A stretch of DNA of 64,000 bases from Rhodospirillales bacterium URHD0017 (lineage in GTDB: Bacteria; Pseudomonadota; Alphaproteobacteria; Reyranellales; Reyranellaceae): positions 434,001 through 498,000 of the forward strand of contig FODP01000002.1 in the NCBI GenBank assembly GCA_900110395.1. The letters run 5' to 3'. Positions 1 through 64,000 of the stretch are shown here, piece after piece. The position numbers and the translations under genes were made by a program. Each line of letters opens with the position of its first letter. Position 1 is the first letter of the stretch. The notes under the pieces are model-generated. The model saw only the letters and a list, made by a program, of their open reading frames with translations, was not told the origin of the DNA and made no database searches.

Positions 1-99
1 TGCATCGGCATCGATCTCGCGGGCCACCAACATGGCCGGATAGACGTGGTGGCAGTTGGGCGGCTGATGGCCGTAATGGCTCCAATATCCTGTGTACAT
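1..99 (-). CDS. small His/Tyr-rich protein, N-terminal part, cut by window edge
   Basis: The first 33 codons of an open frame run off the window edge. The ATG is preceded by a strong AGGAGG ribosome site. The visible peptide begins MYTGYWSHYGH and holds four His, a Cys and several Tyr and Pro, echoing the His-rich starts of other proteins in this run. It follows the 63-residue gene by about 35 nt on the same strand, so it is probably the next gene of the same operon. Function unknown, and the rest is not visible. Confidence 0.55.
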   Translation of the reverse strand, partial: MYTGYWSHYGHQPPNCHHVYPAMLVAREIDADA

Positions 100-133
100 G
101 GCGACCTCCTGAATTGGATGAGGACGCGGGCTC

Positions 134-325
134 TCAAGGCCCGGGAGGCGGGGGTGGCGGCGGCACCGTGATGTCGCGCACGATCTTCAGGGTATCGTTG
201 GTCACCGACAGGCCCGAGCTGACGAAGTTCGTGACCATGTTCGACACTTTGGTCGTGACATCAGCGTCGATCAAACCCTGTGCGGTGTCGTGGATAAGGC
301 TCCTGACGGAATCGAAGAGTGCCAT
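134..325 (-). CDS. small 63-residue protein with amphipathic helices and polyproline tail
   Basis: A 63-residue protein made of one or two predicted amphipathic helices (about residues 3-50, with regularly spaced Val, Leu, Ile and Met) and a C-terminal run of seven prolines ending GP. There is no signal peptide, no clear membrane segment and no cysteine. The start has AGGAAAGG upstream and lies 22 nt after the second flavoprotein gene, so it looks translationally linked to that operon. A helix plus polyproline tail suggests a protein-protein docking element, but this is inference. No family recognised. Confidence 0.6.
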   Translation of the reverse strand: MALFDSVRSLIHDTAQGLIDADVTTKVSNMVTNFVSSGLSVTNDTLKIVRDITVPPPPPPPGP

Positions 326-346
326 GACGTGACCTTTCCTGCGGTT

Positions 347-1801
347 TTAATTCTCCGGTGACGCCACCGCGCGCGGCGCCGAGAGGCGCCGGTCGGCGAA
401 GGTGGCGGCCTTGGTGAGCACCTCGAGCGCCCAGTCGAGCGACGCGCCCGGGCGACGCGCCAGCCCGGCGCCGCCGCGGGCCGCGCTGGCGATGGCTCCG
501 GCCAGAAGGCGCACCGAGCCGGCCGCGACGCTCTTCTTGCTCCTGCTGTTTTCGCGCAGCAGTGCCGCCCAGGCGGCGGGATCCTTGGGCACGGCCTCGG
601 AAAGGGCGCGCACGCTCAGCCAGCTCGACTGGGAGACCACCCCGCTGAAGACGCCGCTGGCGAAGCCGCCGAAACGGGGGTCGGCCTCGCCGAGGGTTCC
701 CACCTGCTCCAGCAGGAACAGCACCAGCTCCTTCAGGCCCGGGTTCTTGGCGAGCGACATGAAGATCTCGGAGGTGCGCCAGTCGGGCTCGCTGTGCGCG
801 CTCCACAGCGCTTCGTAGCGGGCGAGCGCTGCGCGGGAGAAATCGCCGGCGTCGAGCGCAAGGTGGCACGCGTCGGCGGCGTAGAAGGCGCTCTCGATGG
901 CGGTGTGGATGCCGCCACGGTTCAGCGGGTCGGCCTGGCAGGCCGCATCCCCGATCAGGAGCACCCCGTCGGCGGTCATCGCCTCGGGCCTGAAATGGGG
1001 GGCGATGCCGCCGGAGAAGGGCCCGATCCGGCGGGCGTCCGCCAGCGTCACCTTCAGGTCCGAATCGATGAACTGGCGCAGCGCCGAGCCCAGCTTGTCG
1101 GTGGGCGGGAACTTCGGATCGACCGCGCAGCCTACGCCGACACAGGCGGTCTGATGCTCGTCGATGAACATCCAGCCGTAGCTCGGGAAGTAGTCGCGGT
1201 TGAAGTAGACGCGGATACCGGCGTCGCATTTTACGCCGGCGTAGGTGGTGCGCACCGACAAGCCCAGTACCCCGTCCTTCAGGTTGTTGCCGATCGAGCG
1301 CGAGACGACCGAGCTTGCGCCATCCGCGCCGATGACGATGCGCGCACGGTGCTCCACCGTCTTGCGGCCGGTGTCGGCGAACACGCGCACAACCTCGCCA
1401 TCGCGCGCCACGGCGCGGACCGTGGTCCTGCCCGCGAAGCGCGCGCCGGATGCCACGGCATGGGCCTGCATGATCTCGTTGAACCGGCGACGAAGAACCA
1501 GGAGAGCGAAATCCGGATAGCGCGAGTCGTCGGGGAATCGACCGGTCAGCAGATGGCGACCATCGAGATACAGGTCGCAGCCCTTGATGCAGCCCTTGGC
1601 CTCGGCCAAGACCTCGCGAACGCAGCCCAGCCGCTCGAGCCAATAGATCCCCTGAGGCATCAGTCCGTCGCTGCGGACGGTGTCGCGTGGTGGAGCGGAC
1701 TGGTCGATCAGCAGGACGTCGATGCCCTGACGAGCCAGAAGGCTCGCAGCGGCCGATCCGCCGGCCCCGGCCCCCACGACGATGACGTCATGGACGGTCA
1801 T
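347..1801 (-). CDS. FAD-dependent oxidoreductase, geranylgeranyl-reductase type (paralogue B)
   Basis: A 484-residue flavoprotein. The N-terminal dinucleotide fold carries GAGAGG at residues 10-15. A second FAD contact, IGADGAS, lies near residue 160, and the FAD-ribityl motif GDAACQADPLN near residue 285. The substrate-side motif FPSYGWMF matches the P-x-x-Y-x-W-x-F pattern of the geranylgeranyl reductase family. Its ATG overlaps the stop of the upstream paralogue by 4 nt, and the two align along their whole length, so this is a tandem duplication. At residues 41-46, where the paralogue has KVCGDG, this copy reads TVRSDG and so lacks the family Cys-Gly. It probably reduces an isoprenoid chain or a similar hydrophobic substrate; a halogenase- or hydroxylase-like role cannot be excluded. 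Confidence 0.82.
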   Translation of the reverse strand: MTVHDVIVVGAGAGGSAAASLLARQGIDVLLIDQSAPPRDTVRSDGLMPQGIYWLERLGCVREVLAEAKGCIKGCDLYLDGRHLLTGRFPDDSRYPDFALLVLRRRFNEIMQAHAVASGARFAGRTTVRAVARDGEVVRVFADTGRKTVEHRARIVIGADGASSVVSRSIGNNLKDGVLGLSVRTTYAGVKCDAGIRVYFNRDYFPSYGWMFIDEHQTACVGVGCAVDPKFPPTDKLGSALRQFIDSDLKVTLADARRIGPFSGGIAPHFRPEAMTADGVLLIGDAACQADPLNRGGIHTAIESAFYAADACHLALDAGDFSRAALARYEALWSAHSEPDWRTSEIFMSLAKNPGLKELVLFLLEQVGTLGEADPRFGGFASGVFSGVVSQSSWLSVRALSEAVPKDPAAWAALLRENSRSKKSVAAGSVRLLAGAIASAARGGAGLARRPGASLDWALEVLTKAATFADRRLSAPRAVASPEN

Positions 1802-3261
1802 GGCCGCTCTCCTTCCGGCAGAGGCCGGCCGGCCAGGCGGTTGTGCGCGAGCCAGGCGGCCTTGGTCGCCAGATCGAGGCCCCAATCCATGTTGGCGATG
1901 GGATCCTTGGCCATGCTGACAGCCGCCCGTGCGGCGCTGGCCAGGTAGCCAGCGGTGAGGTTGAAGGTCCCGGCGGCGATCTCGCCCCCGACCTCTTGTC
2001 CACTCGCGCGCAGGAGGTCGAGCCAGGCGGCGCGGTCCTTGGGGAAGGCGTGATAGAGGGCGCGGACCGCCAGCCAGGCATCCTGGGAGACGATGCCGGC
2101 GAAGATGCCGCCGGCGAACTCGCGGAACTTGGGGTCGGACATGCTGAGCCGGCCCATGTGGCGCAGCACGAACAGGCCGAAGTCGCTGAGGCTCGGGTTC
2201 TTGGCGATCGACATGAAGAGCTCGGCCGCCCGCCAGTCGGCCTCCCATTGACGGCTCCACAGGTCGGCGTAGCGCCGCATGGAGGCAGCCGAGAAGTCGC
2301 CCTCGGCCAGTGCCGCGCGGCAGGCCTCGGCCGCGCACCAGGCACTCTCCATCGCCTTGTGGATGCCGCCGCCGTTCAGCGGGTCCGCCTGGTTGGCGGC
2401 GTCGCCGATCAGCATGACCCGCGCGGCGGAGATGGACCTCGGCCGGAAGAAGCCGGAGGAGCCGCCGGAAAACGGCCCGCACTGCGTCGCGTCGGCCAGC
2501 ATCTCGGCAAGGTCTTCGGTGATGAAGCGGCGGAAACTTGCCCCCAGATTGTGACGCAGGGGGAAGCGGCGGTCCTTCAGGCAGCCCAGGCCGATGTTGG
2601 CGAAGCCCTCGTCGTCGACGAACAGCCAGCCGTAGCCGGGGAAGTACTCCCGGTCGAAGTAGACCTGCATCCGGGCGCCATCGCAGCGGCAGTCGCGGAA
2701 GTAGGCCCTGAGAGACACGGCCATCACCCCATCCTTGAGGACGTTGCCGATGGCGCGCGAGACGGCTGAGCTGACACCGTCGGCGCCGATGACGATGCGG
2801 CCGCGGTATTCAACTGTCTTGCCCCGACGCTCGCCCGTCACGGTGGCGTGGTCGGAGCCGATCTCGACGTCCCTCACCAACACCTCGTCCCGGAAGTCCG
2901 CGCCGCAATCGACGGCGTGCTCCAGCAGAATGTTGTCGAGCCTGCGGCGGTCCAGAAGGATGGCGAAGTCGGGATAGATGGTGTCGGGGGGATAGCCGCC
3001 GGTCAGCACCTTCTCGCCGTTGATGACGATGTCGGCGCTCTTGATGCAGCCTTTGGTGTAGGCGAGCACCTCGTTCGCGCAGCCCAGGCGGTCGAGCCAA
3101 TAGATGCCCTGAGGGGTAAGCCCGTCGCCGCAGACCTTGTCGCGGGGGAAGGCGGACTTGTCGAGCACCAGCACCTTGGCGTCCTCGCGCGCAAGGAAGG
3201 TCGCGGTGCTCGATCCGCCGGGTCCTGCCCCCACCACGATGACGTCGTAGAGCGTGCTCAT
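1798..3261 (-). CDS. FAD-dependent oxidoreductase, geranylgeranyl-reductase type (paralogue A)
   Basis: A 487-residue flavoprotein of the geranylgeranyl reductase family within the PHBH-fold oxidoreductases. Visible motifs are GAGPGG at residues 11-16, KVCGDG at 42-47, GADG at about 159-162, PGYGWLF at 208-214 and GDAANQADPLNGGG at 286-299. Family members reduce double bonds of geranylgeranyl chains on chlorophyll or archaeal lipids, or oxidise related substrates. About 130 residues follow the usual catalytic core and are shared with the downstream paralogue. The start has GAGGTGAG upstream and lies 15 nt after the 229-residue gene, and the stop overlaps paralogue B as ATGA. Substrate unknown; the isoprenoid-synthase-like gene at the head of the run makes a prenyl substrate attractive. 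Confidence 0.85.
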   Translation of the reverse strand: MSTLYDVIVVGAGPGGSSTATFLAREDAKVLVLDKSAFPRDKVCGDGLTPQGIYWLDRLGCANEVLAYTKGCIKSADIVINGEKVLTGGYPPDTIYPDFAILLDRRRLDNILLEHAVDCGADFRDEVLVRDVEIGSDHATVTGERRGKTVEYRGRIVIGADGVSSAVSRAIGNVLKDGVMAVSLRAYFRDCRCDGARMQVYFDREYFPGYGWLFVDDEGFANIGLGCLKDRRFPLRHNLGASFRRFITEDLAEMLADATQCGPFSGGSSGFFRPRSISAARVMLIGDAANQADPLNGGGIHKAMESAWCAAEACRAALAEGDFSAASMRRYADLWSRQWEADWRAAELFMSIAKNPSLSDFGLFVLRHMGRLSMSDPKFREFAGGIFAGIVSQDAWLAVRALYHAFPKDRAAWLDLLRASGQEVGGEIAAGTFNLTAGYLASAARAAVSMAKDPIANMDWGLDLATKAAWLAHNRLAGRPLPEGERP

Positions 3262-3276
3262 CTAATGCAACTCACC

Positions 3277-3966
3277 TCAAGGCGGAGTCACCACCAGGAT
3301 GACGGGGATGAAGAGGTCCTTGTCCGAGCGAACCACCACGACGCCGCGGTAGACATCGGGCGGGGTCGTCTCGGGCACGACGCCCTTCAGCACGAACTTC
3401 TCGAAATCGACCGGAGCGATGGTCTTCTGTGCCGGCTTGACGGCGAAGGCAGCAGCGTCGATCGCCGCCTGCTGGGACTCGCCGGCGAAGCCCTGCACCT
3501 TGAACTCGACCTTCCTGACATCGGTCACGGAGTCGTTGTTGACCGAGAAGGAGATCTTCACCTCACCGCCCGGCGTGAGCGGCAGCCGGTTGGTCAGGCC
3601 ATACTGGTCGGCCTCGGCGGATTCGTCTGGCGCGTCGGGCGAGAGGCCAGGTGAACCCGGCTGCGCCCCAGGCTGTGTGCCGGGCGGTGCCCCCGCCTGT
3701 GATTGCGCGGCACTGTCCAGGCCCTCGCGGATCTTCTGCTGGGCGGCCAGACTCACCCGGTTGAGGATGGTCACGCCGAGACTGACGCCGGCCTCGGCGA
3801 GGTCGAGCCCCTTGGCGAGGATGGTTCCCATCTGATCAATCCGCTCGCGCAGGTCCACGCCCGCGCCCGGTCCCGGTCCTGATCCCGACGGCGGGGGCGG
3901 CTTTCCGGGGACCTCCGGGCCAGCCGGTCCGGGGTTCCCGTTCGCAGAAGGTGTCTCGCCTGCCAT
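3277..3966 (-). CDS. 229-residue protein: proline-rich head, helix, beta-sandwich-like tail
   Basis: Three parts are visible. Residues 1-35 are Gly/Pro-rich. Residues about 36-90 form an amphipathic helix with many Leu, Ile, Ala and Gly. After a second Pro/Gly linker, residues about 130-229 show alternating hydrophobic strands typical of an Ig-like or CARDB-like sandwich, ending LFIPVILVVTPP. No signal peptide is seen, so it may be cytoplasmic or exported by an unusual route. It starts 1 nt after the stop of the poly-His gene, implying coupled translation. The helix resembles those of the other small proteins in the run. No specific family recognised; a structural or scaffolding role is inferred. 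Confidence 0.65.
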   Translation of the reverse strand: MAGETPSANGNPGPAGPEVPGKPPPPSGSGPGPGAGVDLRERIDQMGTILAKGLDLAEAGVSLGVTILNRVSLAAQQKIREGLDSAAQSQAGAPPGTQPGAQPGSPGLSPDAPDESAEADQYGLTNRLPLTPGGEVKISFSVNNDSVTDVRKVEFKVQGFAGESQQAAIDAAAFAVKPAQKTIAPVDFEKFVLKGVVPETTPPDVYRGVVVVRSDKDLFIPVILVVTPP

Positions 3967-3967
3967 C

Positions 3968-4210
3968 TCAGCAGCCTCCGCAGCGGTAAACCGGCGGCTC
4001 GTAGCAGCAGCGATAGTGATGCCGGACGGGCCCGCAGCCGCACTCCGAGCGGTAGCCTTCGCGGGATTCGCGGAAGGGCGCGCCGATCACCGCGCGGGCG
4101 AGCGAGCCCAGGGTCATGGCCGCAAGGCTCCCGGTCTCGACCAGGGTGGCGAGGTTCTCGCCGAGGGTGACGAGGCGCGAGGGATGATGGTGATGATGGT
4201 GGTGGCGCAT
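3968..4210 (-). CDS. 80-residue protein with natural hepta-histidine N-terminus and Cys-rich C-terminus
   Basis: The protein opens MR followed by seven histidines (residues 3-9). It continues with an amphipathic helix (about 14-43, rich in Leu, Ala, Thr and Gly) and ends with six cysteines at residues 57, 59, 68, 69, 77 and 80 plus a His pair at 64-65. The start has GGAGG about 8 nt upstream and follows the previous stop by 2 nt. The His codons mix CAT and CAC and the frame is embedded in the operon, so it is not a cloning tag. His and Cys clusters at opposite ends suggest binding of Zn, Ni, Cu or Co, or metal-bridged assembly. No family recognised. Confidence 0.65.
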   Translation of the reverse strand: MRHHHHHHHPSRLVTLGENLATLVETGSLAAMTLGSLARAVIGAPFRESREGYRSECGCGPVRHHYRCCYEPPVYRCGGC

Positions 4211-4212
4211 GC

Positions 4213-4851
4213 TCAGCCTCCGTTCACGGCGCTGTCGGCCGCGGGCGCGCGCGTCCCGGCCTGTTGCAGGGCGAAGCCGAAGCGCGGCGCGCCGGCATGG
4301 ACGGCGTGGCGGCGTCCGGGCGGCGGCGCGGCCCGACGGGTCACGGTTTCGGCGCAGGTCTCGATGGCGCGACTCGGGATGGCAGGATTGCCGAGGGCGG
4401 CGACGTCCGGGAAGCTGCGCTCATGGCTCCTGGACTGCTCGCGCCGGGCGCAGTCCTTCGGTGTGATGGTGGTGCGGCCCGAGAGCGAGAGGCGCATCAG
4501 CGGCAGGCCGAGAATGCGCGCCGTCATCGCATAGTCCGAGCACATCTCGAACTGCTGATGAAGGGCCACCGCCACGGGTGGAACCCGCCTCACATTGATG
4601 TCCAGAGCCGGCAGCTGGCTCATCGTCAGGTTTACCGTCGGCAGGCTGGTGATGTTCAGCTGGTCGATCTGCAGGGGATCGACGTGGCGCACGTGGTCGA
4701 CCCTGAGCGACTCCACCGAGAGCGGGGCGACCTGATTCAGCTCCTTCAGGTGCACGGCCATCGGCCTGATGGTCAAGGGATTGACCGTCAGCGGGTTGAT
4801 GTTCAGCGTCTCGATATCGCGGACTTGCTTGATTTTGATGTCCGTAGCCAT
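4213..4851 (-). CDS. 212-residue protein with short repeated beta-like motifs
   Basis: Residues about 5-110 are built from short recurring units of the form (I/L)-x-P-L-x-(V/I), for example NINPLTV, VNPLTI, VAPLSV and VDPLQI, spaced roughly 7-12 residues apart. This could form a small beta-solenoid or stacked strands. A compact segment near 115-145 reads CSDYAMTARILGLP followed by RLSLSGRTTI. The last 60 residues are Arg/Ala/Pro-rich and look disordered. The ATG at 4851 is chosen because AGGGGG lies just upstream; the frame is open further upstream but overlaps the Ig-like gene. No family recognised. A structural or surface-binding role is inferred. Confidence 0.65.
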   Translation of the reverse strand: MATDIKIKQVRDIETLNINPLTVNPLTIRPMAVHLKELNQVAPLSVESLRVDHVRHVDPLQIDQLNITSLPTVNLTMSQLPALDINVRRVPPVAVALHQQFEMCSDYAMTARILGLPLMRLSLSGRTTITPKDCARREQSRSHERSFPDVAALGNPAIPSRAIETCAETVTRRAAPPPGRRHAVHAGAPRFGFALQQAGTRAPAADSAVNGG

Positions 4852-4880
4852 TTTCCCCCTCCGGAGCCGCAGCAGGCGTA

Positions 4881-5585
4881 CTAGATGCCCGGCCAGTCGT
4901 AGTTGAGTTGCAAAACCTTGGCCTCGTCGAACACAGCGTGATTGCTCTGCAGCCGGGCCCTGACGCTGACGACGGCAGCTCCACCGTTTGCCGGCGTCTG
5001 GTAGAGGAACCAGGGTCCGACCACGCCCTGCGGCGCATTGTTCACCAGCCACTCCACCGGAGCGCCGGTGTTGAAGGCGATCGCCTGGAATTGGCAGCGC
5101 TTGTTGCAGCCATCGATCATGTCGTTGTTGGCGCCCTGGCCGTAGTAGAGGTTGATGCGCCGCGGGAAGATGGCCACCTCTGCCGCCTTTGCCGGCTTGG
5201 GGCCGAGGCCCACCAGGGTCACCCACGCGAAGGCCTTGCGCAGCGGATCCTCGCGGGAGCTCGCTATGACCAGCTCGGTTGTCCCGCTGGCAAGCGCGCC
5301 CTTGGGCGGAGCGTGATAGAGGCCCGAGGCGTCGATCGTGCCCTGCCCCGGCCCGCCATTGATGTCACGCACGTCCCAGACGTATCCCTGGCTCGAGTTG
5401 TAGACCTGGGCCTCGAAGCGGACCTGGGTGGTCGCGACGTTGGCGGTCCAGTCGTCGCGGAAGTGGATCTCGGCGCGGGGCGGCCAGACCTCGATCTCGA
5501 CCTGATGACGGCAGACGATGTGATGGTAGACGTCGGTGACCACGCCGCGATGTCGCCCTCGCCTATGGTGATGGACGGGCATCAT
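4881..5585 (-). CDS. 234-residue protein with two Ig-like beta domains and His-rich N-terminus
   Basis: The N-terminus (residues 1-27) is His/Arg-rich with HHH and HH. Residues about 28-125 match a bacterial Ig-like domain: a strand ending YVWDV, then GTIDASGLYHAP and an end strand AFAWVTLVGLG. The ASGLYxAP signature is typical of adhesin and cell-surface Ig-like repeats. Residues about 135-234 form a second beta-rich domain with two Cys near residues 160-164. There is no signal peptide, which is odd for such domains. The double ATG start overlaps the stop of the 121-residue gene. Structural or binding role inferred. Confidence 0.7.
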   Translation of the reverse strand: MMPVHHHRRGRHRGVVTDVYHHIVCRHQVEIEVWPPRAEIHFRDDWTANVATTQVRFEAQVYNSSQGYVWDVRDINGGPGQGTIDASGLYHAPPKGALASGTTELVIASSREDPLRKAFAWVTLVGLGPKPAKAAEVAIFPRRINLYYGQGANNDMIDGCNKRCQFQAIAFNTGAPVEWLVNNAPQGVVGPWFLYQTPANGGAAVVSVRARLQSNHAVFDEAKVLQLNYDWPGI

Positions 5586-5947
5586 TCCGACTTCTCCTTG
5601 CCGGACTTCTCCGAGATCTCGACGGTGGCCTTGCAGGCGCCCTCGACATGAACGTCAACCCCGGACTTCTCGCCGCCGAAGACGCCACGGGTCACCATCT
5701 CGGAGGCTCGGATGCGCGCGTCCACCGGCTTCATGTGCACGCCGAACGGGCCGATCGAGCCCGCCAGCACGCGGCGGCGCAGGAACGGAATGCGCATGTG
5801 AATGGGGATCTCGTCGAAGCGCAGATGGACATCGCCCAGCGCCACCTCGACCGTGCCGCTGGCCGCCACCTCGAACTTGAAGGGATGCACCCGCAAGTGG
5901 GTGGTGAGGTCGGGATGGCCCGCGAAGTCGATCCGCCGATCGGTCAT
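5582..5947 (-). CDS. 121-residue beta-rich hypothetical protein
   Basis: A small protein with alternating hydrophobic strands (residues about 18-60 and 90-112), consistent with a beta barrel or sandwich, and a charged Lys/Glu tail. No signal peptide, membrane segment or cofactor motif is seen, and there is one Cys near residue 105. It overlaps the downstream Ig-like gene by 4 nt and the upstream 64-residue gene by 4 nt, so all three are probably translated together. No family recognised. Confidence 0.6.
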   Translation of the reverse strand: MTDRRIDFAGHPDLTTHLRVHPFKFEVAASGTVEVALGDVHLRFDEIPIHMRIPFLRRRVLAGSIGPFGVHMKPVDARIRASEMVTRGVFGGEKSGVDVHVEGACKATVEISEKSGKEKSE

Positions 5948-6138
5948 GACGCATCCTTTTCGCCAGAGGGGACGCCCTCAGGGAAGACGCGTTGGGCGAG
6001 GTCCGAGAACATGCTGTCGACGGTGTGGTTGAGCTTTTCGAAGCCGGTCAGCGCCTCGACGATCTCAGGGCAGCTGTCGCCTTCTATTTCGATCTTCACC
6101 ATCGGGCCCAGGTTCAACGAGATGCTGATCCTCGCCAT
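5944..6138 (-). CDS. 64-residue hypothetical protein
   Basis: Starts MARISISLNLGP: a strand, a second strand VKIEIEGD, then a helix of about 25 residues (PEIVEALTGFEKLNHTVD and on), giving a simple beta-beta-alpha layout. The ATG at 6138 is preferred over an upstream one because AGGAGG sits 8 nt before it and the longer version would run into the upstream gene. It lies 10 nt after that gene and overlaps the next by 4 nt. Function unknown; possibly a small oligomerising subunit. Confidence 0.6.
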   Translation of the reverse strand: MARISISLNLGPMVKIEIEGDSCPEIVEALTGFEKLNHTVDSMFSDLAQRVFPEGVPSGEKDAS

Positions 6139-6148
6139 GAGCGGCCTC

Positions 6149-6907
6149 CTATTGCGCTTCGTCTTGCCGCGGGCGGGCCGCCGACGGCTCGGCGCTGCGC
6201 GATCCGGCGCCGCGGGTCTGCTCGCCATTGAGGCCGCCCTCGATCTCACGGAGGGCCGCGGCGAGAGTGCCGAGTGAGGTGGTCAGCACGTCCAGGACGC
6301 TCCGCTCACTCTCGTTGACCTCGGCGTAGATCTTCTCGATGCGGCCCCCAAGTGCTGCCCCGGCGCCGCTCTTGCGATACTCCTGGCCACGCTCGCGCAG
6401 GACGCTGCCGAATTGACTGACGATGGACAGAACTCCGTACAACATGTCGACCGTGTGGTCGTCCTGCGGGCGGCCTCCGACGGGCTTGGCCTGGGCCTCG
6501 CCCTGCTTTGCCTCGCCTTGCTGAGCCTCAGGCTTCGTGGACTCGTCCTGCCTGGCTTCTTCGGTCTGCTTGGCCTTTTGCTGCGGCACGGCGTCGGGCT
6601 CTGCCGCCGCAGCGGGCTTGTCCATGGGATTGCAGCGCGGGCAGGCGACGGCCTTGCCCTCCGTCCCGATCTCCCACACGCCGTAAAGGGCCGAGCGCGA
6701 GCTGGGCGGGATCGCCCGGCAGCCGGTGCGGTGAAGCTGTCCCCGCGCCGCGTCGAACTGGAACGGCGCCTGCCGCGCCCGCTCGCTGTTGTCGATCCGC
6801 AGCAGCGGCTGGTCGCTGGCGAGCTTGCCGGAGGCGTGCAGCTCCTGGATCCGCAGGCCGATTGTGTCGATGAGCGCAACGCGGGACGTGGGAATGCCTT
6901 CACTCAT
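6149..6907 (-). CDS. 252-residue protein with Cys/His zinc-ribbon-like site and C-terminal helix
   Basis: Residues about 45-95 hold H59, C63, C89 and C92 (H-x3-C ... C-x2-C), which could bind one zinc. Residues about 96-145 are a low-complexity Lys/Gln/Glu/Ala linker. Residues about 148-220 are predicted helix and coiled coil (DMLYGVLSIVSQFGSVL, then RSVLDVLTTSLGTLAAAL). The start overlaps the end of the isoprenoid-synthase-like gene by 8 nt, so translation is probably coupled. A scaffold or adaptor role would fit the layout. No named family recognised. Confidence 0.62.
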   Translation of the reverse strand: MSEGIPTSRVALIDTIGLRIQELHASGKLASDQPLLRIDNSERARQAPFQFDAARGQLHRTGCRAIPPSSRSALYGVWEIGTEGKAVACPRCNPMDKPAAAAEPDAVPQQKAKQTEEARQDESTKPEAQQGEAKQGEAQAKPVGGRPQDDHTVDMLYGVLSIVSQFGSVLRERGQEYRKSGAGAALGGRIEKIYAEVNESERSVLDVLTTSLGTLAAALREIEGGLNGEQTRGAGSRSAEPSAARPRQDEAQ

Positions 6908-7844
6908 AGATCGCCCAGGGGGAAGCCCCCTTCACCCGCTGTTGGCGATGCTTCTCTATCCTCGTGAGATAGTAACGGGTGAGGAAGGCGATCAGCAGGT
7001 CGCGCCCATCGCCATCCGGCAGCCCCGAGGCCAGTTGGCCGATGTGGGCGTGGAACAGGCGCTTCAACGTGCGCTCGGGGTCGCACACCTGGTTCATGAA
7101 AGTGAGGCGGTTGCTCTTGAGGTCGGACCAGCAGTCACCGTGGTCGTCGATGTACATGATCAGGGCGCCGGCCCAGAACATCCGCGCCAGGTAGTCGAGC
7201 CGCAACTCTGGTAGCAGGAAGGCCGACAGCACCAGGATGGCGTGGCCGCTGCGGTTGCGAGCGCAGCGCTTCAGCATGTTGAGCTGCGCGCGGGCAAGCC
7301 GACGACCGTACTTGCGCGTTGCCCTGAGCTCGACGTCCTGCTTCTGAGCCATGTAGAGCTGCAGCACCGCCTGCCGGACGACAGGGTGCAGAACGTCGCG
7401 CTCGGCGAACAACCTAGCCGCGATCACGAAGAACAGCCGCTCGCGTTCGGTCTTCGGGTCGAACCAGCCCTCGGTCAGCAGCGTGCCCAGCCGCTCGAGG
7501 TAGTCGCGGGTGGCTTCCTCGCCGAAGTCGTCGATGAAGCTGTCGGCCAGGAAGCAGCAGGCACCGAACAGGCTGCCGATCATGTGCCGGCGTTCGTCGT
7601 ACTCGAAGCCGCCGATCTCCGCGCAGGCGTGGCCGACCACGTTCATCTTGGCGCTGAGCTCGAGCATCTTGCGATACTCGTCCTGCTCGCCCTCGAGCAT
7701 CGTCGGGTTGTACTGGCGGACGATCGGCTCGAGGCAATCGCCGACGCCCGCACGGTAGCGCTTGAACAGCGCGTTCAGGCGCTCCTGAGTACGCGGGCCA
7801 GGATCCCATCCTACGGTTGCGGAATGTCCTCCAAGAGGTGCCAT
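6900..7844 (-). CDS. all-helical protein with isoprenoid-synthase-like aspartate motifs
   Basis: A 314-residue, mostly helical protein. Two acidic patches sit where class I isoprenoid synthases bind Mg-diphosphate. One is LADSFIDD, with D101, D105 and D106. The other is YIDDHGDCWSD, with D233, D234, D237 and D241, matching D-D-x-x-D-x-x-x-D of polyprenyl synthases, followed by SNRLTF, which resembles the lysine/threonine segment after that motif. Length and spacing fit a prenyl or terpene synthase fold, but overall similarity to a named family is not obvious. It is the first gene of the run that later encodes two geranylgeranyl-reductase-type flavoproteins, which supports an isoprenoid link. 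The start at 7844 is the best ATG; the frame is open upstream without a better site. Confidence 0.55.
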   Translation of the reverse strand: MAPLGGHSATVGWDPGPRTQERLNALFKRYRAGVGDCLEPIVRQYNPTMLEGEQDEYRKMLELSAKMNVVGHACAEIGGFEYDERRHMIGSLFGACCFLADSFIDDFGEEATRDYLERLGTLLTEGWFDPKTERERLFFVIAARLFAERDVLHPVVRQAVLQLYMAQKQDVELRATRKYGRRLARAQLNMLKRCARNRSGHAILVLSAFLLPELRLDYLARMFWAGALIMYIDDHGDCWSDLKSNRLTFMNQVCDPERTLKRLFHAHIGQLASGLPDGDGRDLLIAFLTRYYLTRIEKHRQQRVKGASPWAIYE

Positions 7845-8163
7845 GGCTCGTGACCTCAACGCGACGACGACCGTAAAGACGCCTGTCACAACCAGAGGAC
7901 GAGTCGGGCAATCGGCCCGGAAACAGCTAAGCCCCCGCCTGCGATCACGATAGTACATGCTAGGGGAGATTGGGCGGGAAGCCCTTTGAAAGGTCACAGT
8001 TTTGCCCCGACGCAGGCGGCCGATACAGCAAATCGTAGCGCTCAAGGTATGCGCGAAAAATCCTTTACGTCGGCGCTCGGGCGATCGGCGCTGCGATCAC
8101 GAGCGAGGCCGACGGGGGAAACAACATCCTTGAAAAGAACGGTGTCGCAGCGATTCTGACGGA
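7845..8163. other. divergent intergenic region, probable promoters for both sides
   Basis: About 320 bases separate the 12-gene minus-strand run from the plus-strand SDR gene. Both sets of genes must be driven from here. I find no clear -35/-10 pair at standard spacing. There is a TACTAT-like -10 candidate on the minus strand near 7951 without a good -35. No coding potential or RNA gene recognised. Confidence 0.4.
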
Positions 8164-9018
8164 ATGACAGGGCGTCTTTTCATTTTCGGCTTGGGCTACT
8201 GTGGCATTGCAATCGCCAAGCTTGCCAGAGCGGCCGGCTGGCGCGTGGCCGGGACCTGTCGGACGGGCGAGAAGGCAGCCGAGCTGACCGAACAGGGCTT
8301 CGAGGCGCATCTGTTCGATGGCATCACGTCACTGCCGGCCCAGGCATTCGGCAAGGCAACGCACGTCCTCTGCACCATCGCTCCCGGCACCACAGGCGAT
8401 CCCGCGCTAAAAACCTCGGCGCACGTGCTGCGCGAGGCGCGCTGGCTGGGCTATCTCTCGACCACCGGCGTCTACGGCGACCATGGCGGCGGATGGGTCG
8501 ACGAAGAAACACCGGCCCGTCCGGCCCAGCCGCGCAGCATCGAGCGGCTGGCGACCGAGCGCGCCTGGCAGGCGATGGGCATGGAGGCAGGCTCGGCCGT
8601 CGACATCTTTCGCCTACCCGGCATCTACGGGCCGGGCCGCAGCGCCATCGACCAGGTGAAGGCCGGAACCGCCCGCCGCATCGACAAGCCGGGCCAGGTC
8701 TTCTCGCGCATCCATGTTGCGGATATCGCGGGCACCGTGCTGCGGGCACTCGGGCAGGCGCGCGCCGGCGCCATCTACAATGTCGCCGACGACCTGCCGG
8801 CTCCGACCGGCGAGGTCGTGGCCTTCGCCTGCGAGCTTTTGGGCAAGCCGGTGCCGCCGGCCGTGCCGTGGGACGAGGCGGCGCCGACCATGAGCGCCAT
8901 GGCGCGGTCCTTCTATGCCGAGAACCGGCGGGTGCGAAACGACAAGATCAAGAAGGAGCTCGGCGTGGCGCTGCGCTATCCGACGTACAAGGAAGGGCTG
9001 CGCGCGATTGCGTCATGA
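8164..9018 (+). CDS. SDR-family NAD(P)-dependent epimerase/reductase, YeeZ-like
   Basis: A 284-residue extended short-chain dehydrogenase-like protein. The nucleotide site FGLGYCGIAIAK at residues 8-19 matches the GxGYxG of YeeZ/UDP-sugar-epimerase relatives. The segment LSTTGVYGDHGG near residue 100 is the expected region before the active site, and RLPGIYGPGR near 155 is a typical extended-SDR substrate segment. The true substrate is unknown; the family includes sugar-nucleotide epimerases and poorly characterised reductases. ACGGA lies just before the ATG. It is transcribed away from the minus-strand run and is not obviously part of a larger operon. Confidence 0.8.
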   Translation: MTGRLFIFGLGYCGIAIAKLARAAGWRVAGTCRTGEKAAELTEQGFEAHLFDGITSLPAQAFGKATHVLCTIAPGTTGDPALKTSAHVLREARWLGYLSTTGVYGDHGGGWVDEETPARPAQPRSIERLATERAWQAMGMEAGSAVDIFRLPGIYGPGRSAIDQVKAGTARRIDKPGQVFSRIHVADIAGTVLRALGQARAGAIYNVADDLPAPTGEVVAFACELLGKPVPPAVPWDEAAPTMSAMARSFYAENRRVRNDKIKKELGVALRYPTYKEGLRAIAS

Positions 9019-9019
9019 C

Positions 9020-9048
9020 GCGCCACTGGAGTGGCGCGCGCCCAGCTA
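9020..9048. repeat. short hairpin element fused to a stop codon (family C)
   Basis: GCGCCACT and AGTGGCGC form an 8-bp stem with a 2-nt loop, followed by CGCGCCCAGCTA. The final CTA is the TAG stop of the minus-strand hydrolase. A 19-nt stretch (9030-9048) recurs with one mismatch at 56951-56969, again ending exactly on the stop of a minus-strand gene. It sits between two convergent genes and could act as a bidirectional transcript end. Confidence 0.7.
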
Positions 9049-9798
9049 CAAGAGCTCTTCGACGGTGGCGATCAGTCGCGCGATGTCGGCCGGCGTGCTC
9101 AGGCGATGATCGCCGCCCTTGATGAAGGTCGTGATCACTTCGGGCGCTTCCATGTGGTTTGCGATCTGCAGGGAATATTCCCACGGCACGTCGGGATCGC
9201 TCTGGCCATGCAGCAGCCGCACCGGACAAGGCAGCGTGAGCTTCTTGTCGAGCACGAGGTGATTGCGCCCCTCCTCGATCAGCTTCCAGGTGAAGACCGA
9301 CGGCTCGGGCGAGTATTGCGAGGGACGCTCCAGTCGCCCGTCGCGCTGCAGCTTCGCACGATCTTCGGCCGACAGCCCCTTGAGCAACATGCGCTCGGTG
9401 AAGTCAGGCGCCGCCGCGATCAGCACCAGCCCGGCCAGGCGCTCGGGCCGCGCCCGCGCCGCCAGCAGCGACAGCCAGCCGCCCATGCTCGATCCCACCA
9501 GCACCAGCTTGCCGTCGGTGAGCTGATCGAGCACGGCAAGGGAATCATCGAGCCAACGGCCGATCGTGCCGTCCTCGAAGCGACCCGAGGACTGTCCGTG
9601 ACCAAGATAGTCGAAGCGCACGTAAGCCCGACCGGTGCGCTGCGCCCACGCCTCGAGCGCCATCGCCTTGGTGCCGGTCATGTCGGAGCGGAAGCCGCCC
9701 AGGAACGCCACCGTCGGCGTGCGACCCGATGTCGTCGCATAGGCAACGGTATTGCCGTCAGGACGCGGTAGTCTCTGCACTCTATCGCTGCCAGTCAT
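9046..9798 (-). CDS. alpha/beta hydrolase
   Basis: A 250-residue alpha/beta-fold hydrolase. The nucleophile elbow GSSMGG lies near residue 103, an oxyanion segment FLGGFRSDMTG near 33-43, an acid candidate in GQSDPDVPW near 200, and the catalytic His in GGDHRLS near 230. The early segment resembles ABHD10-like thioesterases and other small carboxylesterases. No signal peptide, so cytoplasmic. It faces the SDR gene tail to tail, and its TAG is part of the palindromic element. The glycosyltransferase gene starts divergently 3 nt upstream, so their control regions overlap their coding starts. Substrate unknown. Confidence 0.85.
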   Translation of the reverse strand: MTGSDRVQRLPRPDGNTVAYATTSGRTPTVAFLGGFRSDMTGTKAMALEAWAQRTGRAYVRFDYLGHGQSSGRFEDGTIGRWLDDSLAVLDQLTDGKLVLVGSSMGGWLSLLAARARPERLAGLVLIAAAPDFTERMLLKGLSAEDRAKLQRDGRLERPSQYSPEPSVFTWKLIEEGRNHLVLDKKLTLPCPVRLLHGQSDPDVPWEYSLQIANHMEAPEVITTFIKGGDHRLSTPADIARLIATVEELL

Positions 9799-9801
9799 CC
9801 C

Positions 9802-10971
9802 GTGTTACCTGCCACACCCGCAACCTGCCGCCAAGCTGACGTGCCCGCCGCTCCGACCCTCCTGCAAATCGTTCCGACACTCGCCGGCGGCGGGCTGGCG
9901 CGCGCCACGCTCGATGCCGCGCAGGCCGTGATCGCAGCCGGTGGCGCCGCCATCGTCGCCTCGCCGGGCGGCGCCATGGTGCCCGACCTGCTGCGCCTGC
10001 GCGCCACGCATCTCGAGCTGCCGGAAGGCGGACACCCGCTGTGGGGCCGCCTCATGTTGCCCGGCAAGCTCGCCTCGAGCCTCGCCGACGCGCGCGTCTC
10101 GCTGATCCAGGCGCGCTCGCCCAACACCGCCTGGGTGGCGCGTGCGCTGGCGCGGCGACTGGGGATCAAGTGGATCGCCACCCTGCACACACCCTTCCTG
10201 GCGGGCGGTATCGCCGAGCGCTTCGTCGAGCGCCGCCAGACGCGCGCCGATGCGGTGGTCGCCGTGTCGGAGCATGTGGCGCGCGATGCCCTGCAGCGCT
10301 TCCCCACCCTCGACGGCCGGCTGGAGACCATCCCGCCCGGCGTCAACTTCGACCGCTTCGATCCCGCCATCGTGCGCGCCGAGCGCGTGATCAAGCTCGC
10401 CTCCGAGCTGCGCGTGCCCGACGGCAACCATCTCATCCTCTGCCCGGCCCGCTTCGACAGCGATTGCGGCCAGAAGACTCTGATCGAGGCGGTGAAGCGC
10501 CTGGGCCGCGACGACGTCTTCTGCCTGCTGCTGGGCTCGGTGGGCGCGCCGACGCCGTTCGAGCGCGAGCTGGAGCGCGCCATCGTGGCGGCCGGGCTGC
10601 AGGGTCGCGTGCAGATCGGACCCTACGTCGACGACATGCCGGCGGCCTACATGCTGGCCGACGTCGTCGTCTCGACCGGCGGCATCCGGCAGGGGTTCAG
10701 CCGCACCCTGGTCGAGGCGCAGGCAATGGGCCGCCCGGTGGTGGCCGAGGAAGGCGGCGGGGCGGCCGAATCGGTGCTGCCCGGCGTCACCGGCTGGCTG
10801 GCCCCGACGGGCGACCCGGCGGCGCTGGCGGAGGCGCTGCAAAGCGCGCTGTCGCTTTCCGCCGAGCGCCGCGCCGAAGTCGCGCGCACGGCCCAGGAGC
10901 AGGTGCGCGGCCGCTACAGCCTCGCAGAGGCCAACCGCCAGTTGTTGCAGCTCTACGAGCGTCTGGGCTGA
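9802..10971 (+). CDS. glycosyltransferase family 4 (GT-B fold)
   Basis: A 389-residue GT-B glycosyltransferase. The acceptor domain begins LLQIVPTLAGGGLARAT, and the donor domain holds ILCPARFDSDCGQKTLIEA and the sugar-nucleotide segment STGGIRQGFSRTLVEAQAMG with E-x7-E spacing, followed by GVTGWLAPTGD. This is typical of enzymes that add sugars to LPS core or exopolysaccharide. The frame opens at GTG 9802; a second GTG at 9841, closer to the conserved domain, is an equally plausible start, and neither has a strong ribosome site. The divergent hydrolase starts only 3 nt away. Confidence 0.85.
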   Translation: MLPATPATCRQADVPAAPTLLQIVPTLAGGGLARATLDAAQAVIAAGGAAIVASPGGAMVPDLLRLRATHLELPEGGHPLWGRLMLPGKLASSLADARVSLIQARSPNTAWVARALARRLGIKWIATLHTPFLAGGIAERFVERRQTRADAVVAVSEHVARDALQRFPTLDGRLETIPPGVNFDRFDPAIVRAERVIKLASELRVPDGNHLILCPARFDSDCGQKTLIEAVKRLGRDDVFCLLLGSVGAPTPFERELERAIVAAGLQGRVQIGPYVDDMPAAYMLADVVVSTGGIRQGFSRTLVEAQAMGRPVVAEEGGGAAESVLPGVTGWLAPTGDPAALAEALQSALSLSAERRAEVARTAQEQVRGRYSLAEANRQLLQLYERLG

Positions 10972-11011
10972 TTGGCTGCCGCCGCAGTGCAACCACACGG
11001 CTCGGCGGGCC

Positions 11012-11040
11012 ATTGACTAAAGGCCCAGCGACAATTATCT
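11012..11040 (+). promoter_or_regulatory. candidate sigma-70 promoter for thrS
   Basis: TTGACT (5 of 6 to consensus) and TATCTC (weak) are separated by 17 nt. Transcription from here would give a leader of about 160 nt before thrS, containing two hairpins. The -10 is poor, so the call is tentative. Confidence 0.4.
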
Positions 11041-11105
11041 CCAAGCCCATGGAACGCCGGTTTTTCACCGCTCCAGCTATCACGACCACCGTTCGAACTT
11101 GATTC

Positions 11106-11166
11106 GGCCGGGCGCGCGCACTCGTGCCGCTTCCCGGCCTCTTGCCGCCGACACGTCGTGTCGGCG
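11106..11166 (+). promoter_or_regulatory. two-hairpin thrS leader
   Basis: GGCCGGG (11106-11112) can pair with CCCGGCC (11133-11139). A second hairpin pairs 11146-11154 with 11158-11166 as a 9-bp palindrome with a 3-nt loop, 39 nt before the thrS ATG. No Thr-rich leader peptide and no T-run are seen, so a classic attenuator is not supported. The structures could serve autoregulation by ThrRS or another protein, or act as an operator. Confidence 0.45.
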
Positions 11167-11205
11167 CGTGAGCTGTGTTCGGAATCTTCTTATGCGGTGG
11201 TTGCC

Positions 11206-13149
11206 ATGATCAACATTTCCTTACCGGACGGTTCGGTCCGATCGTTCGAAAAACCGGTGAGCGGCGCCGACATCGCCGCCGCGATCGGCCCCGGCCTTGC
11301 CAAGGCAGCGCTGGCCTTGCGCGTCGACGGCAAGATGAAGGACCTCGCCCACGTCGTCGACCACGACGCCAAGATCGGCATCGTGACGTCGCGCGACCCC
11401 GAGGCGCTGGAGCTTCTGCGCCACGACGCGGCGCACGTGCTCGCCCAGGCGGTGCAGGAGCTCTACCCCGGCACGCAGATCACGTTCGGCCCGGCGACGG
11501 ACGACGGCTTCTACTACGACTTCGTGCGCGAGCAGCCGTTCTCGCCCGAGGACTTCGCCAAGATCGAGCAGCGCATGGCGGAGATCGTCGACCGCGACCT
11601 GCCGATCACGCGCGAGGTGTGGGACCGCGCCAGGATCAAGGATCATTTCAAGAAGCACGGCGAGAGCTTCAAGGCTGAGTGGGCCGACGAACTGCCCAAG
11701 GACGAGGAGATCTCGGTCTACAAGCAGGGCGACTGGCTCGACATGTGCCTCGGCCCGCACCTGCCGTCGACGGGCAAGCTCGGCAAGGCGTTCAAGCTCA
11801 CGAAGGTGTCGGGCGCCTACTGGCGCGGCGATGCCAACAACGCCCAGCTCCAGCGCGTCTACGGCACGGTCTTCTTCTCCGACAAGGACCTCAAGGCCTA
11901 CCTGCACCGCATCGAGGAAGCCGAGAAGCGCGACCATCGCCGGCTCGGTCCGGAAATGGGCCTCTTCCATCAGCAGGAAGATGCCGCCGGCATGGTCTAC
12001 TGGCATCCCAAGGGCTGGACGCTGTGGCGCACGCTCGAGAACTACCTGCGTCGCAAGCTCGAGGCCGGCGGCTACGTCGAGGTGAAGACGCCGCAGCTCA
12101 ACGACCGGCGGCTGTGGGAGAAGTCGGGCCACTGGGAGAATTTTCGCGAGAACATGTATCTCAGCGAAAACGAGGAAGGCCTGAAGGAGTTCGTCGACGA
12201 TCCGGCGCGGCGCATGTTCGCGCTGAAGCCGATGAACTGCCCGTGCCACATCCAGATCTTCAATCAAGGCCTGCGCAGCTATCGCGAGCTGCCTTTGCGC
12301 ATGGCCGAGATGGGCTCGTGCCATCGCTTCGAGCCGTCGGGTGCGTTGCACGGCATCCTGCGCGTGCGCGCCTTCACGCAGGACGACGCCCACATCTTCT
12401 GCGAAGGCAGCCAGATCGAGGCGGAGACGATCCGCTTCTGCCAGCTGCTCGAGTCGATCTACAAGGACCTCGGCTTCCCGGACTACTTCGTGAAGTTCTC
12501 CGACCGCCCGCCGACGCGCATCGGCTCGGATGCGATCTGGGACCAGGCCGAGGGTGCGCTGAAGTCGGCGTCCAAGGCGGCCGGCGTCGGCCTGATCCTC
12601 AATCCCGGCGAGGGCGCGTTCTACGGCCCCAAGCTGGAATTCGTCTTGCGCGACGCGATTGGCCGCGACTGGCAGTGCGGCACGCTGCAGGTCGACTTCA
12701 TGCTGCCCGAGCGGCTGGGGGCGAGCTATGTCGCCGAGAACGGCAGCCGCAAGGTGCCGGTCATGCTGCACCGCGCCATCTTCGGCAGTTTCGAGCGGAT
12801 GATCGGCGTTCTGATCGAGCACTATGCCGGCCGGTTCCCGCTCTGGCTGGCGCCGACGCAAGCTGTAGTGGCAACGATCGTCAATGACGCCGACTCCTAT
12901 GCCCATGAAGTTGCAGCCAAGCTTCGCGCGGCCGGCATGCGGGTCGAGACGGACCTGCGCAACGAGAAGATCAACTACAAGGTCCGCGAGCATTCGCTGG
13001 ACCACGTCCCGCTGATCCTCGCCGTCGGCCGGCGCGACATAGAGGGCAATACGGTGGCCATTCGCCGTCTCGGCTCGGAAAAGCAGGAGGTCCTTGAACT
13101 CGGGGCCGCCGTCATTAAACTTTCTGAAGAGGCCCGGCCGCCCTTCTAG
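11206..13149 (+). CDS. thrS: threonyl-tRNA synthetase
   Basis: A 647-residue class II synthetase that charges tRNA-Thr in the cytoplasm. The order is TGS domain (residues 1-60), editing domain with the [11 protein letters not shown] zinc/histidine site near 80, and catalytic core with [11 protein letters not shown] (motif-2 region and zinc Cys). The motif-3 stretch [18 protein letters not shown] and a C-terminal anticodon-binding domain follow. Length is standard. The ATG at 11206 is chosen because [10 protein letters not shown] is the normal family start; upstream in-frame codons are not conserved-looking. infC follows after about 60 nt, the usual bacterial thrS-infC-rpmI-rplT order, although here a divergent insertion separates infC from rpmI. 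Confidence 0.97.
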
Positions 13150-13208
13150 GGCGGCCGTGTCTCGCATCCCCGCTCCATCCCGGAGCTCTTACGTAGGAGA
13201 ATGAAGCC

Positions 13209-13745
13209 ATAGCCAGACCTGCCCAACAGAGCGCGCCCACCCGCGAGGGTCCGCGCGTCAACGGCGAAATCAAAGCGCCGCAAGTCCGACTGATCGACGA
13301 GAACGGCGATATGGTCGGCGTTGTCAGTACCCGCGAGGCAATCGACATGGCAGAGGAGGCCAGTCTCGACCTGATCGAGATCTCCCCCAATGCGGTCCCG
13401 CCGGTCGCCAAGATCTCCGACTACGGCAAATACAAATACGAAGCGCAGAAGAAGGCGCACGAGGCGCGTAAGCACCAGAAGGTCATCGAGGTCAAAGAGA
13501 TCAAGATGCGCCCCAACATCGACGACCACGATTACGAAGTGAAGATGCGCGCCATGAAGCGGTTCATCGAGGAAGGCGACAAGGTGAAGGTCACCCTGCG
13601 CTTCCGTGGCCGCGAGATGGTCCATTCCGAACTCGGCCTGCAGGTGTTGAACCGCGTCCGTGGCGAGATGGATCCACTCACCAAGATCGAATCGATGCCG
13701 CGCATGGAAGGCCGGCAGATGATCATGGTGTTGGCGCCGAAGTAG
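13209..13745 (+). CDS. infC: translation initiation factor IF-3, ATA start
   Basis: A 178-residue IF-3, which keeps ribosomal subunits apart and rejects wrong start codons. The N-terminal domain ([18 protein letters not shown] then [10 protein letters not shown]) and the linker and C-terminal domain ([14 protein letters not shown], then [16 protein letters not shown]) are complete. No ATG, GTG or TTG exists in frame between the in-frame TAG at 13194 and ATG 13311, which would delete most of the N-domain. ATA at 13209 lies 9 nt after AGGAG, so it is taken as the start. Rare start codons on infC are known from E. coli (AUU) and permit autoregulation by IF-3. An overlapping mini-ORF, ATG AAG CCA TAG, lies at 13201-13212. 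Confidence 0.93.
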
Positions 13746-13748
13746 TAG

Positions 13749-14585
13749 TTACTTCGTCGCCTTCGGGGGACGCAGGCGCAGCGTCACGGTACCGGCGCTG
13801 CGCGATTGCTCAGGATCGAAGCGCCCGTTTGCCGTCGAACCGTCGAGCCAGCGCACGCTGTAGACGGTCTCGCCGGCGAACGACATCGGCTTGTCGGTCT
13901 TCCCGTACATCCAGTAGTCGCAGCGGATCGGATCGTCCGCGTTCAGCTGCTGCACCTGGCAGATCTGGTGCAGCACATAAGGCATGAACCGGGCGCGGCC
14001 GTCCTCCGGCGCTGTCACATAGTTGAGGGCGAGTGAACGGCGCTGTCCGTCGCAGCGATGGACGGCGCGGACCTGTGCGGCGCCTGGCGTCTTGAGCCTG
14101 AGCCCATCCAGATCCACCACCAGGGCGTCGACGGCCCGGCTGCGGGCGGCGTCGGTGAAGCCCGCCCTCACCAGCATCGCCTCGTAACGGCCGATCGCTT
14201 CGGCGGCCGGTCCTTCGGGATAGCCGGCGCGTGCGAGGTCGCGCTGCCAAGAGCGCGTTTCCAGCGCGCGCACGACCATCGCGCCGGTGAGCCCGGCGCG
14301 CTCGGCCCAGTCGCCCAGCACGTTCTCGGCGGTCCAGCAGTATTTCAGGAGGTTGTAGCCCTCCGGCTCGATCGCCATGGCGCGGGCATCGACCACGCCC
14401 ATCACCTGGCCGACCACCGTCTTCACCAGCACATATTGCGCCGCCGGATTGTCGCGCACTTTCTCGGAGCTCGACTGGACAGTGGTGGGCTGGCTCTTGG
14501 AAGCCTCGGACGCTCGCTCGGTCTGCGCTCCCGCCGGCGTGGCGCTGAGGCACGCCATCAGGGCGATTGCAGCGGTCTTTTTCAT
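13749..14585 (-). CDS. secreted hypothetical protein
   Basis: A 278-residue protein with a signal peptide (MKKTAAIALMACLSATPAGA, cleavage likely before QTE). The mature part has four Cys, with C-W near residue 83, C near 182 and C-Q-V-Q near 215, which may form disulfides in the periplasm. The C-terminal third is beta-rich and ends TVTLRLRPP. It is convergent with infC, whose stop lies 3 nt away, and divergent from the next gene across 35 nt, so the two probably share a promoter region. No family recognised. Confidence 0.75.
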   Translation of the reverse strand: MKKTAAIALMACLSATPAGAQTERASEASKSQPTTVQSSSEKVRDNPAAQYVLVKTVVGQVMGVVDARAMAIEPEGYNLLKYCWTAENVLGDWAERAGLTGAMVVRALETRSWQRDLARAGYPEGPAAEAIGRYEAMLVRAGFTDAARSRAVDALVVDLDGLRLKTPGAAQVRAVHRCDGQRRSLALNYVTAPEDGRARFMPYVLHQICQVQQLNADDPIRCDYWMYGKTDKPMSFAGETVYSVRWLDGSTANGRFDPEQSRSAGTVTLRLRPPKATK

Positions 14586-14620
14586 GGCCGGATGGTAGCC
14601 TCCGTGGTCGGGGGTAACGC

Positions 14621-15625
14621 ATGAGAGGTCTGATCGTTGCGGTTGCGGCGCTGCTGATGGCGCCGGTGGCGGCGGCTGTGGCCCAGCAGGCAGCGCCGCC
14701 GCTCAACGCCGAGGCGGCGAGAAGCCTGTCCGATTTCCAGAATTTCGGCCCGCATCGCGCCTTCGTGATCGGCGCCGATGGCCGGGCGGCCTGGTACGTC
14801 GGCGTCAGCGGGGCCGATCCCGCCAACGCCGTCAGCTCCGCCCTGAAGCGCTGCGAGGAGCGCGGCAAGCCGCCCTGCACCCTGCACGTCGTCAACAACT
14901 ACACCGTCACCGGCGCGGACTGGCGCGCGCAAGTGCCGGCGCGGTCGGCCGACGCGCCGGACATCGGCCGCGTCCGGCCGGAGCCCTATTGGTCGATGCG
15001 CGGCCCCAAGCTCGCCGCGGGCCTGATCGTGTGGAGCCATGGCTACATGGCTGGCAAGAACGCGACCGACAACGCGCCGCAGTCGTGGATCGGGCGCTTC
15101 ACGCGCATGGGCTACGACCTCTACCGCTTCGACCGCGAATGGATCGTCGACTGGGCAGGCGATGCCACGGCGCTGGCCGAGGCCGTGCGCAAGGCGCGCG
15201 AGATGGGCTATCGCCGCGTCGTGCTGGCCGGACAGTCGGCCGGCGCCTGGGTGTCGCTGGCCGCACTGGCGCGCGGCGCACCGGTCGACGGCGTGATCTC
15301 GATCGCCGCCGCCCACCATGGCGAGGTGATCAAGATGCGCGGCGACACCACGCGCGCCCGCTCGGAATGGCAGAACGTGATCGGCGCCTTGAAGCCCGGA
15401 CCGCGGGTCGTCCTGGTGAACTTCGCTGACGATACCTACGACATCGGCGGCCGCATGGCCGAAGCGCGCGCCGCTTTCGCCAAGAGCGGCCTGGATGCCG
15501 TCGTCATCGACAATCCCGAGGGCTTCAAGGGCCATGGCGCCGGCAACGACGTGGCTTTCGCCCGCAAGTTCGGCGGCTGCATCGAGACCTTCATAGACAA
15601 GGGCACGAAGCAGCCGCCCTGCTAG
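14621..15625 (+). CDS. secreted alpha/beta hydrolase-like protein
   Basis: A 334-residue protein with a signal peptide (about residues 1-22). Residues about 45-95 resemble a DUF4189-type domain (AWYVGVSGADPANAVSSALKRC, with paired Cys). The rest is an alpha/beta-hydrolase fold: the oxyanion-side segment VWSHGYMAG, the nucleophile elbow AGQSAGAWVSL near residue 204, and a late H in GHGAGND near 307 as possible catalytic His. Probably periplasmic, with an unknown ester or peptide substrate. Its stop overlaps the convergent SDR gene by 4 nt. Confidence 0.8.
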   Translation: MRGLIVAVAALLMAPVAAAVAQQAAPPLNAEAARSLSDFQNFGPHRAFVIGADGRAAWYVGVSGADPANAVSSALKRCEERGKPPCTLHVVNNYTVTGADWRAQVPARSADAPDIGRVRPEPYWSMRGPKLAAGLIVWSHGYMAGKNATDNAPQSWIGRFTRMGYDLYRFDREWIVDWAGDATALAEAVRKAREMGYRRVVLAGQSAGAWVSLAALARGAPVDGVISIAAAHHGEVIKMRGDTTRARSEWQNVIGALKPGPRVVLVNFADDTYDIGGRMAEARAAFAKSGLDAVVIDNPEGFKGHGAGNDVAFARKFGGCIETFIDKGTKQPPC

Positions 15626-16377
15626 CCCATGTAAGACCCGCCGTTCACGTGCAGCACCTGGCCGGTGATGGCGTCGGCTTCGTCGGAGGCGAGGAACACG
15701 GCGGTGCTCGCGATCTGTTCGGGCGCCAGCAACTTGCCGCCCAGCGGGATGGTCGCCTTGGCGATCTCGACCAGCTCGGCGTCGGTGTTGCCGTAGCGCG
15801 GCTGGGCGGTGTCGGTCGTGCCGGGCGCGATGGCGTTGACCCGGATGTTGTGTGGCGCCAGTTCCAATGCCATCGCCCGGGTCATCGACACCACGCCGCC
15901 CTTGCTCGCGCTGTAGTGCACGCCACGCACCGCCCCGCGCATCGCCTGTGACGACAGGTTGATGATCGAGCCGCGCTTGCCGGCCGCGATCAGTGCCTTG
16001 GCGACGGCCACCGCGGCGAAGCAGCCGGCCTTGAGGTTGATGTCGAGCACGTAATCCCAGTCGCTTTCTCGCATCTCGAGGAATTTCACGCGCGGATAGA
16101 CGCCGGCGTTGTTGACCAGGATGTCGGGTACGCCGAGCGCGCCCACGGTCCCGGCGACCATGGCCTCGATGTCGGCGAGCTTCGAGACATCGGCCTGGAT
16201 GAGATGGGCGCGCCGGCCGGCCTGCCGGGCGTAGTTCGCGACCGCCCGTGCACCGCGCTCGTCGTCGAGCCAGGTGAGCGCCACGTCGGCGCCCTCCGCG
16301 GCCAGCGCCCGGCCGATTGCCGCCCCGATGCCCTGCTGGGCGCCGGTCACCAGTGCCACCTTGCCCGTCAAACGCAT
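15622..16377 (-). CDS. SDR-family oxidoreductase, FabG-like
   Basis: A 251-residue classical short-chain dehydrogenase. It shows the NAD(P) motif TGAQQGIG near residues 11-18, NNAG near 89-92, and the catalytic tetrad Ser in NLSSQAM near 140 with YSASKGG near 155-161. The C-terminal segment VNGGSYMG is typical of 3-oxoacyl-ACP reductase-like enzymes. It reduces or oxidises a keto or hydroxy group with NAD(P)H; the substrate cannot be read from sequence. It is separated from the ribosomal operon by a paired palindromic repeat. Convergent overlap with the hydrolase gene may cause transcript interference. Confidence 0.9.
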   Translation of the reverse strand: MRLTGKVALVTGAQQGIGAAIGRALAAEGADVALTWLDDERGARAVANYARQAGRRAHLIQADVSKLADIEAMVAGTVGALGVPDILVNNAGVYPRVKFLEMRESDWDYVLDINLKAGCFAAVAVAKALIAAGKRGSIINLSSQAMRGAVRGVHYSASKGGVVSMTRAMALELAPHNIRVNAIAPGTTDTAQPRYGNTDAELVEIAKATIPLGGKLLAPEQIASTAVFLASDEADAITGQVLHVNGGSYMG

Positions 16378-16410
16378 GCTGGATCCCTTTTTTTGAGTCC
16401 CGACCTCACG

Positions 16411-16560
16411 CTTCCTCCCCCGTCATACGGGGGAGGACCGAGGAGGGGGAAGGCCGCGCCATGGACGCTTCCAAGAACGACATCATGACCTGAAATCCGC
16501 AGACACCGGGACTGGAGCTTTCCCCCTCCCGGCCTCCCCCGTAAAACGGGGGAGGAGGTG
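16411..16560. repeat. paired inverted palindromic elements (family A)
   Basis: CCTCCCCCG/CGGGGGAGG hairpins at 16414-16436 and 16533-16555 lie in opposite orientation about 100 nt apart. Each is flanked on its inner side by a further pairing block (AGGAGGGGGAA against TTCCCCCTCC), so the whole region can fold into a double structure. This BIME-like layout recurs at 38778-38920 and 40253-40385. Confidence 0.75.
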
Positions 16561-16575
16561 GGGGTCGCGGGCAGC

Positions 16576-16604
16576 TTGCACCGCCTCCGCACCGCCGCTA
16601 TAAG
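16576..16604 (+). promoter_or_regulatory. sigma-70 promoter for rpmI-rplT
   Basis: TTGCAC and TATAAG are separated by exactly 17 nt, and the start would fall near 16611. This is one of the two clearest promoters in the window and fits the high expression of ribosomal protein genes. The leader to the rpmI ATG is about 70 nt. Confidence 0.75.
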
Positions 16605-16615
16605 CCCCGTTCTTC

Positions 16616-16651
16616 GGCGGCCTGGCCGTATAGGGCATTGCCTCGGCCGCC
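16616..16651 (+). promoter_or_regulatory. rpmI leader hairpin
   Basis: GGCGGCC (16616-16622) pairs with GGCCGCC (16645-16651) immediately after the predicted transcription start. In several bacteria L20 binds an mRNA leader to repress rpmI-rplT; whether this structure does so is unknown. Confidence 0.45.
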
Positions 16652-16679
16652 TAATGTAACCCTTTGAAAAGGAACAAAA

Positions 16680-16883
16680 ATGCCCAAGATGAAGACCAAG
16701 AGCGGGGCCAAGAAGCGTTTTCGCTTCACGGCATCCGGCAAAGTGAAGCATGGCGTCGTCGGCAAGCGCCACGGCATGACCAAGCGGGGCAACCGCTTCC
16801 TGCGCCAGCAGACCGGCATGACCCTGGTGTCCGAGCCCGACACGCGCATCATCAAGCGCAACTTCTTTCCGTACGAGAGGTAG
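16680..16883 (+). CDS. rpmI: 50S ribosomal protein bL35
   Basis: A 67-residue, very basic protein with the family start [14 protein letters not shown] and the end [11 protein letters not shown]. It is a structural component of the large ribosomal subunit near the exit side. AAGGA precedes the ATG. It is followed after 3 nt by rplT, and both are read from the TTGCAC/TATAAG promoter. Confidence 0.97.
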
Positions 16884-16886
16884 CCC

Positions 16887-17243
16887 ATGGCACGCGTCAA
16901 GCGGGGCGTGGCTGCACACGCTCGTCATAAGAAGGTCCTCAAGCTCGCCAAGGGCTATCGCGGCCGCGCCAAGCTCGCCTTCCGCGTCGGCATCGAGAAG
17001 GTCGAGAAGGGCCTGCAATATGCCTACCGCGACCGGCGCAACAAGAAGCGCACCTTCCGCGGTCTGTGGATCCAGCGCATCAACGCCGCGACCCGCGAGC
17101 ATGGGCTTACCTACTCGCAGTTCATGAACGGCATCCTCAAGGCCGGGATCGAGGTCGACCGCAAGGTCATGGCCGATCTGGCAGTGCGGGAGCCGGCAGC
17201 GTTTAAGGCCCTGGTCGAACAGGCCCAGGCCGCCCTCAAGTAA
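16887..17243 (+). CDS. rplT: 50S ribosomal protein bL20
   Basis: A 118-residue ribosomal protein with the standard start [19 protein letters not shown], the basic extended N-terminal helix, and the globular C-domain ([21 protein letters not shown]). It is needed early in 50S assembly and in some bacteria represses its own operon. It ends 42 nt before a strong intrinsic terminator. Confidence 0.97.
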
Positions 17244-17285
17244 CGTCTGCGCACCGGATCGGTGCTCGGATAAGGATCGCAAAGA

Positions 17286-17314
17286 GGGAGCCTGGACCGC
17301 AGGCTCCCTTTTTT
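17286..17314 (+). terminator. intrinsic terminator between rplT and pheS
   Basis: GGGAGCCT (17286-17293) pairs with AGGCTCCC (17301-17308), an 8-bp GC-rich stem with a 7-nt loop followed by six T. It ends rpmI-rplT transcripts and lies only 25 nt before pheS, so it could also set read-through into pheST. A second small hairpin (GCACCG/CGGTGC) sits at 17252-17266. Confidence 0.88.
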
Positions 17315-17339
17315 CGTGTCGGGATTCGGAGAGCGAGAG

Positions 17340-18452
17340 ATGAGTGATCTTTCGACCATACGCAGCGAAGCGCTCGGCGCCGTCGAACAGGCGGCAGACC
17401 TTGCCGCGCTCGACGCTGCGCGCGTGGCGGCCCTCGGCAAGAAGGGCAGCGTCACCGGGCTGATGAAGACGCTGGGCGCCATGTCGCCCGACCAGCGCCG
17501 CGCGTTCGGCGCCGAGGTGAACCAGCTCAAGGGCGAGATCGAGACGGCGCTCGAGACGCGCAAGAGCGCGCTCAGCACAGCCGCGCTGGCCGCCAGGCTC
17601 AGCAACGAGAAGGTCGATGTCAGCCTGCCGGCGCGGCCGGAGTTCGCCACCTGGACCGCGGGCACGCTGCATCCGATCGGCCAGGTGATGGACGAGCTCG
17701 CCGCCATCTTTGGCGAGATGGGTTTCACCTGGGCCGACGGTCCCGACATCGAGGACGACTGGCACAACTTCACCGCCCTCAACATACCGCCCGACCATCC
17801 GGCGCGGCAGATGCAGGACACCTTCTATCTGCCCCAGCGCGCCGACGGCACGCCGATGGTGCTGCGCACCCATACCTCGCCGGTGCAGGCCCGCACCATG
17901 CTCGACAAGGGCGTGCAGAAGATGCTGGCCGACGGCGGCGCGCTGCGCATCATCGTGCCGGGCCGCACCTTCCGCATCGACAACGACGCCACCCACACGC
18001 CGATGTTCCACCAGGTCGAGGGCCTGGTGATCGACCGCACGACCCATATGGGCCACCTCAAGGGATGCCTGGTCGATTTCTGCCGCGCCTTCTTCGAGAT
18101 CGACGACCTGCCGCTGCGCTTCCGCCCGTCCTACTTCCCCTTCACCGAGCCCTCGGCCGAGGTCGATATCGGCTGCTCGTGGAAGGGTGGCGAGCTGAAA
18201 ATCGGGGCCGGCGATTCGTGGCTGGAGATCCTGGGCTCGGGCATGGTGCATCCCAATGTGATCGCCAACTGCGGCCTCGATCCCGCGGTGTACCAGGGCT
18301 TCGCCTTCGGCATGGGCATCGATCGCATCGCCATGCTGAAATACGGCATCCCCGACCTGCGCAGCTTCTTCGACGCCGACCTGCGCTGGCTGCGCCACTA
18401 CGGCTTCCAGGCGCTGGAATGGCCGTCGCTGACCGGAGGGCTTGGGCGATGA
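17340..18452 (+). CDS. pheS: phenylalanyl-tRNA synthetase alpha subunit
   Basis: The 370-residue alpha subunit of the alpha2beta2 enzyme charging tRNA-Phe. The N-terminal coiled coil (about 1-90) is followed by the class II core with [10 protein letters not shown], the motif 2 region [15 protein letters not shown] near residue 200-215, and [16 protein letters not shown] (motif 3) near residue 325. The ATG at 17340 is preferred, with GGAGAGCGAG upstream. The stop overlaps pheT as ATGA, so the two subunits are translationally coupled. Confidence 0.97.
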
Positions 18453-20851
18453 AGTTCACGCTCTCCTGGCTGAAGGAGCATCTCGACACGCAGGCGTCGC
18501 TCGGTGAGATCCGCGACACGCTGACCATGCTCGGGCTCGAGGTCGAAGGCATCACCAATCCGGCCGAGACGCTGAAAGGCTTCATCGTCGGCTACGTCGT
18601 CGAAGCGGTGCAGCATCCCAACGCCGACCGGCTGCGCGTCTGCAAGGTCGACACCGGCTCGGGCATCGTCCAGGTCGTCTGCGGCGCGCCCAACGCCCGC
18701 ACCGGCATGAAGGGCATCTTCGCGCCATCGGGCAGCACCATCCCGGGCACCGGCCTGCTGTTGAAAGCGAGCAAGATCCGCGGCGAGGAGAGCAACGGCA
18801 TGCTCTGCTCCTCGCGCGAGCTCGAGCTGGGCGACGACCATAGCGGCATCATCGACCTGCCGGCCGAGGCCCCGACCGGCGCGCCGGCGGCCGAGGCGCT
18901 CGGCCTCGACGATGCGGTGATCGAGATCAAGGTGACGCCCAACCGCCCCGATTGCCTGGGCGTGCACGGCATCGCGCGCGATCTCGCCGCGGCGGGACTC
19001 GGCACCCTGAAGCCCCTGAGGGCCGACAAGGTGGCCGGCACCTACAGGAGCCCGATCAAGTGGACGCACGGCTACCAGGCCGCGCCCGACAGCCCCTGCC
19101 CCCTCGTGGTCGGCCGCCATTTCCGCGGCATCAAGAACGGTTCCTCGCCCGACTGGCTGCAGCGCCGACTGAAGGCGATCGGCTTGCGTCCGATCTCGGC
19201 CCTGGTCGACATCACCAACCTGGTCACGTTCGATCTCAATCGCCCACTTCACGTCTTCGACGCGAAGAAGCTTGCAGGCGACCTGGTCATGCGCCAGGCG
19301 CGCGACGGCGAGCAGATGCTGGCGCTCGACGGCAAGACCTACACCCTCGATCCGTCGATCGCCGTGATCGCCGACGCCAAGGGCGTCCATGGGCTGGGCG
19401 GCATCATGGGCGGCGAGGACACCGGCGTCCAAGAGGACACCACCGAGGTGTTCCTCGAGGTCGCGTATTTCGACGCCATCCGCACGGCGGCGTCGGGCCG
19501 CAAGCTCGGCGTGCTGTCAGATGCGCGCTATCGCTTCGAGCGCGGCATCGATCCGCAATCGTGCTGGTGGGGCGCCGAGGTGGCGGCGCGCCTGATCCTC
19601 GAGCTGTGCGGCGGCGAGGCGAGCGAGGTCACCTCGAGCGGCGTCATGCCGGACTGGCAGCGCAGCTTCACCCTGCGTCGCGATCGCGTGAAGACCCTGA
19701 CGGCAATCGACGTGCCGTCCGACAGGACCGCCGCGATCCTTGCCAAGCTCGGATTCACCGTCGAGGGCAGCGGTCCCTGGACGGCGGCCGTGCCGCCGTG
19801 GCGGCCCGACATCGTGGGCGAAGCCGACCTGGTCGAGGAAGTGACCCGCGTCTTCGGGTTCGACAACATCCCGACGACGTCGCTGCCGCGGCTGTCGGCC
19901 ACGTCGAGGCCGGTGCGCAGCGCGCTGCAGCGCCGCGTGCCGCTGGCCCGCCGGGCGCTCGGCGCGCGCGGCATGAACGAGGCCGTGACCTGGTCGTTCC
20001 TGGCGCGCGCCAAGGCCGAGCGGTTTGGCGCCCGCCAGCAGGCCGACCTGCGTCTGTTAAATTCGATCGACGCCACGCTCGACACCATGCGGCCCTCGAT
20101 CCTGCCCAACCTGATCGACGCGGCGCAGCGCAACGAGGCGCGCGGCTTGAGCGATCCGGCGCTGTTCGAGGTCGGCCCCGAGTACAAGAACGCGACGCCG
20201 ACGGGCCAGAGAACCGTCGCCGCCGGCCTGCGCAGCAACATGGCCGTGCCGCGCAACTGGCAGGAACCGGCGCGCCCTGTCGACGCCTTCGATGCCAAGG
20301 CCGATGCCCTCGCCGTGCTGGCCGCGATCGGCACGCCGATGGACAACCTGTCGACCCAGCCGGGCGCGCCCGACTGGTACCATCCCGGCCGCTCGGGCCT
20401 GATCAAGCTCGGCGACCGCGTGATGGCGCAGTTCGGCGAGCTGCATCCCGAGATCGTCACGGCTGCCGACTTCAAGGGCCCGGTGGCCGCCTTCGAAGTG
20501 TTCATCGACGCGCCGCCGCTGCCCAAGGCCAAGGCGAGCAAGGCGCGGCCCAAGCTCGTGCTCTCCGCCTTCCAGCCGCTGGAGCGCGACTTCGCCTTCA
20601 TCGTCGATGCCGAGGTCGAGGCCGAGAAACTGGTGCGCGCCGCCAAGAACGCCGACAAGGCGCTGGTGACGGGCGTGCGCGTGTTCGACGTCTATGCCGG
20701 CAAGGGCGTGCCCGCCGGCAAGAAGTCGGTGGCGCTCACCGTCACCCTGCAGCCGGTCGAGCGCACGCTCACCGATGCGGAGATCGAAGCGGCGAGTGCC
20801 AAGATCGTGGCGCAGGTGGCGAAAGCTACTGGCGCGGCGTTGCGTGGCTAG
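18449..20851 (+). CDS. pheT: phenylalanyl-tRNA synthetase beta subunit
   Basis: The 800-residue beta subunit. It starts [14 protein letters not shown]. Domains in order are an EMAP-II-like tRNA-binding domain (about 39-150), B3/B4 editing domain, B5, inactive class II core, and a C-terminal ferredoxin-like anticodon domain ([20 protein letters not shown], ending about residue 798). The start overlapping pheS fixes the N-terminus. The gene ends before a 30-bp inverted repeat. Confidence 0.97.
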
Positions 20852-20870
20852 CTCAAGATGAACGCGTCCC

Positions 20871-20945
20871 CTGTCATCCTGAGCGCAGCGAAGGATCTCA
20901 TCGCCCTCGACGCCATGAGATCCTTCGCTGCGCTCAGGATGACAG
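20871..20945. repeat. perfect 30-bp inverted repeat with T-run (family B)
   Basis: Arms 20871-20900 and 20916-20945 are exact reverse complements (beginning CTGTCATCCTGAGCG), with a 15-nt loop and a run of six T after the second arm. The structure would work as a strong terminator between pheT and lepA. Sequences beginning TGTCATCCTGAG are a widespread interspersed repeat type in bacteria, so mobility is possible. Confidence 0.8.
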
Positions 20946-20973
20946 CTTTTTTGAGTTCAGGCTCCAAGCTCAC

Positions 20974-22776
20974 ATGACCGACCTGTCGTTGATCCGCAAT
21001 TTCTCGATCATCGCCCATATCGACCATGGCAAGAGCACGCTGGCCGATCGGCTGCTGATGCGCTGTGGCGCGGTGAGCGAGCGCGAGTTCCACGACCAGA
21101 TGCTCGACTCGATGGACATCGAGCGCGAGCGCGGCATCACCATCAAGGCGCAGACGGTGCGGCTCGATTATCCCGCGCTCGACGGCAAGACCTACGTGCT
21201 GAACCTGATGGACACACCGGGCCACGTCGACTTCGCCTACGAGGTCAGCCGCTCGCTGGCCGCGTGCGAGGGCTCGCTGCTGGTGGTCGATGCCAGCCAG
21301 GGCGTCGAGGCGCAGACCTTGGCCAACGCCTATCACGCGATCGACGCCAACCACGAGATCATCCCGGTCCTGAACAAGATCGACCTGCCCTCGGCCGATC
21401 CCGAGCGCGTGTGCCAGGAGATCGAGGACGTGATCGGCATCGACACGTCCGAGGCCGTCAAGGTGTCGGCCAAGACCGGCCTCGGCATCGACGATCTCCT
21501 GGAGGCGATGGTCAAGCGACTGCCGCCGCCCAAGGGCGACCGCAACGCGCCCCTGAAGGCGCTGCTGGTCGATAGCTGGTACGACCCGTACCTCGGCGTC
21601 GTCACCCTGGTGCGGGTGCAGGACGGCGTGCTGAAGAAGGGCCTGCGCATCCGCATGATGGCGGCGGGCGCGTCGTACGACCTCGACAAGGTCGGCGTGT
21701 TCACGCCCAAGCCCAAGGACATGGCCGAGCTGGGGCCGGGCGAGGTCGGCTTCATCATCGCCGGCATCAAGACCATCGCCGACTGCAAGGTCGGCGACAC
21801 CATCACCGACGACCGCAAGCCCGCGACCGACATGCTGCCGGGCTTCAAGCCCTCGGTGCCGGTGGTGTTCTGCGGCCTGTTCCCGGCCGATGCCGCGGAG
21901 TTCGAGCAGCTGCGCGAGTCGCTCGCCAAGCTCCGCCTCAATGACTCCTCGTTCCACTTCGAGCCCGAATCGAGTGCAGCCCTTGGCTTCGGCTTCCGCT
22001 GCGGCTTCCTGGGCCTCCTGCATCTCGAGATCGTGCAGGAGCGGCTGGAGCGCGAGTTCGACCTCGACCTCGTCACCACCGCGCCCTCGGTCGTCTACAA
22101 GCTCCGGATGACGGACGGCACCGAGCGCGAGCTGCACAATCCGGCCGACTATCCCGACCCGATGCACATCGAGAGCATGCAGGAGCCGTGGATCAAGGCG
22201 ACGATCATGACGCCCGACGAGCATCTCGGCTCGGTCCTGACGCTCTGCCAGGAGCGGCGCGGCCAGCAGATCGAGCTCACCTACGCCGGCTCGCGCGCCA
22301 TGGCGGTCTACCGCCTGCCGCTGAACGAGGTGGTGTTCGACTTCTACGACCGTCTGAAGTCGGTGACCCGAGGCTATGCCAGCTTCGACTACGAGATGGT
22401 GGGCTACGAGGAAGGCGAGCTGGTCAAGCTCACCATCATGGTGAACGGCGAGCCGGTCGACGCGCTCTCGATCATCACCCACAAGAACCAGGCCGAGAGC
22501 CGCGGCCGCGCCCTCTGCGAGCGGCTGAAGGACCTGATCCCGCGGCAGCTGTTCAAGATCGCCATCCAGGCGGCGATCGGCGGCCGCATCATCGCCCGCG
22601 AGACCATCAGCGCGCTGCGCAAGGACGTGCTGGCCAAGTGCTACGGCGGCGACATCAGCCGCAAGAAGAAGCTTCTGGAGAAGCAGAAGAAGGGCAAGAA
22701 ACGCATGCGCCAGGTGGGCGACGTGGAGATCCCGCAGTCGGCCTTCATCGCTGCGCTCAAGATGGACAGCCGCTAG
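20974..22776 (+). CDS. lepA: elongation factor 4
   Basis: A 600-residue translational GTPase that back-translocates stalled ribosomes and helps 30S assembly. G-motifs are AHIDHGKST near residue 14, DTPGHVDF near 78 and NKIDLP near 132. The EF-G-like domains II, III and V follow, and the LepA-specific C-terminal domain ends in the Lys-rich segment [19 protein letters not shown]. Length is the family norm. The start follows the inverted repeat by 28 nt. It is probably transcribed independently of pheST. Confidence 0.97.
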
Positions 22777-22784
22777 CGCCGACG

Positions 22785-23076
22785 GCGCCGGGTCTGGTCG
22801 CCGGCGCGCGACACTGCGCGTTCCTTGAAGGCGTGGCTCGTCGACCGTCAAATGCAGGCAATGCCATCATTTCGGGGACTTTCCGGCATTCCCGGTATTT
22901 CCGGCAGAGCGCGTAGCGTGCCTCGCAAGCCGACCCCCTATCCATGGGGCTCGCTGGCTGCCCCGCCGGTCGCTCTTCGGGCCGACCGGGCAGCCACACA
23001 CGCCGACACGGCGCCTGCCGTGCGCGATGGACTTCGGATGAACGATGCATAGAGCGACGCCGCCTTGAAGGCGGGT
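22785..23076 (-). ncRNA. candidate structured small RNA reading toward the lepA 3' end
   Basis: A near-perfect promoter (TTGACA, 17 nt, TATATT) on the minus strand starts a transcript at about 23075 into a region without a convincing gene. The transcript begins with a CCGCC/GGCGG hairpin. In its middle (22955-22996) a 9-bp stem TGGCTGCCC/GGGCAGCCA continues into a second stem GGTCG/CGACC, giving a 42-nt hairpin. Another 7-bp hairpin sits at 22785-22807 just past lepA. The 3' end is undefined because no T-run is seen. A 98-codon frame from 23052 is Arg-rich and lacks a good ribosome site. It did not match what I remember of 6S, SRP, RNase P or tmRNA. Confidence 0.45.
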
Positions 23077-23081
23077 CGTCG

Positions 23082-23110
23082 AATATAACTGAAGTTCTCG
23101 TATGTGTCAA
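23082..23110 (-). promoter_or_regulatory. near-consensus sigma-70 promoter
   Basis: On the minus strand TTGACA (23105-23110) and TATATT (23082-23087) are separated by 17 nt, an exact -35 and a -10 with one mismatch. Such a strong promoter is rare in this GC-rich sequence. It points away from the membrane-protein gene upstream and into the candidate small RNA. Confidence 0.75.
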
Positions 23111-23129
23111 TGCACGCACAACACCAGTG

Positions 23130-23486
23130 CTAGGACAGCCCGCGATAGCGGCGCCGCCGGGGCGGCCGGGCGCCGAGGAAGCTGGCTTCGGGCCGGCCGC
23201 CGCCGCGATTGCCGATCCACAGGAAGAACAGGCCGAGCACCAGGAAGGCCGGCAGGACCGGCACCATCAGCACCGGCCGGACCAGCCAGAACCACAGACC
23301 CGAGGAGATACGGCGCTGAACGGCTGTCTGGGCATCGGCGAGCGACCGCGTGTCGAGATGCGACCACAGATCCCCCAGGCCGAGCAGATGGAACGACCCC
23401 TCGGTCCACCAGGCCAGCCCGTCATGCACGATTGCTGCGACGGCCATGGCCAACAGAAGCCATCCCAGTGCGCGAACCATGACCAT
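23130..23486 (-). CDS. small membrane protein, two transmembrane segments
   Basis: A 118-residue protein with one hydrophobic segment at residues about 5-24 and a second at about 68-93 (PVLMVPVLPAFLVLGLFFLW). The C-terminal tail is Arg-rich (RRRRYRGLS), giving an N-in/C-in hairpin topology by the positive-inside rule. The start at 23486 has GGGGGA upstream; ATG 23480 is a close alternative. No family recognised and no clear operon partner. Confidence 0.65.
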   Translation of the reverse strand: MVMVRALGWLLLAMAVAAIVHDGLAWWTEGSFHLLGLGDLWSHLDTRSLADAQTAVQRRISSGLWFWLVRPVLMVPVLPAFLVLGLFFLWIGNRGGGRPEASFLGARPPRRRRYRGLS

Positions 23487-23725
23487 CGATCCCCCAAATG
23501 GCGGCGCGCACCCTACAGAATCGGAACCGCGCGGGGAAGATGCCGTTGGCGGGTGCAGGACGGCGGTCGGAACCCACGTCAGGCGCAGGCGGCGGTGCGC
23601 GGGCGCGCTGTCCTGGCCGCTCGAGCGGCAGACAGGAACCTATTCAATTCCCCGACCGTTGTCGTGTTTAAGACAGAATGATCGCGTAGTGAGGACGTTC
23701 AAACATCTTGGCTGGAGGCATGGAG

Positions 23726-24115
23726 ATGTTGAGGATCTTTCCGAGACTGATGCTCGTCGTGGGCATCGGCATTACCGGGGCGGCATGCCAGGACGACGGC
23801 TACTCCGCACCGCGCGGCGCCTATCAGCCGGCACCGAACCCGTACTACAACACCGGCTACTACGCGCCCGCACCTGCTCCCGTACGGTATGGCTATGCGC
23901 AGCCTGCGCCGGCTTACTACGGCAATCAGGGTTATTACGGCAATCAGCAGGCGAATTACGGCTCGTACAACCAGGCTGACGGCCGTCGCTATACCTCGGT
24001 GACCGTGACGAACCGCGGCCAGAACGGCAATCGTGACGACGTCGTTCAGCAGCAGGTCGTCTGCGGAAGCCAGTACTACGACGGCTACCGTACCCGCACA
24101 GCACCTCGGTGCTAA
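23726..24115 (+). CDS. small exported Tyr/Asn/Gln-rich protein, possible lipoprotein
   Basis: A 129-residue protein with a signal sequence MLRIFPRLMLVVGIGITGAA before C21. The Cys could be lipid-modified, but the preceding residues GAA are only a loose lipobox. The mature part is rich in Tyr, Asn, Gln, Pro and Gly with YYGNQ repeats, then a basic segment and two Cys near the C-terminus (VVCGS and PRC). The ATG at 23726 is chosen because GGAGG lies 7 nt before it; ATG 23720 is too close to that site. Surface or periplasmic localisation is likely. Function unknown. Confidence 0.65.
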   Translation: MLRIFPRLMLVVGIGITGAACQDDGYSAPRGAYQPAPNPYYNTGYYAPAPAPVRYGYAQPAPAYYGNQGYYGNQQANYGSYNQADGRRYTSVTVTNRGQNGNRDDVVQQQVVCGSQYYDGYRTRTAPRC

Positions 24116-24157
24116 CGCTGCTCCGCGCTATGCGCTATGCAGGGCGAGCCCTGCGTA

Positions 24158-24272
24158 GCGCGTAGTGCAAAGCAGGCCTTGTCCGGCACAGCGCGAAGCA
24201 GGGCTTGTCCTGTGTAGCGCGCAGCGCGAAGGAAGCAGGGCTTGTCCTGCATAGCGCGCAGCGCGAAGCAGG
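24158..24272. repeat. three and a half tandem copies of a 33-37-nt unit
   Basis: Units at 24158-24190, 24191-24223 and 24224-24260 and a partial one at 24261-24272 share GCGCGAAGCAGGGCTTGTCC and similar flanks; the third has a 4-nt insertion. A related copy in inverse orientation lies at 24447-24479, on the other side of the tRNA. The array directly abuts the 3' end of tRNA-Ser. Confidence 0.75.
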
Positions 24273-24277
24273 AAAAA

Positions 24278-24367
24278 TGGCGGACAGGGCGGGATTCGAA
24301 CCCGCGGTGGCTGTTACACCACGCACGCTTTCCAAGCGTGTGCCTTAAACCACTCGGCCACCTGTCC
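24278..24367 (-). tRNA. tRNA-Ser(GGA)
   Basis: The minus-strand sequence starts GGACAGG and ends CCTGTCC, discriminator G and an encoded CCA. The D-arm has GGCCGAGTGGTTTAAGG, the anticodon stem CACGC/GCGTG encloses TTGGAAA (anticodon GGA), there is a long variable arm as in class II tRNAs, and the T-arm has GGTTCGAATCC. It reads UCC and UCU codons. Its 5' half and upstream flank are duplicated at 26361-26441. Confidence 0.96.
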
Positions 24368-24400
24368 TGACCCTCCTGCGCCAAGGCTTCGGAGGGTGAA
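24320..24400. repeat. 81-bp direct repeat, left copy (5' half of tRNA-Ser plus flank)
   Basis: Identical at 79 of 81 positions to 26361-26441. It covers the anticodon arm, D-arm, 5' acceptor strand and 33 nt upstream of tRNA-Ser(GGA), including the hairpin ACCCTCC/GGAGGGT. The two copies enclose about 2 kb with one membrane-protein gene. Confidence 0.85.
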
Positions 24401-24401
24401 A

Positions 24402-25142
24402 TTCGCCGTCCTTATAGCGCGGTAAACAGCCCGGGCAACGGCCATTCCTGCTTCGCGCTACGCAGTACAGGCCCCTGCCCCTGAATCCTTGGCGAGGAGG
24501 CCCCAGTTCAGAGGTGGGGCGCCGCCGCAATACATCGTGCCCATACAGGGCGCTTCGGCGGTCACTTTCGGTAGCAGTGCTACTGGCGCCGGCCTCACCA
24601 AGCCAACATGAGCACGCTGACACCAATGCGTGCCTGATCTATCCCGCTTCGTGATCAAGAGGAAGCACAGTCCATCGATTGTCTGCTCCTGTTAAGCAGG
24701 TCACTCATTATGTGCTGGGCTATTCGACGGCCACTGCTCGTCGCGGCGATCGGTCAGCCGTGCCCCTATTGAGGCGAGCCGATGGTAAGCCCGCGGTCCC
24801 CATCATGGGACCACGTCGGGGCCCGCAAGCGAGGCTGGTCGCTAAGCGACCCTGACGATTGCGCCATCGTCCGCCGTGTCTGCAACAGCGACAAGGGCCA
24901 GCAACTCTACCAGCAGGCCCAACCAGCGCGCGCCTGCCGTGAATTGCATCTATTCCGGCCGTCTGATTTCCTGCACCGGCAACTAGGCCAGCGATCAAGG
25001 CGACGGGCAGCATCTCTATTCGGGCCACTCCCACCATCGCGGACCGCAGTCGGGACGCTCAATCCGGTAGGCGGTTCTACTTTGGGTAGTTTTATGCCAC
25101 CATAGATCGCCTGCAATGGGGTTGCAGGCTAACGGGGGATGG
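24402..25142. other. 740-base stretch without a supported gene
   Basis: It contains an inverted relative of the 33-nt tandem repeat at 24447-24479. Short open frames here (for example minus 24458-24658) lack ribosome sites and recognisable domains. The sequence looks like decayed accessory DNA inside the tRNA-Ser repeat pair. The 3' part must hold the promoter of the membrane-protein gene, but I see no clear -35/-10 pair. Confidence 0.5.
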
Positions 25143-26114
25143 ATGAGCGAAAAACCCAGGGAAAGCACTGAGGGTGTTGCTGAAGCAGCAAGCGCGCCTC
25201 AGCAGACTGCTTCGCGCTTTAAAGAATGGTGGAAGTACCGGCAGCTTTCCATCAATACGCTAGCCTACGCGTGCTTCCTGCTACTGCTGATTATCATCGG
25301 GGGCGCCACACTTGTCGAAATCATATCGCGCGTTTCGATGGCCACTTTCCTTCGAAGCGAGATTGTTTCCCTGCAAGCCTCCTTGGCGCAAGGAGGATCC
25401 GCAACTGCCGCCAGCATAGTGGTCGAACCACCGTCACCGGCCATGACCAATAGGGGGGTTCCAATTCCGCCAACGGTGAACCCACAAAATGAAATTGATC
25501 TGTCGTCGGTGGCATATCGTCAAAGGCGCTTAACCGAAGCGAAAATCCAACTAGCCAAGCTGAACATGCTGTCGGCTGTTGGAACAGTGGGCTTCTGCGA
25601 GTCACTCTGGTTTATTGTCCACGACTTGCGTTCCGTTATAACTGCGTCTTGCCACGGATCTTATTTCAACCCGGCCTACGGCCCCCGTGACGACCTGCTA
25701 ACCGCACTGACAGAATTTAGATCATGGAGTGACGAGGCTCTGTTCCTTGCGTTGGCGATTTGCAGCGGGGCAATTGGGGCGCTAATCGCTGGACTACGTA
25801 CCGTCCAATTCACTCTGTTTCGGGACTTATCCCTCGGCATCGCTTCTGGCTTCATAGTCTATCTTGGTATGAAGGGCGGCAGGCATGTGTTTTTGCTCAA
25901 CGCAACCGAGGGGCCAACTTTGCTCAACCCATATGCTTATGCCTTCGCGGGCATTTTGGTTGGACTGTTTACGGAGAGAGCATACGCGTTGTTGTCTAGT
26001 CTCATAGATGAACTCGAGCATCGCCTGCGGGGAGCTGTCGCGACAAACCCACAAACCACGGCAAATGCCGACGGCGGCATGGCGACTTCGCCACCCAAGC
26101 AACCTGGCATGTAA
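25143..26114 (+). CDS. multi-pass membrane protein of accessory region
   Basis: A 323-residue protein with a hydrophobic segment near residues 36-58 (AYACFLLLLIIIGGATLVEII), a loop of about 100 residues, and about four more hydrophobic segments between residues 150 and 290 (for example ALFLALAICSGAIGALIAG). A short soluble tail follows. The ATG at 25143 follows GGGGGATGG. Base composition is clearly less GC-rich than the housekeeping genes, which together with the flanking tRNA repeats suggests acquisition by transfer. No family recognised; a sensor or effector membrane protein of a mobile region is possible. Confidence 0.7.
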   Translation: MSEKPRESTEGVAEAASAPQQTASRFKEWWKYRQLSINTLAYACFLLLLIIIGGATLVEIISRVSMATFLRSEIVSLQASLAQGGSATAASIVVEPPSPAMTNRGVPIPPTVNPQNEIDLSSVAYRQRRLTEAKIQLAKLNMLSAVGTVGFCESLWFIVHDLRSVITASCHGSYFNPAYGPRDDLLTALTEFRSWSDEALFLALAICSGAIGALIAGLRTVQFTLFRDLSLGIASGFIVYLGMKGGRHVFLLNATEGPTLLNPYAYAFAGILVGLFTERAYALLSSLIDELEHRLRGAVATNPQTTANADGGMATSPPKQPGM

Positions 26115-26360
26115 GCTACATTCTTGGTCGCCCCCACCTAGCCAGCCTTCGGACTAACGCATGAGGCGCACAGCAGCGCGCCACCCATCGCCAGTCGCCG
26201 TCGACTAGCCGTCCGGTATTCACCAACTGCGGCGCACCAAGCCACGCTACTGCTGGTGGCGTTGGCTGATTTCGACTCGTGTAAAAACAGGACAAGATCA
26301 ATCGTTCTTGAGGATACGCCTCCTGAAGCTTGAGGAACTTTCGTCGGTGACACTCTCAAG

Positions 26361-26408
26361 CACGCACGCTTTCGAAGCGTGTACCTTAAACCACTCGGCC
26401 ACCTGTCC
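26361..26408 (-). pseudogene. 5' half of a tRNA-Ser, anticodon CGA
   Basis: About 48 nt corresponding to the 5' acceptor strand, D-arm and anticodon arm of tRNA-Ser. The variable arm, T-arm and 3' acceptor strand are missing, so no functional tRNA can form. It is likely a recombination remnant marking one end of an inserted segment. Confidence 0.75.
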
Positions 26409-26441
26409 TGACCCTCCTGCGCCAAGGCTTCGGAGGGTGAA
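26361..26441. repeat. 81-bp direct repeat, right copy
   Basis: It matches 24320-24400 except at 26374 and 26383. The first change turns the anticodon from GGA to CGA. The sequence loses all similarity to the tRNA immediately beyond the anticodon arm, at 26360. Confidence 0.85.
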
Positions 26442-26530
26442 CCGTGCGGCCCGTCGAGGAACTCGATGATGTGGAAGCCTTCATCCAGCGAGTCGAACAG
26501 TGCCTGATAGCGGTTCGCGGGTGTGCTTAC
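26439..26530 (-). pseudogene. fragment of a PAS-domain signalling protein
   Basis: The minus-strand frame reads NRYQALFDSLDEGFHIIEFLDG, matching the start of PAS domains in histidine kinases and diguanylate cyclases (LFxSxDEGFxIIE). The frame runs straight into the tRNA-derived repeat at 26441, where PAS similarity stops. No start codon, ribosome site or kinase domain is present. It appears to be a gene broken by the event that placed the repeat. Confidence 0.45.
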
Positions 26531-26643
26531 CCTCGCATCACAGCCAGGATGTCACGTGGGACAGCATCTGCATTGCGGAAGCTGCGTGCAAGAACCACGC
26601 GGCGGCGTTTCTCGCTCAGGAATAGGGCTGGGAAGTCGGCCAA

Positions 26644-26691
26644 TTAGCCCAGCAGGACGAACCGCACCCCGGGCCGCGCCACGCCGTTCCC
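26644..26691 (-). pseudogene. duplicate of the 3' end of a gamma-glutamyltransferase gene
   Basis: The frame ends GVARPGVRFVLLG-stop, against GLARSGVRFVLPG-stop at the end of the intact gene at 32749. Only the last dozen codons are similar. A 21-bp stretch (26652-26672) is identical to 32757-32777 in the same orientation and register, with 7 more matching bases after a 2-bp mismatch. Confidence 0.6.
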
Positions 26692-26754
26692 GGCGTCCGG
26701 CCACGGCCGGCATTTCGCACAACGTCGAGGACGTCAGACCCAGCAGGCTGCTTA

Positions 26755-27522
26755 TCAGGTGGAAAGGAGTTCGTCCGATGGATTATTCTGCCGCCATTCG
26801 GCCACCAGGATCAGTTTTTCGGCAGCCAGCCGAAATGCCTTGTTGTACTGACCCTTCTTCAACAATTCCCGGGCGCGCTCCCGAAAAAGCGTGCTCTCGT
26901 TGCGAACAACAAAGATCTTGATCGCCCGCATCACGAACTGCTCGTCAATCAGATTGTGATTCGATTTGTCGAAGACGAACTCGAGATTGTCGATCTCAGT
27001 GTACAGGTACATGTCGACCACTATCTCGGACCCACCGTCCCTTTCAGGGGCCAATCCTGTCAACGCACCAGAGAAAGCTGACTGGACATAGGGTTTAAGT
27101 AGCTTCGAATGCTCCAAGATAAGTGCGTTGGCGGCATCCTTGCGCTTAAGTGCATCATCCACCGTAGTGTTCAATCTTGTACGGCGCCATGTTTGATAGG
27201 CCGCGACGACACCCAGACTGCCAACGGCAAAGGCCGGGATTGCTGTGCCTCCCTTGGACAGCAGATCGAAATAGTAGCATCCAATGAGAAGGACAGCGCT
27301 CGGGATAACAAACGGCACCACTGAGAATCGGAGCGCGTACTTCTCAATATATCGCTCAAGCCTTGACCACCAGTTTCTACGGTCAGGTACAAAACCCAGA
27401 TCAACGAGCAGGTCGTCACGCACATCCTCAAAGCGATCCGCATGCCGGAGAGCGAGGTCCAGTTCCGCCAGCCGCTCGTGATCGCGACGCCGGATATTGT
27501 AGACTTCTTCCGCGATACTCAT
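26755..27522 (-). CDS. membrane protein with two transmembrane segments
   Basis: A 255-residue protein. A charged helical N-terminus (about 1-62) is followed by two hydrophobic segments at about 66-86 (FSVVPFVIPSAVLLIGCYYF) and about 92-110, then a soluble helical domain of about 145 residues ending in charged helices. The layout recalls small two-TM proteins with cytoplasmic sensor or effector domains, but no family is recognised. Its ATG overlaps the methyltransferase stop by 4 nt, so it is the last gene of the island operon. Less GC-rich than the chromosome around it. Confidence 0.7.
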   Translation of the reverse strand: MSIAEEVYNIRRRDHERLAELDLALRHADRFEDVRDDLLVDLGFVPDRRNWWSRLERYIEKYALRFSVVPFVIPSAVLLIGCYYFDLLSKGGTAIPAFAVGSLGVVAAYQTWRRTRLNTTVDDALKRKDAANALILEHSKLLKPYVQSAFSGALTGLAPERDGGSEIVVDMYLYTEIDNLEFVFDKSNHNLIDEQFVMRAIKIFVVRNESTLFRERARELLKKGQYNKAFRLAAEKLILVAEWRQNNPSDELLST

Positions 27523-28481
27523 GTCTGTGATCGAAGCGAAAAATACGCTTGAGGCACATCAATATCGCGCTTGGTGGGAAAACCCAGATAGTCGGTCTGA
27601 TCAATCGCAAAGCCCACTCGCCTGAAAAGATCTTCCCATTCGTCCATGCGCTTGTACGTACAGGGCATCTCCACGTCCTTGAAACCAGCGAGCAGTTGCA
27701 CCGCAACAAAGTCCAGAACGACCTGTACGTCGTAGGCATCCGTCAACGCATACACCTCCGAGTTCGACGCCAACTCCTGCCAAGTATCCGCAACTTGTTC
27801 ATTATCAAAACGTGCCTTCCGTTCAGCCGAGCATGAATCTTCAAGGACGATAAGGCGTGACGTTGGCGCCAGGCCCTCCTTGATGCTTCTCAAGGTTCGC
27901 GTTACCCAGTAATCACTGGAATGGTGCAGCACATACAGCAACAGAATGGTGTCGAACTTGGGTTGACGCTGCATCCAGTCACCCAATTCAAGATGGCTTA
28001 TCCTGGCAAACTCAAGGTTGTTGCGTTTGCCGATCGCCACTCGCTCATTCCATTCTGGCTCGAATCCTGCGGCATCGATTCCGGTGGCTTCATCGGCCAG
28101 ACCGGAAGAGACCAACTGCGCGGTAACGCAGCCGCGGCCACAGCCGATATCCAGGCATCGTCCCAGTCTCGAGGAAGGAACAATCTTCCTCAAGACCTGC
28201 TCATGCATGTACTCCCACCTCGTCGCCTCATAGTCCAGAAAGTACACGCGGTTGAGATGCACTCTCCAGGAAGTCTGGAACTTCGAGATCGCTGAATTGA
28301 GTTCATCGCCGGTAGTCCTAGTGGTGATTGCATTCAGAAGTGAGTGTACATCGGCAATGCATCCGCGCTCGGCGCCGAACGATGCAAGCGAACGCGTCAG
28401 ACGAGCTCTCACGAACTGGCGCACACTTTCGGAGCGCAGCGCCAGACCAAGCCTCACCACATACTCAGTTTCCACCTTCAT
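27519..28481 (-). CDS. class I SAM-dependent methyltransferase
   Basis: A 320-residue protein. A helical N-terminal domain (about 1-105) precedes a Rossmann methyltransferase core with motif I CLDIGCGRGCVTAQL near residue 110-124, the acidic residue after strand beta-2 in GIDAAGFEPEW, and the motif IV region ILLLYVLHHSSD near 182-193. It transfers a methyl group from S-adenosylmethionine to an unknown acceptor. ATG 28481 is preferred over the upstream TTG because GAGGAG lies 9 nt before it. It lies 26 nt after the ABC ATPase and overlaps the next membrane protein. A methyltransferase inside an ABC importer operon is unusual. Confidence 0.82.
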   Translation of the reverse strand: MKVETEYVVRLGLALRSESVRQFVRARLTRSLASFGAERGCIADVHSLLNAITTRTTGDELNSAISKFQTSWRVHLNRVYFLDYEATRWEYMHEQVLRKIVPSSRLGRCLDIGCGRGCVTAQLVSSGLADEATGIDAAGFEPEWNERVAIGKRNNLEFARISHLELGDWMQRQPKFDTILLLYVLHHSSDYWVTRTLRSIKEGLAPTSRLIVLEDSCSAERKARFDNEQVADTWQELASNSEVYALTDAYDVQVVLDFVAVQLLAGFKDVEMPCTYKRMDEWEDLFRRVGFAIDQTDYLGFPTKRDIDVPQAYFSLRSQT

Positions 28482-28507
28482 CCTACCGTTCTCCTCACTT
28501 CGCGGCG

Positions 28508-29602
28508 TCAACTTCCCAACCTGTCGATGCGTCGCTCATCGCGATCATAGAACGTCACCGTATCAGGCCTGAGAGTTACGCCACATCGGTCCTTCATATT
28601 CGCAGCAAGATCAGAAGACACATCAGCGACCACCCTGAAGTCCTGCCGTGAGACACTCGCCAGTTCACACCTGGTATGGGCGCCCAGAAAGGTCTTTGAA
28701 AGTACCGAGAACGTTGTGCCACCGGGATCCACCTCGACACTCGAGGGACGGCAAACACACCACTCAGCACCCGCCTGTCGAATCTTGTCCTCTTCGACAC
28801 GAAGCGGCATCAATCGGTACTGATGCTCGGACAGCTTCCATTTGTTGATGTGCCCCGCGATCGCGGCCACAGTCACGTTTGGTGCGCGCTGAAAGAGTTC
28901 GGTGGCAGTCGAGAAAAGGATCTTCTTGTCATAGATCAAGACGATCTTTGAAGCCAGGTAGGCGGCTTCGGAGAAGTCGTGCGTCACCAGGAGCGTGGTT
29001 ACTCTCGACTGCTCCTGCCATCGTTTCAGATACTCCATGAGTTGCCATCGAATGCGGTAGTTGAGCGCCGCCTTGAATGGTTCATCGAGAAGCAGAACCT
29101 TACTGTCGGAGCAGTTTGCCAGTGTTCGTATGATTGCGGCGCGTTGGTACTCACCACCGCTCAGATCAGTAGCCAGTGTCTTCGTATCGCCGTCCAAGCC
29201 GAACTTTTCGACCATGCCGGCAACTGCAGCAATTGTTCGGTTCAATTCATCACGGCTCGTTTTTGCCGCACGTCGCGCCGCAAGCGCGTTCTGCTCAATG
29301 GTCTTGCCTGGAAACAAGGCTGGCGCCTGGAAAAGCATCGAAACCCCCCTGTCTTCAGGAGCCAGGTGCGTTACACGATTGTTGCCAACAAAGATCTCTC
29401 CAGAATCCGGCCTGTCAAAACCCGCAATAAGGCGGAGAAGAGAAGTCTTGCCGGCACCAGAAGTGCCGAGAAGCGCAACGCACTCGCCTGCCTCCAGCTC
29501 AAAGCAGGCACGATTGAAGATGTGGCGGTCATAACCGCGACTCCTCGAGCCTGGAATGCTGAAGCAAATGTCTTTCAATTCAAGATCAAGGACCTTTGAC
29601 AT
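28508..29602 (-). CDS. ABC importer ATP-binding protein with TOBE-like C-terminal domain
   Basis: A 364-residue ATPase powering an importer. It has Walker A GTSGAGKTS near residue 46-54, Q-loop LFQAPALFPGK near 90, signature LSGGEYQRAA near 148-157, Walker B VLLLDEPF near 168-175 and the switch His in VTHDF near 207. Residues about 245-364 form a beta-rich regulatory domain as in MalK- or FbpC-type ATPases. It is 27 nt downstream of the fused permease on the same strand and serves that permease and the binding protein. Confidence 0.9.
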   Translation of the reverse strand: MSKVLDLELKDICFSIPGSRSRGYDRHIFNRACFELEAGECVALLGTSGAGKTSLLRLIAGFDRPDSGEIFVGNNRVTHLAPEDRGVSMLFQAPALFPGKTIEQNALAARRAAKTSRDELNRTIAAVAGMVEKFGLDGDTKTLATDLSGGEYQRAAIIRTLANCSDSKVLLLDEPFKAALNYRIRWQLMEYLKRWQEQSRVTTLLVTHDFSEAAYLASKIVLIYDKKILFSTATELFQRAPNVTVAAIAGHINKWKLSEHQYRLMPLRVEEDKIRQAGAEWCVCRPSSVEVDPGGTTFSVLSKTFLGAHTRCELASVSRQDFRVVADVSSDLAANMKDRCGVTLRPDTVTFYDRDERRIDRLGS

Positions 29603-29629
29603 GAATGTCCCTCTTGAGCTGACTTCTAC

Positions 29630-31285
29630 CTATGATCGCATCGACAGGACAAAAGTTGAGATTCTTCTGGCCATCCAAAGCGTCGTCGAAAGTGATGCGG
29701 CCAGTACAACTGGCACCATCATGGACAGAACGGCTCCCGCGGCGAGGACGCTATAGTTGGTGCTATAGCCACCGATGGTAGTAGCAACCTCGACAGCAAA
29801 GGGTCGCCAGGGTTCAGTTGTTGTCCAGCGGCTGTTAAGGAAGAGTTCGTTCCATACGTAGGCAAACACGAGCACAAACACGATCAGTACGGACCGGTCA
29901 TCCTGGCCCAGATGCGCCCCTGCGAATGCGTGCCGGCGGTTTCTGAATTCAAGCAGCAACTGCTCATATCGATTCCGATTGCCGAACTTGAGCAACATGT
30001 AGGCTCCGGCAAAGCCGAGTGCAAAACCGCTCAAGACTGAGGTAGTGCAGAACGCCAAGAAGTCGAAGGAAACATGCGCGAATCGTGACCAGATCGCCAC
30101 AGCCGTAAAGGCGGCGAACGCCGGCAACACAAAAATCGCGATGCTCGCTACGACAAATCGGCGTTCCACTACCGCATCGAACCTCGTGATCAATTGGTAC
30201 ATCGTGTTGAACGCCAGTACGGTTGAACCGACCGCAGTCATCGCGAAGAAGCCAATACTTTGCCGAAAGTTGATCCGCTGGCTGCGCCAGAGCTCAGCAA
30301 AACTCTCGAGCGTCAAATGGTCCGGCAGAAACTGGTAGCGCCCGGCGATCGCGGCATCGGAGGATTGGAGTGCGACGAGCACGAGCCAAACGGCGGGCAG
30401 TAAAAGTACGACGAATACAAGGCCAATCGTCACTTTCTGCCACTTGTCACGAATGTGGGTTCGCCGCTGACCGCTTGCCGGAACCTCTAGGTGCTTCGGC
30501 GCGGTCACAGATCGAAATACGAAGACCAGCAATATCGAGAAGGCCAGTACCTGCAGGAGGGCGAGGAAGACCGCGTAACCGGCATCGCCATAGTGCGTGT
30601 ACTCCTCAAGGGCATACATGGCGAATGTCTTTGTTGCGTCGTCGGTGTACCCCTGGCCATAAAGAAGCTTGATGTAGTCACCCTTGCGCAGCCAATCCAA
30701 GACCCTTAGTGCCACGTACAACAACACGATGCGAGAAATCGCAGGCCAGACTATCAACCGCCATTGCTGCAGCCGGGACATACCCTCGAGTTGTGCTTCG
30801 TGAAATAGGGCGTCGGGAATGCGTTCGATTCGAATAATCGCAAACAGGAAAAGAAGGCTCACCCATTGCCAGGTATCAATCAGAACCAGCAGTGACCAAG
30901 CACCCCAAACTGAACTCAGGAACCAGCTCAGATCTGTCGGTCCCATGGAGGGCGACACAAGCACATAGAAGGCAGCTGCCGGCGCAATCGTTCCGCATGC
31001 GAATGGCAACGCTAACGCTGCCTTAGTGAGTAATGAGGCTGTTCTGACAAATAATGTAACTACAAGAAGAAGCAGCAGCTGCAAGGCGATGGAAGCAAGG
31101 CACAAGCCCGCCGTTGTGCTGATACTTCGCAACAGTCTTTGATCGGAACTGGCCAACGCCAGATGAGCGCCAACGTCGCCAACGGCGCCTACAAGGCCAA
31201 GAATGAGAATGCCGCCGAACGATACGATGAAATAGTAGCTCGCCCGGTGCAGGCCTGATGACAATGCTTCCAGTCTATCCTTCAT
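29630..31285 (-). CDS. ABC importer permease, two permease domains fused
   Basis: A 551-residue inner-membrane protein with about 12 hydrophobic segments, equivalent to MalF plus MalG type permeases in one chain. The first half has a normal ATPase-docking EAA loop (EAQLEGMSRLQQWRLIVWP near residue 183-201). In the second half the corresponding loop (near EFRNRRHAFAGAHLGQDD) does not keep the E-A-A---G pattern, although the following helix with WNELFL is typical. Fused permeases of this size occur in iron and thiamine importers. The start overlaps the binding-protein stop by 4 nt. Confidence 0.85.
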   Translation of the reverse strand: MKDRLEALSSGLHRASYYFIVSFGGILILGLVGAVGDVGAHLALASSDQRLLRSISTTAGLCLASIALQLLLLLVVTLFVRTASLLTKAALALPFACGTIAPAAAFYVLVSPSMGPTDLSWFLSSVWGAWSLLVLIDTWQWVSLLFLFAIIRIERIPDALFHEAQLEGMSRLQQWRLIVWPAISRIVLLYVALRVLDWLRKGDYIKLLYGQGYTDDATKTFAMYALEEYTHYGDAGYAVFLALLQVLAFSILLVFVFRSVTAPKHLEVPASGQRRTHIRDKWQKVTIGLVFVVLLLPAVWLVLVALQSSDAAIAGRYQFLPDHLTLESFAELWRSQRINFRQSIGFFAMTAVGSTVLAFNTMYQLITRFDAVVERRFVVASIAIFVLPAFAAFTAVAIWSRFAHVSFDFLAFCTTSVLSGFALGFAGAYMLLKFGNRNRYEQLLLEFRNRRHAFAGAHLGQDDRSVLIVFVLVFAYVWNELFLNSRWTTTEPWRPFAVEVATTIGGYSTNYSVLAAGAVLSMMVPVVLAASLSTTLWMARRISTFVLSMRS

Positions 31286-32538
31286 TGCCTTTGCAGTATC
31301 CGGTTCAGCTCAGTCGTCAGCCGTCGGGAATACACTTCATCTGACGATGGCTGAGCCAAATAGCCGGTAACCGCCCGACTGATTGCCTCTTCAATTTGCG
31401 ACCATCGCTCTGTTCGATCGCGAGGCGTAGACCGCTCAAGCGCCGTCCGTATTTCCGCAAAGTACGGCTTCTTCCGTGCGAGCACGTCAAATACTGATTG
31501 GCGAGTGGGCGAACGCCCCTCATCCGCAACACGTTCCTGTTGGTCCAGAAGCCACACCAGAAAGCCCTGCGCCGCTTCGGATTGCGTGGAGGCTCGCGGA
31601 ATTCCAAGCAGCCAATTGCCGATCATCGAGGTCGCAGGCGTTGCCGATCCCTTCACTTCAGGCGGAAGGGCAATAGTCCACTTTGGCGGTGCACTGCCTG
31701 GCCGTGGCCTAATCAGCTCCGGAATGGCAATTGGCCAGTTGAGCTGCATAAGCGCTCGGCCTCCAACCAGGGCAGACGTCATTTCGGGCCAATCGAAATT
31801 GATAGCCCCAGGTGGACTGAGATCCCTTAGCTCGCCATAGGTCCGCAGGGCTCCCTGAAACAGCCTTTCATCAAAAACTGAGGTCAGACGACCACTTGGA
31901 CTCCTGTCCGTGATGCGCCCACCACTACTCCAGTAGATTGGCAGGAAATCGCTTACCACCGGGGCTCCCGCCCGCCCACGGATCGCGTAACCATACCGGT
32001 TCAGTTGCGGCGCCCTCTCTTGACGCGCCATGTCAATGAGTTCGTCCCAAGTCTTTGGCGCATTGCCCTTCATCAGGTCAGTTCTGATGAACAGGAGCTG
32101 GGTGTTTCCGACAAAGGGCAATGCTTTCAGCACACCTGTCTTGTACGGGTCCTTTCCAAGCGCGAGGCTAGCAGGAACGATATCTTCCAAAAGACTCTGC
32201 GAGACTCCTCGAAGTGGCGCCAGATCTGGCGCGAGCTGCGGAAACCAGGGGTCATCTATCATGACCAAGTCAAACTTCGACCTACCACTGGCTGCAGACG
32301 TCAGGAGTTCTTGCCGAAGATCGTTGTAAGAAAACTCAACGAGGCGAACAGGTACTTCGTTGTACGTCTTGCACGCCTCACGAATTGCCTTCCCCTCCGG
32401 TGCAGCGTTTATCGCGACAACGATTGGCGGCTTGCTGCCTATCTTTTCGGAAGCGCAAAAATTGTTGTCCGCCTGTGCACGCCCGAAAATCAGCAGTGCG
32501 GTAAGCCCGACAACTATGCCCAGTGGTTGGTTTCGCAC
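31282..32538 (-). CDS. ABC importer extracellular solute-binding protein (family 1-like)
   Basis: A 418-residue periplasmic protein. The GTG at 32538 gives a signal peptide (VRNQPLGIVVGLTALLIFG, cleavage after AQA); a TTG at 32577 is the longer alternative. The mature domain has the sugar-type family 1 pattern: VAINAAPEGKAI, FDLVMIDDPWFPQLAPDL, LPFVGNTQLLFIRTDLM and TWDELIDMA. It would capture a sugar-like or polar solute and pass it to the fused permease. It is the first gene of the island operon; no clear promoter was found in the AT-richer region upstream. Ligand unknown. Confidence 0.85.
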   Translation of the reverse strand: MRNQPLGIVVGLTALLIFGRAQADNNFCASEKIGSKPPIVVAINAAPEGKAIREACKTYNEVPVRLVEFSYNDLRQELLTSAASGRSKFDLVMIDDPWFPQLAPDLAPLRGVSQSLLEDIVPASLALGKDPYKTGVLKALPFVGNTQLLFIRTDLMKGNAPKTWDELIDMARQERAPQLNRYGYAIRGRAGAPVVSDFLPIYWSSGGRITDRSPSGRLTSVFDERLFQGALRTYGELRDLSPPGAINFDWPEMTSALVGGRALMQLNWPIAIPELIRPRPGSAPPKWTIALPPEVKGSATPATSMIGNWLLGIPRASTQSEAAQGFLVWLLDQQERVADEGRSPTRQSVFDVLARKKPYFAEIRTALERSTPRDRTERWSQIEEAISRAVTGYLAQPSSDEVYSRRLTTELNRILQRQ

Positions 32539-32748
32539 GAATCCCCACTTTCGCTGCCACGCAAGATTGACAAACAAATTAGCAGCGCGCCAGCAGAGAG
32601 TGTAACAGTGCGTTCTAATTCAATCGCCTTATAGTTGGCAGCCGTCAGCTAGCTCACCCCTCTACATCTACGCCAAAGTGCGGCAAGCCACCTTTCCGGC
32701 CCACTGGCGTGGCTACAACCTGCCGACAAGGGCGAGGGAGTTCCCGAC

Positions 32749-34434
32749 TCAACCCGGCAGGACGAACCGCACCCCGGAACGCGCCAGCCCACCGCCCAGC
32801 GCCACCGGCGAACCATCGGCACGCCAGCAGGCCGCACCCGTCATGCGGCCGTCGTCGTGGAACTGGATGGCGTTCATGCCGCCCGCCACGGTCGGCATCA
32901 CCTGCAGCCTGTGGCCGCGGTCGATCAGGCCCTGACGCACCGTCTCGGGAATGCCGTGCTCGACCTCGAGCACCGGGCCCTCGGTCCAGATGCGCGGCGC
33001 CTCGACGGCCTCCTGCAAGGCCATGCCGTGATCCAGCAGGTTGACCAGCGCCTGCCAGGCCGAGGGGAAGATCTTGCGGCCGCCCGGCAGGCCGAGCGCA
33101 TAGACCAGCCGGCCGTCGCGCAGCGCCATCATCGGCGACATCGACGTCGTCACGCGCTTGCCCGGCGCGATCGACAATGCATTGCCCGGCCGCGGATCGA
33201 AGTTCGACATGTAGTCGTTCGGCACCATGCCGAGCCCGGGCACGATGAAACGCGCGCCGAACAGGCTGTTGATGGTCTGGGTGGTGGCGACGACGTTGCC
33301 CTTGCCGTCGGCCGTGGTGAGATGCGTGGTGTCGGCGCCTTCCTTGGCGAGCAGTCCCGACGTCCAGCGCCTGGCACGACCGAGGTCGATATCGGCGCGG
33401 CGCTGGTCGGCATAGGCCTTGGAGGTGATGCGCTCGACCGGCACGTCGACAAAAGCCGGATCGCCGCTCGCCTGGGCGCGGTCGGCAAAGGCGATCTTCA
33501 GCACCTCGGCCAGGAGATGCAGCGTCTCCACCGTGCCGAAGCCGAGGCGCTTGATGTCGTAGCCTTCGAGGATGTTCAGCATCTGGGTGATGTGCACGCC
33601 CGACGCCGCGGGTGGCGGCGGGCCGACGATCTCCCAGTCACGATAACGCCCGCGGATCGGCGAGCGCTCGACGACGCGGTAGTCGGTGAGGTCCTTCTTG
33701 CCGACGAAGCCACCCGCCTTGTGCATGCACTCGACAAGAAGGTCGCCCAGCGGGCCACCGTGCAGCGCCGTCTCGCCCTTCTGGGCGATCAGGGTGAGCG
33801 CCTCGCCGTAGTCGGCCTGCACCAGCCGCGTGCCCGCCTTCAACGGCGCACCGTCGGGCAGCAGGCGGGCAGTGGCCAGCTTGTCCTTCAGAAGATCAAC
33901 GGCAGCACTCTCGATGCAGTCGGACAGGTACGGCGTCACCGTGAAGCCGCGGGTGGCGTGGCGGATCGCGGGCTGCATGACGTCGGCAAGCGACATCGTG
34001 CCGTAGCGGCGCAAGGCCAGGGTCCAGGCGAGCAGCGAGCCGGGTGTCGCCACCGCCTTGGGCCCGACCTGGTTCTCGTGGCCTTCCACGTCGTAGACCT
34101 CGGGTGCCGCACCAGCGACCGGACGGTACATGTCCGGACGACCCGACAGCGGCACCGCGCTCATCCCGTCGATGACGGTATGCGTGCCGTCGGCGAGGCG
34201 GATATGGCAGGTCGTGCCGCCGATCAGGCCGACCATCATCGGCTCGACGACGGTCAGCGCGAACTGGGCGGCGACGGCGGCGTCGACGGCATTGCCGCCG
34301 GCCGCCAGCATTTCCATGCCGGCGGCGGAGCCGAGCGGATGGTTGGTCACCACCACGCCCCTGGTGCCGTGCGCCGGCTGCTTCTCGCAGGTGAAGAGCG
34401 TGCCGGCGCGCTCCCGCCAGTTCGAGGCGCTCAC
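32749..34434 (-). CDS. gamma-glutamyltransferase family protein
   Basis: A 561-residue Ntn-hydrolase precursor. Residues 30-80 give the family start TNHPLGSAAGMEMLAAGGNAVDA. The autocleavage site lies at T369 in TTHLTTAD, which would become the N-terminus of the small subunit. GLPGGRKIFPS near 447 forms the later active-site loop. The family transfers or hydrolyses gamma-glutamyl groups, as in glutathione breakdown, or hydrolyses related acyl compounds. No signal peptide is seen, unlike E. coli GGT, suggesting a cytoplasmic enzyme. It overlaps no gene but lies 1 nt from the downstream-transcribed PPOX gene start region. Its 3' end is the island attachment sequence. Confidence 0.9.
   Translation of the reverse strand: MSASNWRERAGTLFTCEKQPAHGTRGVVVTNHPLGSAAGMEMLAAGGNAVDAAVAAQFALTVVEPMMVGLIGGTTCHIRLADGTHTVIDGMSAVPLSGRPDMYRPVAGAAPEVYDVEGHENQVGPKAVATPGSLLAWTLALRRYGTMSLADVMQPAIRHATRGFTVTPYLSDCIESAAVDLLKDKLATARLLPDGAPLKAGTRLVQADYGEALTLIAQKGETALHGGPLGDLLVECMHKAGGFVGKKDLTDYRVVERSPIRGRYRDWEIVGPPPPAASGVHITQMLNILEGYDIKRLGFGTVETLHLLAEVLKIAFADRAQASGDPAFVDVPVERITSKAYADQRRADIDLGRARRWTSGLLAKEGADTTHLTTADGKGNVVATTQTINSLFGARFIVPGLGMVPNDYMSNFDPRPGNALSIAPGKRVTTSMSPMMALRDGRLVYALGLPGGRKIFPSAWQALVNLLDHGMALQEAVEAPRIWTEGPVLEVEHGIPETVRQGLIDRGHRLQVMPTVAGGMNAIQFHDDGRMTGAACWRADGSPVALGGGLARSGVRFVLPG
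32757..32786. repeat. direct repeat, right island boundary inside the GGT 3' end
   Basis: The 21-bp stretch 32757-32777 is identical to 26652-26672, and 7 more bases match after a 2-bp gap in identity. Here the sequence is the coding end of the intact GGT gene; at 26652 it is an orphan copy. Same orientation, 6.1 kb apart. Confidence 0.75.
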
Positions 34435-34435
34435 G

Positions 34436-35047
34436 TCAGTAGATCGTTTCCTTGAGGCGCTGCGGATATTCGCGGTCGTAGGTGACGGCGTCGAAGTCGG
34501 CCTGCAGCGCCTTCATCATGACGCCGCTCGAGGGCAGCGCGCTTTCGGCCAGATGGCGGCTCGCGTCCCACAGGTGCGAGCGCACCAGCGCCTTGGGGCA
34601 CTGGGTGTAGACGCTCTCGGCGGTGACGACAATGACGCTGCGCGGCGCCTTGCCTTCCAGGGTGAAGGAGGCGCAGAGCTCGGGATCGACGCTGATCGCC
34701 GCGCGGCCGTTGATGCGAAGCGTGCGGCCGATGCCCGGGATCAGGAACAACAGAGCAATGCGCGGATCGCGCACGATGTTGCGCAGCGTGTCGATGCGGT
34801 TGTTGCCGCGCCGGTCGGGCAGCATCACCGTGTTCTCGTCGACGACCCGCACGAAGCCCGCCGGATCGCCGCGCGGCGTGCAGTCCAGCCCCTCGGGGCC
34901 GGACGTCGCCAGGATCACGAACGGCGAGACCTCGATGAAGCGGCGATAGTGCTCGGAGATGTGGCCGATCTCCTTGATCACGGCGGCGCCGGCCGGCTTG
35001 CCATAGAGCGCTTCGAGTTCGGCTTCGGACGTGACGAGATGCTGCAC
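34436..35047 (-). CDS. pyridoxamine 5'-phosphate oxidase-family FMN-binding protein
   Basis: A 203-residue split-barrel flavin protein of the MSMEG_1061/DR2398 type. The pattern FVILATSGPEGLDCTPRGDPAGFV near residue 44-67 and LPDRRGNNRIDTLRNIV near 76-92 is typical, followed by GIGRTLRINGRA near 105-116. Relatives bind FMN or F420 and reduce or detoxify small molecules; the substrate is unknown. It is upstream of the GGT gene on the same strand with 1 nt between them, so they are probably co-transcribed. F420 genes elsewhere in the window make an F420-dependent role possible. Confidence 0.85.
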   Translation of the reverse strand: MQHLVTSEAELEALYGKPAGAAVIKEIGHISEHYRRFIEVSPFVILATSGPEGLDCTPRGDPAGFVRVVDENTVMLPDRRGNNRIDTLRNIVRDPRIALLFLIPGIGRTLRINGRAAISVDPELCASFTLEGKAPRSVIVVTAESVYTQCPKALVRSHLWDASRHLAESALPSSGVMMKALQADFDAVTYDREYPQRLKETIY

Positions 35048-35191
35048 AGCGACCCCTTTCGTCAGGAGCGTCGTCTGTTATCCCAGTGCACGCACATCGA
35101 CAAGCCTGCCGGTCACCTGTCGCCCCTCGAAATTGCGATTCGACGGGCTGGCAACGCTATGATGGGGCAGCGCAATCAGGCGGGAGTCATC

Positions 35192-37198
35192 ATGCCGGAC
35201 AATGGCTGGCAGGTCGGCATCGACATCGGCGGCACCTTCACCGACCTGGTGGCGCTGAAGCCCGCCACCGGCGAACTGCGCTCGATCAAGGTGCCGACCC
35301 AGCGCAACGATCCCGTGGCCAGCATCAAGGCGGCGCTGGCCGCTGCAGGCCTCGAGGCGATCGATGTCGACGATCTGGTGCACGGCACGACGCTGGTCAC
35401 CAACGCCATCGTCGAGGACCGCGTCGAGCCGGTGGCGCTGATCGCCACCGAGGGCTTCGAGGACGTGCTCGATATCGGCCGCGCCGGCCGCCAGCATCTC
35501 TACCGTCTCGACCTGCCGCCAAAGCGCGCTTCCCAGGTCCCGGCCGAGCGGCGTATTGGCCTCGCCGAACGCGTCGATCATGCGGGCGTCGCCGTGCGTA
35601 GCCCCGATGCCAACGCGATCGCCGAGGCTGTGAAGCGCGCCAAAGCGAGCGGCGTCGAGAGCGTCGCGGTGTCGCTGCTGCACGCCTACGCCAATCCCGC
35701 GCACGAACGCGCGCTCGGCGCGGCGTTGAAGGCGGCGTTGCCCTTCGTCTCGCTGTCGCACGAGGTCAATCCCGAGACCCGCGAGTTCGAGCGCACCGCC
35801 ACGACGGTGCTGAACGCCTCGGTCATGCCCATCGCCGCCCGCTATCTCGACCGCCTGCAGCGCGAGGTCCAGGGCGCGCGCCTGCACGTCATGCACTCGG
35901 CCGGCGGCATGGCCTCGCCGGAGGCCGCGGCGCGGCGGCCCTTGTCGATGGCGCTGTCGGGGCCGGCGGCAGGGATTTCCGCCGCCCAGCATGTCGCCGC
36001 TACCCTCGGCCTCGACAAGGTCCTGAGCTTCGACATGGGCGGCACGACGACCGACGTCTGCCTGGTCGTGCGCGGCGCCGCGGAAATTTCTACCGATTCC
36101 AAGCTCGCCGGCCGGCCGGTGCGCCAGCCCATGGTCGCCGTCGAATCGATCGGCGCCGGCGGCGGCTCACTGGTGACGCTGAGCACCGGTGGCCTGTCGA
36201 TCGGGCCGGAAAGCGCCGGCGCCGAGCCCGGGCCGGCCGCCTACGGCCGCGGCGGCACGCGGCCGACCGTGACCGACGCCAACGCCGTCCTGGGCTATCT
36301 CGACACCAGCCGGCGCCTGGGCGGCGCCATCTCCCTCGATGTCGCGGCGGCCGAAGCAGCCCTGGCGCCGCTCGCCAAGCGCCTCGGCGTCAGCATCGTC
36401 GAGCTGGCGCTGGGCGTGCAGCGCGTCGCCAACGCCACGATGGTGCGCGCGCTGGCCCGCGTCACCGTCGAGCGCGGCGTCGACGGGCGGCAGTGCACCT
36501 TGCTCGCCTTCGGCGGCGCCGGCCCCATGCACGCGGCCCAGCTGGCGCGCGAGTTCGGCATCACCGAGATCGTCGTGCCGCGCTTTTCCTCCGGCTTCTC
36601 GGCGCTGGGCTGCATCGTCGCCGACATGAGCTACACCCAGCAGCAGGCCGTGCGCATGCTGAGCACGCACTGGGACACCGGCCGCTTCGCCAGTCTGCAC
36701 GATGACATGCTGGAAACGTTGATCGCGCCGCTGTTACGCCAGGGCCACGACAAGGCCGCGATCGCCGTCGAACGTACGGCCCTGGTCCGCTATGTCGGCC
36801 AGAGCTACGCGGTGGAAGTGCCTTTCGCCGCTCCGCTCGACCTCGAGCGCCTGGGCCGCGACTTCCGGCAGCGCCATCGCGAGATCTACGGCTACGCCAC
36901 CGACGAGCATTGGGAGATGCAGAGCCTGCGCCTGCGCGCCGGTGTCGCGCGGCGCACCACGCTCGGCCCGATCGCGACACCCAAGGCCATGCCGGAGCCG
37001 ACAAGCATCGGTCCGTGCTGGTTCGAGCCCGCCGCGCCGCACGACACACCGCGCTACGACCGCGATCTGCTGCCGAGCGGCGTGGTGATCGCCGGGCCGG
37101 CGGTGGTCGAGGACGCCTGGTCGACCGTCGTGGTCCCGCCCGGCTACGCCTTGAGCACCGATGCGATGGGCCATCTCTGGATCAGGGAAAAGGCATGA
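35192..37198 (+). CDS. hydantoinase/5-oxoprolinase family protein, HyuA-type subunit
   Basis: A 668-residue ASKHA-fold ATPase subunit. The nucleotide loop GIDIGGTFTDLV lies at residues about 9-20, then the hinge TTLVTNAIVE near 66-75 and FDMGGTTTDVCLV near 280. ATP drives ring opening of hydantoins, 5-oxoproline or acetone-like substrates together with HyuB. ATG 35192 is preferred, with GGGAG upstream; the open frame continues far upstream without support. It overlaps hyuB by 4 nt. Next to a gamma-glutamyltransferase, a 5-oxoproline or gamma-glutamyl-derived substrate is plausible. Confidence 0.93.
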   Translation: MPDNGWQVGIDIGGTFTDLVALKPATGELRSIKVPTQRNDPVASIKAALAAAGLEAIDVDDLVHGTTLVTNAIVEDRVEPVALIATEGFEDVLDIGRAGRQHLYRLDLPPKRASQVPAERRIGLAERVDHAGVAVRSPDANAIAEAVKRAKASGVESVAVSLLHAYANPAHERALGAALKAALPFVSLSHEVNPETREFERTATTVLNASVMPIAARYLDRLQREVQGARLHVMHSAGGMASPEAAARRPLSMALSGPAAGISAAQHVAATLGLDKVLSFDMGGTTTDVCLVVRGAAEISTDSKLAGRPVRQPMVAVESIGAGGGSLVTLSTGGLSIGPESAGAEPGPAAYGRGGTRPTVTDANAVLGYLDTSRRLGGAISLDVAAAEAALAPLAKRLGVSIVELALGVQRVANATMVRALARVTVERGVDGRQCTLLAFGGAGPMHAAQLAREFGITEIVVPRFSSGFSALGCIVADMSYTQQQAVRMLSTHWDTGRFASLHDDMLETLIAPLLRQGHDKAAIAVERTALVRYVGQSYAVEVPFAAPLDLERLGRDFRQRHREIYGYATDEHWEMQSLRLRAGVARRTTLGPIATPKAMPEPTSIGPCWFEPAAPHDTPRYDRDLLPSGVVIAGPAVVEDAWSTVVVPPGYALSTDAMGHLWIREKA

Positions 37199-38775
37199 AG
37201 AACGCGATCGATCCCTTCACCGTCGAGGTCATCCGCCATGCGCTCACCGCCGCGGCGGAGGAGATGTCCTTCGTCGTCATGCGCTCGGCGCGCTCGCCGT
37301 TGCTGCGCGAGGCGGGAGACCTCTCGTCGGCCATCACGGATCACAAGGGCGACCTGATCGCCCAGGGCCGCGATATCCCGATCCATCTCGGCGTCATGAG
37401 CTTCACGGTGAAGAAGTTCCTCGAGCGCGTGCCGGCCGAGCGGTTGCGGCCGGGTGACGTCTGGTTCCTCAACCTGCCCGAGGTCGGCGGCAATCACCTG
37501 CCCGACGTGAAGGCCATCCGGCCGATCTTCCTCGAAGGTCGTCTGTTCGCCTTCGCCGTCAGCCTGGCTCACTGGGGCGACATCGGCGGCGCCTGGGCAG
37601 GCAGCTATTTCGCCGCCGCCACCGAGACCTGGCAGGAGGGCGTGCGCATCCCGCCCCTGCGGCTCTGCACCGCCGACGGCATCGACGAGGAGAAACGCGA
37701 CTTCCTGCTGGCCAATCTGCGCGGCCCCGCCGAGCGCGAAGGCGATCTTTTAGCCCAGGTGGCGGCGACGCGGGCCGCCGAGGGCCGGCTCAACCGTCTT
37801 TGCGAGGAACATGGCGCGACCACGATCCGCGCCGCTCTCGACCGGCTGGACGATCTTTCGGAAGCGCAGATGCGCGAGGCGATCGCGGGCCTGCCCGACG
37901 GCGTCTACGAGGGCGAGGATTTCCTCGACGACGACGGGCCGGGCGGCAAGCCCGCAGCCATCCGCGTGCGCGTCGAGATCGCGGGCGACCGGGCGAGCTT
38001 CGATTTCAGCGGCACCGACGATGCCGTCGCGGGCCCGCTCAACACCACGCCGTTCGTCGCCATGGCGGCGGTCTACTATGCCATCAAGGCGGTCGCCGGG
38101 CCGGAGATCCAGCCCAACGGCGGCTGCTACCGCGCGCTCGAGGTCGTCACGCGGCCGGGCTCGATCCTCGATCCCGGTATCGACAAGCCGGTGGTCGGCG
38201 GCAACCACGAGACCTCGCAGCGCGCCGTCGATGCCATCATGCGCGCCTTTGCCCAGGCGGTGCCGGAACGGCTGACGCCCGGCGGCTCGACCACCGCCGG
38301 GCTGCTGATCTTCGGCGGCACGCGGCGCGACGGCGCGACGGGCACGTTCTACGAGACCCATGGCGGTGGTGAAGGCGCGCGCACCGACCGCGATGGCGCG
38401 CCCGTGGTGCGCGTCCATCTCACCAACACCATGAACACGCCGGCCGAGATCGTCGAAGCCGAATACATGATCCGCGTCGACGAGCAGCGCCTGCGCCGCG
38501 GCTCGGGCGGCACCGGCAAGCATCGCGGCGGCGAGGGCATGGTCCGCACCTACACGGTGCTGGCCGACGGGCTCTCGCTCACGACGATGTTCGAGCGCCG
38601 CGTCGTGCCGCCCTACGGATTGATGGGCGGCGGGGCCGGCGCACCGTTCCGCGTCACCTTGCATCGCGCGGCCGGCGGCAGCCGCGAGCTTTCGGGCAAA
38701 GAGAACCTCACCCTGGCGGCCGGCGATCGCGTCGTCATGGAAACGTCGGGCGGCGGCGGTTACGGCCAAGTCTAA
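37195..38775 (+). CDS. hydantoinase/5-oxoprolinase family protein, HyuB-type subunit
   Basis: A 526-residue partner subunit. It starts MKNAIDPFTVEVIRHAL and has the family blocks RSARSPLLREAGDLSSAI near residue 28-45, LNLPEVGGNHLPDVKAI near 96-112, FDFSGTDDAVAGPLNTTP near 269-286 and GGNHETSQRAVDAI near 330-343. Ends GGGGYGQV as usual. Acts with the overlapping HyuA gene product in ATP-dependent amide or imide hydrolysis in the cytoplasm. A paired palindromic element follows the stop and could terminate or stabilise the transcript. Confidence 0.93.
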   Translation: MKNAIDPFTVEVIRHALTAAAEEMSFVVMRSARSPLLREAGDLSSAITDHKGDLIAQGRDIPIHLGVMSFTVKKFLERVPAERLRPGDVWFLNLPEVGGNHLPDVKAIRPIFLEGRLFAFAVSLAHWGDIGGAWAGSYFAAATETWQEGVRIPPLRLCTADGIDEEKRDFLLANLRGPAEREGDLLAQVAATRAAEGRLNRLCEEHGATTIRAALDRLDDLSEAQMREAIAGLPDGVYEGEDFLDDDGPGGKPAAIRVRVEIAGDRASFDFSGTDDAVAGPLNTTPFVAMAAVYYAIKAVAGPEIQPNGGCYRALEVVTRPGSILDPGIDKPVVGGNHETSQRAVDAIMRAFAQAVPERLTPGGSTTAGLLIFGGTRRDGATGTFYETHGGGEGARTDRDGAPVVRVHLTNTMNTPAEIVEAEYMIRVDEQRLRRGSGGTGKHRGGEGMVRTYTVLADGLSLTTMFERRVVPPYGLMGGGAGAPFRVTLHRAAGGSRELSGKENLTLAAGDRVVMETSGGGGYGQV

Positions 38776-38777
38776 GC

Positions 38778-38920
38778 CCTCCCCTTCGCGGAATCCGCGA
38801 AGGGCAGGTGTCGCCGTCATACGGCGACGGAGGGGTCATGGGCCGCATGATCGCTGTTGCCTATGACCCCTCCGCCCGCTACGCGGGCACCTCCCCAGCG
38901 CGGATTCCGCGCTGGGGAGG
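38778..38920. repeat. paired inverted palindromic elements (family A)
   Basis: One unit runs CCTCCCC, hairpin CCCTTCGCGGA/TCCGCGAAGGG, AGGTG, hairpin GCCGT/ACGGC, GGAGGGGTCAT. After about 22 nt a second unit runs in reverse from ATGACCCCTCC to GCTGGGGAGG. The same architecture, with different hairpin stems, is found at 40253-40385 and in a shorter form at 16411-16560. Confidence 0.8.
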
Positions 38921-38933
38921 GAAAGAGATCGCC

Positions 38934-40247
38934 ATGCAAATCGTCTCCTCCGACAAGAGCCTCGGCACCGATCCGACGCGCGCCGAGCATTGGCCGGTGC
39001 CGCGACGGCAAGCGTGGTTCGCCTTCGTCATGGCGTTCCTGCTGATGGCGTTCGATTTCATGGACCGCCAGATCGTGGTGGCGATGTTCCCGGCGCTGAA
39101 GGCCGAATGGGGCCTGAGCGACAAGCAGCTCGCCTCGCTGACCGCGGCCGTGTCGATCACCGTCGCGGTGTTCGCCTTTCCCATCGCCTTGCTGGCCGAT
39201 CGCTGGAGCCGGGTGAAGAGCATCGTCGTCATGGGCGTGGTGTGGAGCCTCGCCACCATCGCCTGCGGCTTCGCGCGCAGCTACGGCCAGCTTCTGGCGG
39301 CGCGGGCGGTCATCGGGCTCGGCGAAGCAGGCTATGGCGCAGCGGGCGGCGCGTTGCTCACCAGCATGTTCCCGGCGGCGCGGCGGGCCACCGTGGTCGG
39401 CGGCTTCCTGGCGGCGGCCGTGGTCGGCTCGGTGCTGGGGGTGGCGCTGGGCGGCTTCCTCACGGCGCGGTGGGGCTGGCAGGCGGCCTTCGGCGTGGTC
39501 GGCTTGCCGGGCCTGGTGCTCGCCCTCCTGTTCCTGCTGGTGCGCGACTATCGCACGGTGCCGCTGACCGATCCCGAGGCGCGGCGGCTCGGCGTGCGCG
39601 GCGTGCTGCGCGGGCTGCTGGGGCCGCGCACGGCGCTGCTCTGCTACGCCGGCGGTGCGCTGCAGCTTCTCACCGTGTCGACGGTCTATGTCTGGCTGCC
39701 GAGCTATCTCAATCGCTTCCACGGCCTCGCGACCGACAAGGCGGGCCTGATGACGGCGCTGGTGCTGGTGCTGGGCAGCGTCGGCATCGTGCTGTGGGGC
39801 TACGTCGCCGACCGCGTGGGCGACAGCAGCCCGCAACGCAAGCTGATGGTGCCGGCCGCGTGCCTGGTCGTCGCGGCCCTGCTGCTGTCGGTGGGCTTCG
39901 GCGCGATGCCGCCCTCCGGCCTGCAGTTCGTCGTGATCGCCGCCGGCGGCTTCATGATGACGGCGGCGTCCGGCACCGTTCCCGCCGCCGCCATCGACGT
40001 CATCCATCCCGGCCTGCGCGCCACCGGCGCGGCCATGGTCGCCGTGGTGCAGAACCTGTTCGGCCTCGCCGCCGGGCCGCTGATCACCGGCGTGCTGTCC
40101 GACGCCTTCTGCCTGGTGACGGCGCTGTCGATCATGCCGCTGTTCTGCCTCGCCTCGGCCGCCGTGCTGATGGCTGGCACGCGCGTCTATCCCGCCGAGC
40201 TCAACGCCGCACGGACCCTGGCGTCGATGACGATGCAGTCGGATTGA
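38934..40247 (+). CDS. MFS transporter
   Basis: A 437-residue protein with 12 hydrophobic segments and the MFS loop motif LADRWSRVKS after helix 2 (near residue 85) and a related ADRVGDSSPQRKL after helix 8. The N-terminal helix 1 region FDFMDRQIVVAMFP resembles the DHA1/ACS-type anion and sugar-acid carriers. It probably exports or imports a small organic solute using proton flux. ATG 38934 is used; the open frame upstream is the palindromic repeat. The gene sits between two family-A elements. Confidence 0.88.
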   Translation: MQIVSSDKSLGTDPTRAEHWPVPRRQAWFAFVMAFLLMAFDFMDRQIVVAMFPALKAEWGLSDKQLASLTAAVSITVAVFAFPIALLADRWSRVKSIVVMGVVWSLATIACGFARSYGQLLAARAVIGLGEAGYGAAGGALLTSMFPAARRATVVGGFLAAAVVGSVLGVALGGFLTARWGWQAAFGVVGLPGLVLALLFLLVRDYRTVPLTDPEARRLGVRGVLRGLLGPRTALLCYAGGALQLLTVSTVYVWLPSYLNRFHGLATDKAGLMTALVLVLGSVGIVLWGYVADRVGDSSPQRKLMVPAACLVVAALLLSVGFGAMPPSGLQFVVIAAGGFMMTAASGTVPAAAIDVIHPGLRATGAAMVAVVQNLFGLAAGPLITGVLSDAFCLVTALSIMPLFCLASAAVLMAGTRVYPAELNAARTLASMTMQSD

Positions 40248-40252
40248 GTCTT

Positions 40253-40385
40253 CCTCCCCACGCGCAAGCGTGGGGAGGTGGCCCGAAGGGCCGGAGGTGT
40301 CATGAGCAACAGCACCGCTGCGACTCATGACCCCTCCGCCCGCTGCGCGGGCACCTCACCTCCCCATCGCGAAGCGATGGGGAGG
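40253..40385. repeat. paired inverted palindromic elements (family A)
   Basis: CCTCCCCACGC/GCGTGGGGAGG, then GGCCC/GGGCC, GGAGGTGTCAT, 22 nt, then ATGACCCCTCCGCCCGC and a final CCTCCCCATCGC/GCGATGGGGAGG. Hairpin stems differ from those at 38778 but block order and the ATGACCCCTCC core are the same, so compensatory change has kept pairing. Confidence 0.8.
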
Positions 40386-40392
40386 TAGATGT

Positions 40393-41634
40393 TCAGCGAT
40401 TCGCCCGCGCCACCGCTGCGTTCAGCAGCAGGTTGGCGCCGGGCACCGACCGGGCGAGCTCGATCGCCTCGTTGACGTTGTGGCTGATGCCCTCGAAGCA
40501 GGGTGTGAAGATCATCGCCGTCGGCGCCATGGTCGCCACGGCGTAGGCGTCGTGGCCGGCCTGGCTGCGCATCTCGCGATAGGGCAGGCCGAGCTCGTTC
40601 GCCGTCGATTTCAGGAGCTCGATGCATTCCGGCGCGAACAGCTCGGTGCCCCAGCTCCAGCCTTCGGCGACCTCGATCTCGATATTGGCCTTGCTTGCCG
40701 ACGCCGCGATCGCCGCATCGACCTCCTTGCGCATCGCCTTGAAGCGGTCGGCATCGATGTGACGGAAGTCGATGGTGAGCTTGACCTGTTCGGCATAGGT
40801 GCCGGGCAGGTTGGGGAAGCTTTCGATGCGCGTCGTCGTGGTGCGGCCTTCGTCGACGGCGTAGGCCAGGCCGATCTCGTTGACCGCGGCGATGACGTAG
40901 CCCGCGCCGACCAGGGCGTTGCGCCGCATCGCCATCGGCGTGCCGCCGGCGTGGCCGGTGTCGCCCTTGATGGTGAGCCGCAGCGCCTGGGTCTTGTAGC
41001 CGCCAACGACGATGCCGATGTCGCACTTCTCGCGATCGAGCACCGGCGCCTGCTCGATGTGCAGCTCGAGATAGGCGTCGAACGTGCGTTCGCCCAGCGG
41101 CGCGGGCCCGGCATAGCCGATCTCGTCCAGGGCCTTGGCGACCGTGACACCGTCATCGTCGGTGGTGGCGAGCACGTTCTCCAGAGGCAGGACCTTGGCG
41201 AAGGCCATCGAGCCCATCATCGGCGGGCTGAAGCGTGCGCCCTCCTCGTTGGTCCAGCAGATCACTTCTATGCCGCGCCTGGTTGAAAGCCCGCGGTCAT
41301 TCAGTGTGCGCACCACCTCGAGGCCGCACAGCACGCCTAAAATGCCGTCATAACGGCCACCGCAGATCTGCGTGTCGAGATGGCTGCCGATCGCGACCGG
41401 CGGCAGGGAAGGATCGCTGCCGGCGCGGCGGGCGAAGATGTTGCCCAGGCGATCGATCTCGATGGTGCAGCCCGCCTTCTTCGCCCAGTCGACGAACAGG
41501 TCGCGCATCTGCTTGTCTTCGGCCGACAGGGCCAGCCGGCGCAGCCCGACATCGCGGAAGCGGCCGATCTCAGCCGACCGTTCGAGGCTCTCCCACAATC
41601 GCTCGGCATTGATCTCCAGGACGTTGATGGCCAC
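40393..41634 (-). CDS. M20-family amidohydrolase, N-carbamoyl-amino-acid/allantoate type
   Basis: A 413-residue zinc hydrolase. Metal-site blocks are GSHLDT near residue 83-88, EEGARFSPPMMGS near 130-142 (with E130/E131), ELHIEQ near 191-196 and AGHDA and SHNVNE near the C-terminus (about 350 and 385). A dimerisation lid domain lies between. Such enzymes release ammonia and CO2 from N-carbamoyl amino acids, allantoate or ureidoglycolate. Close to HyuA/HyuB genes it is well placed to open carbamoyl products of hydantoin cleavage. Convergent with the MFS gene across the palindromic element. Confidence 0.9.
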   Translation of the reverse strand: MAINVLEINAERLWESLERSAEIGRFRDVGLRRLALSAEDKQMRDLFVDWAKKAGCTIEIDRLGNIFARRAGSDPSLPPVAIGSHLDTQICGGRYDGILGVLCGLEVVRTLNDRGLSTRRGIEVICWTNEEGARFSPPMMGSMAFAKVLPLENVLATTDDDGVTVAKALDEIGYAGPAPLGERTFDAYLELHIEQAPVLDREKCDIGIVVGGYKTQALRLTIKGDTGHAGGTPMAMRRNALVGAGYVIAAVNEIGLAYAVDEGRTTTTRIESFPNLPGTYAEQVKLTIDFRHIDADRFKAMRKEVDAAIAASASKANIEIEVAEGWSWGTELFAPECIELLKSTANELGLPYREMRSQAGHDAYAVATMAPTAMIFTPCFEGISHNVNEAIELARSVPGANLLLNAAVARANR

Positions 41635-41695
41635 GGCAGGCTCCTTGCTCGACGGCGTTGGCTTCCAGCCGCAAGCGTGCCAGTGAGGACGGACA

Positions 41696-43285
41696 ATGCA
41701 AGACGATTACGACTTCATCATCATCGGCGGCGGCTCGGCCGGGGCCGTCCTGGCGGCGCGGCTGAGCGAGAATCCCGCCATCCGCGTGCTGCTGCTGGAA
41801 GCCGGCCGCGACTTCCGCACCGCCGAGACGCCGCAGCACCTGCGCATCCCCAATCCGTTGCGCGCCATCGCCGACGACGATTATCGCTGGCCCAGGCTTC
41901 TGGCGCGCCGGACGGAACGCCAGGAGCCCAAGCTTCTGTGGCGCGGCCGCGCGATCGGCGGCAGCTCGACCATCAACGGCCAGATCGCCATCCGCGGCAT
42001 TCCCGAGGATTTCGCCGACTGGGTCGCCGACGGCGCCACGGGCTGGGGCTGGCAGGAGGTGCTGCCTTACTTCCGCAGGCTGGAAAGCGATGTCGATTTC
42101 GGCGACGCGCCGTATCACGGCAAGAGCGGCCCGATCCCCGTCTATCGCGCGCCGGTCGAGCAATGGGGCCATGTCGACCGCGCCTTGATGAAAGCGGCGA
42201 TGGCGCTGGGCTACGGCTGGTGCCCCGACCACAACGCGCCGGAGGGAAGCGGCGTGGGTCCCTACGCGATCAACAGCCGGCAGGGGCTGCGCATCTCGGT
42301 CAATGACGGCTATCTCGAAGCAGCACGCGATCGCGCCAACCTGACGATCGTCGGCAATGCGGTGGTCGACACGCTCACCTTCGAAGGCAACCGCCCGCAT
42401 GCCAACGGCGTCAGCGTACAGGTCGGCGGCGAGCGCAAGTCCGTGCGGGCGCGGCGCGAGGTGATCCTGGCGGCCGGCGCGATCCATTCGCCGGCGATCC
42501 TGCAGCGCTCCGGCATCGGGCCGCGTCGTTTGCTGGAAGACCTCGGCATAAAGGTCGTGGCCGAGCGGCCGGTCGGCGAGCATCTGCTCGACCATCCGAT
42601 CCTGGGACTCTCGCTCGAGCTGCGTCCCGATGCGCAGGTGAGCACGCTCGCCCACCGTCACACCAATTGCTGCCTGCGCTACACGTCGGGCCTCGCCGGA
42701 TCGGGCGTCAACGACATGATCGTGATCGCGGGCAACCTGCGGCCGGCGGAGGACGGCGGCACGGCGCGGGCCCGCCTCGCCGTCTCGGCCTTCCAGGCGC
42801 TGAGCGAAGGCAGTGTGCGCATCACCACTCGCCTTCCCGCGGCGGACCCGCGCGTCGACGAGCGCATGCTGAGCCACGACAGCGACCTCTTGCGCATGCG
42901 CGACGGCGTGCGCCGGCTCTGCGAGATCGGCCGGCATGAGGCGGTCCGCGCCATCGCCAGCCGCGTCGAATACGGCATGACCGGCCGGTCGATCGACCAG
43001 CCCTTCGCGGCGAGGGAACTCGACGACTGGATGTTCGCCGAGTGCTCCGATGCCCAGCACGCCAGCGGCACCTGCCGCATGGGCGACGCCCGCGACCCGC
43101 GCTCGGTGGTAGATCCCGACTGCCGGGTGATCGGCTGCAGCGGGCTCAGGGTCATCGACGCCTCGGTCATGCCGACCGTGGTGCGGGCCAATACCCACCT
43201 GACGACTGTGATGATTGCCGAAAAGATGGCCGACCATCTCAAGCAATCGGTCAAAAACTCACGGCATGCGCAACCAGTAGGGTAG
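41696..43285 (+). CDS. GMC-family FAD-dependent oxidoreductase
   Basis: A 529-residue flavoenzyme of the glucose-methanol-choline group. The N-terminal FAD fold is DFIIIGGGSAGAVLAARLSENP (residues about 5-26). GGSSTINGQIAIRG near 90-103 is GMC signature 1, GAIHSPAILQRSGIG near 261-275 is signature 2, and the C-terminal segment HASGTCRMG followed by NTHLTTVMIAEKMAD holds the active-site His pair. It oxidises a primary alcohol or aldehyde, substrate unknown. It starts 61 nt from the divergent amidohydrolase, so they may share control sequences. Confidence 0.92.
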   Translation: MQDDYDFIIIGGGSAGAVLAARLSENPAIRVLLLEAGRDFRTAETPQHLRIPNPLRAIADDDYRWPRLLARRTERQEPKLLWRGRAIGGSSTINGQIAIRGIPEDFADWVADGATGWGWQEVLPYFRRLESDVDFGDAPYHGKSGPIPVYRAPVEQWGHVDRALMKAAMALGYGWCPDHNAPEGSGVGPYAINSRQGLRISVNDGYLEAARDRANLTIVGNAVVDTLTFEGNRPHANGVSVQVGGERKSVRARREVILAAGAIHSPAILQRSGIGPRRLLEDLGIKVVAERPVGEHLLDHPILGLSLELRPDAQVSTLAHRHTNCCLRYTSGLAGSGVNDMIVIAGNLRPAEDGGTARARLAVSAFQALSEGSVRITTRLPAADPRVDERMLSHDSDLLRMRDGVRRLCEIGRHEAVRAIASRVEYGMTGRSIDQPFAARELDDWMFAECSDAQHASGTCRMGDARDPRSVVDPDCRVIGCSGLRVIDASVMPTVVRANTHLTTVMIAEKMADHLKQSVKNSRHAQPVG

Positions 43286-43317
43286 CGGCGCGGCAAACCG
43301 CATCGTAAAAACGGACC

Positions 43318-44472
43318 GTGGTCTACGCCGTCAGCGCCTTGTCGCACCGTTCCGAGCATATGTCCCCTGCGGCGGTGGCGTTGGCGGTGCTGCTGCATGC
43401 CCTGGTCGCACTGGCCCTGTGGTGGGTGGCGCAGGAGCCCAAGGCCCCGGCCGAGCCGGCGCTGGAGGTCTATTTCGAGCCGCCCAAGCCGGCCGAAAAG
43501 CCCCCCGAGCCCGAGCAGAAGCCCGAGCCCAAGCCGGAACCCCAGCCTCAACCGAAACCGCAGCCTCAGCCGCAGGTGATGCCGCCCATCGAGGCGCTGC
43601 GGCCGCCTGCCGAGATCGTCTCCGACAAGCCGACCCAGGCGCCGCCCAAGGGCGACAAGCCGAAGGACGCCGAGCTCGCACCGCCCCCGCCGCCGCTGCA
43701 GGACATCCTGCCGTCGCCCGACCAGGACCTGGCGCCGCCCACGGCGGCAGACTTCGCCAAGGTCGAGCCCGCCCCCACGCCGCCGACGCCGGCGCCGCCC
43801 ACCCCTGCGCCAACGCCCGAGCCAACGCCTGCGCCAACGCCCGCGGTCGAGCAGAAGACGCCGAGCGCGCCGCCATCGACCGCCGGCGAGCTTCCCAAGC
43901 CGCCGCCACCGACACCGCCGGCGCCGCAGGAGCCGCCGCAGCAACAGCAGCAACAGCAGCAACAGCATGCCTTGGCCACGCCGCCGCCCGCCAAGCCACA
44001 GCCGCCGCAACCGCCACAGCCACAGCCGCAGCAGCAACACCCCAAGCCGCCGATGCCGCAGCTGCAGAAGCCGGAGTACAAGCCTTCGCCGCTCAGCACC
44101 GCGCCGTCACGGCGGCCGCCGGCCGGCACGCAGTCGGAGAGCCCCTCGCCCTCGCCGTTCGTCAATCCGGCCGACACCTACAGTAAAGCGCGCGCCGCCG
44201 ACAATTACCTCTGGCAGGTCGTGCGCCGGCTGCAGGGCTACCGCTACCAGGCGAACGTCAGCGCCACCCAGGGCATTACCGTGGTGCGCGTGGTCATCGC
44301 CCGCGACGGGCGGCTGCTGAACGTCACCGTCTCGCGCTCGAGCGGCATTCCCGAGTTCGACCAGGGCGTGCTGGCCGGCGTGCGCTCGGGCTCCCCCTAT
44401 GCGCCCTTGCCGCCCGATATCCACGGCGAGAGCGCCACCTTCGACCTGCCGCTGGTCTCCAGCAGGCGCTGA
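43318..44472 (+). CDS. TonB-family energy-transducing protein with long Pro-rich linker
   Basis: A 384-residue protein. A single N-terminal hydrophobic segment (AVALAVLLHALVALALWWVA, residues about 18-37) anchors it in the inner membrane. Residues about 40-290 are a Pro/Lys/Glu/Gln-rich linker that can span the periplasm, followed by a TonB-type C-terminal domain (LWQVVRRLQGYRYQ, then GITVVRVVIARDGRL). It would couple proton motive force to outer-membrane receptors. The GTG start at 43318 is used; ATG 43360 would start just before the membrane helix. No ExbB/ExbD genes are nearby. Confidence 0.85.
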   Translation: MVYAVSALSHRSEHMSPAAVALAVLLHALVALALWWVAQEPKAPAEPALEVYFEPPKPAEKPPEPEQKPEPKPEPQPQPKPQPQPQVMPPIEALRPPAEIVSDKPTQAPPKGDKPKDAELAPPPPPLQDILPSPDQDLAPPTAADFAKVEPAPTPPTPAPPTPAPTPEPTPAPTPAVEQKTPSAPPSTAGELPKPPPPTPPAPQEPPQQQQQQQQQHALATPPPAKPQPPQPPQPQPQQQHPKPPMPQLQKPEYKPSPLSTAPSRRPPAGTQSESPSPSPFVNPADTYSKARAADNYLWQVVRRLQGYRYQANVSATQGITVVRVVIARDGRLLNVTVSRSSGIPEFDQGVLAGVRSGSPYAPLPPDIHGESATFDLPLVSSRR

Positions 44473-44477
44473 CGGCG

Positions 44478-45734
44478 TCAGCCGACCGCGGCGTAGGGAT
44501 TGACCCAGCGTCCGCCGGTCAGCCGCACGACCAGGAAGCCGATGATCGCCAGGTTGACCACGTTGAAGATGATGCCGGTGGTGAAGGCCGGCGCGTAGTA
44601 GCCGTAGTGATCGTAGAGGAAGCCCGCGAACCAGCTTCCCGCGGCCATGCCGCTCATGGCCGTGAACAGGGTGAGCGGCATGCGCCACGAGGCCTCCGAT
44701 GGCGGGAAGATATCGCGGATGGCGACCGAGTAGGCTGGGATGATGCCGGCGAAGCCGAAGCCAAAGGCGGCGGAGACAGCGAACAGGCCGGCCTCGTCCT
44801 GGGTGAGCGAGAAGGCCGAAATGGCGAGCGCCTGGCTCGCCGAGCCCACCATGATCGTGCGCAGGCCGCCGATGCGATCGGCCAGCGCGCCCCACGCCTG
44901 GCGGGCGATGAAGGCCGACGCCAGCATCACCGACAGCATGGTGGCGCTGGTCGTCGGCGAGATGCCGATATCGGTGCAGAAGGCCACGAGATGCGCCTGC
45001 GGCACCGACATCGGGATGCAGCAGCAGAAACCGGCGATGCAGAGCAGCACCTGCACGAGGTTGGGATGCATGCCGCCGATGCGCCGGCCGGCGGCGGTCA
45101 CGTGCGGCAGGTGCTGCGGCACGAGGGGCAGCGGCGTGGGCTTGAGCAGCAGGGTCGCCGGCAGGATGGCGACCAGCACCAGGACGGCAAAGCCCAGCAT
45201 CAGCGTCTGCCAGCCCAGGCTGGCGATGATGCGCTCGAACAGCGCCGGCCAGACGACGCCGGCGACGTACTGGCCCGACGAGATCAGCGCGATCGCCGTG
45301 CCGCGGCGGCGGTCGAACCAGCGGCTGACATAGACCAGCAAGGGCGGATAGACGCCGCCGTTGCCGAACAGGCCCATCAGGGCGTGGCCGATGAACAGCG
45401 ACCAGATCCAGCCCAGCGACGACAGCACCAGCCCGGCCGCGATCATGCCGGCGCCGATCGCCACCGTGGCACGGACGCCGATGCGGTCGGACAGCCAGCC
45501 CATGAAGATGCCGCCGGCACCCGTGCCGACCCACAGGAACGCACCGGCCAGCGCCACCACCGAACGGTCGGTGCCGAGCGATTCCTGGATCGGCTTCATG
45601 CCGACGACGATGAGCAGGGACGAGCCGAAAGACACCGACAGGATCGCCAGGATCAACCAGGCGGTCCGCCACGAGGCCTTACTTTCAACGCTGCCGGGCC
45701 GTGTCGCCCCGTCGCCGGGCGAAGGCCCGTCCAT
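44478..45734 (-). CDS. MFS transporter
   Basis: A 418-residue transporter with 12 hydrophobic segments. The loop SDRIGVRATV after helix 2 (near residue 72) matches the MFS motif, and the N-terminal half (FGSSLLIVVGMKPIQESLG) resembles the oxalate/formate and monocarboxylate-type antiporters. ATG 45734 has AGGAA upstream; a longer frame is open but unsupported. Convergent with the TonB-like gene (5 nt between stops) and divergent from the aldo/keto reductase. Substrate unknown. Confidence 0.87.
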   Translation of the reverse strand: MDGPSPGDGATRPGSVESKASWRTAWLILAILSVSFGSSLLIVVGMKPIQESLGTDRSVVALAGAFLWVGTGAGGIFMGWLSDRIGVRATVAIGAGMIAAGLVLSSLGWIWSLFIGHALMGLFGNGGVYPPLLVYVSRWFDRRRGTAIALISSGQYVAGVVWPALFERIIASLGWQTLMLGFAVLVLVAILPATLLLKPTPLPLVPQHLPHVTAAGRRIGGMHPNLVQVLLCIAGFCCCIPMSVPQAHLVAFCTDIGISPTTSATMLSVMLASAFIARQAWGALADRIGGLRTIMVGSASQALAISAFSLTQDEAGLFAVSAAFGFGFAGIIPAYSVAIRDIFPPSEASWRMPLTLFTAMSGMAAGSWFAGFLYDHYGYYAPAFTTGIIFNVVNLAIIGFLVVRLTGGRWVNPYAAVG

Positions 45735-45849
45735 GTCGTTTCCTGACTGCAGGCTTGTTTGCCTGCTTTGGGCAGTATTATCGCGACAAACGTGCGTTAC
45801 GGGAACGCGAATGGCTTCCGCTGTGCGCAACATTTGCTAGATTTGATCC

Positions 45850-46824
45850 ATGAAAACCAAGCTCCTCGGCCGCACCGGCATTTCCGTCTCCCAGCTCTGC
45901 TTCGGCACCATGTCCTTCGGCGGCGACGCCGACGAAGCCACCTCGGCCGCGATGTACAAGAACGTCCGCGACGCCGGCATCAATTTCCTCGACACGGCCG
46001 ACGAGTACAGCAAGGGCAAGTCCGAGGAAATCCTCGGCCGCCTGATCAAGGGCCATCGCGACGAGCTGGTGATCGCCACCAAGTGCAACAGCCAGCAGGG
46101 ACCCGATGTCAATGCGCGCGGCACGTCGCGCCGCCATGTCGTGCGGGCGGTCGATGCGAGCCTGAAGCGGCTCGGGACCGATCGCCTGGATATCCTGTTC
46201 CTGCACCGCTACGACGCGCTGACGCCGATCGACGAATCGATGCGGGCCCTCGAGGACGTCGTGCGCGCGGGCAAGGTGATCTATCCCGCCGTCAGCAACT
46301 GGTCGGCGTGGCAGACCCAGCGCGGGCTCGACATCCAGGAGCGCAGCAACTGGGCGCGCCTGCAAGTCATCCAGCCCATGTACAGCCTGGTGAAGCGCCA
46401 GGCCGAGGTCGAGATCCTGCCGATGGCCGAGGCCAACGGCATCGGCGTCATCCCCTACAGCCCGGCCGCCGCCGGCCTGCTGTCGGGCAAGTATCTCGGC
46501 CAGGCGACCGGCCGGCTCAAGACCAACAAGATGTACGAGGCGCGCTACAGCGACGCCTGGATGTTCGAGGTGGCCGAGGAATATGTCGCCTTCTGCAAGG
46601 AGCGCGGCCTGCACCCGGTCAGCACGGCGATCGCCTGGGTCGGCGCGCACCCCGCGGTGACCGCGCCCATCATCGGCGCCCGCAACACCGATCAGCTGAA
46701 GGACTCGCTCAACGCCACAAAGATCGACATGACGCCGTCCCTGCGCGCGGAGATCGCCGATTTGTCGCGCACGCCGCCGCCGGCGACCGACCGGCTGGAG
46801 GAGCAGAAGGTCGCAAGGGCTTGA
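45850..46824 (+). CDS. aldo/keto reductase
   Basis: A 324-residue NADPH-dependent reductase with a TIM barrel. It begins MKTKLLGRTGISVSQLCFG. The catalytic Asp and Tyr are in FLDTADEYSKG near residues 49-59, the Lys in VIATKCN near 78, and the His in DILFLHRYD near 117-124. It reduces aldehydes or ketones. The C-terminal NADPH-binding region (IIGARNTDQL near 276) is present. It is followed after 2 nt by the CBS-BON gene, so the two are probably co-transcribed. Confidence 0.92.
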   Translation: MKTKLLGRTGISVSQLCFGTMSFGGDADEATSAAMYKNVRDAGINFLDTADEYSKGKSEEILGRLIKGHRDELVIATKCNSQQGPDVNARGTSRRHVVRAVDASLKRLGTDRLDILFLHRYDALTPIDESMRALEDVVRAGKVIYPAVSNWSAWQTQRGLDIQERSNWARLQVIQPMYSLVKRQAEVEILPMAEANGIGVIPYSPAAAGLLSGKYLGQATGRLKTNKMYEARYSDAWMFEVAEEYVAFCKERGLHPVSTAIAWVGAHPAVTAPIIGARNTDQLKDSLNATKIDMTPSLRAEIADLSRTPPPATDRLEEQKVARA

Positions 46825-46826
46825 GC

Positions 46827-47513
46827 ATGTATGCCAGGGACGTGATGTCGACCCCGGTGATTACGATCAGCACCGGCGCCACGGTGCGTGACGCCGCCCG
46901 GCTGCTGGTCAACTCCCAGGTGAGCGCGCTTCCCGTGGTCGACGAACGCAACGCCCTGGCCGGAATCGTGAGCGAGGTCGACCTGATCCGCCGCGTCGTC
47001 GGCGAGTTCAACGATCCGACGCAGCTCCATGCCCATCTCGGCAGTCCCGACAGCCAGGAGGTCCTGTCCCTTACCGTCGCCGAGATCATGACCACGGCGG
47101 TCGTCACCGCGACCGAGGACACCTCGCTGGACGACGTGGCGACGCTGATGTTGGAGCATCAGACCAAGCGCATCCCCATCATGCGCGGCACCGGGGTGAT
47201 CGGTGTCGTGAGCCGCATCGATCTGGTGAAGGCCATGCTGTCGCACGGCGCCCCGGGCGCCGCGGCGGCAACGCCGGCGCCGGCACCCGCGGCGCGCGAT
47301 GACGAGTCGCTCCGCCTGCAGGTGACGACGGCGATCCACCGGCTCGGCATCCCCCTTGGCGGCACGTTCGACGTGGTCGTGCGCCACGGCATCGCCCACC
47401 TCTGGGGACAGGTCGGCAGCGTCGAGGAGGACAAGGCCTGCCAGATGGCGGCCATCAAGATGGACGGTGTCACCGACGCCATCAGCCACATGCAGGTCAT
47501 GCCTCGGCGTTGA
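46827..47513 (+). CDS. CBS-pair and BON domain protein
   Basis: A 228-residue protein with two CBS motifs (residues about 1-60 and 80-140: MYARDVMSTPVITIS and EIMTTAVVTATEDTSLDD), which typically bind adenine nucleotides. An Ala/Pro linker and a BON domain (about 160-225, LQVTTAIHRLGI ... GVTDAISHMQV) follow. BON domains contact membranes or other proteins, so the protein may sense energy status and act on an envelope or metabolic partner. It starts 2 nt after the aldo/keto reductase stop. A half palindromic element follows. Confidence 0.88.
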   Translation: MYARDVMSTPVITISTGATVRDAARLLVNSQVSALPVVDERNALAGIVSEVDLIRRVVGEFNDPTQLHAHLGSPDSQEVLSLTVAEIMTTAVVTATEDTSLDDVATLMLEHQTKRIPIMRGTGVIGVVSRIDLVKAMLSHGAPGAAAATPAPAPAARDDESLRLQVTTAIHRLGIPLGGTFDVVVRHGIAHLWGQVGSVEEDKACQMAAIKMDGVTDAISHMQVMPRR

Positions 47514-47524
47514 GCGCGCCACAC

Positions 47525-47547
47525 CCCTTCGCGGAGTCCGCGAAGGG
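47525..47547. repeat. single palindrome of family A
   Basis: CCCTTCGCGGA/TCCGCGAAGGG, an 11-bp stem with 1-nt loop. The stem is identical to the first stem at 38782-38804. It lies between the convergent CBS-BON gene and the broken CoA-transferase gene and can act as a transcript end. Confidence 0.75.
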
Positions 47548-47554
47548 AGGAATT

Positions 47555-47989
47555 CTATATGACCTTTCGCGCCTTCAAGTCCTTGATCTCCGCCGCGCTG
47601 TAACCCAGCTCGCACAGCACCGCCTCGTTGTGCTGGCCGAGCTCGGGCGCGATGCCGGCCTTGGCTGGCGTCTTGGAGAACTGCCAGGGCGTGCCGTGCA
47701 CCTTCAGCTTCTTGCCGTACTTGGGATAGTCGACGTGGGTGACGTAGCCGTTGGCGATGACGTCGGGATCGTTGGAGGCTTCCAGGAGCGTGTTGATCGG
47801 CGCCGAGACGATGTCGGCCTTGCGCAGCCTGGCCACCCAGTCGTCGCGCGTGCCGGTGGCGAACAGGTCGTCGAGCAAAGCCAGAAGCTCTTCGCGCTTG
47901 GCGTCGTTGTCGATGATGACGGCGAGATTCTCGAAGCCCGCCGCCTTGATACGGTCGTGGAAGCCCAGGCCGGTCATGGCGTCCTTCCA
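47555..47989 (-). pseudogene. 3' fragment of a CaiB/BaiF CoA-transferase gene
   Basis: The fragment encodes the last 140-145 residues of a family III CoA-transferase and is close to the C-terminus of the intact gene at 50074-51291. An example is GTRDDWVARL near the middle, ending ELGYSAAEIKDLKARKVI. Similarity stops abruptly at 47989, opposite 50508. The N-terminal CoA-binding part and catalytic Asp are absent, so it cannot be an active transferase. An internal ATG at 47977 exists but is probably irrelevant. Confidence 0.8.
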
Positions 47990-48055
47990 CCGTCTGCGCG
48001 GAAGTTTCGACCAGTCCTCCCCATCGCGAGCGAGCGCTGTTCGCGTGAGCGAACA

Positions 48056-48451
48056 CTACCTGCCCGGCGAAGAACCACTTCTCGCTGGGCCCGGCGGTGG
48101 ATTTGCCGGCGGTAGCGGCGGCTGGACAGGCGCCATGCAGCTGATCGAACCGATGGTGTTGGCGCCGTATTGCACGTAGCCCGAGTCCTGGACCGGCGAA
48201 TGCGACGCCGTGATCGGCAGGTAGAGGTAGCAGACCGTGCCGTCAACCGGATCGCGCCAGCGCTGGACGATGGTGTCCTGCAAGGGCCCCGCGAACTGCC
48301 GATCGAGCTGCATGCGCGGAAGCTGGCCCCACACGTTTTGCGATGGCACCTGCTGCGCAGCCGGCTGCTGAGCCTGGGCAGCCAGCGGCAGCACGGCCAA
48401 GATGGCCGACGCGATGATGGCCGACGCGATGATGGAAGGCCCGAGCCGCAT
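48056..48451 (-). CDS. small secreted protein next to adhesin gene
   Basis: A 131-residue protein with a signal peptide (MRLGPSIIASAIIASAIL..., cleavage likely after AQA near residue 27), whose repeated IIASA comes from a 15-nt tandem duplication. The mature part has two Cys (VCYLYLPI near residue 74 and ISCMAP near 105) that may form a disulfide, and a Pro-rich tail. It lies 17 nt after the autotransporter gene on the same strand and is likely co-expressed, perhaps as a periplasmic helper. No family recognised. Confidence 0.7.
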   Translation of the reverse strand: MRLGPSIIASAIIASAILAVLPLAAQAQQPAAQQVPSQNVWGQLPRMQLDRQFAGPLQDTIVQRWRDPVDGTVCYLYLPITASHSPVQDSGYVQYGANTIGSISCMAPVQPPLPPANPPPGPARSGSSPGR

Positions 48452-48468
48452 GACGCCGATCCGATCTG

Positions 48469-49935
48469 CTACCAGGAAAACTGCACGCCGACTCGTCCGC
48501 CGAATTGCGACGCGCCCACACCGTAGCCGAGGCCGCCGGAGACCACGACCTGATCGGTGACGCGCATGTAGCTCGACAGCGCCATCGCGCTTTGGCCCTG
48601 GAATGTACCGTAGTTCATGGCGACCGCGAATTTTTTCTGATCGGCGAGCGCGCCGCCGCTCAGCGCCATGGCCATGGCGACGCCTGAATTGGCGACGTCG
48701 ACGCGCTGGTTGACCTGATTGACCTGCGATTGCAGGCCGTTGACCTGCGACTGCAATCCGGAGGCCATGCTGCTGAGCTGGCCCATGTTGACCGCATCGG
48801 TCGGGCCGACGCCGGCGGCCACGTTGGTGAGCCGCCGCTCGTTGCCCGCCGAGCCGAACGACACGGTGTTGGGGGCGCTCGCCACCGAGCCTTGCCCGAT
48901 GGCGACCGAATTGGTGGCGGACGCCTGTACCACGGTGTTGGCGCCGACCGCCGTGGCGTTGGCCGCCTGCACCGAGGCACTCTGGCCCACCGCCACCGCG
49001 TTGGCCGTCGTGGCGCTCGACGAATTGCCCACCGCGGTCGCCGAAGACACGTTGGCTGTGCCGCCGGTGGCGGTGGCAAAATCGCCGAACGCGCCGCCGC
49101 CGTTGGCGGCGGAAGCGCCGTTGCCCACGGCGACCGAGCCGGTGGCCAGGGCGTTGGTGCCGATGGCGATGCTGTTGGCGCCGCTGGCGAGCGCGCCGGT
49201 GCCGGCGGCGAAGGCGTTGGTGTTGGTCGCCTGCGCCCCGACGCCGAGCGCAACCGCATTCGTGCCGGTGGCCGAGGCTGCGGCACCCGTGCCGTTGACC
49301 TTGACATAGGTCGAGCTGCCGCCCACCGCGGCGTTGAGCGCGCCCAGGGCGCTGCCGACGTTGTTGTAGGTGGTGCCCTGGATGGCATAGCTCGGCACGG
49401 TGAGCTGACCGCCGCCGTCGAGGCCGGCACCGCCCCCGAACACCGCGGCGGCCTGCTGGTTGGCTGTCAGGAGCTGGCCGCCGTTCACCGCGTCGGTGCT
49501 GCCGGCCGCGAGCGCGCCGGCGGAGACGTTGACGATGCCCCGCTCGTTGCCGACCGAACCGACCGACACCGTGTTGTCCGCGTTGGCGACCGAGTTGGTG
49601 CCAAGGGCGACGGAATTGGCCGCGCTCGCCGTGCTTAGGGCGCCGAGGGCGACAGAATTACCGGTCGCGTTGCTCCTCTGGCCGAACGCCGCGGCCTCCG
49701 AGCCCGCCGCAGTACTAAACTGGCCGAACGCCGTTGCGCCAACGCCTTGCGCGGCTGCGCTTTCGCCGACCGCCGTTGAGGCAGGCGAGGTAGCTAACGC
49801 ATTGCAAGGACCGCTAAAGCCACCGAGAGGATTCGAACGACACTGAGCCTGTGCGGCGCTTGGCGCCATGGCCAGTGCAACGATGGCGCATCCGGCCAGC
49901 AGCGCCGCGCCGTGGTTCCCCCAATGATCGAACAT
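48469..49935 (-). CDS. YadA-type trimeric autotransporter adhesin
   Basis: A 488-residue outer-membrane adhesin. A signal peptide (about 1-30) is followed by YadA head repeats of about 14 residues (NSVALG, NSIAIG, NAVAVG patterns) and two neck motifs (GNERGIVNVSAGA and GNERRLTNVAAGVGPTDAVNMGQL). A short coiled coil (LQSQVNGLQSQVNQVNQRV) and a four-strand membrane anchor ending QFSW complete it. Three chains form one pore and surface fibre that binds host or surfaces. GAGGGG precedes the ATG. Shorter than many family members, so the head sits close to the membrane. Confidence 0.93.
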   Translation of the reverse strand: MFDHWGNHGAALLAGCAIVALAMAPSAAQAQCRSNPLGGFSGPCNALATSPASTAVGESAAAQGVGATAFGQFSTAAGSEAAAFGQRSNATGNSVALGALSTASAANSVALGTNSVANADNTVSVGSVGNERGIVNVSAGALAAGSTDAVNGGQLLTANQQAAAVFGGGAGLDGGGQLTVPSYAIQGTTYNNVGSALGALNAAVGGSSTYVKVNGTGAAASATGTNAVALGVGAQATNTNAFAAGTGALASGANSIAIGTNALATGSVAVGNGASAANGGGAFGDFATATGGTANVSSATAVGNSSSATTANAVAVGQSASVQAANATAVGANTVVQASATNSVAIGQGSVASAPNTVSFGSAGNERRLTNVAAGVGPTDAVNMGQLSSMASGLQSQVNGLQSQVNQVNQRVDVANSGVAMAMALSGGALADQKKFAVAMNYGTFQGQSAMALSSYMRVTDQVVVSGGLGYGVGASQFGGRVGVQFSW

Positions 49936-50073
49936 GACAGCCCCCTCGTGGTTTCTCGCGTGGCGCGAGCCCTCGCCGGGAACGCCACCCTGCTACGCCG
50001 AAACGAACGCCATCATGCTACCCAAAAGGCAGCCGATTCCTAAGGGCAATTGGCGACAGGGCGCCAACCCAAC

Positions 50074-51291
50074 TCAGATGATCTTCCGGGCTCGCAGATC
50101 CGCCACCTCGGCGGCGCTGTAGCCCAGCTCGCCCAGCACCGCGTCGTTGTGATCGCCCAGCTCCGGCGCGATGCCAGGCCTGGCCGGCGTCTCGGAGAAC
50201 TGCCAGGGCGTGCCGTGCACCTTCAAGCGCTTGCCGTGCTTGGGGTAGTCGATTTCGGTGACGTAGCCGTTGGCCAGTACGTCGGGATCGTTGGACGCCT
50301 CGAGCATCGTGTTGATCGGCGCCGACACGATGTCCGCGCCGCGCAGCCTGGCCACCCAGTCGTCGCGCGTGCCGGTGGCGAAGAGATCGTCGAGCAGGGC
50401 CAGAAGCTCGTTGCGCTTGGCGTCGTTGTCGATGATGACGCCGAGATTCTGGAAGCCCGCCGCCTTGATGCGGTCCTGGAAGCCCAGTGCCGTCATGGCG
50501 TCCTTCCAGTTGTCCGGTCCGGTGAGCTGGAACACCAGCGGCTTGCCGTCACGGTCATTGAAGGAGGCGCTGATGCCCGCCCGCTGCGCCGTGCCGGTGA
50601 TGCGGGCCTGGCCGGTCACCGGGTTCTGGTTGCGCCACATGGTGGTGGTGAAGGTCCAGCCCATCAGCCGGACCAGCGAGCCCAGCAGCGAGAGCTCGAC
50701 CTTCTGGCCCACGCCGGTGGTGCGCGCGTGGGTCAGAGCGGCGAGCGCGCCGCCGAAGGCCAGCATCGCCGTGGATTCGTCGGCCACCGAGGCGATGCCG
50801 GTGCGCATCTTCTGGCCCGGCATGGAATAGGCCTCGGCGATCCCGCCCAACGCCTGGGCCATCGAATCGGTGCCGGGCAGATGGCCGTTGGGCCCGCGCG
50901 TGCCGTAGCCCGAGATCGACACATAGACCAGCTTGGGATTGATCTTGCGCAGCTCCTCCCAGCCGAAGCCGTTCCTGTCGGCGGCGCTCGGCCGGAAGTT
51001 CTGGCCGAAGATGTCGGCCTGGGCGACGAGCTTGTGCAGGATGGCGCGGCCTTCGGGCGACTTCAGGTTCAGCGTGACGCTCTTCACGCCGCGATTGTTG
51101 GTCTCGAAGAAGGTGCTGGGCATGCCGGGCAGCACCGTCATGCGCCGCGAGCCGTCGCCGCCATCGGGCGGCTCGATCTTGATCACGTCGGCGCCGAGAT
51201 CGGCCATCAGCATGTAGGGCACGGTGCCGGCCTGCGCCGTCGAGCACGAAACCACCTTCACGCCCTGCAAGGGGCCCCAGGATTGAGACAT
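50074..51291 (-). CDS. CaiB/BaiF-type (family III) CoA-transferase
   Basis: A 405-residue enzyme that moves CoA between carboxylic acids by an Asp-acyl intermediate. CoA-binding blocks include ADLGADVIKIEPPDGGD near residues 30-46 and QNFRPSAADRNGFGW near 97-111, and the catalytic Asp is most likely D142 in PGTDSMAQALGG. It starts 16 nt downstream of the peptide-importer ATPase on the same strand and is probably its operon's last gene. Its 3' 435 bp are duplicated 2.5 kb away as a pseudogene. Confidence 0.9.
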   Translation of the reverse strand: MSQSWGPLQGVKVVSCSTAQAGTVPYMLMADLGADVIKIEPPDGGDGSRRMTVLPGMPSTFFETNNRGVKSVTLNLKSPEGRAILHKLVAQADIFGQNFRPSAADRNGFGWEELRKINPKLVYVSISGYGTRGPNGHLPGTDSMAQALGGIAEAYSMPGQKMRTGIASVADESTAMLAFGGALAALTHARTTGVGQKVELSLLGSLVRLMGWTFTTTMWRNQNPVTGQARITGTAQRAGISASFNDRDGKPLVFQLTGPDNWKDAMTALGFQDRIKAAGFQNLGVIIDNDAKRNELLALLDDLFATGTRDDWVARLRGADIVSAPINTMLEASNDPDVLANGYVTEIDYPKHGKRLKVHGTPWQFSETPARPGIAPELGDHNDAVLGELGYSAAEVADLRARKII

Positions 51292-51307
51292 CGGACGCTA
51301 CTCCCGA

Positions 51308-52285
51308 TCAGGCATTGTCGAACAAATGACAGGCCACAGTGTGCCCCGGCGAGACCTCGCGCAAAACCGGTTCCTGCTGCGAGCAGCGCGGCATGACCCA
51401 AGGGCAGCGCGTGTGGAACCGGCAACCGCTTGGCGGATTGAGCGGCGACGGCACCTCGCCACGCAATTCGATCTCTTCCTCACTGCGGCCCGGCCAGGCG
51501 ACCAGAACCGCCGAGAACAGCGCCTTGGTGTAGGGATGCCGCACATCGGCGAACAGCGATTCGGTCGGCGCCTTCTCGACGATCTTGCCGAGATACATCA
51601 CCACCGTGTGGTCGGCCATATGGCGCACCGTGGCGAGGTCGTGCGCGACCAGCAGGTAGGCGACGTTGTCCTGCGCCTGGATGTCCTTCAGGAGGTTCAT
51701 CATCTGGGCGCGGATCGACACGTCGAGCGCCGACACCGGCTCGTCGAGCACGATCAGCTTGGGCCGCGAGGCAAGCGCCGCCGCCAGCGCCACGCGCTGG
51801 CGCTGGCCGCCGCTGAACTCGTGCGGGTACTGCTCGGCCTGCTCGGGCCGCAACCCGACCTGCTGCAGCAGCTCGCGCACGCGGGCGGCGATCTTCTCCT
51901 TGTCGCCCCAATCGTTGACGATCAGCGATTCGGCGATGGTGCGCCCCACCTTCATGCGCGGGTTGAGCGACGACCACGGGTCCTGGAACACCGCCTGCAC
52001 CTTGGCGCGGTAGGCGCTGAGCGCAGCGCCCTGCAGGCCGCTGATCGGTTCGTCCTCGAGCAGGATACGGCCTTCGGTCGGTTCCTCGAGGTTCAGGATC
52101 ATGCGCGAGGTCGTGGTCTTGCCGCAGCCCGATTCGCCCACCAGCCCCAGGGTCTCGCCGGCCTTGATGTCGAAGGAGACGTCGTCGACCGCCTTGACGT
52201 GGCCGAGGGTGCGCGCGAACAGGATCCCCTTGGTGAAGGCGAAGTGCTTCTTGAGGCCTTCGACGCGCAGCAGCGGTTCGCTCAT
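51308..52285 (-). CDS. oligopeptide/dipeptide ABC importer ATP-binding protein, OppF-like
   Basis: A 325-residue ATPase: Walker [10 protein letters not shown] near residue 50, signature [11 protein letters not shown] near 158, Walker [13 protein letters not shown] near 180, switch AHDL near 214, and the peptide-importer C-terminal cysteine segment [10 protein letters not shown] near 290. It pairs with the preceding ATPase on the same strand, overlapping by 4 nt (ATGA). Together they drive import of peptides or related nickel/opine-like solutes. Confidence 0.93.
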
Positions 52286-53274
52286 GGCGGCGTGACCCTC
52301 CAGCAGTCGGCCGTGTGCTCCTCGCCGACCCGCACGCTGGCAGGATAAGCGTCGAGGCAACGCTGCTCGACCAGGGCGCAGCGCGAGGCGAAGCGGCAGC
52401 CCTGAGGCAGGTCCATCAGCGACGGCGGCTGGCCCTCGATGGTGGTCAGCCGGCCGGCCGGCCCGGTCATCTTGGGGACCGAGGCAATCAGAGCGCGGGT
52501 ATAGGGATGCTGCGGCGCCTCGAAGATCTGCTTCACCGGTCCGCATTCGACGATGCGGCCGGCATACATCACGGCCACGCGGTCGCACATGCGGCCGACC
52601 ACGCCGAAATCGTGGGTGATGAACAGGATCGCCATGCCGTTCTCGGCCTGCAGGCGTTTCAGCAGCTTCAGGTACTGGAGCTGGATGGTGACGTCGAGCG
52701 CCGTGGTCGGCTCGTCGGCGATCAGCACTTCGGGCTCGCCGCTGATGGCGATGGCGCCGACCACGCGCTGCTTCATGCCGCCGCTCATCTGATGCGGGTA
52801 CTGGCCGATGCGCTGCTCGGGCGCGGCGATCTCGACGCGGCGCAGGGCAGCGACCGCCTCCTTCATGATCTCGGAGAGCGAGGCGCCCTTGCGGCGGCGC
52901 TCGATCGCCTCACGCAGCTGGTCGCCGACCGAGAACACCGGGTTCAGCGACGTCTGCGGGTCCTGCAGCACCATGGAGATGCGCCGTCCGCGGATCTCGC
53001 GCATCTCGGACGGCGTGCGCTCCAGGATGTTCTCGCCGCCCAGCAGCACCTCGCCCTTGATGGTGCGGGCGCCGCCCTTGGGCAGGAGCCGCATCAGCGA
53101 CAGCGCGGTCAGGCTCTTGCCGCAGCCCGATTCGCCCACCAGTCCCAGCACCTCGCCGCGCTTCAGCGAAAAGCTCACGCCGTCGACCGCCTTCACCACG
53201 CCGCGGCGCAGGAAGAAATGGGTGTGCAGGTCGCGGACGTCGAGAACGGTATCGCCGGGGGGAGTATCGCTCAT
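52282..53274 (-). CDS. oligopeptide/dipeptide ABC importer ATP-binding protein, OppD-like
   Basis: A 330-residue ATPase. Walker [10 protein letters not shown] near residue 48, Q-loop [11 protein letters not shown] near 99, signature [12 protein letters not shown] near 160, Walker [13 protein letters not shown] near 183, and the C-terminal segment [15 protein letters not shown] near 290. ATG 53274 overlaps the permease stop as ATGA; a longer open frame is not needed. Partner of the OppF-like ATPase. Confidence 0.93.
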
Positions 53275-54191
53275 AGCTGGCGCAGCCGGGGATCGAGGCG
53301 GTCGCGCAGCCAGTCGCCGAACAGGTTGACCGACAGCACCAGCAGCGTGATGGCGATGCCCGGGATCAGGGCGACCCACCAGGCCTCGGCGATGCGGCCG
53401 CGGCCCTCGGAGATCATCAGGCCCCAGGTCGGGGTCGGCGGCGGGATGCCGGCGCCGAGGAAGGACAGCGTCGCCTCGGCGATGATGACGACGCCGATGT
53501 TGAGCGTCACCAGCACCATGAAGGTGTTGAGCACGTTGGGCAGGATGTGGGTGGCCATGATGCGCAGCGACGAGCAGCCGCGCACCTTGGCCAGGGCCAC
53601 GAAGTCACGCTGCCTGAGCGCCAGCACCTCGCCGCGGATCACCCGCGCGAAGGTGGCCCACAACAAGAGGCTGATGGCGATCACCAGCGTTCCCAGGCCC
53701 TGGCCCATGGTGACGGCGAGCAGCAGCGCGAACAGGATGGCCGGGAAGGTGAAGGCCGCATCGACCAGGCGCATCAGGATGCTGTCGACCGCGCCGCCGA
53801 CATAGCCCGCGACGATGCCGATGGCGAGGCCCACGCCGCCGCCCACGGTCAGCGCCAGCAGCGCCACGATCAGGCTGACGCGCGCGCCGTAGATCAGCCG
53901 GCTCAGGATGTCGCGGCCGAAGGCGTCGGTGCCCAGAAGATACTTGTCCTTGCCGCCCAGCATCCAGGCCGGCGGCAGGAGCTTGTCGCGCAAGGTCTGG
54001 TCGATCGGCGAGTGCGGCGCCAGCAATGGCGCGAAGATCGCCATGACGACGATCACCGAGATGATGACGATCGGTATCCACGGCACCCGCGCGGTGCGCC
54101 GCGGCGCCGCCTCGCGGCGCGGCCATACCATGGCGCGCCACAACGACCAGCGTTGCCGGCCGACGGACGAAGGACGCTCGATGATGGCCAT
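53271..54191 (-). CDS. peptide ABC importer permease, DppC-like
   Basis: A 306-residue inner-membrane protein with about six hydrophobic segments, including an N-terminal OppC/DppC-type segment (PWIPIVIISVIVVMAIFAPLLAPHSP) and HLLGTDAFGRDILSR-like KYLLGTDAFGRDILSRLIYG near residue 85. The ATPase-docking loop is ALAKVRGCSSLRIMATHILPN near 200. It starts 2 nt after the DppB-like permease and forms the channel with it. Confidence 0.93.
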   Translation of the reverse strand: MAIIERPSSVGRQRWSLWRAMVWPRREAAPRRTARVPWIPIVIISVIVVMAIFAPLLAPHSPIDQTLRDKLLPPAWMLGGKDKYLLGTDAFGRDILSRLIYGARVSLIVALLALTVGGGVGLAIGIVAGYVGGAVDSILMRLVDAAFTFPAILFALLLAVTMGQGLGTLVIAISLLLWATFARVIRGEVLALRQRDFVALAKVRGCSSLRIMATHILPNVLNTFMVLVTLNIGVVIIAEATLSFLGAGIPPPTPTWGLMISEGRGRIAEAWWVALIPGIAITLLVLSVNLFGDWLRDRLDPRLRQL

Positions 54192-54193
54192 CG

Positions 54194-55111
54194 CTAGGCC
54201 AGCCTGATCCGCGGATCGACGTAGGCATAAAGGATGTCGACGCCGAGGTTGATGGAGAGGATCAGGATCGACTTCAGGATGATCACCGCCTGCAGCAGCG
54301 GGAAGTCGCGGTAGATCACCGCCTCGTAGGTCAGCCGGCCGATGCCCGGCCAGGCGAACACCGTCTCGGTGACGATGGCGCCGGTGATGAGGTTGCCGAC
54401 GAACACGCCCCACAGGGTCAGGACGGGAATCAGGGCGTTGCGCAGGCAATGCTTCCAGATGACCGTCGTCTCGCTCAGCCCCTTGATGCGCGCGAGCTTG
54501 ACGAACTCGCTTTCCATCACTTCCAGCATGGCCGAGCGGGTGATGCGCATGAAGCCCGCCACCAGGAAGGTGCCGAGCGTGATGACGGGCAGGATGTAGT
54601 GCTGCGGCCCGCCCATGCGGCTCGACGGCAGCCAGCCCAGCTCGACGCTGAACACGAAGATCAGCAGCACGCCCAGCCAGAAGCTCGGCATGGCGACGCC
54701 CAGCACCGCCACCGTGCCCGCCGCACGGTCCAGCCAGCCTCCGCGATTGAGGGCCGCCACCACGCCGAGCGGAATGCCCAGCATCATGCCGAGCAGCAGT
54801 GCCCACGGGATCAGCAGCAGGGTGTTGGGCAGGCGGTCGAAGAAGGCCTCGGCCGCCGGCTGCTTCATGCGGATCGAGGTGCCGAGATCGCCGTGCAGCG
54901 CCTTGCCGATGAAGATCAGGAACTGTTCGCTGAGCGGCCCGTCCAGGCCCAAGGTCTGGGTGAGCTGGGCGCGGTCCTCGGCGGTGGCGTCCTCGGGCAG
55001 CATCAGGTCGACCGGATTGCCGGTCAGCCGTCCGAGGAAGAACACGATCGTCGCCACCATGAACAGCAGGACGACACCCTGCATCAGGCGGCGAGCGATG
55101 AAGCGCTTCAT
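54194..55111 (-). CDS. peptide ABC importer permease, DppB-like
   Basis: A 305-residue permease with about six hydrophobic segments. It starts MKRFIARRLMQGVVLLFMV, with GLDGPLSEQFLIFIGKALHGDLGTS near 50-75 as in DppB, and the docking loop FVKLARIKGLSETTVIWKHCLRN near 200. It is 13 nt downstream of the binding-protein stop and 2 nt upstream of the DppC-like start, so translation is coupled. Confidence 0.93.
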   Translation of the reverse strand: MKRFIARRLMQGVVLLFMVATIVFFLGRLTGNPVDLMLPEDATAEDRAQLTQTLGLDGPLSEQFLIFIGKALHGDLGTSIRMKQPAAEAFFDRLPNTLLLIPWALLLGMMLGIPLGVVAALNRGGWLDRAAGTVAVLGVAMPSFWLGVLLIFVFSVELGWLPSSRMGGPQHYILPVITLGTFLVAGFMRITRSAMLEVMESEFVKLARIKGLSETTVIWKHCLRNALIPVLTLWGVFVGNLITGAIVTETVFAWPGIGRLTYEAVIYRDFPLLQAVIILKSILILSINLGVDILYAYVDPRIRLA

Positions 55112-55124
55112 GAGTCGCGGCTGC

Positions 55125-56762
55125 TCACTTCTTCCAGGGCTTCTGCTCCGGGCGCGGAATGCGCTCGAAGACGTCGCCCAGCTCGTGACGGCCGGGAATG
55201 GGCTCGAACTGGCCGACCTTCTTGGTGTTGACGGCGTAGTAGCCCATGCCCTCGATGATCGGCACGACCATCCAGGTATTGGCCACGATCTCGACCATGC
55301 GGTCGATCAGCGCCGTGCGCTTGGCCTTGTCGAGCTCGGAGCCGAGCGCCCGCGCGGTCTTCACGTAGTCCTGGCAGACCTCATTGCAGTTGTCCTTGTC
55401 GCCCAGCAGGCGCTGGATGCTTTCGGGCGAGAAGGCGCCGTCATAGCGCCACGGCACGTCGGGCCGGCCGGCGGTGCGGTACATCGAGGCCCAGCCGACC
55501 AGGCCCGCCTGGTCGCCGCGCTCCATGGGATTGAAGGCGCCCCATTCGTAGTGCTTCAGCGTCACCTTCACGCCGATCTTGTTCCACATGTCGGCGATGG
55601 CGGTGCCGATATCGACCATGAACTGCGTGCCGGGCAGCGCCGTGTTGGCGAACTTGAGCTCGAAGCCGTTGGGATAGCCTTCCTCGGCCAGCATCTTCTT
55701 GGCCAGCGCCGGATCGTAGCGATAGGCCTCGTTGGCCCACTTCTCCCAGCGGTCGTTGCTGAAATACTCGGTGTAGCCGAAGGTCGAGAACGGATAGGGC
55801 ATGCGCGCCTTGCCGTTCATGACGTGCTCGATCACCTGCTTGCGGTCGATGGCGAGCGACAGCGCCTCGCGTACGCGCGGCTTGGCGATCGGCGAGTCCT
55901 TCTGCTCGGGCTTCCAGGTGCCCCAGAACTGGAAGATCGCCTGCATGGTGCCGGGCACCGACACCACTTCCAGGCCGGCGCGCGCGGCGCCCATCATGGT
56001 CTCCGGCCCGATCGAGGCGATGGCGGCCTCGCCGGTGCGCACCATGGCGACACGCGTGCTCTCCTCCGGCACCAGCAGGACATGCAGGTCCTTGAAGCTC
56101 GGCGTGCCGCGCCAGTGATTGGCGACGGCGGTGAACTCGATGCGATCACCCGGCACGTTGCGCACGAACTTCCACGGGCCGCTGCCAATCGGCTTCTTGC
56201 GGAACTCCTCCTCGCCTACCTTCTCGATGTAGTTCTTGGGCATGATGGCGCCTTCGGGCGCCACGGCGCGCGACAGGCTGGGCGGCAGGCCGATCTGTGG
56301 GCTCGACGTGTTCACCTTCACCGTGAGGTCGTCGACCACTTCGATGCTCTTGATGGCGCGTTTCATGCTCGCCGCGGCGGAGGCGAGCGAACCCGGGCCC
56401 ATCTGGCGTTCGAGGCTGAACTTGACGTCGTGGGCGGTGAGCTTGTCGCCGTTGTGGAAGGTCTGGCCGGGCCGCAGGAAAAAGGTCCAGCTGAGGCCAT
56501 CCGGCGCGAGCTCCCAACGCTCGGCGACGCCGGGACCGACACCGCCCTTCTTGAGATCGAAGCCGACCAGCGAGTCGTACATGATCGCCTGGTAGACGGC
56601 GTTGCCCGGACGGCCTTCGAGGATCGGATCGAGCGTCTGGGCGCCGAGCGATTCGACGGCGAAGACGAGCGTGCCTTTCTGGTCCTGGGCCTGAGCAGGC
56701 GCGATCGCTGCGACCAACGTGGCGACAGCAAGAGCCATAGCTCCCGCAAGCTGCCGAATCAT
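55125..56762 (-). CDS. peptide ABC importer substrate-binding protein
   Basis: A 545-residue periplasmic protein of family 5 (DppA/OppA). Signal peptide MIRQLAGAMALAVATLVAAI with cleavage after AQA near residue 25. Family blocks are LDPILEGRPGNAVYQAIMYDSL near 43-64, WTFFLRPGQTFHNGDKLTAHDVKFSLER near 92-119, and PRVREALSLAIDRKQVIEHVMNG near 295-317. It would bind a peptide or peptide-like solute and head the importer operon. It is the first gene of that operon. No clear promoter seen before it. Confidence 0.92.
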   Translation of the reverse strand: MIRQLAGAMALAVATLVAAIAPAQAQDQKGTLVFAVESLGAQTLDPILEGRPGNAVYQAIMYDSLVGFDLKKGGVGPGVAERWELAPDGLSWTFFLRPGQTFHNGDKLTAHDVKFSLERQMGPGSLASAAASMKRAIKSIEVVDDLTVKVNTSSPQIGLPPSLSRAVAPEGAIMPKNYIEKVGEEEFRKKPIGSGPWKFVRNVPGDRIEFTAVANHWRGTPSFKDLHVLLVPEESTRVAMVRTGEAAIASIGPETMMGAARAGLEVVSVPGTMQAIFQFWGTWKPEQKDSPIAKPRVREALSLAIDRKQVIEHVMNGKARMPYPFSTFGYTEYFSNDRWEKWANEAYRYDPALAKKMLAEEGYPNGFELKFANTALPGTQFMVDIGTAIADMWNKIGVKVTLKHYEWGAFNPMERGDQAGLVGWASMYRTAGRPDVPWRYDGAFSPESIQRLLGDKDNCNEVCQDYVKTARALGSELDKAKRTALIDRMVEIVANTWMVVPIIEGMGYYAVNTKKVGQFEPIPGRHELGDVFERIPRPEQKPWKK

Positions 56763-56890
56763 GAGCTCCTCCCGATACGATGACTTTGTCTTTTGGTTCT
56801 TGGGACTCGACGGACGGCAAAACGACTATCGGGCGTGCGTCGGAGACGGTCAATAGCAGCCGATGTGAAGTGCCGCTTGTCGGACTCTTT

Positions 56891-56967
56891 GCTGGGAGCG
56901 CGCCACTCCGTGGCGCTCTTTGTCGATCACACAGCTCATGAGCGCCGCGGAGTGGCGCGCTCCCAGC
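56891..56967. repeat. 26-bp inverted repeat between convergent-spaced operons (family C)
   Basis: Arms 56891-56916 and 56942-56967 (start GCTGGGAGCGCGCCACTCC) pair fully if one U-G pair is allowed, with a 25-nt loop. The right arm continues into CTA (56967-56969), the stop of livF, and shares a 19-nt stretch with 9030-9048. It could terminate the branched-chain importer transcript. Confidence 0.8.
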
Positions 56968-57701
56968 TATGACGCGAGTGGAGCGCTGACGTCCTGTCCG
57001 AAGTAGGCGTGCTCGAGGCGATTGGGCAGATCGTCCTCGTTCGTGCGCGCTTCGAGCACAATCGAGCCGCGCGCCAGCGCGTAGACGCGGTCGGCGAGCT
57101 TGAGCGCCTTCTCGATCAGCTGTTCGACCAGCAGCACGGCGGTGCCGGCGTCACGCAACTGCGCGGCGGCGGCAAGCACGCGATCGACCAGCACCGGCGA
57201 GAGACCGGCCGACGGCTCATCGAGCATCAGCAGACGCGGCCGGCGCACCAGGCCCTGCGCCACCGCCAGCATCTGCTGCTGGCCACCCGACAAGGTCACG
57301 GCGCGGTCGTTGCGCTTCTCGGCGATCTCGGGGAAGAACCTCAGCGCCTCCCCGACGCGCGTCCCCAGTTCGGACCCCTTCATGCCGTAGCCCGCCAGCA
57401 TGACGTTGTCGTGCACGCTGAGCTGGGTGAAGACGCGGTGGCCCTCGACCACGTGCACCAGCCCGGCATTCACCGCTTCGCGCGGGCCGGTCTTGCTCAT
57501 GTCCTGGCCGCCGAAGGTGATCGTGCCGGTGCGCGGCAGCAGGCCGGAGATGGCCTTCAAGAGCGTGCTCTTGCCCGCGCCATTGGGGCCGAGCAGGGCC
57601 ACGATCTCGCCGGCGCCGACCGTGAGGTCGATGCCGTTCAGCACGCCGATCTTGCCGTAGCCGGCCGACAGCCCGCTGATCTTGAGCAATGGCTCGACCA
57701 T
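56967..57701 (-). CDS. livF: branched-chain amino-acid-type ABC importer ATPase
   Basis: A 244-residue ATPase of the LivF type: Walker A GPNGAGKST near residue 38-46, HVVEGHRVFTQLSVHDN near 84-100 (typical of LivF), signature LSGGQQQMLA near 137, Walker B LLMLDEPSAGLSP near 155, ending with a short tail. ATG 57701 lies 4 nt after the fused LivM-LivG stop. It works as the second ATPase of the HAAT importer. Its stop codon lies in the inverted repeat. Confidence 0.93.
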   Translation of the reverse strand: MVEPLLKISGLSAGYGKIGVLNGIDLTVGAGEIVALLGPNGAGKSTLLKAISGLLPRTGTITFGGQDMSKTGPREAVNAGLVHVVEGHRVFTQLSVHDNVMLAGYGMKGSELGTRVGEALRFFPEIAEKRNDRAVTLSGGQQQMLAVAQGLVRRPRLLMLDEPSAGLSPVLVDRVLAAAAQLRDAGTAVLLVEQLIEKALKLADRVYALARGSIVLEARTNEDDLPNRLEHAYFGQDVSAPLAS

Positions 57702-57705
57702 CGGG

Positions 57706-59517
57706 TTAGGCGCCGAGGTAGGCACTGACGACCTCCCGGTGCGAGCGGATCTCGTTGGGTGTGCCCGCCGCCAGCGTCTTGCCAAGATTGAGCACGGTCA
57801 CGCGATCGCAAATGTCGAAGATCAGGTCGGCATGATGCTCGACCAGCAGCACGCCAACGCCCTCACGGCTGCTCGCCTTGATGAGGTTGCCGAGGCGGCG
57901 GATCTCCTCGGCCGACAGGCCGGCCGCCGGCTCGTCGAGGAGCAGGAAGGCCGGCTTCAGCATCAGCGCGCGCGCGATCTCGATGAACCTGAGCTCGCTG
58001 TGCTGCAGGCGGTCGGCGCGCACCTGGGCCAACGATTCGAGGCCGACGGTGGCCAGCGCCTGCAGCGCTGCCGCCTTGAGGTGCCTCTCGTCGCGCCGGT
58101 GACGCGGCAGCGCCAGAATCGATTCGGTGAAGGTCCCGTGGCCGTGCACCGTGCCGCCGATCATGACGTTCTCCAGCACCGAAGCGGCGCCGACCAGGCG
58201 CGGCGTCTGGAAGGTGCGGGAGATGCGGTAGCCGGCGCGGGCATGCGGCAAAGCGAAGGGCAGCTCGGCGCCGTCGAGCGTCATCTGGCCGGCGTTCGGC
58301 CGGTAGTAGCCCGAGATCACGTTCAAGGTCGTGGTCTTGCCGCTGCCGTTCGGCCCGATCAGGCCGTGGACCTCGCCCGACCTGACTTCGAGGTCGAGCC
58401 CATCGATGGCGCGCACACCACCGAAATGCAGCTCGATGTCGCGGAGCGCGATAGTGCTCTTGCCTCTGCTGCGACCGTCGCCGCCCAGCACGCGGCCGAG
58501 CAGGTCGGGCCGCGGCACGATCTCGCGGTGCTGCTCGAGCGGGCGGCGGTTCTTGTAGTCGAGGAGATCGGCGATGCCGCCCGGGATCACCAGCACGATC
58601 ACCAGCAGCAGCGCGGCGTAGAGGAACGTCGACCATTGCACGAGGGGTGCCGCGAACTCGGGCAGCGCCGTCAGAATGATGGTGCCCAGCGCCGGTCCCA
58701 GGATCGAGCCGCGCCCGCCGATCAGGATGGCGATGAAGAACAGAACCGAGATCTCGAAGGTGAAGGCGTCGGGCGTGATGTAGGACTGCAGCGAGGCGAA
58801 CAGCCCGCCAGCCACGCCGCCGAGCGCGCCGGCAAAGAGGAACACCGCGATCAGCAGCCGGGGCTTGGCGATGCCCGAGGCCTCGGCCGCGACCTCGGCG
58901 TCGCGGATGGCGACCAGCGCGCGGCCGAAACGGCTGGACGCGATATTGGCCGTCATCCAGGTCGCGAGCGCCGCCAGGATGAAGCAGAAGTAGTAGAAGC
59001 CCCAGCCGGGATCGAACGGCCAGGGAAACACCGGACCCGGTGTGCCGACGCCGCCGCCGGTCACGCTCTTCCAGGCAAGCGCCACCTGGGTGACGATGGT
59101 GGCGAAGCCCAGCGTCGTCATGGCGAAGTAGAAGGTGCGCAGCCTGAGCGCCGGCAGCCCGACGATCACGCCGGCTGCCGCACCGATCACGCCGCCCGCG
59201 ATCAGTGCGAGGTAGGGATGCCACGGATCAGTCGCGGTGCCCGCCGTCAGCGCCGCGGTGGTGTAGGCGCCGAGCGTCAGCATTGACACCCAGCCGATGG
59301 CGATTTGGCCGGCATAGCCCACTACCAGGTTCAGGCCGGCCGACAGGATCCAATAAATGTAGGCGCGCTGGGCGATGACCCCGATGTAGGAATCGTCGAG
59401 CAGCGGCAGCAGCAGGCCGACAAGCCCGAGCAGAATCCACGACACGCTGCCTTCGAGCTTGCCCAGCAGGGAGCGCTCGCCGACGCGCACCGGACCAGAG
59501 GCGGTGGCGTCCGTCAT
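57706..59517 (-). CDS. fused permease-ATPase of branched-chain-type ABC importer (LivM-LivG)
   Basis: A 603-residue fusion. Residues about 20-335 form the LivM permease (about 9-10 hydrophobic segments, docking loop region GRALVAIRDAEVAAEASGI near 205-224). Residues about 355-603 form a LivG ATPase with GPNGSGKTTT (Walker A near 392), TFQTPRLVGAASVLENVM near 440, Walker B LLLDEPAAGLSAEE near 526 and VEHHADLIFDICD near 560. The signature region is LQHSELRFIEIARAL, lacking the expected Gly-Gln. ATG 59517 has a good spacing after LivH (10 nt). Confidence 0.9.
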   Translation of the reverse strand: MTDATASGPVRVGERSLLGKLEGSVSWILLGLVGLLLPLLDDSYIGVIAQRAYIYWILSAGLNLVVGYAGQIAIGWVSMLTLGAYTTAALTAGTATDPWHPYLALIAGGVIGAAAGVIVGLPALRLRTFYFAMTTLGFATIVTQVALAWKSVTGGGVGTPGPVFPWPFDPGWGFYYFCFILAALATWMTANIASSRFGRALVAIRDAEVAAEASGIAKPRLLIAVFLFAGALGGVAGGLFASLQSYITPDAFTFEISVLFFIAILIGGRGSILGPALGTIILTALPEFAAPLVQWSTFLYAALLLVIVLVIPGGIADLLDYKNRRPLEQHREIVPRPDLLGRVLGGDGRSRGKSTIALRDIELHFGGVRAIDGLDLEVRSGEVHGLIGPNGSGKTTTLNVISGYYRPNAGQMTLDGAELPFALPHARAGYRISRTFQTPRLVGAASVLENVMIGGTVHGHGTFTESILALPRHRRDERHLKAAALQALATVGLESLAQVRADRLQHSELRFIEIARALMLKPAFLLLDEPAAGLSAEEIRRLGNLIKASSREGVGVLLVEHHADLIFDICDRVTVLNLGKTLAAGTPNEIRSHREVVSAYLGA

Positions 59518-59527
59518 GCCCCGCCCC

Positions 59528-60385
59528 TCACACGCGCCGCGCCGTCGCGGCACCGGCCAGGCCCTCGGGCCTGAGCAGCAGCACCACGATGAACACCGCG
59601 AACACCGCGACCGCGGCGAAGATGCCGCCGACCAGGAAGTTCGCCGCTTGCTGGAAGACGCCGAGCGCCAGGCCACCGATCACGGCGCCGCGGTTCGACC
59701 CCATGCCGCCCAGCGCCACCGGCACGAAGCCGTAGAAGTTGAGGATCGCCTGGTTGCCGAAGAAGGCGAGCAGAATTTCCGCGCCGGAGAATCCGGCTAG
59801 GGCGCCAATCATGCCGGCGAGCGCATAGCTTGCCATGCGCAGGCCGGTCTCCGGCAGCCCCAGCGCGCGGGCGGCGTAGGCGTCCTCGGCGATCGCCAGG
59901 AAGGCGCGGCCGATCAGCGTCTTGCGGTAGAGCAGCTCGAGGCCGACGATGGTGACCGCGCACGCCAGCATGGGCAGCCAGAACTGCTGGTCGAGCCAGC
60001 CCGGCCCGATCGGAATTAGGCGCGGAAACGGCCGCGCGTCGGTGCCCCACCAGATGGCGGTGAGCTGCTGAATCATCAGGGCGAAGGCCAGAGTCGACAG
60101 CACGTAAAGGTGCTGGTCGATGCTCTTCAGGACCGGGCGGACGGTGACGATCTCGGTGACGATACCGAGCACGGCGCCGCACGCCAGGACCAGCACGAGG
60201 CCCACGATCGTGGGCAGGCCCCATTCGGTGATGAAGAGCGCGCCCAGCACACCGCCCAGCATTCCCAGCATGCCAGCAGTAAAGCTGAACACACGCGACG
60301 CGGAGAACATCACGTTGTACGTGATGCCGATCAGTGCGTAGACCGCTCCTACCGCGAGGCCGTAGGAAACGATCGATGCGAACAT
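59528..60385 (-). CDS. livH: branched-chain amino-acid-type ABC importer permease
   Basis: A 285-residue LivH-type permease with about eight hydrophobic segments. It begins MFASIVSYGLAVGAVYALIGI. The docking loop is LIGRAFLAIAEDAYAARALGL near residue 156-176, and GALAGFSGAEILLAFFGN near 195 and VALGGMGSNRGAVIGGL near 220 are standard blocks. It is 3 nt after the binding-protein gene stop region and forms the channel with the LivM half of the fusion. Confidence 0.93.
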   Translation of the reverse strand: MFASIVSYGLAVGAVYALIGITYNVMFSASRVFSFTAGMLGMLGGVLGALFITEWGLPTIVGLVLVLACGAVLGIVTEIVTVRPVLKSIDQHLYVLSTLAFALMIQQLTAIWWGTDARPFPRLIPIGPGWLDQQFWLPMLACAVTIVGLELLYRKTLIGRAFLAIAEDAYAARALGLPETGLRMASYALAGMIGALAGFSGAEILLAFFGNQAILNFYGFVPVALGGMGSNRGAVIGGLALGVFQQAANFLVGGIFAAVAVFAVFIVVLLLRPEGLAGAATARRV

Positions 60386-60388
60386 GGT

Positions 60389-61582
60389 CTAGCTGTTGTA
60401 CCCCGGCGCCAGGTTGAAGGCGCCGTCCTTCAGCGAATTGACCTCGCACATCACGACTTCCCTGTCGGGGAAGCCGTTGTGCTGCTCCGGCGTCCAGGTG
60501 ACGGTGCCGTAGACGCCCGGCCAGTCCTTGATCTTGTTCCAGTAGGCAACGACCTCGTCGGACTTGGTGCCGGCGGCCTTGAACGTCTGGGCCATCATCT
60601 GGGCGCCGTCCCAGCCCAGCGCGATCCACCACAGCAGCGTGTCGCCCATCTCGATCTTGGACTTCTTCAGGCGCTCGACGAACGCCTGGGCGCGCGGCGG
60701 CAGCTTGCCGTCGACGTAGCAGCAGTTGCGGAAGTTGTTCGAGTAGACCTTGTTCCAGTTCTCCGGCTTCTCGAGCAGGGCCTTGGTCTGGCCCGACCCG
60801 AGCGTGGTCTGGCCGACCACGGGCACGTCCCAGCCCATGGCGCCGCGCGTGTTCAGGATGCGCGACAGGAAGCCGGCATTGACGCTCCACGGCATGACGA
60901 CCTGGGCGCCGGCACTCTGCATGCGCAGCATGTCGGGCTTGAGGTCGGGATTGGCCGCGTCGACATGGCCCTGGTAGACGACGTCGACGCCCTTGGCCTT
61001 CAGCATCGGCACGTAGGTGTTGACCGAGGCGGTGCCGTAGCCGGTGGTGTCGCTGATGACCGCGACCTTCTTGAGCTTCAGCACGTCAACCACGTAGTAG
61101 TTGGCGCCGCCGCCGACCTGCGTGTTGGTCGGCGCGATGCGGAAGGACATCGGGTACTTCTTGACGTCGATCAGCTCGTCGACCCAGCACGGGTGCAGCA
61201 TCGCCACCTTGTCGCGGGCGATCAGCGGTGTCGCCGCCAGCGCCTCACCGGAGTTCACCGGTCCGAAGATGACGCCGACCTTCTGGCGCTGGGTCAGCTC
61301 GGCCACGGCGTTGACCGCCTTGGTGGGCTCGCTCTGGGTGTCGCGCACGATCAGCTCGAGCTTGCGGCCGTTGATGCCGCCCGCGGCGTTGATCTCGTCG
61401 ATTCCGAGCTGGACGCCGCGGTTGATGCCGACGCCGGTCGATGACGAAGGCCCGGTCAATGCCGGCAGGTAACCGATGCGGATCGGGTCGCTCTGAGCGA
61501 TCGCCGGGGCGGCCAGCCCAGATGTTAGCGATACCACGCCGGCGGCTGAACCGGTCAGGACTGTGCGACGCTTGATCGACAT
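60389..61582 (-). CDS. branched-chain amino-acid-type ABC importer binding protein
   Basis: A 397-residue periplasmic protein. It starts MSIKRRTVLTGSAAGVVSL, a Tat-like twin-arginine signal ending near AQS (residue 31). The mature protein has the family pattern IRIGYLPALTGPSSSTG and GINRGVQLGIDEINAAGGINGRK near 57-79, and VIFGPVNSGEALAATPLIA near 110. Ligand could be an amino acid or an amide; several homologues bind urea or aromatic compounds. ATG 61582 is chosen for the GGAGGAA upstream and the signal peptide. First gene of the liv operon. Confidence 0.92.
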   Translation of the reverse strand: MSIKRRTVLTGSAAGVVSLTSGLAAPAIAQSDPIRIGYLPALTGPSSSTGVGINRGVQLGIDEINAAGGINGRKLELIVRDTQSEPTKAVNAVAELTQRQKVGVIFGPVNSGEALAATPLIARDKVAMLHPCWVDELIDVKKYPMSFRIAPTNTQVGGGANYYVVDVLKLKKVAVISDTTGYGTASVNTYVPMLKAKGVDVVYQGHVDAANPDLKPDMLRMQSAGAQVVMPWSVNAGFLSRILNTRGAMGWDVPVVGQTTLGSGQTKALLEKPENWNKVYSNNFRNCCYVDGKLPPRAQAFVERLKKSKIEMGDTLLWWIALGWDGAQMMAQTFKAAGTKSDEVVAYWNKIKDWPGVYGTVTWTPEQHNGFPDREVVMCEVNSLKDGAFNLAPGYNS

Positions 61583-61646
61583 GTCGTTCCTCCACACCCC
61601 AATTTTATGAGCTTGGCGCACTTCAGGGCGCCTGATGACGGCGAGC

Positions 61647-62213
61647 CTATCGCCGTTGGCCAACCGCGGTCAAACCCTTCCGCTCGGCCAGCCGCTGTGT
61701 GATCTCTTCGACGATCTGAAACGGCGTTCCGCTGATATCGACAACGATCGCTAGCTCAGGCGCCGGCTCCTCGAGGGTCGCGAACTGACTATCGAGCAAT
61801 GCGGTCGGCATGAAGTGGCCTTGGCGTGCCGCCATGCGCTCCCCGATCAACTCGCGCGAGCCCTTGAGATGGACCAGGACGACGTCCAGCCGGTCGCCGA
61901 CGACGATGTCGCGGTAGGCCCGCTTCAGCGCCGAGCAGGTCACGACGCCGGAGTCACCTTTGCCGCGCCAGTCGTCGATGCGGGCGGCGATCTTGCGCAG
62001 CCAGGGGGTGCGGTCGGTATCGCTGAGCGGCGTGCCGGCGCTCATCTTGGCGACATTCTCGGGCGGATGCAGGGCGTCGCCTTCCTGGAAGTGCCAGCCC
62101 AGCCGCTCGGCCAGCAGCCTGCCGACGGTGGTCTTGCCCGAACCTGAAACCCCCATGACGACCAGGACCTTGGGCAGAACCATAGGGCGGTTGTGAGCAG
62201 CATGCCGGTCCAT
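61647..62213 (-). CDS. gntK: gluconokinase
   Basis: A 188-residue kinase that phosphorylates gluconate to 6-phosphogluconate. It has the P-loop VVMGVSGSGKTTVGRLLAERLGW near residues 17-37, FQEGDALHPPENVAKM near 39-54, TPLSDTDRTPWL near 57-68, and LKGSRELIGERMAARQGHFMP near 120-140. The start at 62213 has AGGCGAAG upstream; ATG 62183 would give a 178-residue protein, closer to the family norm. It is divergent from the F420-dependent dehydrogenase gene, 43 nt away. Confidence 0.92.
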   Translation of the reverse strand: MDRHAAHNRPMVLPKVLVVMGVSGSGKTTVGRLLAERLGWHFQEGDALHPPENVAKMSAGTPLSDTDRTPWLRKIAARIDDWRGKGDSGVVTCSALKRAYRDIVVGDRLDVVLVHLKGSRELIGERMAARQGHFMPTALLDSQFATLEEPAPELAIVVDISGTPFQIVEEITQRLAERKGLTAVGQRR

Positions 62214-62256
62214 TAAGACTTCGCCTGACCTCCCGTTTCCATAAGGAAGCATTACC

Positions 62257-63261
62257 GTGCTCAAGCTCGGATACAAGGCGTCGGCCGAACAATTCGCGCC
62301 CGGCAAGCTGCTCGACTTCTCGGTCCATGCCGAGAAGGCCGGGTTCGAATCGGTGTTCGTCAGCGACCACTTCCAGCCGTGGAAGCACATCGACGGCCAC
62401 GCGCCGAACTCGATCGCCTGGATGGGCGCGCTCGGCGCCCGCACCGCGAAGGTCGATATCGGCACCAGCGTGCTGACGCCGACCTTCCGCTATCACCCGT
62501 CGATCGTGGCCCAGGCCTTCGGCACCCTGGGCTCCATGTTCCCGGGCCGCGTCATTCTGGGCATCGGCACCGGCGAATCGCTGAACGAGGTGCCGTCGAC
62601 CGGCCAGCCCTGGCCCGAGTTCAAGGAACGCTTCGCCCGCCTGCGCGAGGCGGTGAACCTCATACGCACGCTGTGGCGCGGCGAGCGCGTCAGCTTCGAG
62701 GGCGAGTACTACAAGACCGAGAAGGCCACGATCTACGACCGGCCCGACATCGAGATTCCCATCTACGTCGCCGCTGCAGGCGCGCTGGTCGCAAAGTACG
62801 CCGGCCGCACGGGCGACGGCTTCATCTGCACCAGCGGCAAGAAGCGCGAGCTCTACACCGAGACGCTGCTGCCCAAGGTCGCCGAGGGAATCGCCGCTGG
62901 CGGGCCCAAGGCGCGGCCCTACGACCACATGATCGAGGTCAAGGTCTCGTTCGACACCGACAAGGAGCGCGCGCTGCAGGACACGCGGCATTGGGCGGCG
63001 CTGGCGCTGACGCCCGAGGAGAAGATGTCGGTCGAGGATCCCGTCGAGATGCAGCGCCTGGCCGACGCCCTGCCGCTCGAGCGCGCGGCCAGCCGCTGGA
63101 TCGTGTCCAGCGACCCCGACGAGCAGGTCGAGAAGATCGGCTACTACGTGGGCCTGGGCTTCAACCACCTCGTCTTCCACGCGCCCGGGCCCGACCAGGC
63201 GCGCTTCCTCGATCTCTACGGCAAGGAAGTCCTGCCGCGGTTGCGCAAGCGCTTCGGATGA
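62257..63261 (+). CDS. fgd: F420-dependent glucose-6-phosphate dehydrogenase (Fgd-like)
   Basis: A 334-residue luciferase-like TIM-barrel enzyme that oxidises glucose 6-phosphate to 6-phosphogluconolactone and makes reduced F420. The sequence follows mycobacterial Fgd1 block by block: [19 protein letters not shown] (H38 and W42, corresponding to catalytic H40 and W44), [19 protein letters not shown] (E107, corresponding to E109), [17 protein letters not shown] near 179-195 and [10 protein letters not shown] near 283. GTG start with AAGGAAG upstream. It overlaps cofE by 4 nt (ATGA), so it is co-expressed with F420 biosynthesis. Confidence 0.9.
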
Positions 63262-64000
63262 GTGCGACTGCCAAGCTCGAGCTGCTGGCCATCCCCGGCC
63301 TGCCGATGATCAAGGCGGGCGACGACCTGGCGGCGCTGGTCGCCGAGGGATTCAAGCGCGCCGGCCTCAAGCCGCAGAAAGGCGACGTGCTGGCGCTCGC
63401 CCAGAAGATCGTCTCCAAGGCCGAAGGCCGCAGCGTCGAGCTCGCCAAGGTGAAGCCCTCGCAGAAGGCCATCGCGCTGGCGGCGGAGGTGCAGAAGGAC
63501 CCGCGGCTGGTCGAGCTGATCCTGTCGGAATCGGTACGCGTGGTGCGCTCGCGGCCCAACGTGCTGATCGTCGAGCACAAGCGCGGCTGGGTCATGGCCA
63601 ATGCCGGCATCGACCAGTCCAACGTGGGACCGACCGACGGCGTCGAGCGTGCCCTGCTGCTGCCGGTCGATCCCGACGGCAGCGCTGCCAGGATACGCAT
63701 GCGCCTCGGCGAGCTTCTGGGCACCGCGCCCGCCGTCATCATCACCGACAGCTTCGGCCGTGCCTGGCGGCGCGGGACGCAAGGCATCGCCATCGGCGCG
63801 GCGGGCCTCCCTGCCCTGCTCGACCTGCGGGGCAACCCAGATCTCTTCGGCCGCACCCTGCAGGTCAGCATCTCGGGCTTCGCCGACGATATCGCGGCCG
63901 CCTCCTCGCTGGTCCAGGGCCAGGGCAACGAAGCACAGCCCGCCATCCTGGTCCGCGGGCTCACCTGGAGCGCACCCGACAATCCGGCCTCGGAGCTGGT
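63258..64000 (+). CDS. cofE: coenzyme F420-0:L-glutamate ligase, partial
   Basis: The first 247 codons of CofE, which adds glutamates to F420-0 with GTP. Visible blocks are [17 protein letters not shown] near residue 11-27, [20 protein letters not shown] near 47-66, [32 protein letters not shown] near 95-125 and [25 protein letters not shown] near 157-180. It continues past the window edge. Overlap with fgd implies a transcription unit for F420 production and use. Confidence 0.92.

Follow-up and report, generated by a model that had tools for sequence, protein, structure and literature searches.

A conserved 14-gene bacterial operon combining probable isoprenoid-type enzymes with small structural-looking proteins

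Gene content, conservation, and insertion site

The window is the 64,000-nt stretch of DNA analyzed here, and its bases 7844 down to 1 are filled by 12 genes on one strand. Adjacent genes overlap by 4 to 8 nt or are separated by at most 34 nt, much as the first-pass annotation had described them. The series continues past window base 1 (L003) with N and O, giving an operon of 14 genes. The annotation had counted 8 small proteins between the enzymes; there are actually 7 between A and J, and L and M, with N and O, come after K. Its poly-His/Cys type was correct for H, and N and O are likewise Cys-rich. Consensus scans of the minus strand found no promoter-like site, and one terminator-like site beyond O, which is fewer than in shuffled sequences.

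Table 1. Features of the operon and its insertion site. Positions are in window bases except where L003 is given, negative numbers lying outside the window. Start codons of C, F, N, and O were picked from orthologue alignments.
Feature	Length	Position	Strand	Description
Right copy of ~53-bp sequence		8115..8167		
A	314 aa	6900..7844	-	probable class I isoprenoid-synthase-like enzyme; predicted helical, DDxx(D/E) motifs at residues 105 and 233
B	252 aa	6149..6907	-	conserved N-terminal H..C...CxxC (zinc-site-like), linker, conserved C-terminal region
C	64 aa	5944..6138	-	small protein
D	121 aa	5582..5947	-	beta-rich by sequence impression only; orthologue alignment
E	234 aa	4881..5585	-	Ig-like by sequence impression only; alignment
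F	212 aa	4213..4851	-	N-terminal hydrophobic-ladder repeats, conserved C-terminal part
H	80 aa	3968..4210	-	6 Cys and 9 His; run of His, hydrophobic middle part, tail rich in Cys
I		3277..3966	-	conserved helix-like stretch (residues ~44-78), C-terminal domain; alignment
J		1798..3261	-	GGR-superfamily flavoprotein by sequence: Cys44, YxWxF-X8-GxG, GGG; long C-terminal part beyond matched region
K		347..1801	-	paralogue of J (53% identity); Arg at active-site Cys position, RGG for GGG
L	63 aa	134..325	-	helix-like, Pro-rich tail
M	121 aa	1..99, continuing to -266	-	predicted jelly-roll, Cys at C-terminus
N		-280..-846 (outside window)		paralogue of M; 12 Cys
O		-864..-1394 (outside window)		Cys-rich, 14 Cys
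Left copy of ~53-bp sequence		L003:11965-12017		

The gene order recurs in a sister MAG, in Caulobacter sp. BK020, in an alphaproteobacterial MAG with a partial copy at contig ends, and in a Fibrobacterota MAG with the copy split over 2 contigs. The order is kept in 5 genomes of 2 phyla, the window's genome counted, and homologues scattered without a conserved neighborhood, the outcome the first-pass annotation had named as fatal to its reading, are not what these genomes contain. Compared with Caulobacter, dN/dS lies between 0.16 and 0.35 for all 14 genes, with C at 0.31 and conserved in all 4 alphaproteobacterial loci, the window's included. Because the gene order recurs elsewhere and the dN/dS values are in this range, the operon is not a chance arrangement. 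I and L have 41% and 35% identity, respectively, to their Fibrobacterota counterparts, B is aligned across orthologues of 4 loci, and H was not detected in locus L013. The distribution is a lower bound because the scan of named genomes used only 6 exact peptide patterns of J; one distribution search scored only 3 candidates per genome. Occurrence of the operon is patchy.

Among congeners, the insertion site is empty in 6 of the 6 examined. A sequence of ~53 bp is single in the empty sites and present at both ends of the insert, the 2 copies in the window's genome having diverged to 83% over 42 bp. The 14-gene block has apparently been transferred horizontally between bacteria.

Probable isoprenoid-type enzymes and an isomerase neighbor

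The first gene had been singled out for two aspartate-rich motifs like those of prenyl synthases. The motifs are indeed there, DDFGE at residue 105 and DDHGD at residue 233, and their separation of 128 residues falls within the 127 to 138 found in 31/31 reference synthases; two such motifs 115 to 145 apart occur in 98 of 100,000 composition shuffles. The prenyl-synthase connection draws on this spacing and on a weak fold ranking, but not on family matching, profile comparison, or the model. A has no Pfam match at E ≤ 10 and no NCBIfam match, a PF00348 search of its own genome returned 2 other loci and not A, and hhalign of A against 31 prenyl synthases and 26 squalene/phytoene synthases gave p of about 0.5 (the latter set is 26 rows from 30 loci, 3 having given no frame and 1 being too short). 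The AF2 model is helical and of low confidence, with pLDDT 50 and pTM 0.40. Foldseek with this model places isoprenoid enzymes in 30 of the best 50 of 185 rows, none of them significant, with a best E of 0.40 and TM-scores by query length of 0.11 to 0.23, and the best row by VIA with the same low-confidence model is an unrelated chain at Z = 5.0. In 31/31 reference synthases an Arg pair follows within 12 residues of the Asp-rich motif. No such pair follows the first motif in 3 of the 4 copies of A covering the region (the window's own, L011, and L012), and in the fourth, L019, RR directly abuts the motif and so is placed differently from that of the synthases; L013 is without this region. Orthologues of A occur in 4 other genomes, 2 of them truncated at contig ends, and D233, D237, and D241 of the second motif are invariant. 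Judged by its sequence, A is probably a class I isoprenoid-synthase-like enzyme.

Two later genes had been annotated as geranylgeranyl-reductase (GGR)-type flavoproteins, and both do go to that superfamily, although K falls short of the cutoff. Against the NCBIfam model TIGR02032 (GG-red-SF), J scores 193.1 bits where the cutoff is 158.8, and K scores 155 bits, just below it. The active-site cysteine of GGRs is in the FAD domain, at Cys45 in TaGGR and Cys47 in SaGGR, according to PMC6309074. J has Cys44 in the sequence RDKVCGDGL, and in 5/5 loci it keeps this position, the Y, W, and F of the YXWXFP motif, the X8-GxG, and the GGG motif (DPLNGGG), while the P of YXWXFP is replaced by V or A in all 5. 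Family membership was another point on which the first-pass annotation had staked its reading, and J agrees with it in most respects; because that P is absent, J is assigned by sequence to the GGR superfamily and is not filed as a proven GGR. In the Fibrobacterota MAG (L014), an in-frame stop downstream of the Cys44 position interrupts J. The best solved relative of J is the digeranylgeranylglycerophospholipid reductase 3oz2 (E = 2 × 10−37), which we take to be TaGGR. In K, Arg is at the Cys position and RGG is present in 3/3 true K rows, the Caulobacter K having a Cys one residue further on than the active-site position. No archaeal-type lipid genes were recognized in the operon.

In Caulobacter BK020, a type 1 IPP isomerase gene is found 45 nt past O, scoring 164.6 bits to NF002995 (cutoff 127) and 117.1 bits to TIGR02150 (cutoff 105.8). 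It is the only match among 75 genomes of the genus, and such a gene adjoins the operon in this one genome only. This neighbor is an independent isoprenoid link for the operon.

The small proteins

Pfam, searched with all 14 proteins, has matches over the cutoff for J and K and none for the other 12. NCBIfam, scanned with A through K, has no match over the cutoff for the non-flavoprotein genes. PHROGs (10 proteins: A, B, D, E, F, I, and L to O) gave weak matches only, as did PADLOC (10 proteins: A, B, D, E, F, I, J, K, M, and N), where the best was K at 0.00036 over a 30-residue nucleotide-binding stretch, with 5 weaker ones, and B matched at 0.0012 over its linker. B has no family over the cutoff, D has no family, and E has neither a Pfam match over the cutoff nor a PDB sequence match. 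Searching PDB sequences with profiles built for A, E, I, and M/N returned nothing credible, the zinc-finger rows obtained with the M/N profile being put down to Cys-richness. Scanning viral contigs for I, M/N, and A found no relative, nor did plasmid tblastn with A, J (limit 10−30), N, I, and E or phage tblastn with N.

M of the sister MAG is modeled as a jelly-roll with pLDDT 85.9 and pTM 0.75. Fold matches listed for it include the endospore-appendage (Ena) pilin 7a02_A at Z = 7.4 (rmsd 3.5, 101 aligned), in effect tied with nucleoplasmin and other jelly-rolls lying within Z 1 of it, and a viral structure library gave weak, mixed matches only. The predicted M fold resembles Ena pilins without proving kinship. 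In the M/N alignment, a last-strand Cys is present in 8/8 rows, and a CC just before the first strand is in 4/4 rows of N and not in M. As to segments common to operon proteins, beyond J with K and M with N only I with O is suggestive, with a weak similarity at p = 0.0014 among 91 pairs.

The claim that signal peptides are absent holds in that a hydropathy scale gives no obvious one. The most hydrophobic N-termini by this scale, which is not a signal-peptide predictor, are those of J and K at the FAD-binding strand, and a 19-residue hydropathy mean of 1.6 is reached only by I, near its C-terminus. Any assembly would begin in the cytosol, since none of the products carries an obvious signal for export.

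Interpretation and comparison with known systems

Our best explanation, which we hold tentatively, is that this horizontally transferred operon makes a saturated or partly saturated isoprenoid together with a Cys/His-cross-linked protein assembly, reinforced covalently or by metal and made in the cytoplasm, that carries it. A, with its Asp-rich motifs, would build or cyclize a prenyl diphosphate, J would reduce the double bonds of that product with reduced FAD, and K may be the Cys-less partner or regulator of J. The jelly-rolls M, whose fold is predicted with confidence, and N would polymerize into a fiber, ring, or shell, to be cross-linked through disulfides or metal by the Cys-rich O, N, and H, while the helix-containing I, L, O, H, and B might bind lipid or dock the enzymes. 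As did the first-pass annotation, we infer that the operon products form one assembly.

A rather unlikely alternative is a terpenoid natural-product cluster. A would then be a divergent terpene cyclase, with J and K as flavin tailoring enzymes of a reductase, oxygenase, or halogenase-like kind, and the small proteins would serve for scaffolding, storage, or immunity instead of building a structure. J and K do also match flavin halogenase and QhpG-type monooxygenase models, D233-D237-D241 of A are spaced 1-5-9, as in the NSE triad of terpene synthases, and the IPP isomerase beside the Caulobacter copy and the patchy distribution would both suit such a cluster, but A has no terpene-synthase family match, 11 of the 14 genes lack an enzyme family yet are conserved in order, and Pfam recognized no transporter, regulator, P450, or methyltransferase in the operon. 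Decidedly less probable is a structural or appendage operon whose structural proteins are modified by the diverged enzymes A and J/K, for example through oxidation of Cys, Trp, or other residues, with no isoprenoid involved. Flavoproteins of the QhpG and LodB types presumably have proteins as substrates, the matches of J and K include models of QhpG, LodB, and GoxB, and most of the conserved partners are Cys-rich or structural-looking; opposed to this are the GGR-type Cys and GGG of J and its score over the GG-red-SF cutoff, where the NCBIfam QhpG model reaches 100.4 of 240 bits, far below its own cutoff, as well as the Asp-rich motif pair of A and the isomerase gene adjoining the Caulobacter operon. 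An anti-phage or toxin-type mobile island would account for a patchy, horizontally moved block cleanly inserted at one site, but is very improbable given only weak PADLOC matches for the 10 operon proteins scanned and no nuclease, kinase, or sensor recognized in Pfam.

Returning to the isoprenoid-carrying assembly, its most elaborate form would be a new protein-lipid organelle or appendage, with an operon-made hydrogenated isoprenoid packed into or coating a self-assembling, disulfide-linked jelly-roll fiber or shell, the whole transferred as one unit between distant bacteria; we consider this rather unlikely. More generally, the combination of probable enzymes for isoprenoid building and saturation with unnamed small structural proteins hints at an undescribed bacterial structure. 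Most of the proteins are without a Pfam match over the cutoff, yet their order is kept across 2 phyla, with coding constraint wherever it could be counted. If the explanation is right, the operon encodes a bacterial structure in which isoprenoid chemistry is tied to a protein scaffold that assembles itself. In the weaker case there would still be a new isoprenoid-linked enzyme pair, J with the Cys-less K, and a candidate jelly-roll building-block family outside Bacillus. In the portions available of the literature on isoprenoid synthase and GGR operons, encapsulins, and the Caulobacter IPP isomerase, such an operon is apparently undescribed.

A is like the class I isoprenoid synthases, which include polyprenyl and terpene synthases, in being predicted helical and in the synthase-like distance between its two DDxx(D/E) motifs, but it differs in having no sequence-family match and a low-confidence model, and in that the alphaproteobacterial copies covering the region are without the Arg pair after the first motif. 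J is like the archaeal and bacterial geranylgeranyl reductases, such as SaGGR and 3oz2, in its active-site Cys, Y-x-W-x-F-X8-GxG, and GGG, and unlike them in the V or A for P, in a longer C-terminal part, and in being accompanied by a Cys-less paralogue. Family 2B encapsulins carry terpene-cyclase cargo and have in common with our proposed explanation the idea of joining an isoprenoid enzyme and a protein assembly in one operon, whereas the operon proteins here have no shell or capsid match over the cutoff in the library scans. The Ena subunits of Bacillus form disulfide-linked pili, with a Cys pair in the N-terminal connector and a Cys in the last strand. With them M would share a predicted jelly-roll of ~120 residues, a flexible N-terminus, a last-strand Cys, and no obvious signal peptide, and N would share, by alignment, a CC pair just before the first strand. 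M differs from them in having no sequence match and a fold match tied with unrelated jelly-rolls, and M and N differ in their setting, which is in Alphaproteobacteria and Fibrobacterota and beside isoprenoid-type enzymes.

A conserved fourteen-gene operon

The first-pass annotation described a run of 12 tightly spaced genes on one strand, and that layout is borne out. The window is G000:C16:434001-498000, within an 8.18-Mb genome, and neighboring genes in the run overlap by 4-8 nt or are separated by gaps of at most 34 nt. Gene M is truncated by the window edge, and the adjacent DNA adds N and O to the same series, giving 14 genes labeled A, B, C, D, E, F, H, I, J, K, L, M, N, and O. Gene B carries a conserved H..C...C..C pattern, which we take to resemble the metal-site domains of the Ada type.

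Features and their coordinates (L003, locus holding the DNA beyond the window start; L012, Caulobacter sp. BK020 locus)
Feature	Sequence	Coordinates	Strand
Operon genes A to M	window	7844-1	minus
Gene B	window	6149-6907	minus
Empty-site sequence, TPR-gene end	L003	11965-12017	
Empty-site sequence, other end	window	8115-8167	
Inverted stretch in the O-to-TPR gap	L003	12101-12559	
Low-GC region	window	24001-32000	
Type 1 IPP isomerase gene	L012	14781-15335	opposite to operon

The suggested check, whether the gene order recurs in other genomes, gave a positive answer. In the named collection of 84,980 species, a scan for J, one of the two geranylgeranyl reductase (GGR)-type flavoproteins, found at least 4 loci outside the window genome. 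The genes form a conserved 14-gene unit, complete and with order kept in a Rhodospirillales MAG (sister genome G026, J at 94% identity) and in Caulobacter sp. BK020 (J at 83%). Two further copies are partial. An alphaproteobacterial MAG (J at 60%) has these genes on a 5.8-kb contig that begins inside A and stops after J; H was not detected in that stretch. A Chitinivibrionales MAG of the phylum Fibrobacterota (J at 44%, with one in-frame stop) has I, J, L, M, N, and O starting near one contig end, with K absent between J and L, and has A on a separate contig, running off its end, so that an assembly gap probably divides its operon; a search for E in this MAG found nothing. By pairwise counts without a formal test, dN/dS across the 14 genes is 0.16-0.35 against Caulobacter, and 0.09-0.59 against the sister MAG, with D highest and few changes overall. 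This combination of genes and proteins is not described in the family libraries or the open-access literature searched, which does not by itself prove its absence in print.

The empty site and probable horizontal transfer

Searches for A found it in the window genome and one other among 76 genomes of the order, in the window genome only among 385 genomes of the class, and in a single genome among 167 of the Fibrobacterota; J at E <= 1e-40 was found only in the window genome among 398 genomes of its own phylum. The flanking TPR gene was detected in 27 of the 31 genomes of the genus, window genome counted. In all 6 operon-free congeners examined, the TPR and epimerase genes that flank the operon are directly adjacent and divergent, and no operon genes were detected in the stretch between them, which makes this an empty site. 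The starts of these two genes are 10.2 kb apart in the window genome and 10.4 kb apart in the sister MAG. In both, about 53 bp of empty-site sequence stands at each end of the operon, a length that is long for a transposase duplication, and no integrase was recognized among the 14 operon proteins, the set scanned for one. In the gap separating O from the TPR gene, a stretch of about 460 bp containing a 73-aa frame has opposite orientations in the window genome and the sister MAG (89.9% identity), and its ends lack clear inverted repeats.

Against Caulobacter, a member of another order, the operon dS is 0.43-0.72, similar to the 0.29-0.88 that separates the window genome from one congener at seven flanking genes (the eighth, thrB, has no match in that stretch). 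Such similarity is expected under horizontal transfer. Compared with its sister MAG, the window genome has a dS of 0.07-0.20 in the operon and 0.18-0.48 in eight flanking genes. The operon has, if anything, diverged less than its flanks, and hence a single old insertion with plain vertical descent is insufficient by itself. Elsewhere in the window, the low-GC region has a GC of 0.55-0.59 against about 0.63-0.71 in the remainder, suggesting another acquired region.

Gene A and a probable isoprenoid link

The earlier likening of A to prenyl synthases holds for its motifs and not for its family. A is predicted to be helical, and 128 residues separate its DDFGE and DDHGD motifs; the corresponding spacing is 127-138 in a set of 31 alphaproteobacterial prenyl synthases, those of the window genome included. 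Among the best 50 of 185 Foldseek matches to the A model, 30 are prenyl or terpene synthases, several of them chains of one entry, with a best E of 0.40 and TM-scores by query length of 0.11-0.23 from a poor query model. On the other side, A has no family match in Pfam and no signal in profile-profile comparison with prenyl synthases, and the Arg pair that all 31 of those synthases have after the first Asp-rich motif is absent from A of the window genome, the sister MAG, and Caulobacter, and is differently placed in the Chitinivibrionales MAG. Hence, we regard A as probably class I isoprenoid-synthase-like, and do not assign it to the prenyl diphosphate synthase family.

The type 1 IPP isomerase gene of Caulobacter BK020 lies 45 nt past O, and is the single match to the type 1 family in 75 genomes of that genus. 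Its position suggests that a raised isoprenoid supply accompanies the operon, and it is an independent isoprenoid link, with no such gene seen beside the other operon copies examined. In the mechanism we propose, A would carry out isoprenoid chemistry and J would saturate its product, while M, N, O, and H might form a cross-linked assembly and the helix-containing proteins might dock lipid or enzymes.

The flavoproteins and the predicted jelly-roll pair beside known systems

J and K had both been annotated as GGR-type flavoproteins, a description that fits J better than K. J is above the NCBIfam GG-reductase cut-off and K is slightly below it. The solved structure closest to J by sequence is 3oz2, a digeranylgeranylglycerophospholipid reductase, with flavin halogenases next. 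Active GGRs have an active-site Cys, YXWXFP then GXG, and GGG, as described in PMC6309074. At 5 of 5 loci J shares with them the Cys, Y-x-W-x-F, G-x-G, and GGG, with V or A replacing the P of YXWXFP. K lacks the Cys and GGG, having Arg at the Cys position and RGG in 3 of 3, with a Cys one residue on in the Caulobacter K. J is a GGR-superfamily reductase that, judged by these motifs, retains most of the known redox machinery, which K appears to have lost.

M and N are paralogs (hhalign E 1.8e-12). The sister-MAG M, 96% identical to the window M, is confidently predicted to be an eight-stranded jelly-roll except for its first 17 residues (pLDDT 85.9, pTM 0.75), making M and N a predicted jelly-roll pair. 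Its fold neighbors among the matches listed include nucleoplasmins and Bacillus endospore appendage (Ena) pilins. The VIA rows listed have Z from 8.4 to 6.5, with Ena1B in mid-range at 7.4, and Foldseek gives M no match at E 0.001 or better, and for these reasons the modeled M-Ena match points to no more than a shared type of fold. Across 91 pairs of operon proteins, I and O show weak similarity over one segment (p 0.0014). Beyond the fold, 8 of 8 rows of the M/N alignment carry a last-strand Cys, N has a CC pair ahead of the first strand, neither M nor N has an obvious export signal, and N, O, and H have high Cys counts; these are suggestive extras when set beside the Ena pili, in which, according to PMC12921279, such Cys join the subunits together.
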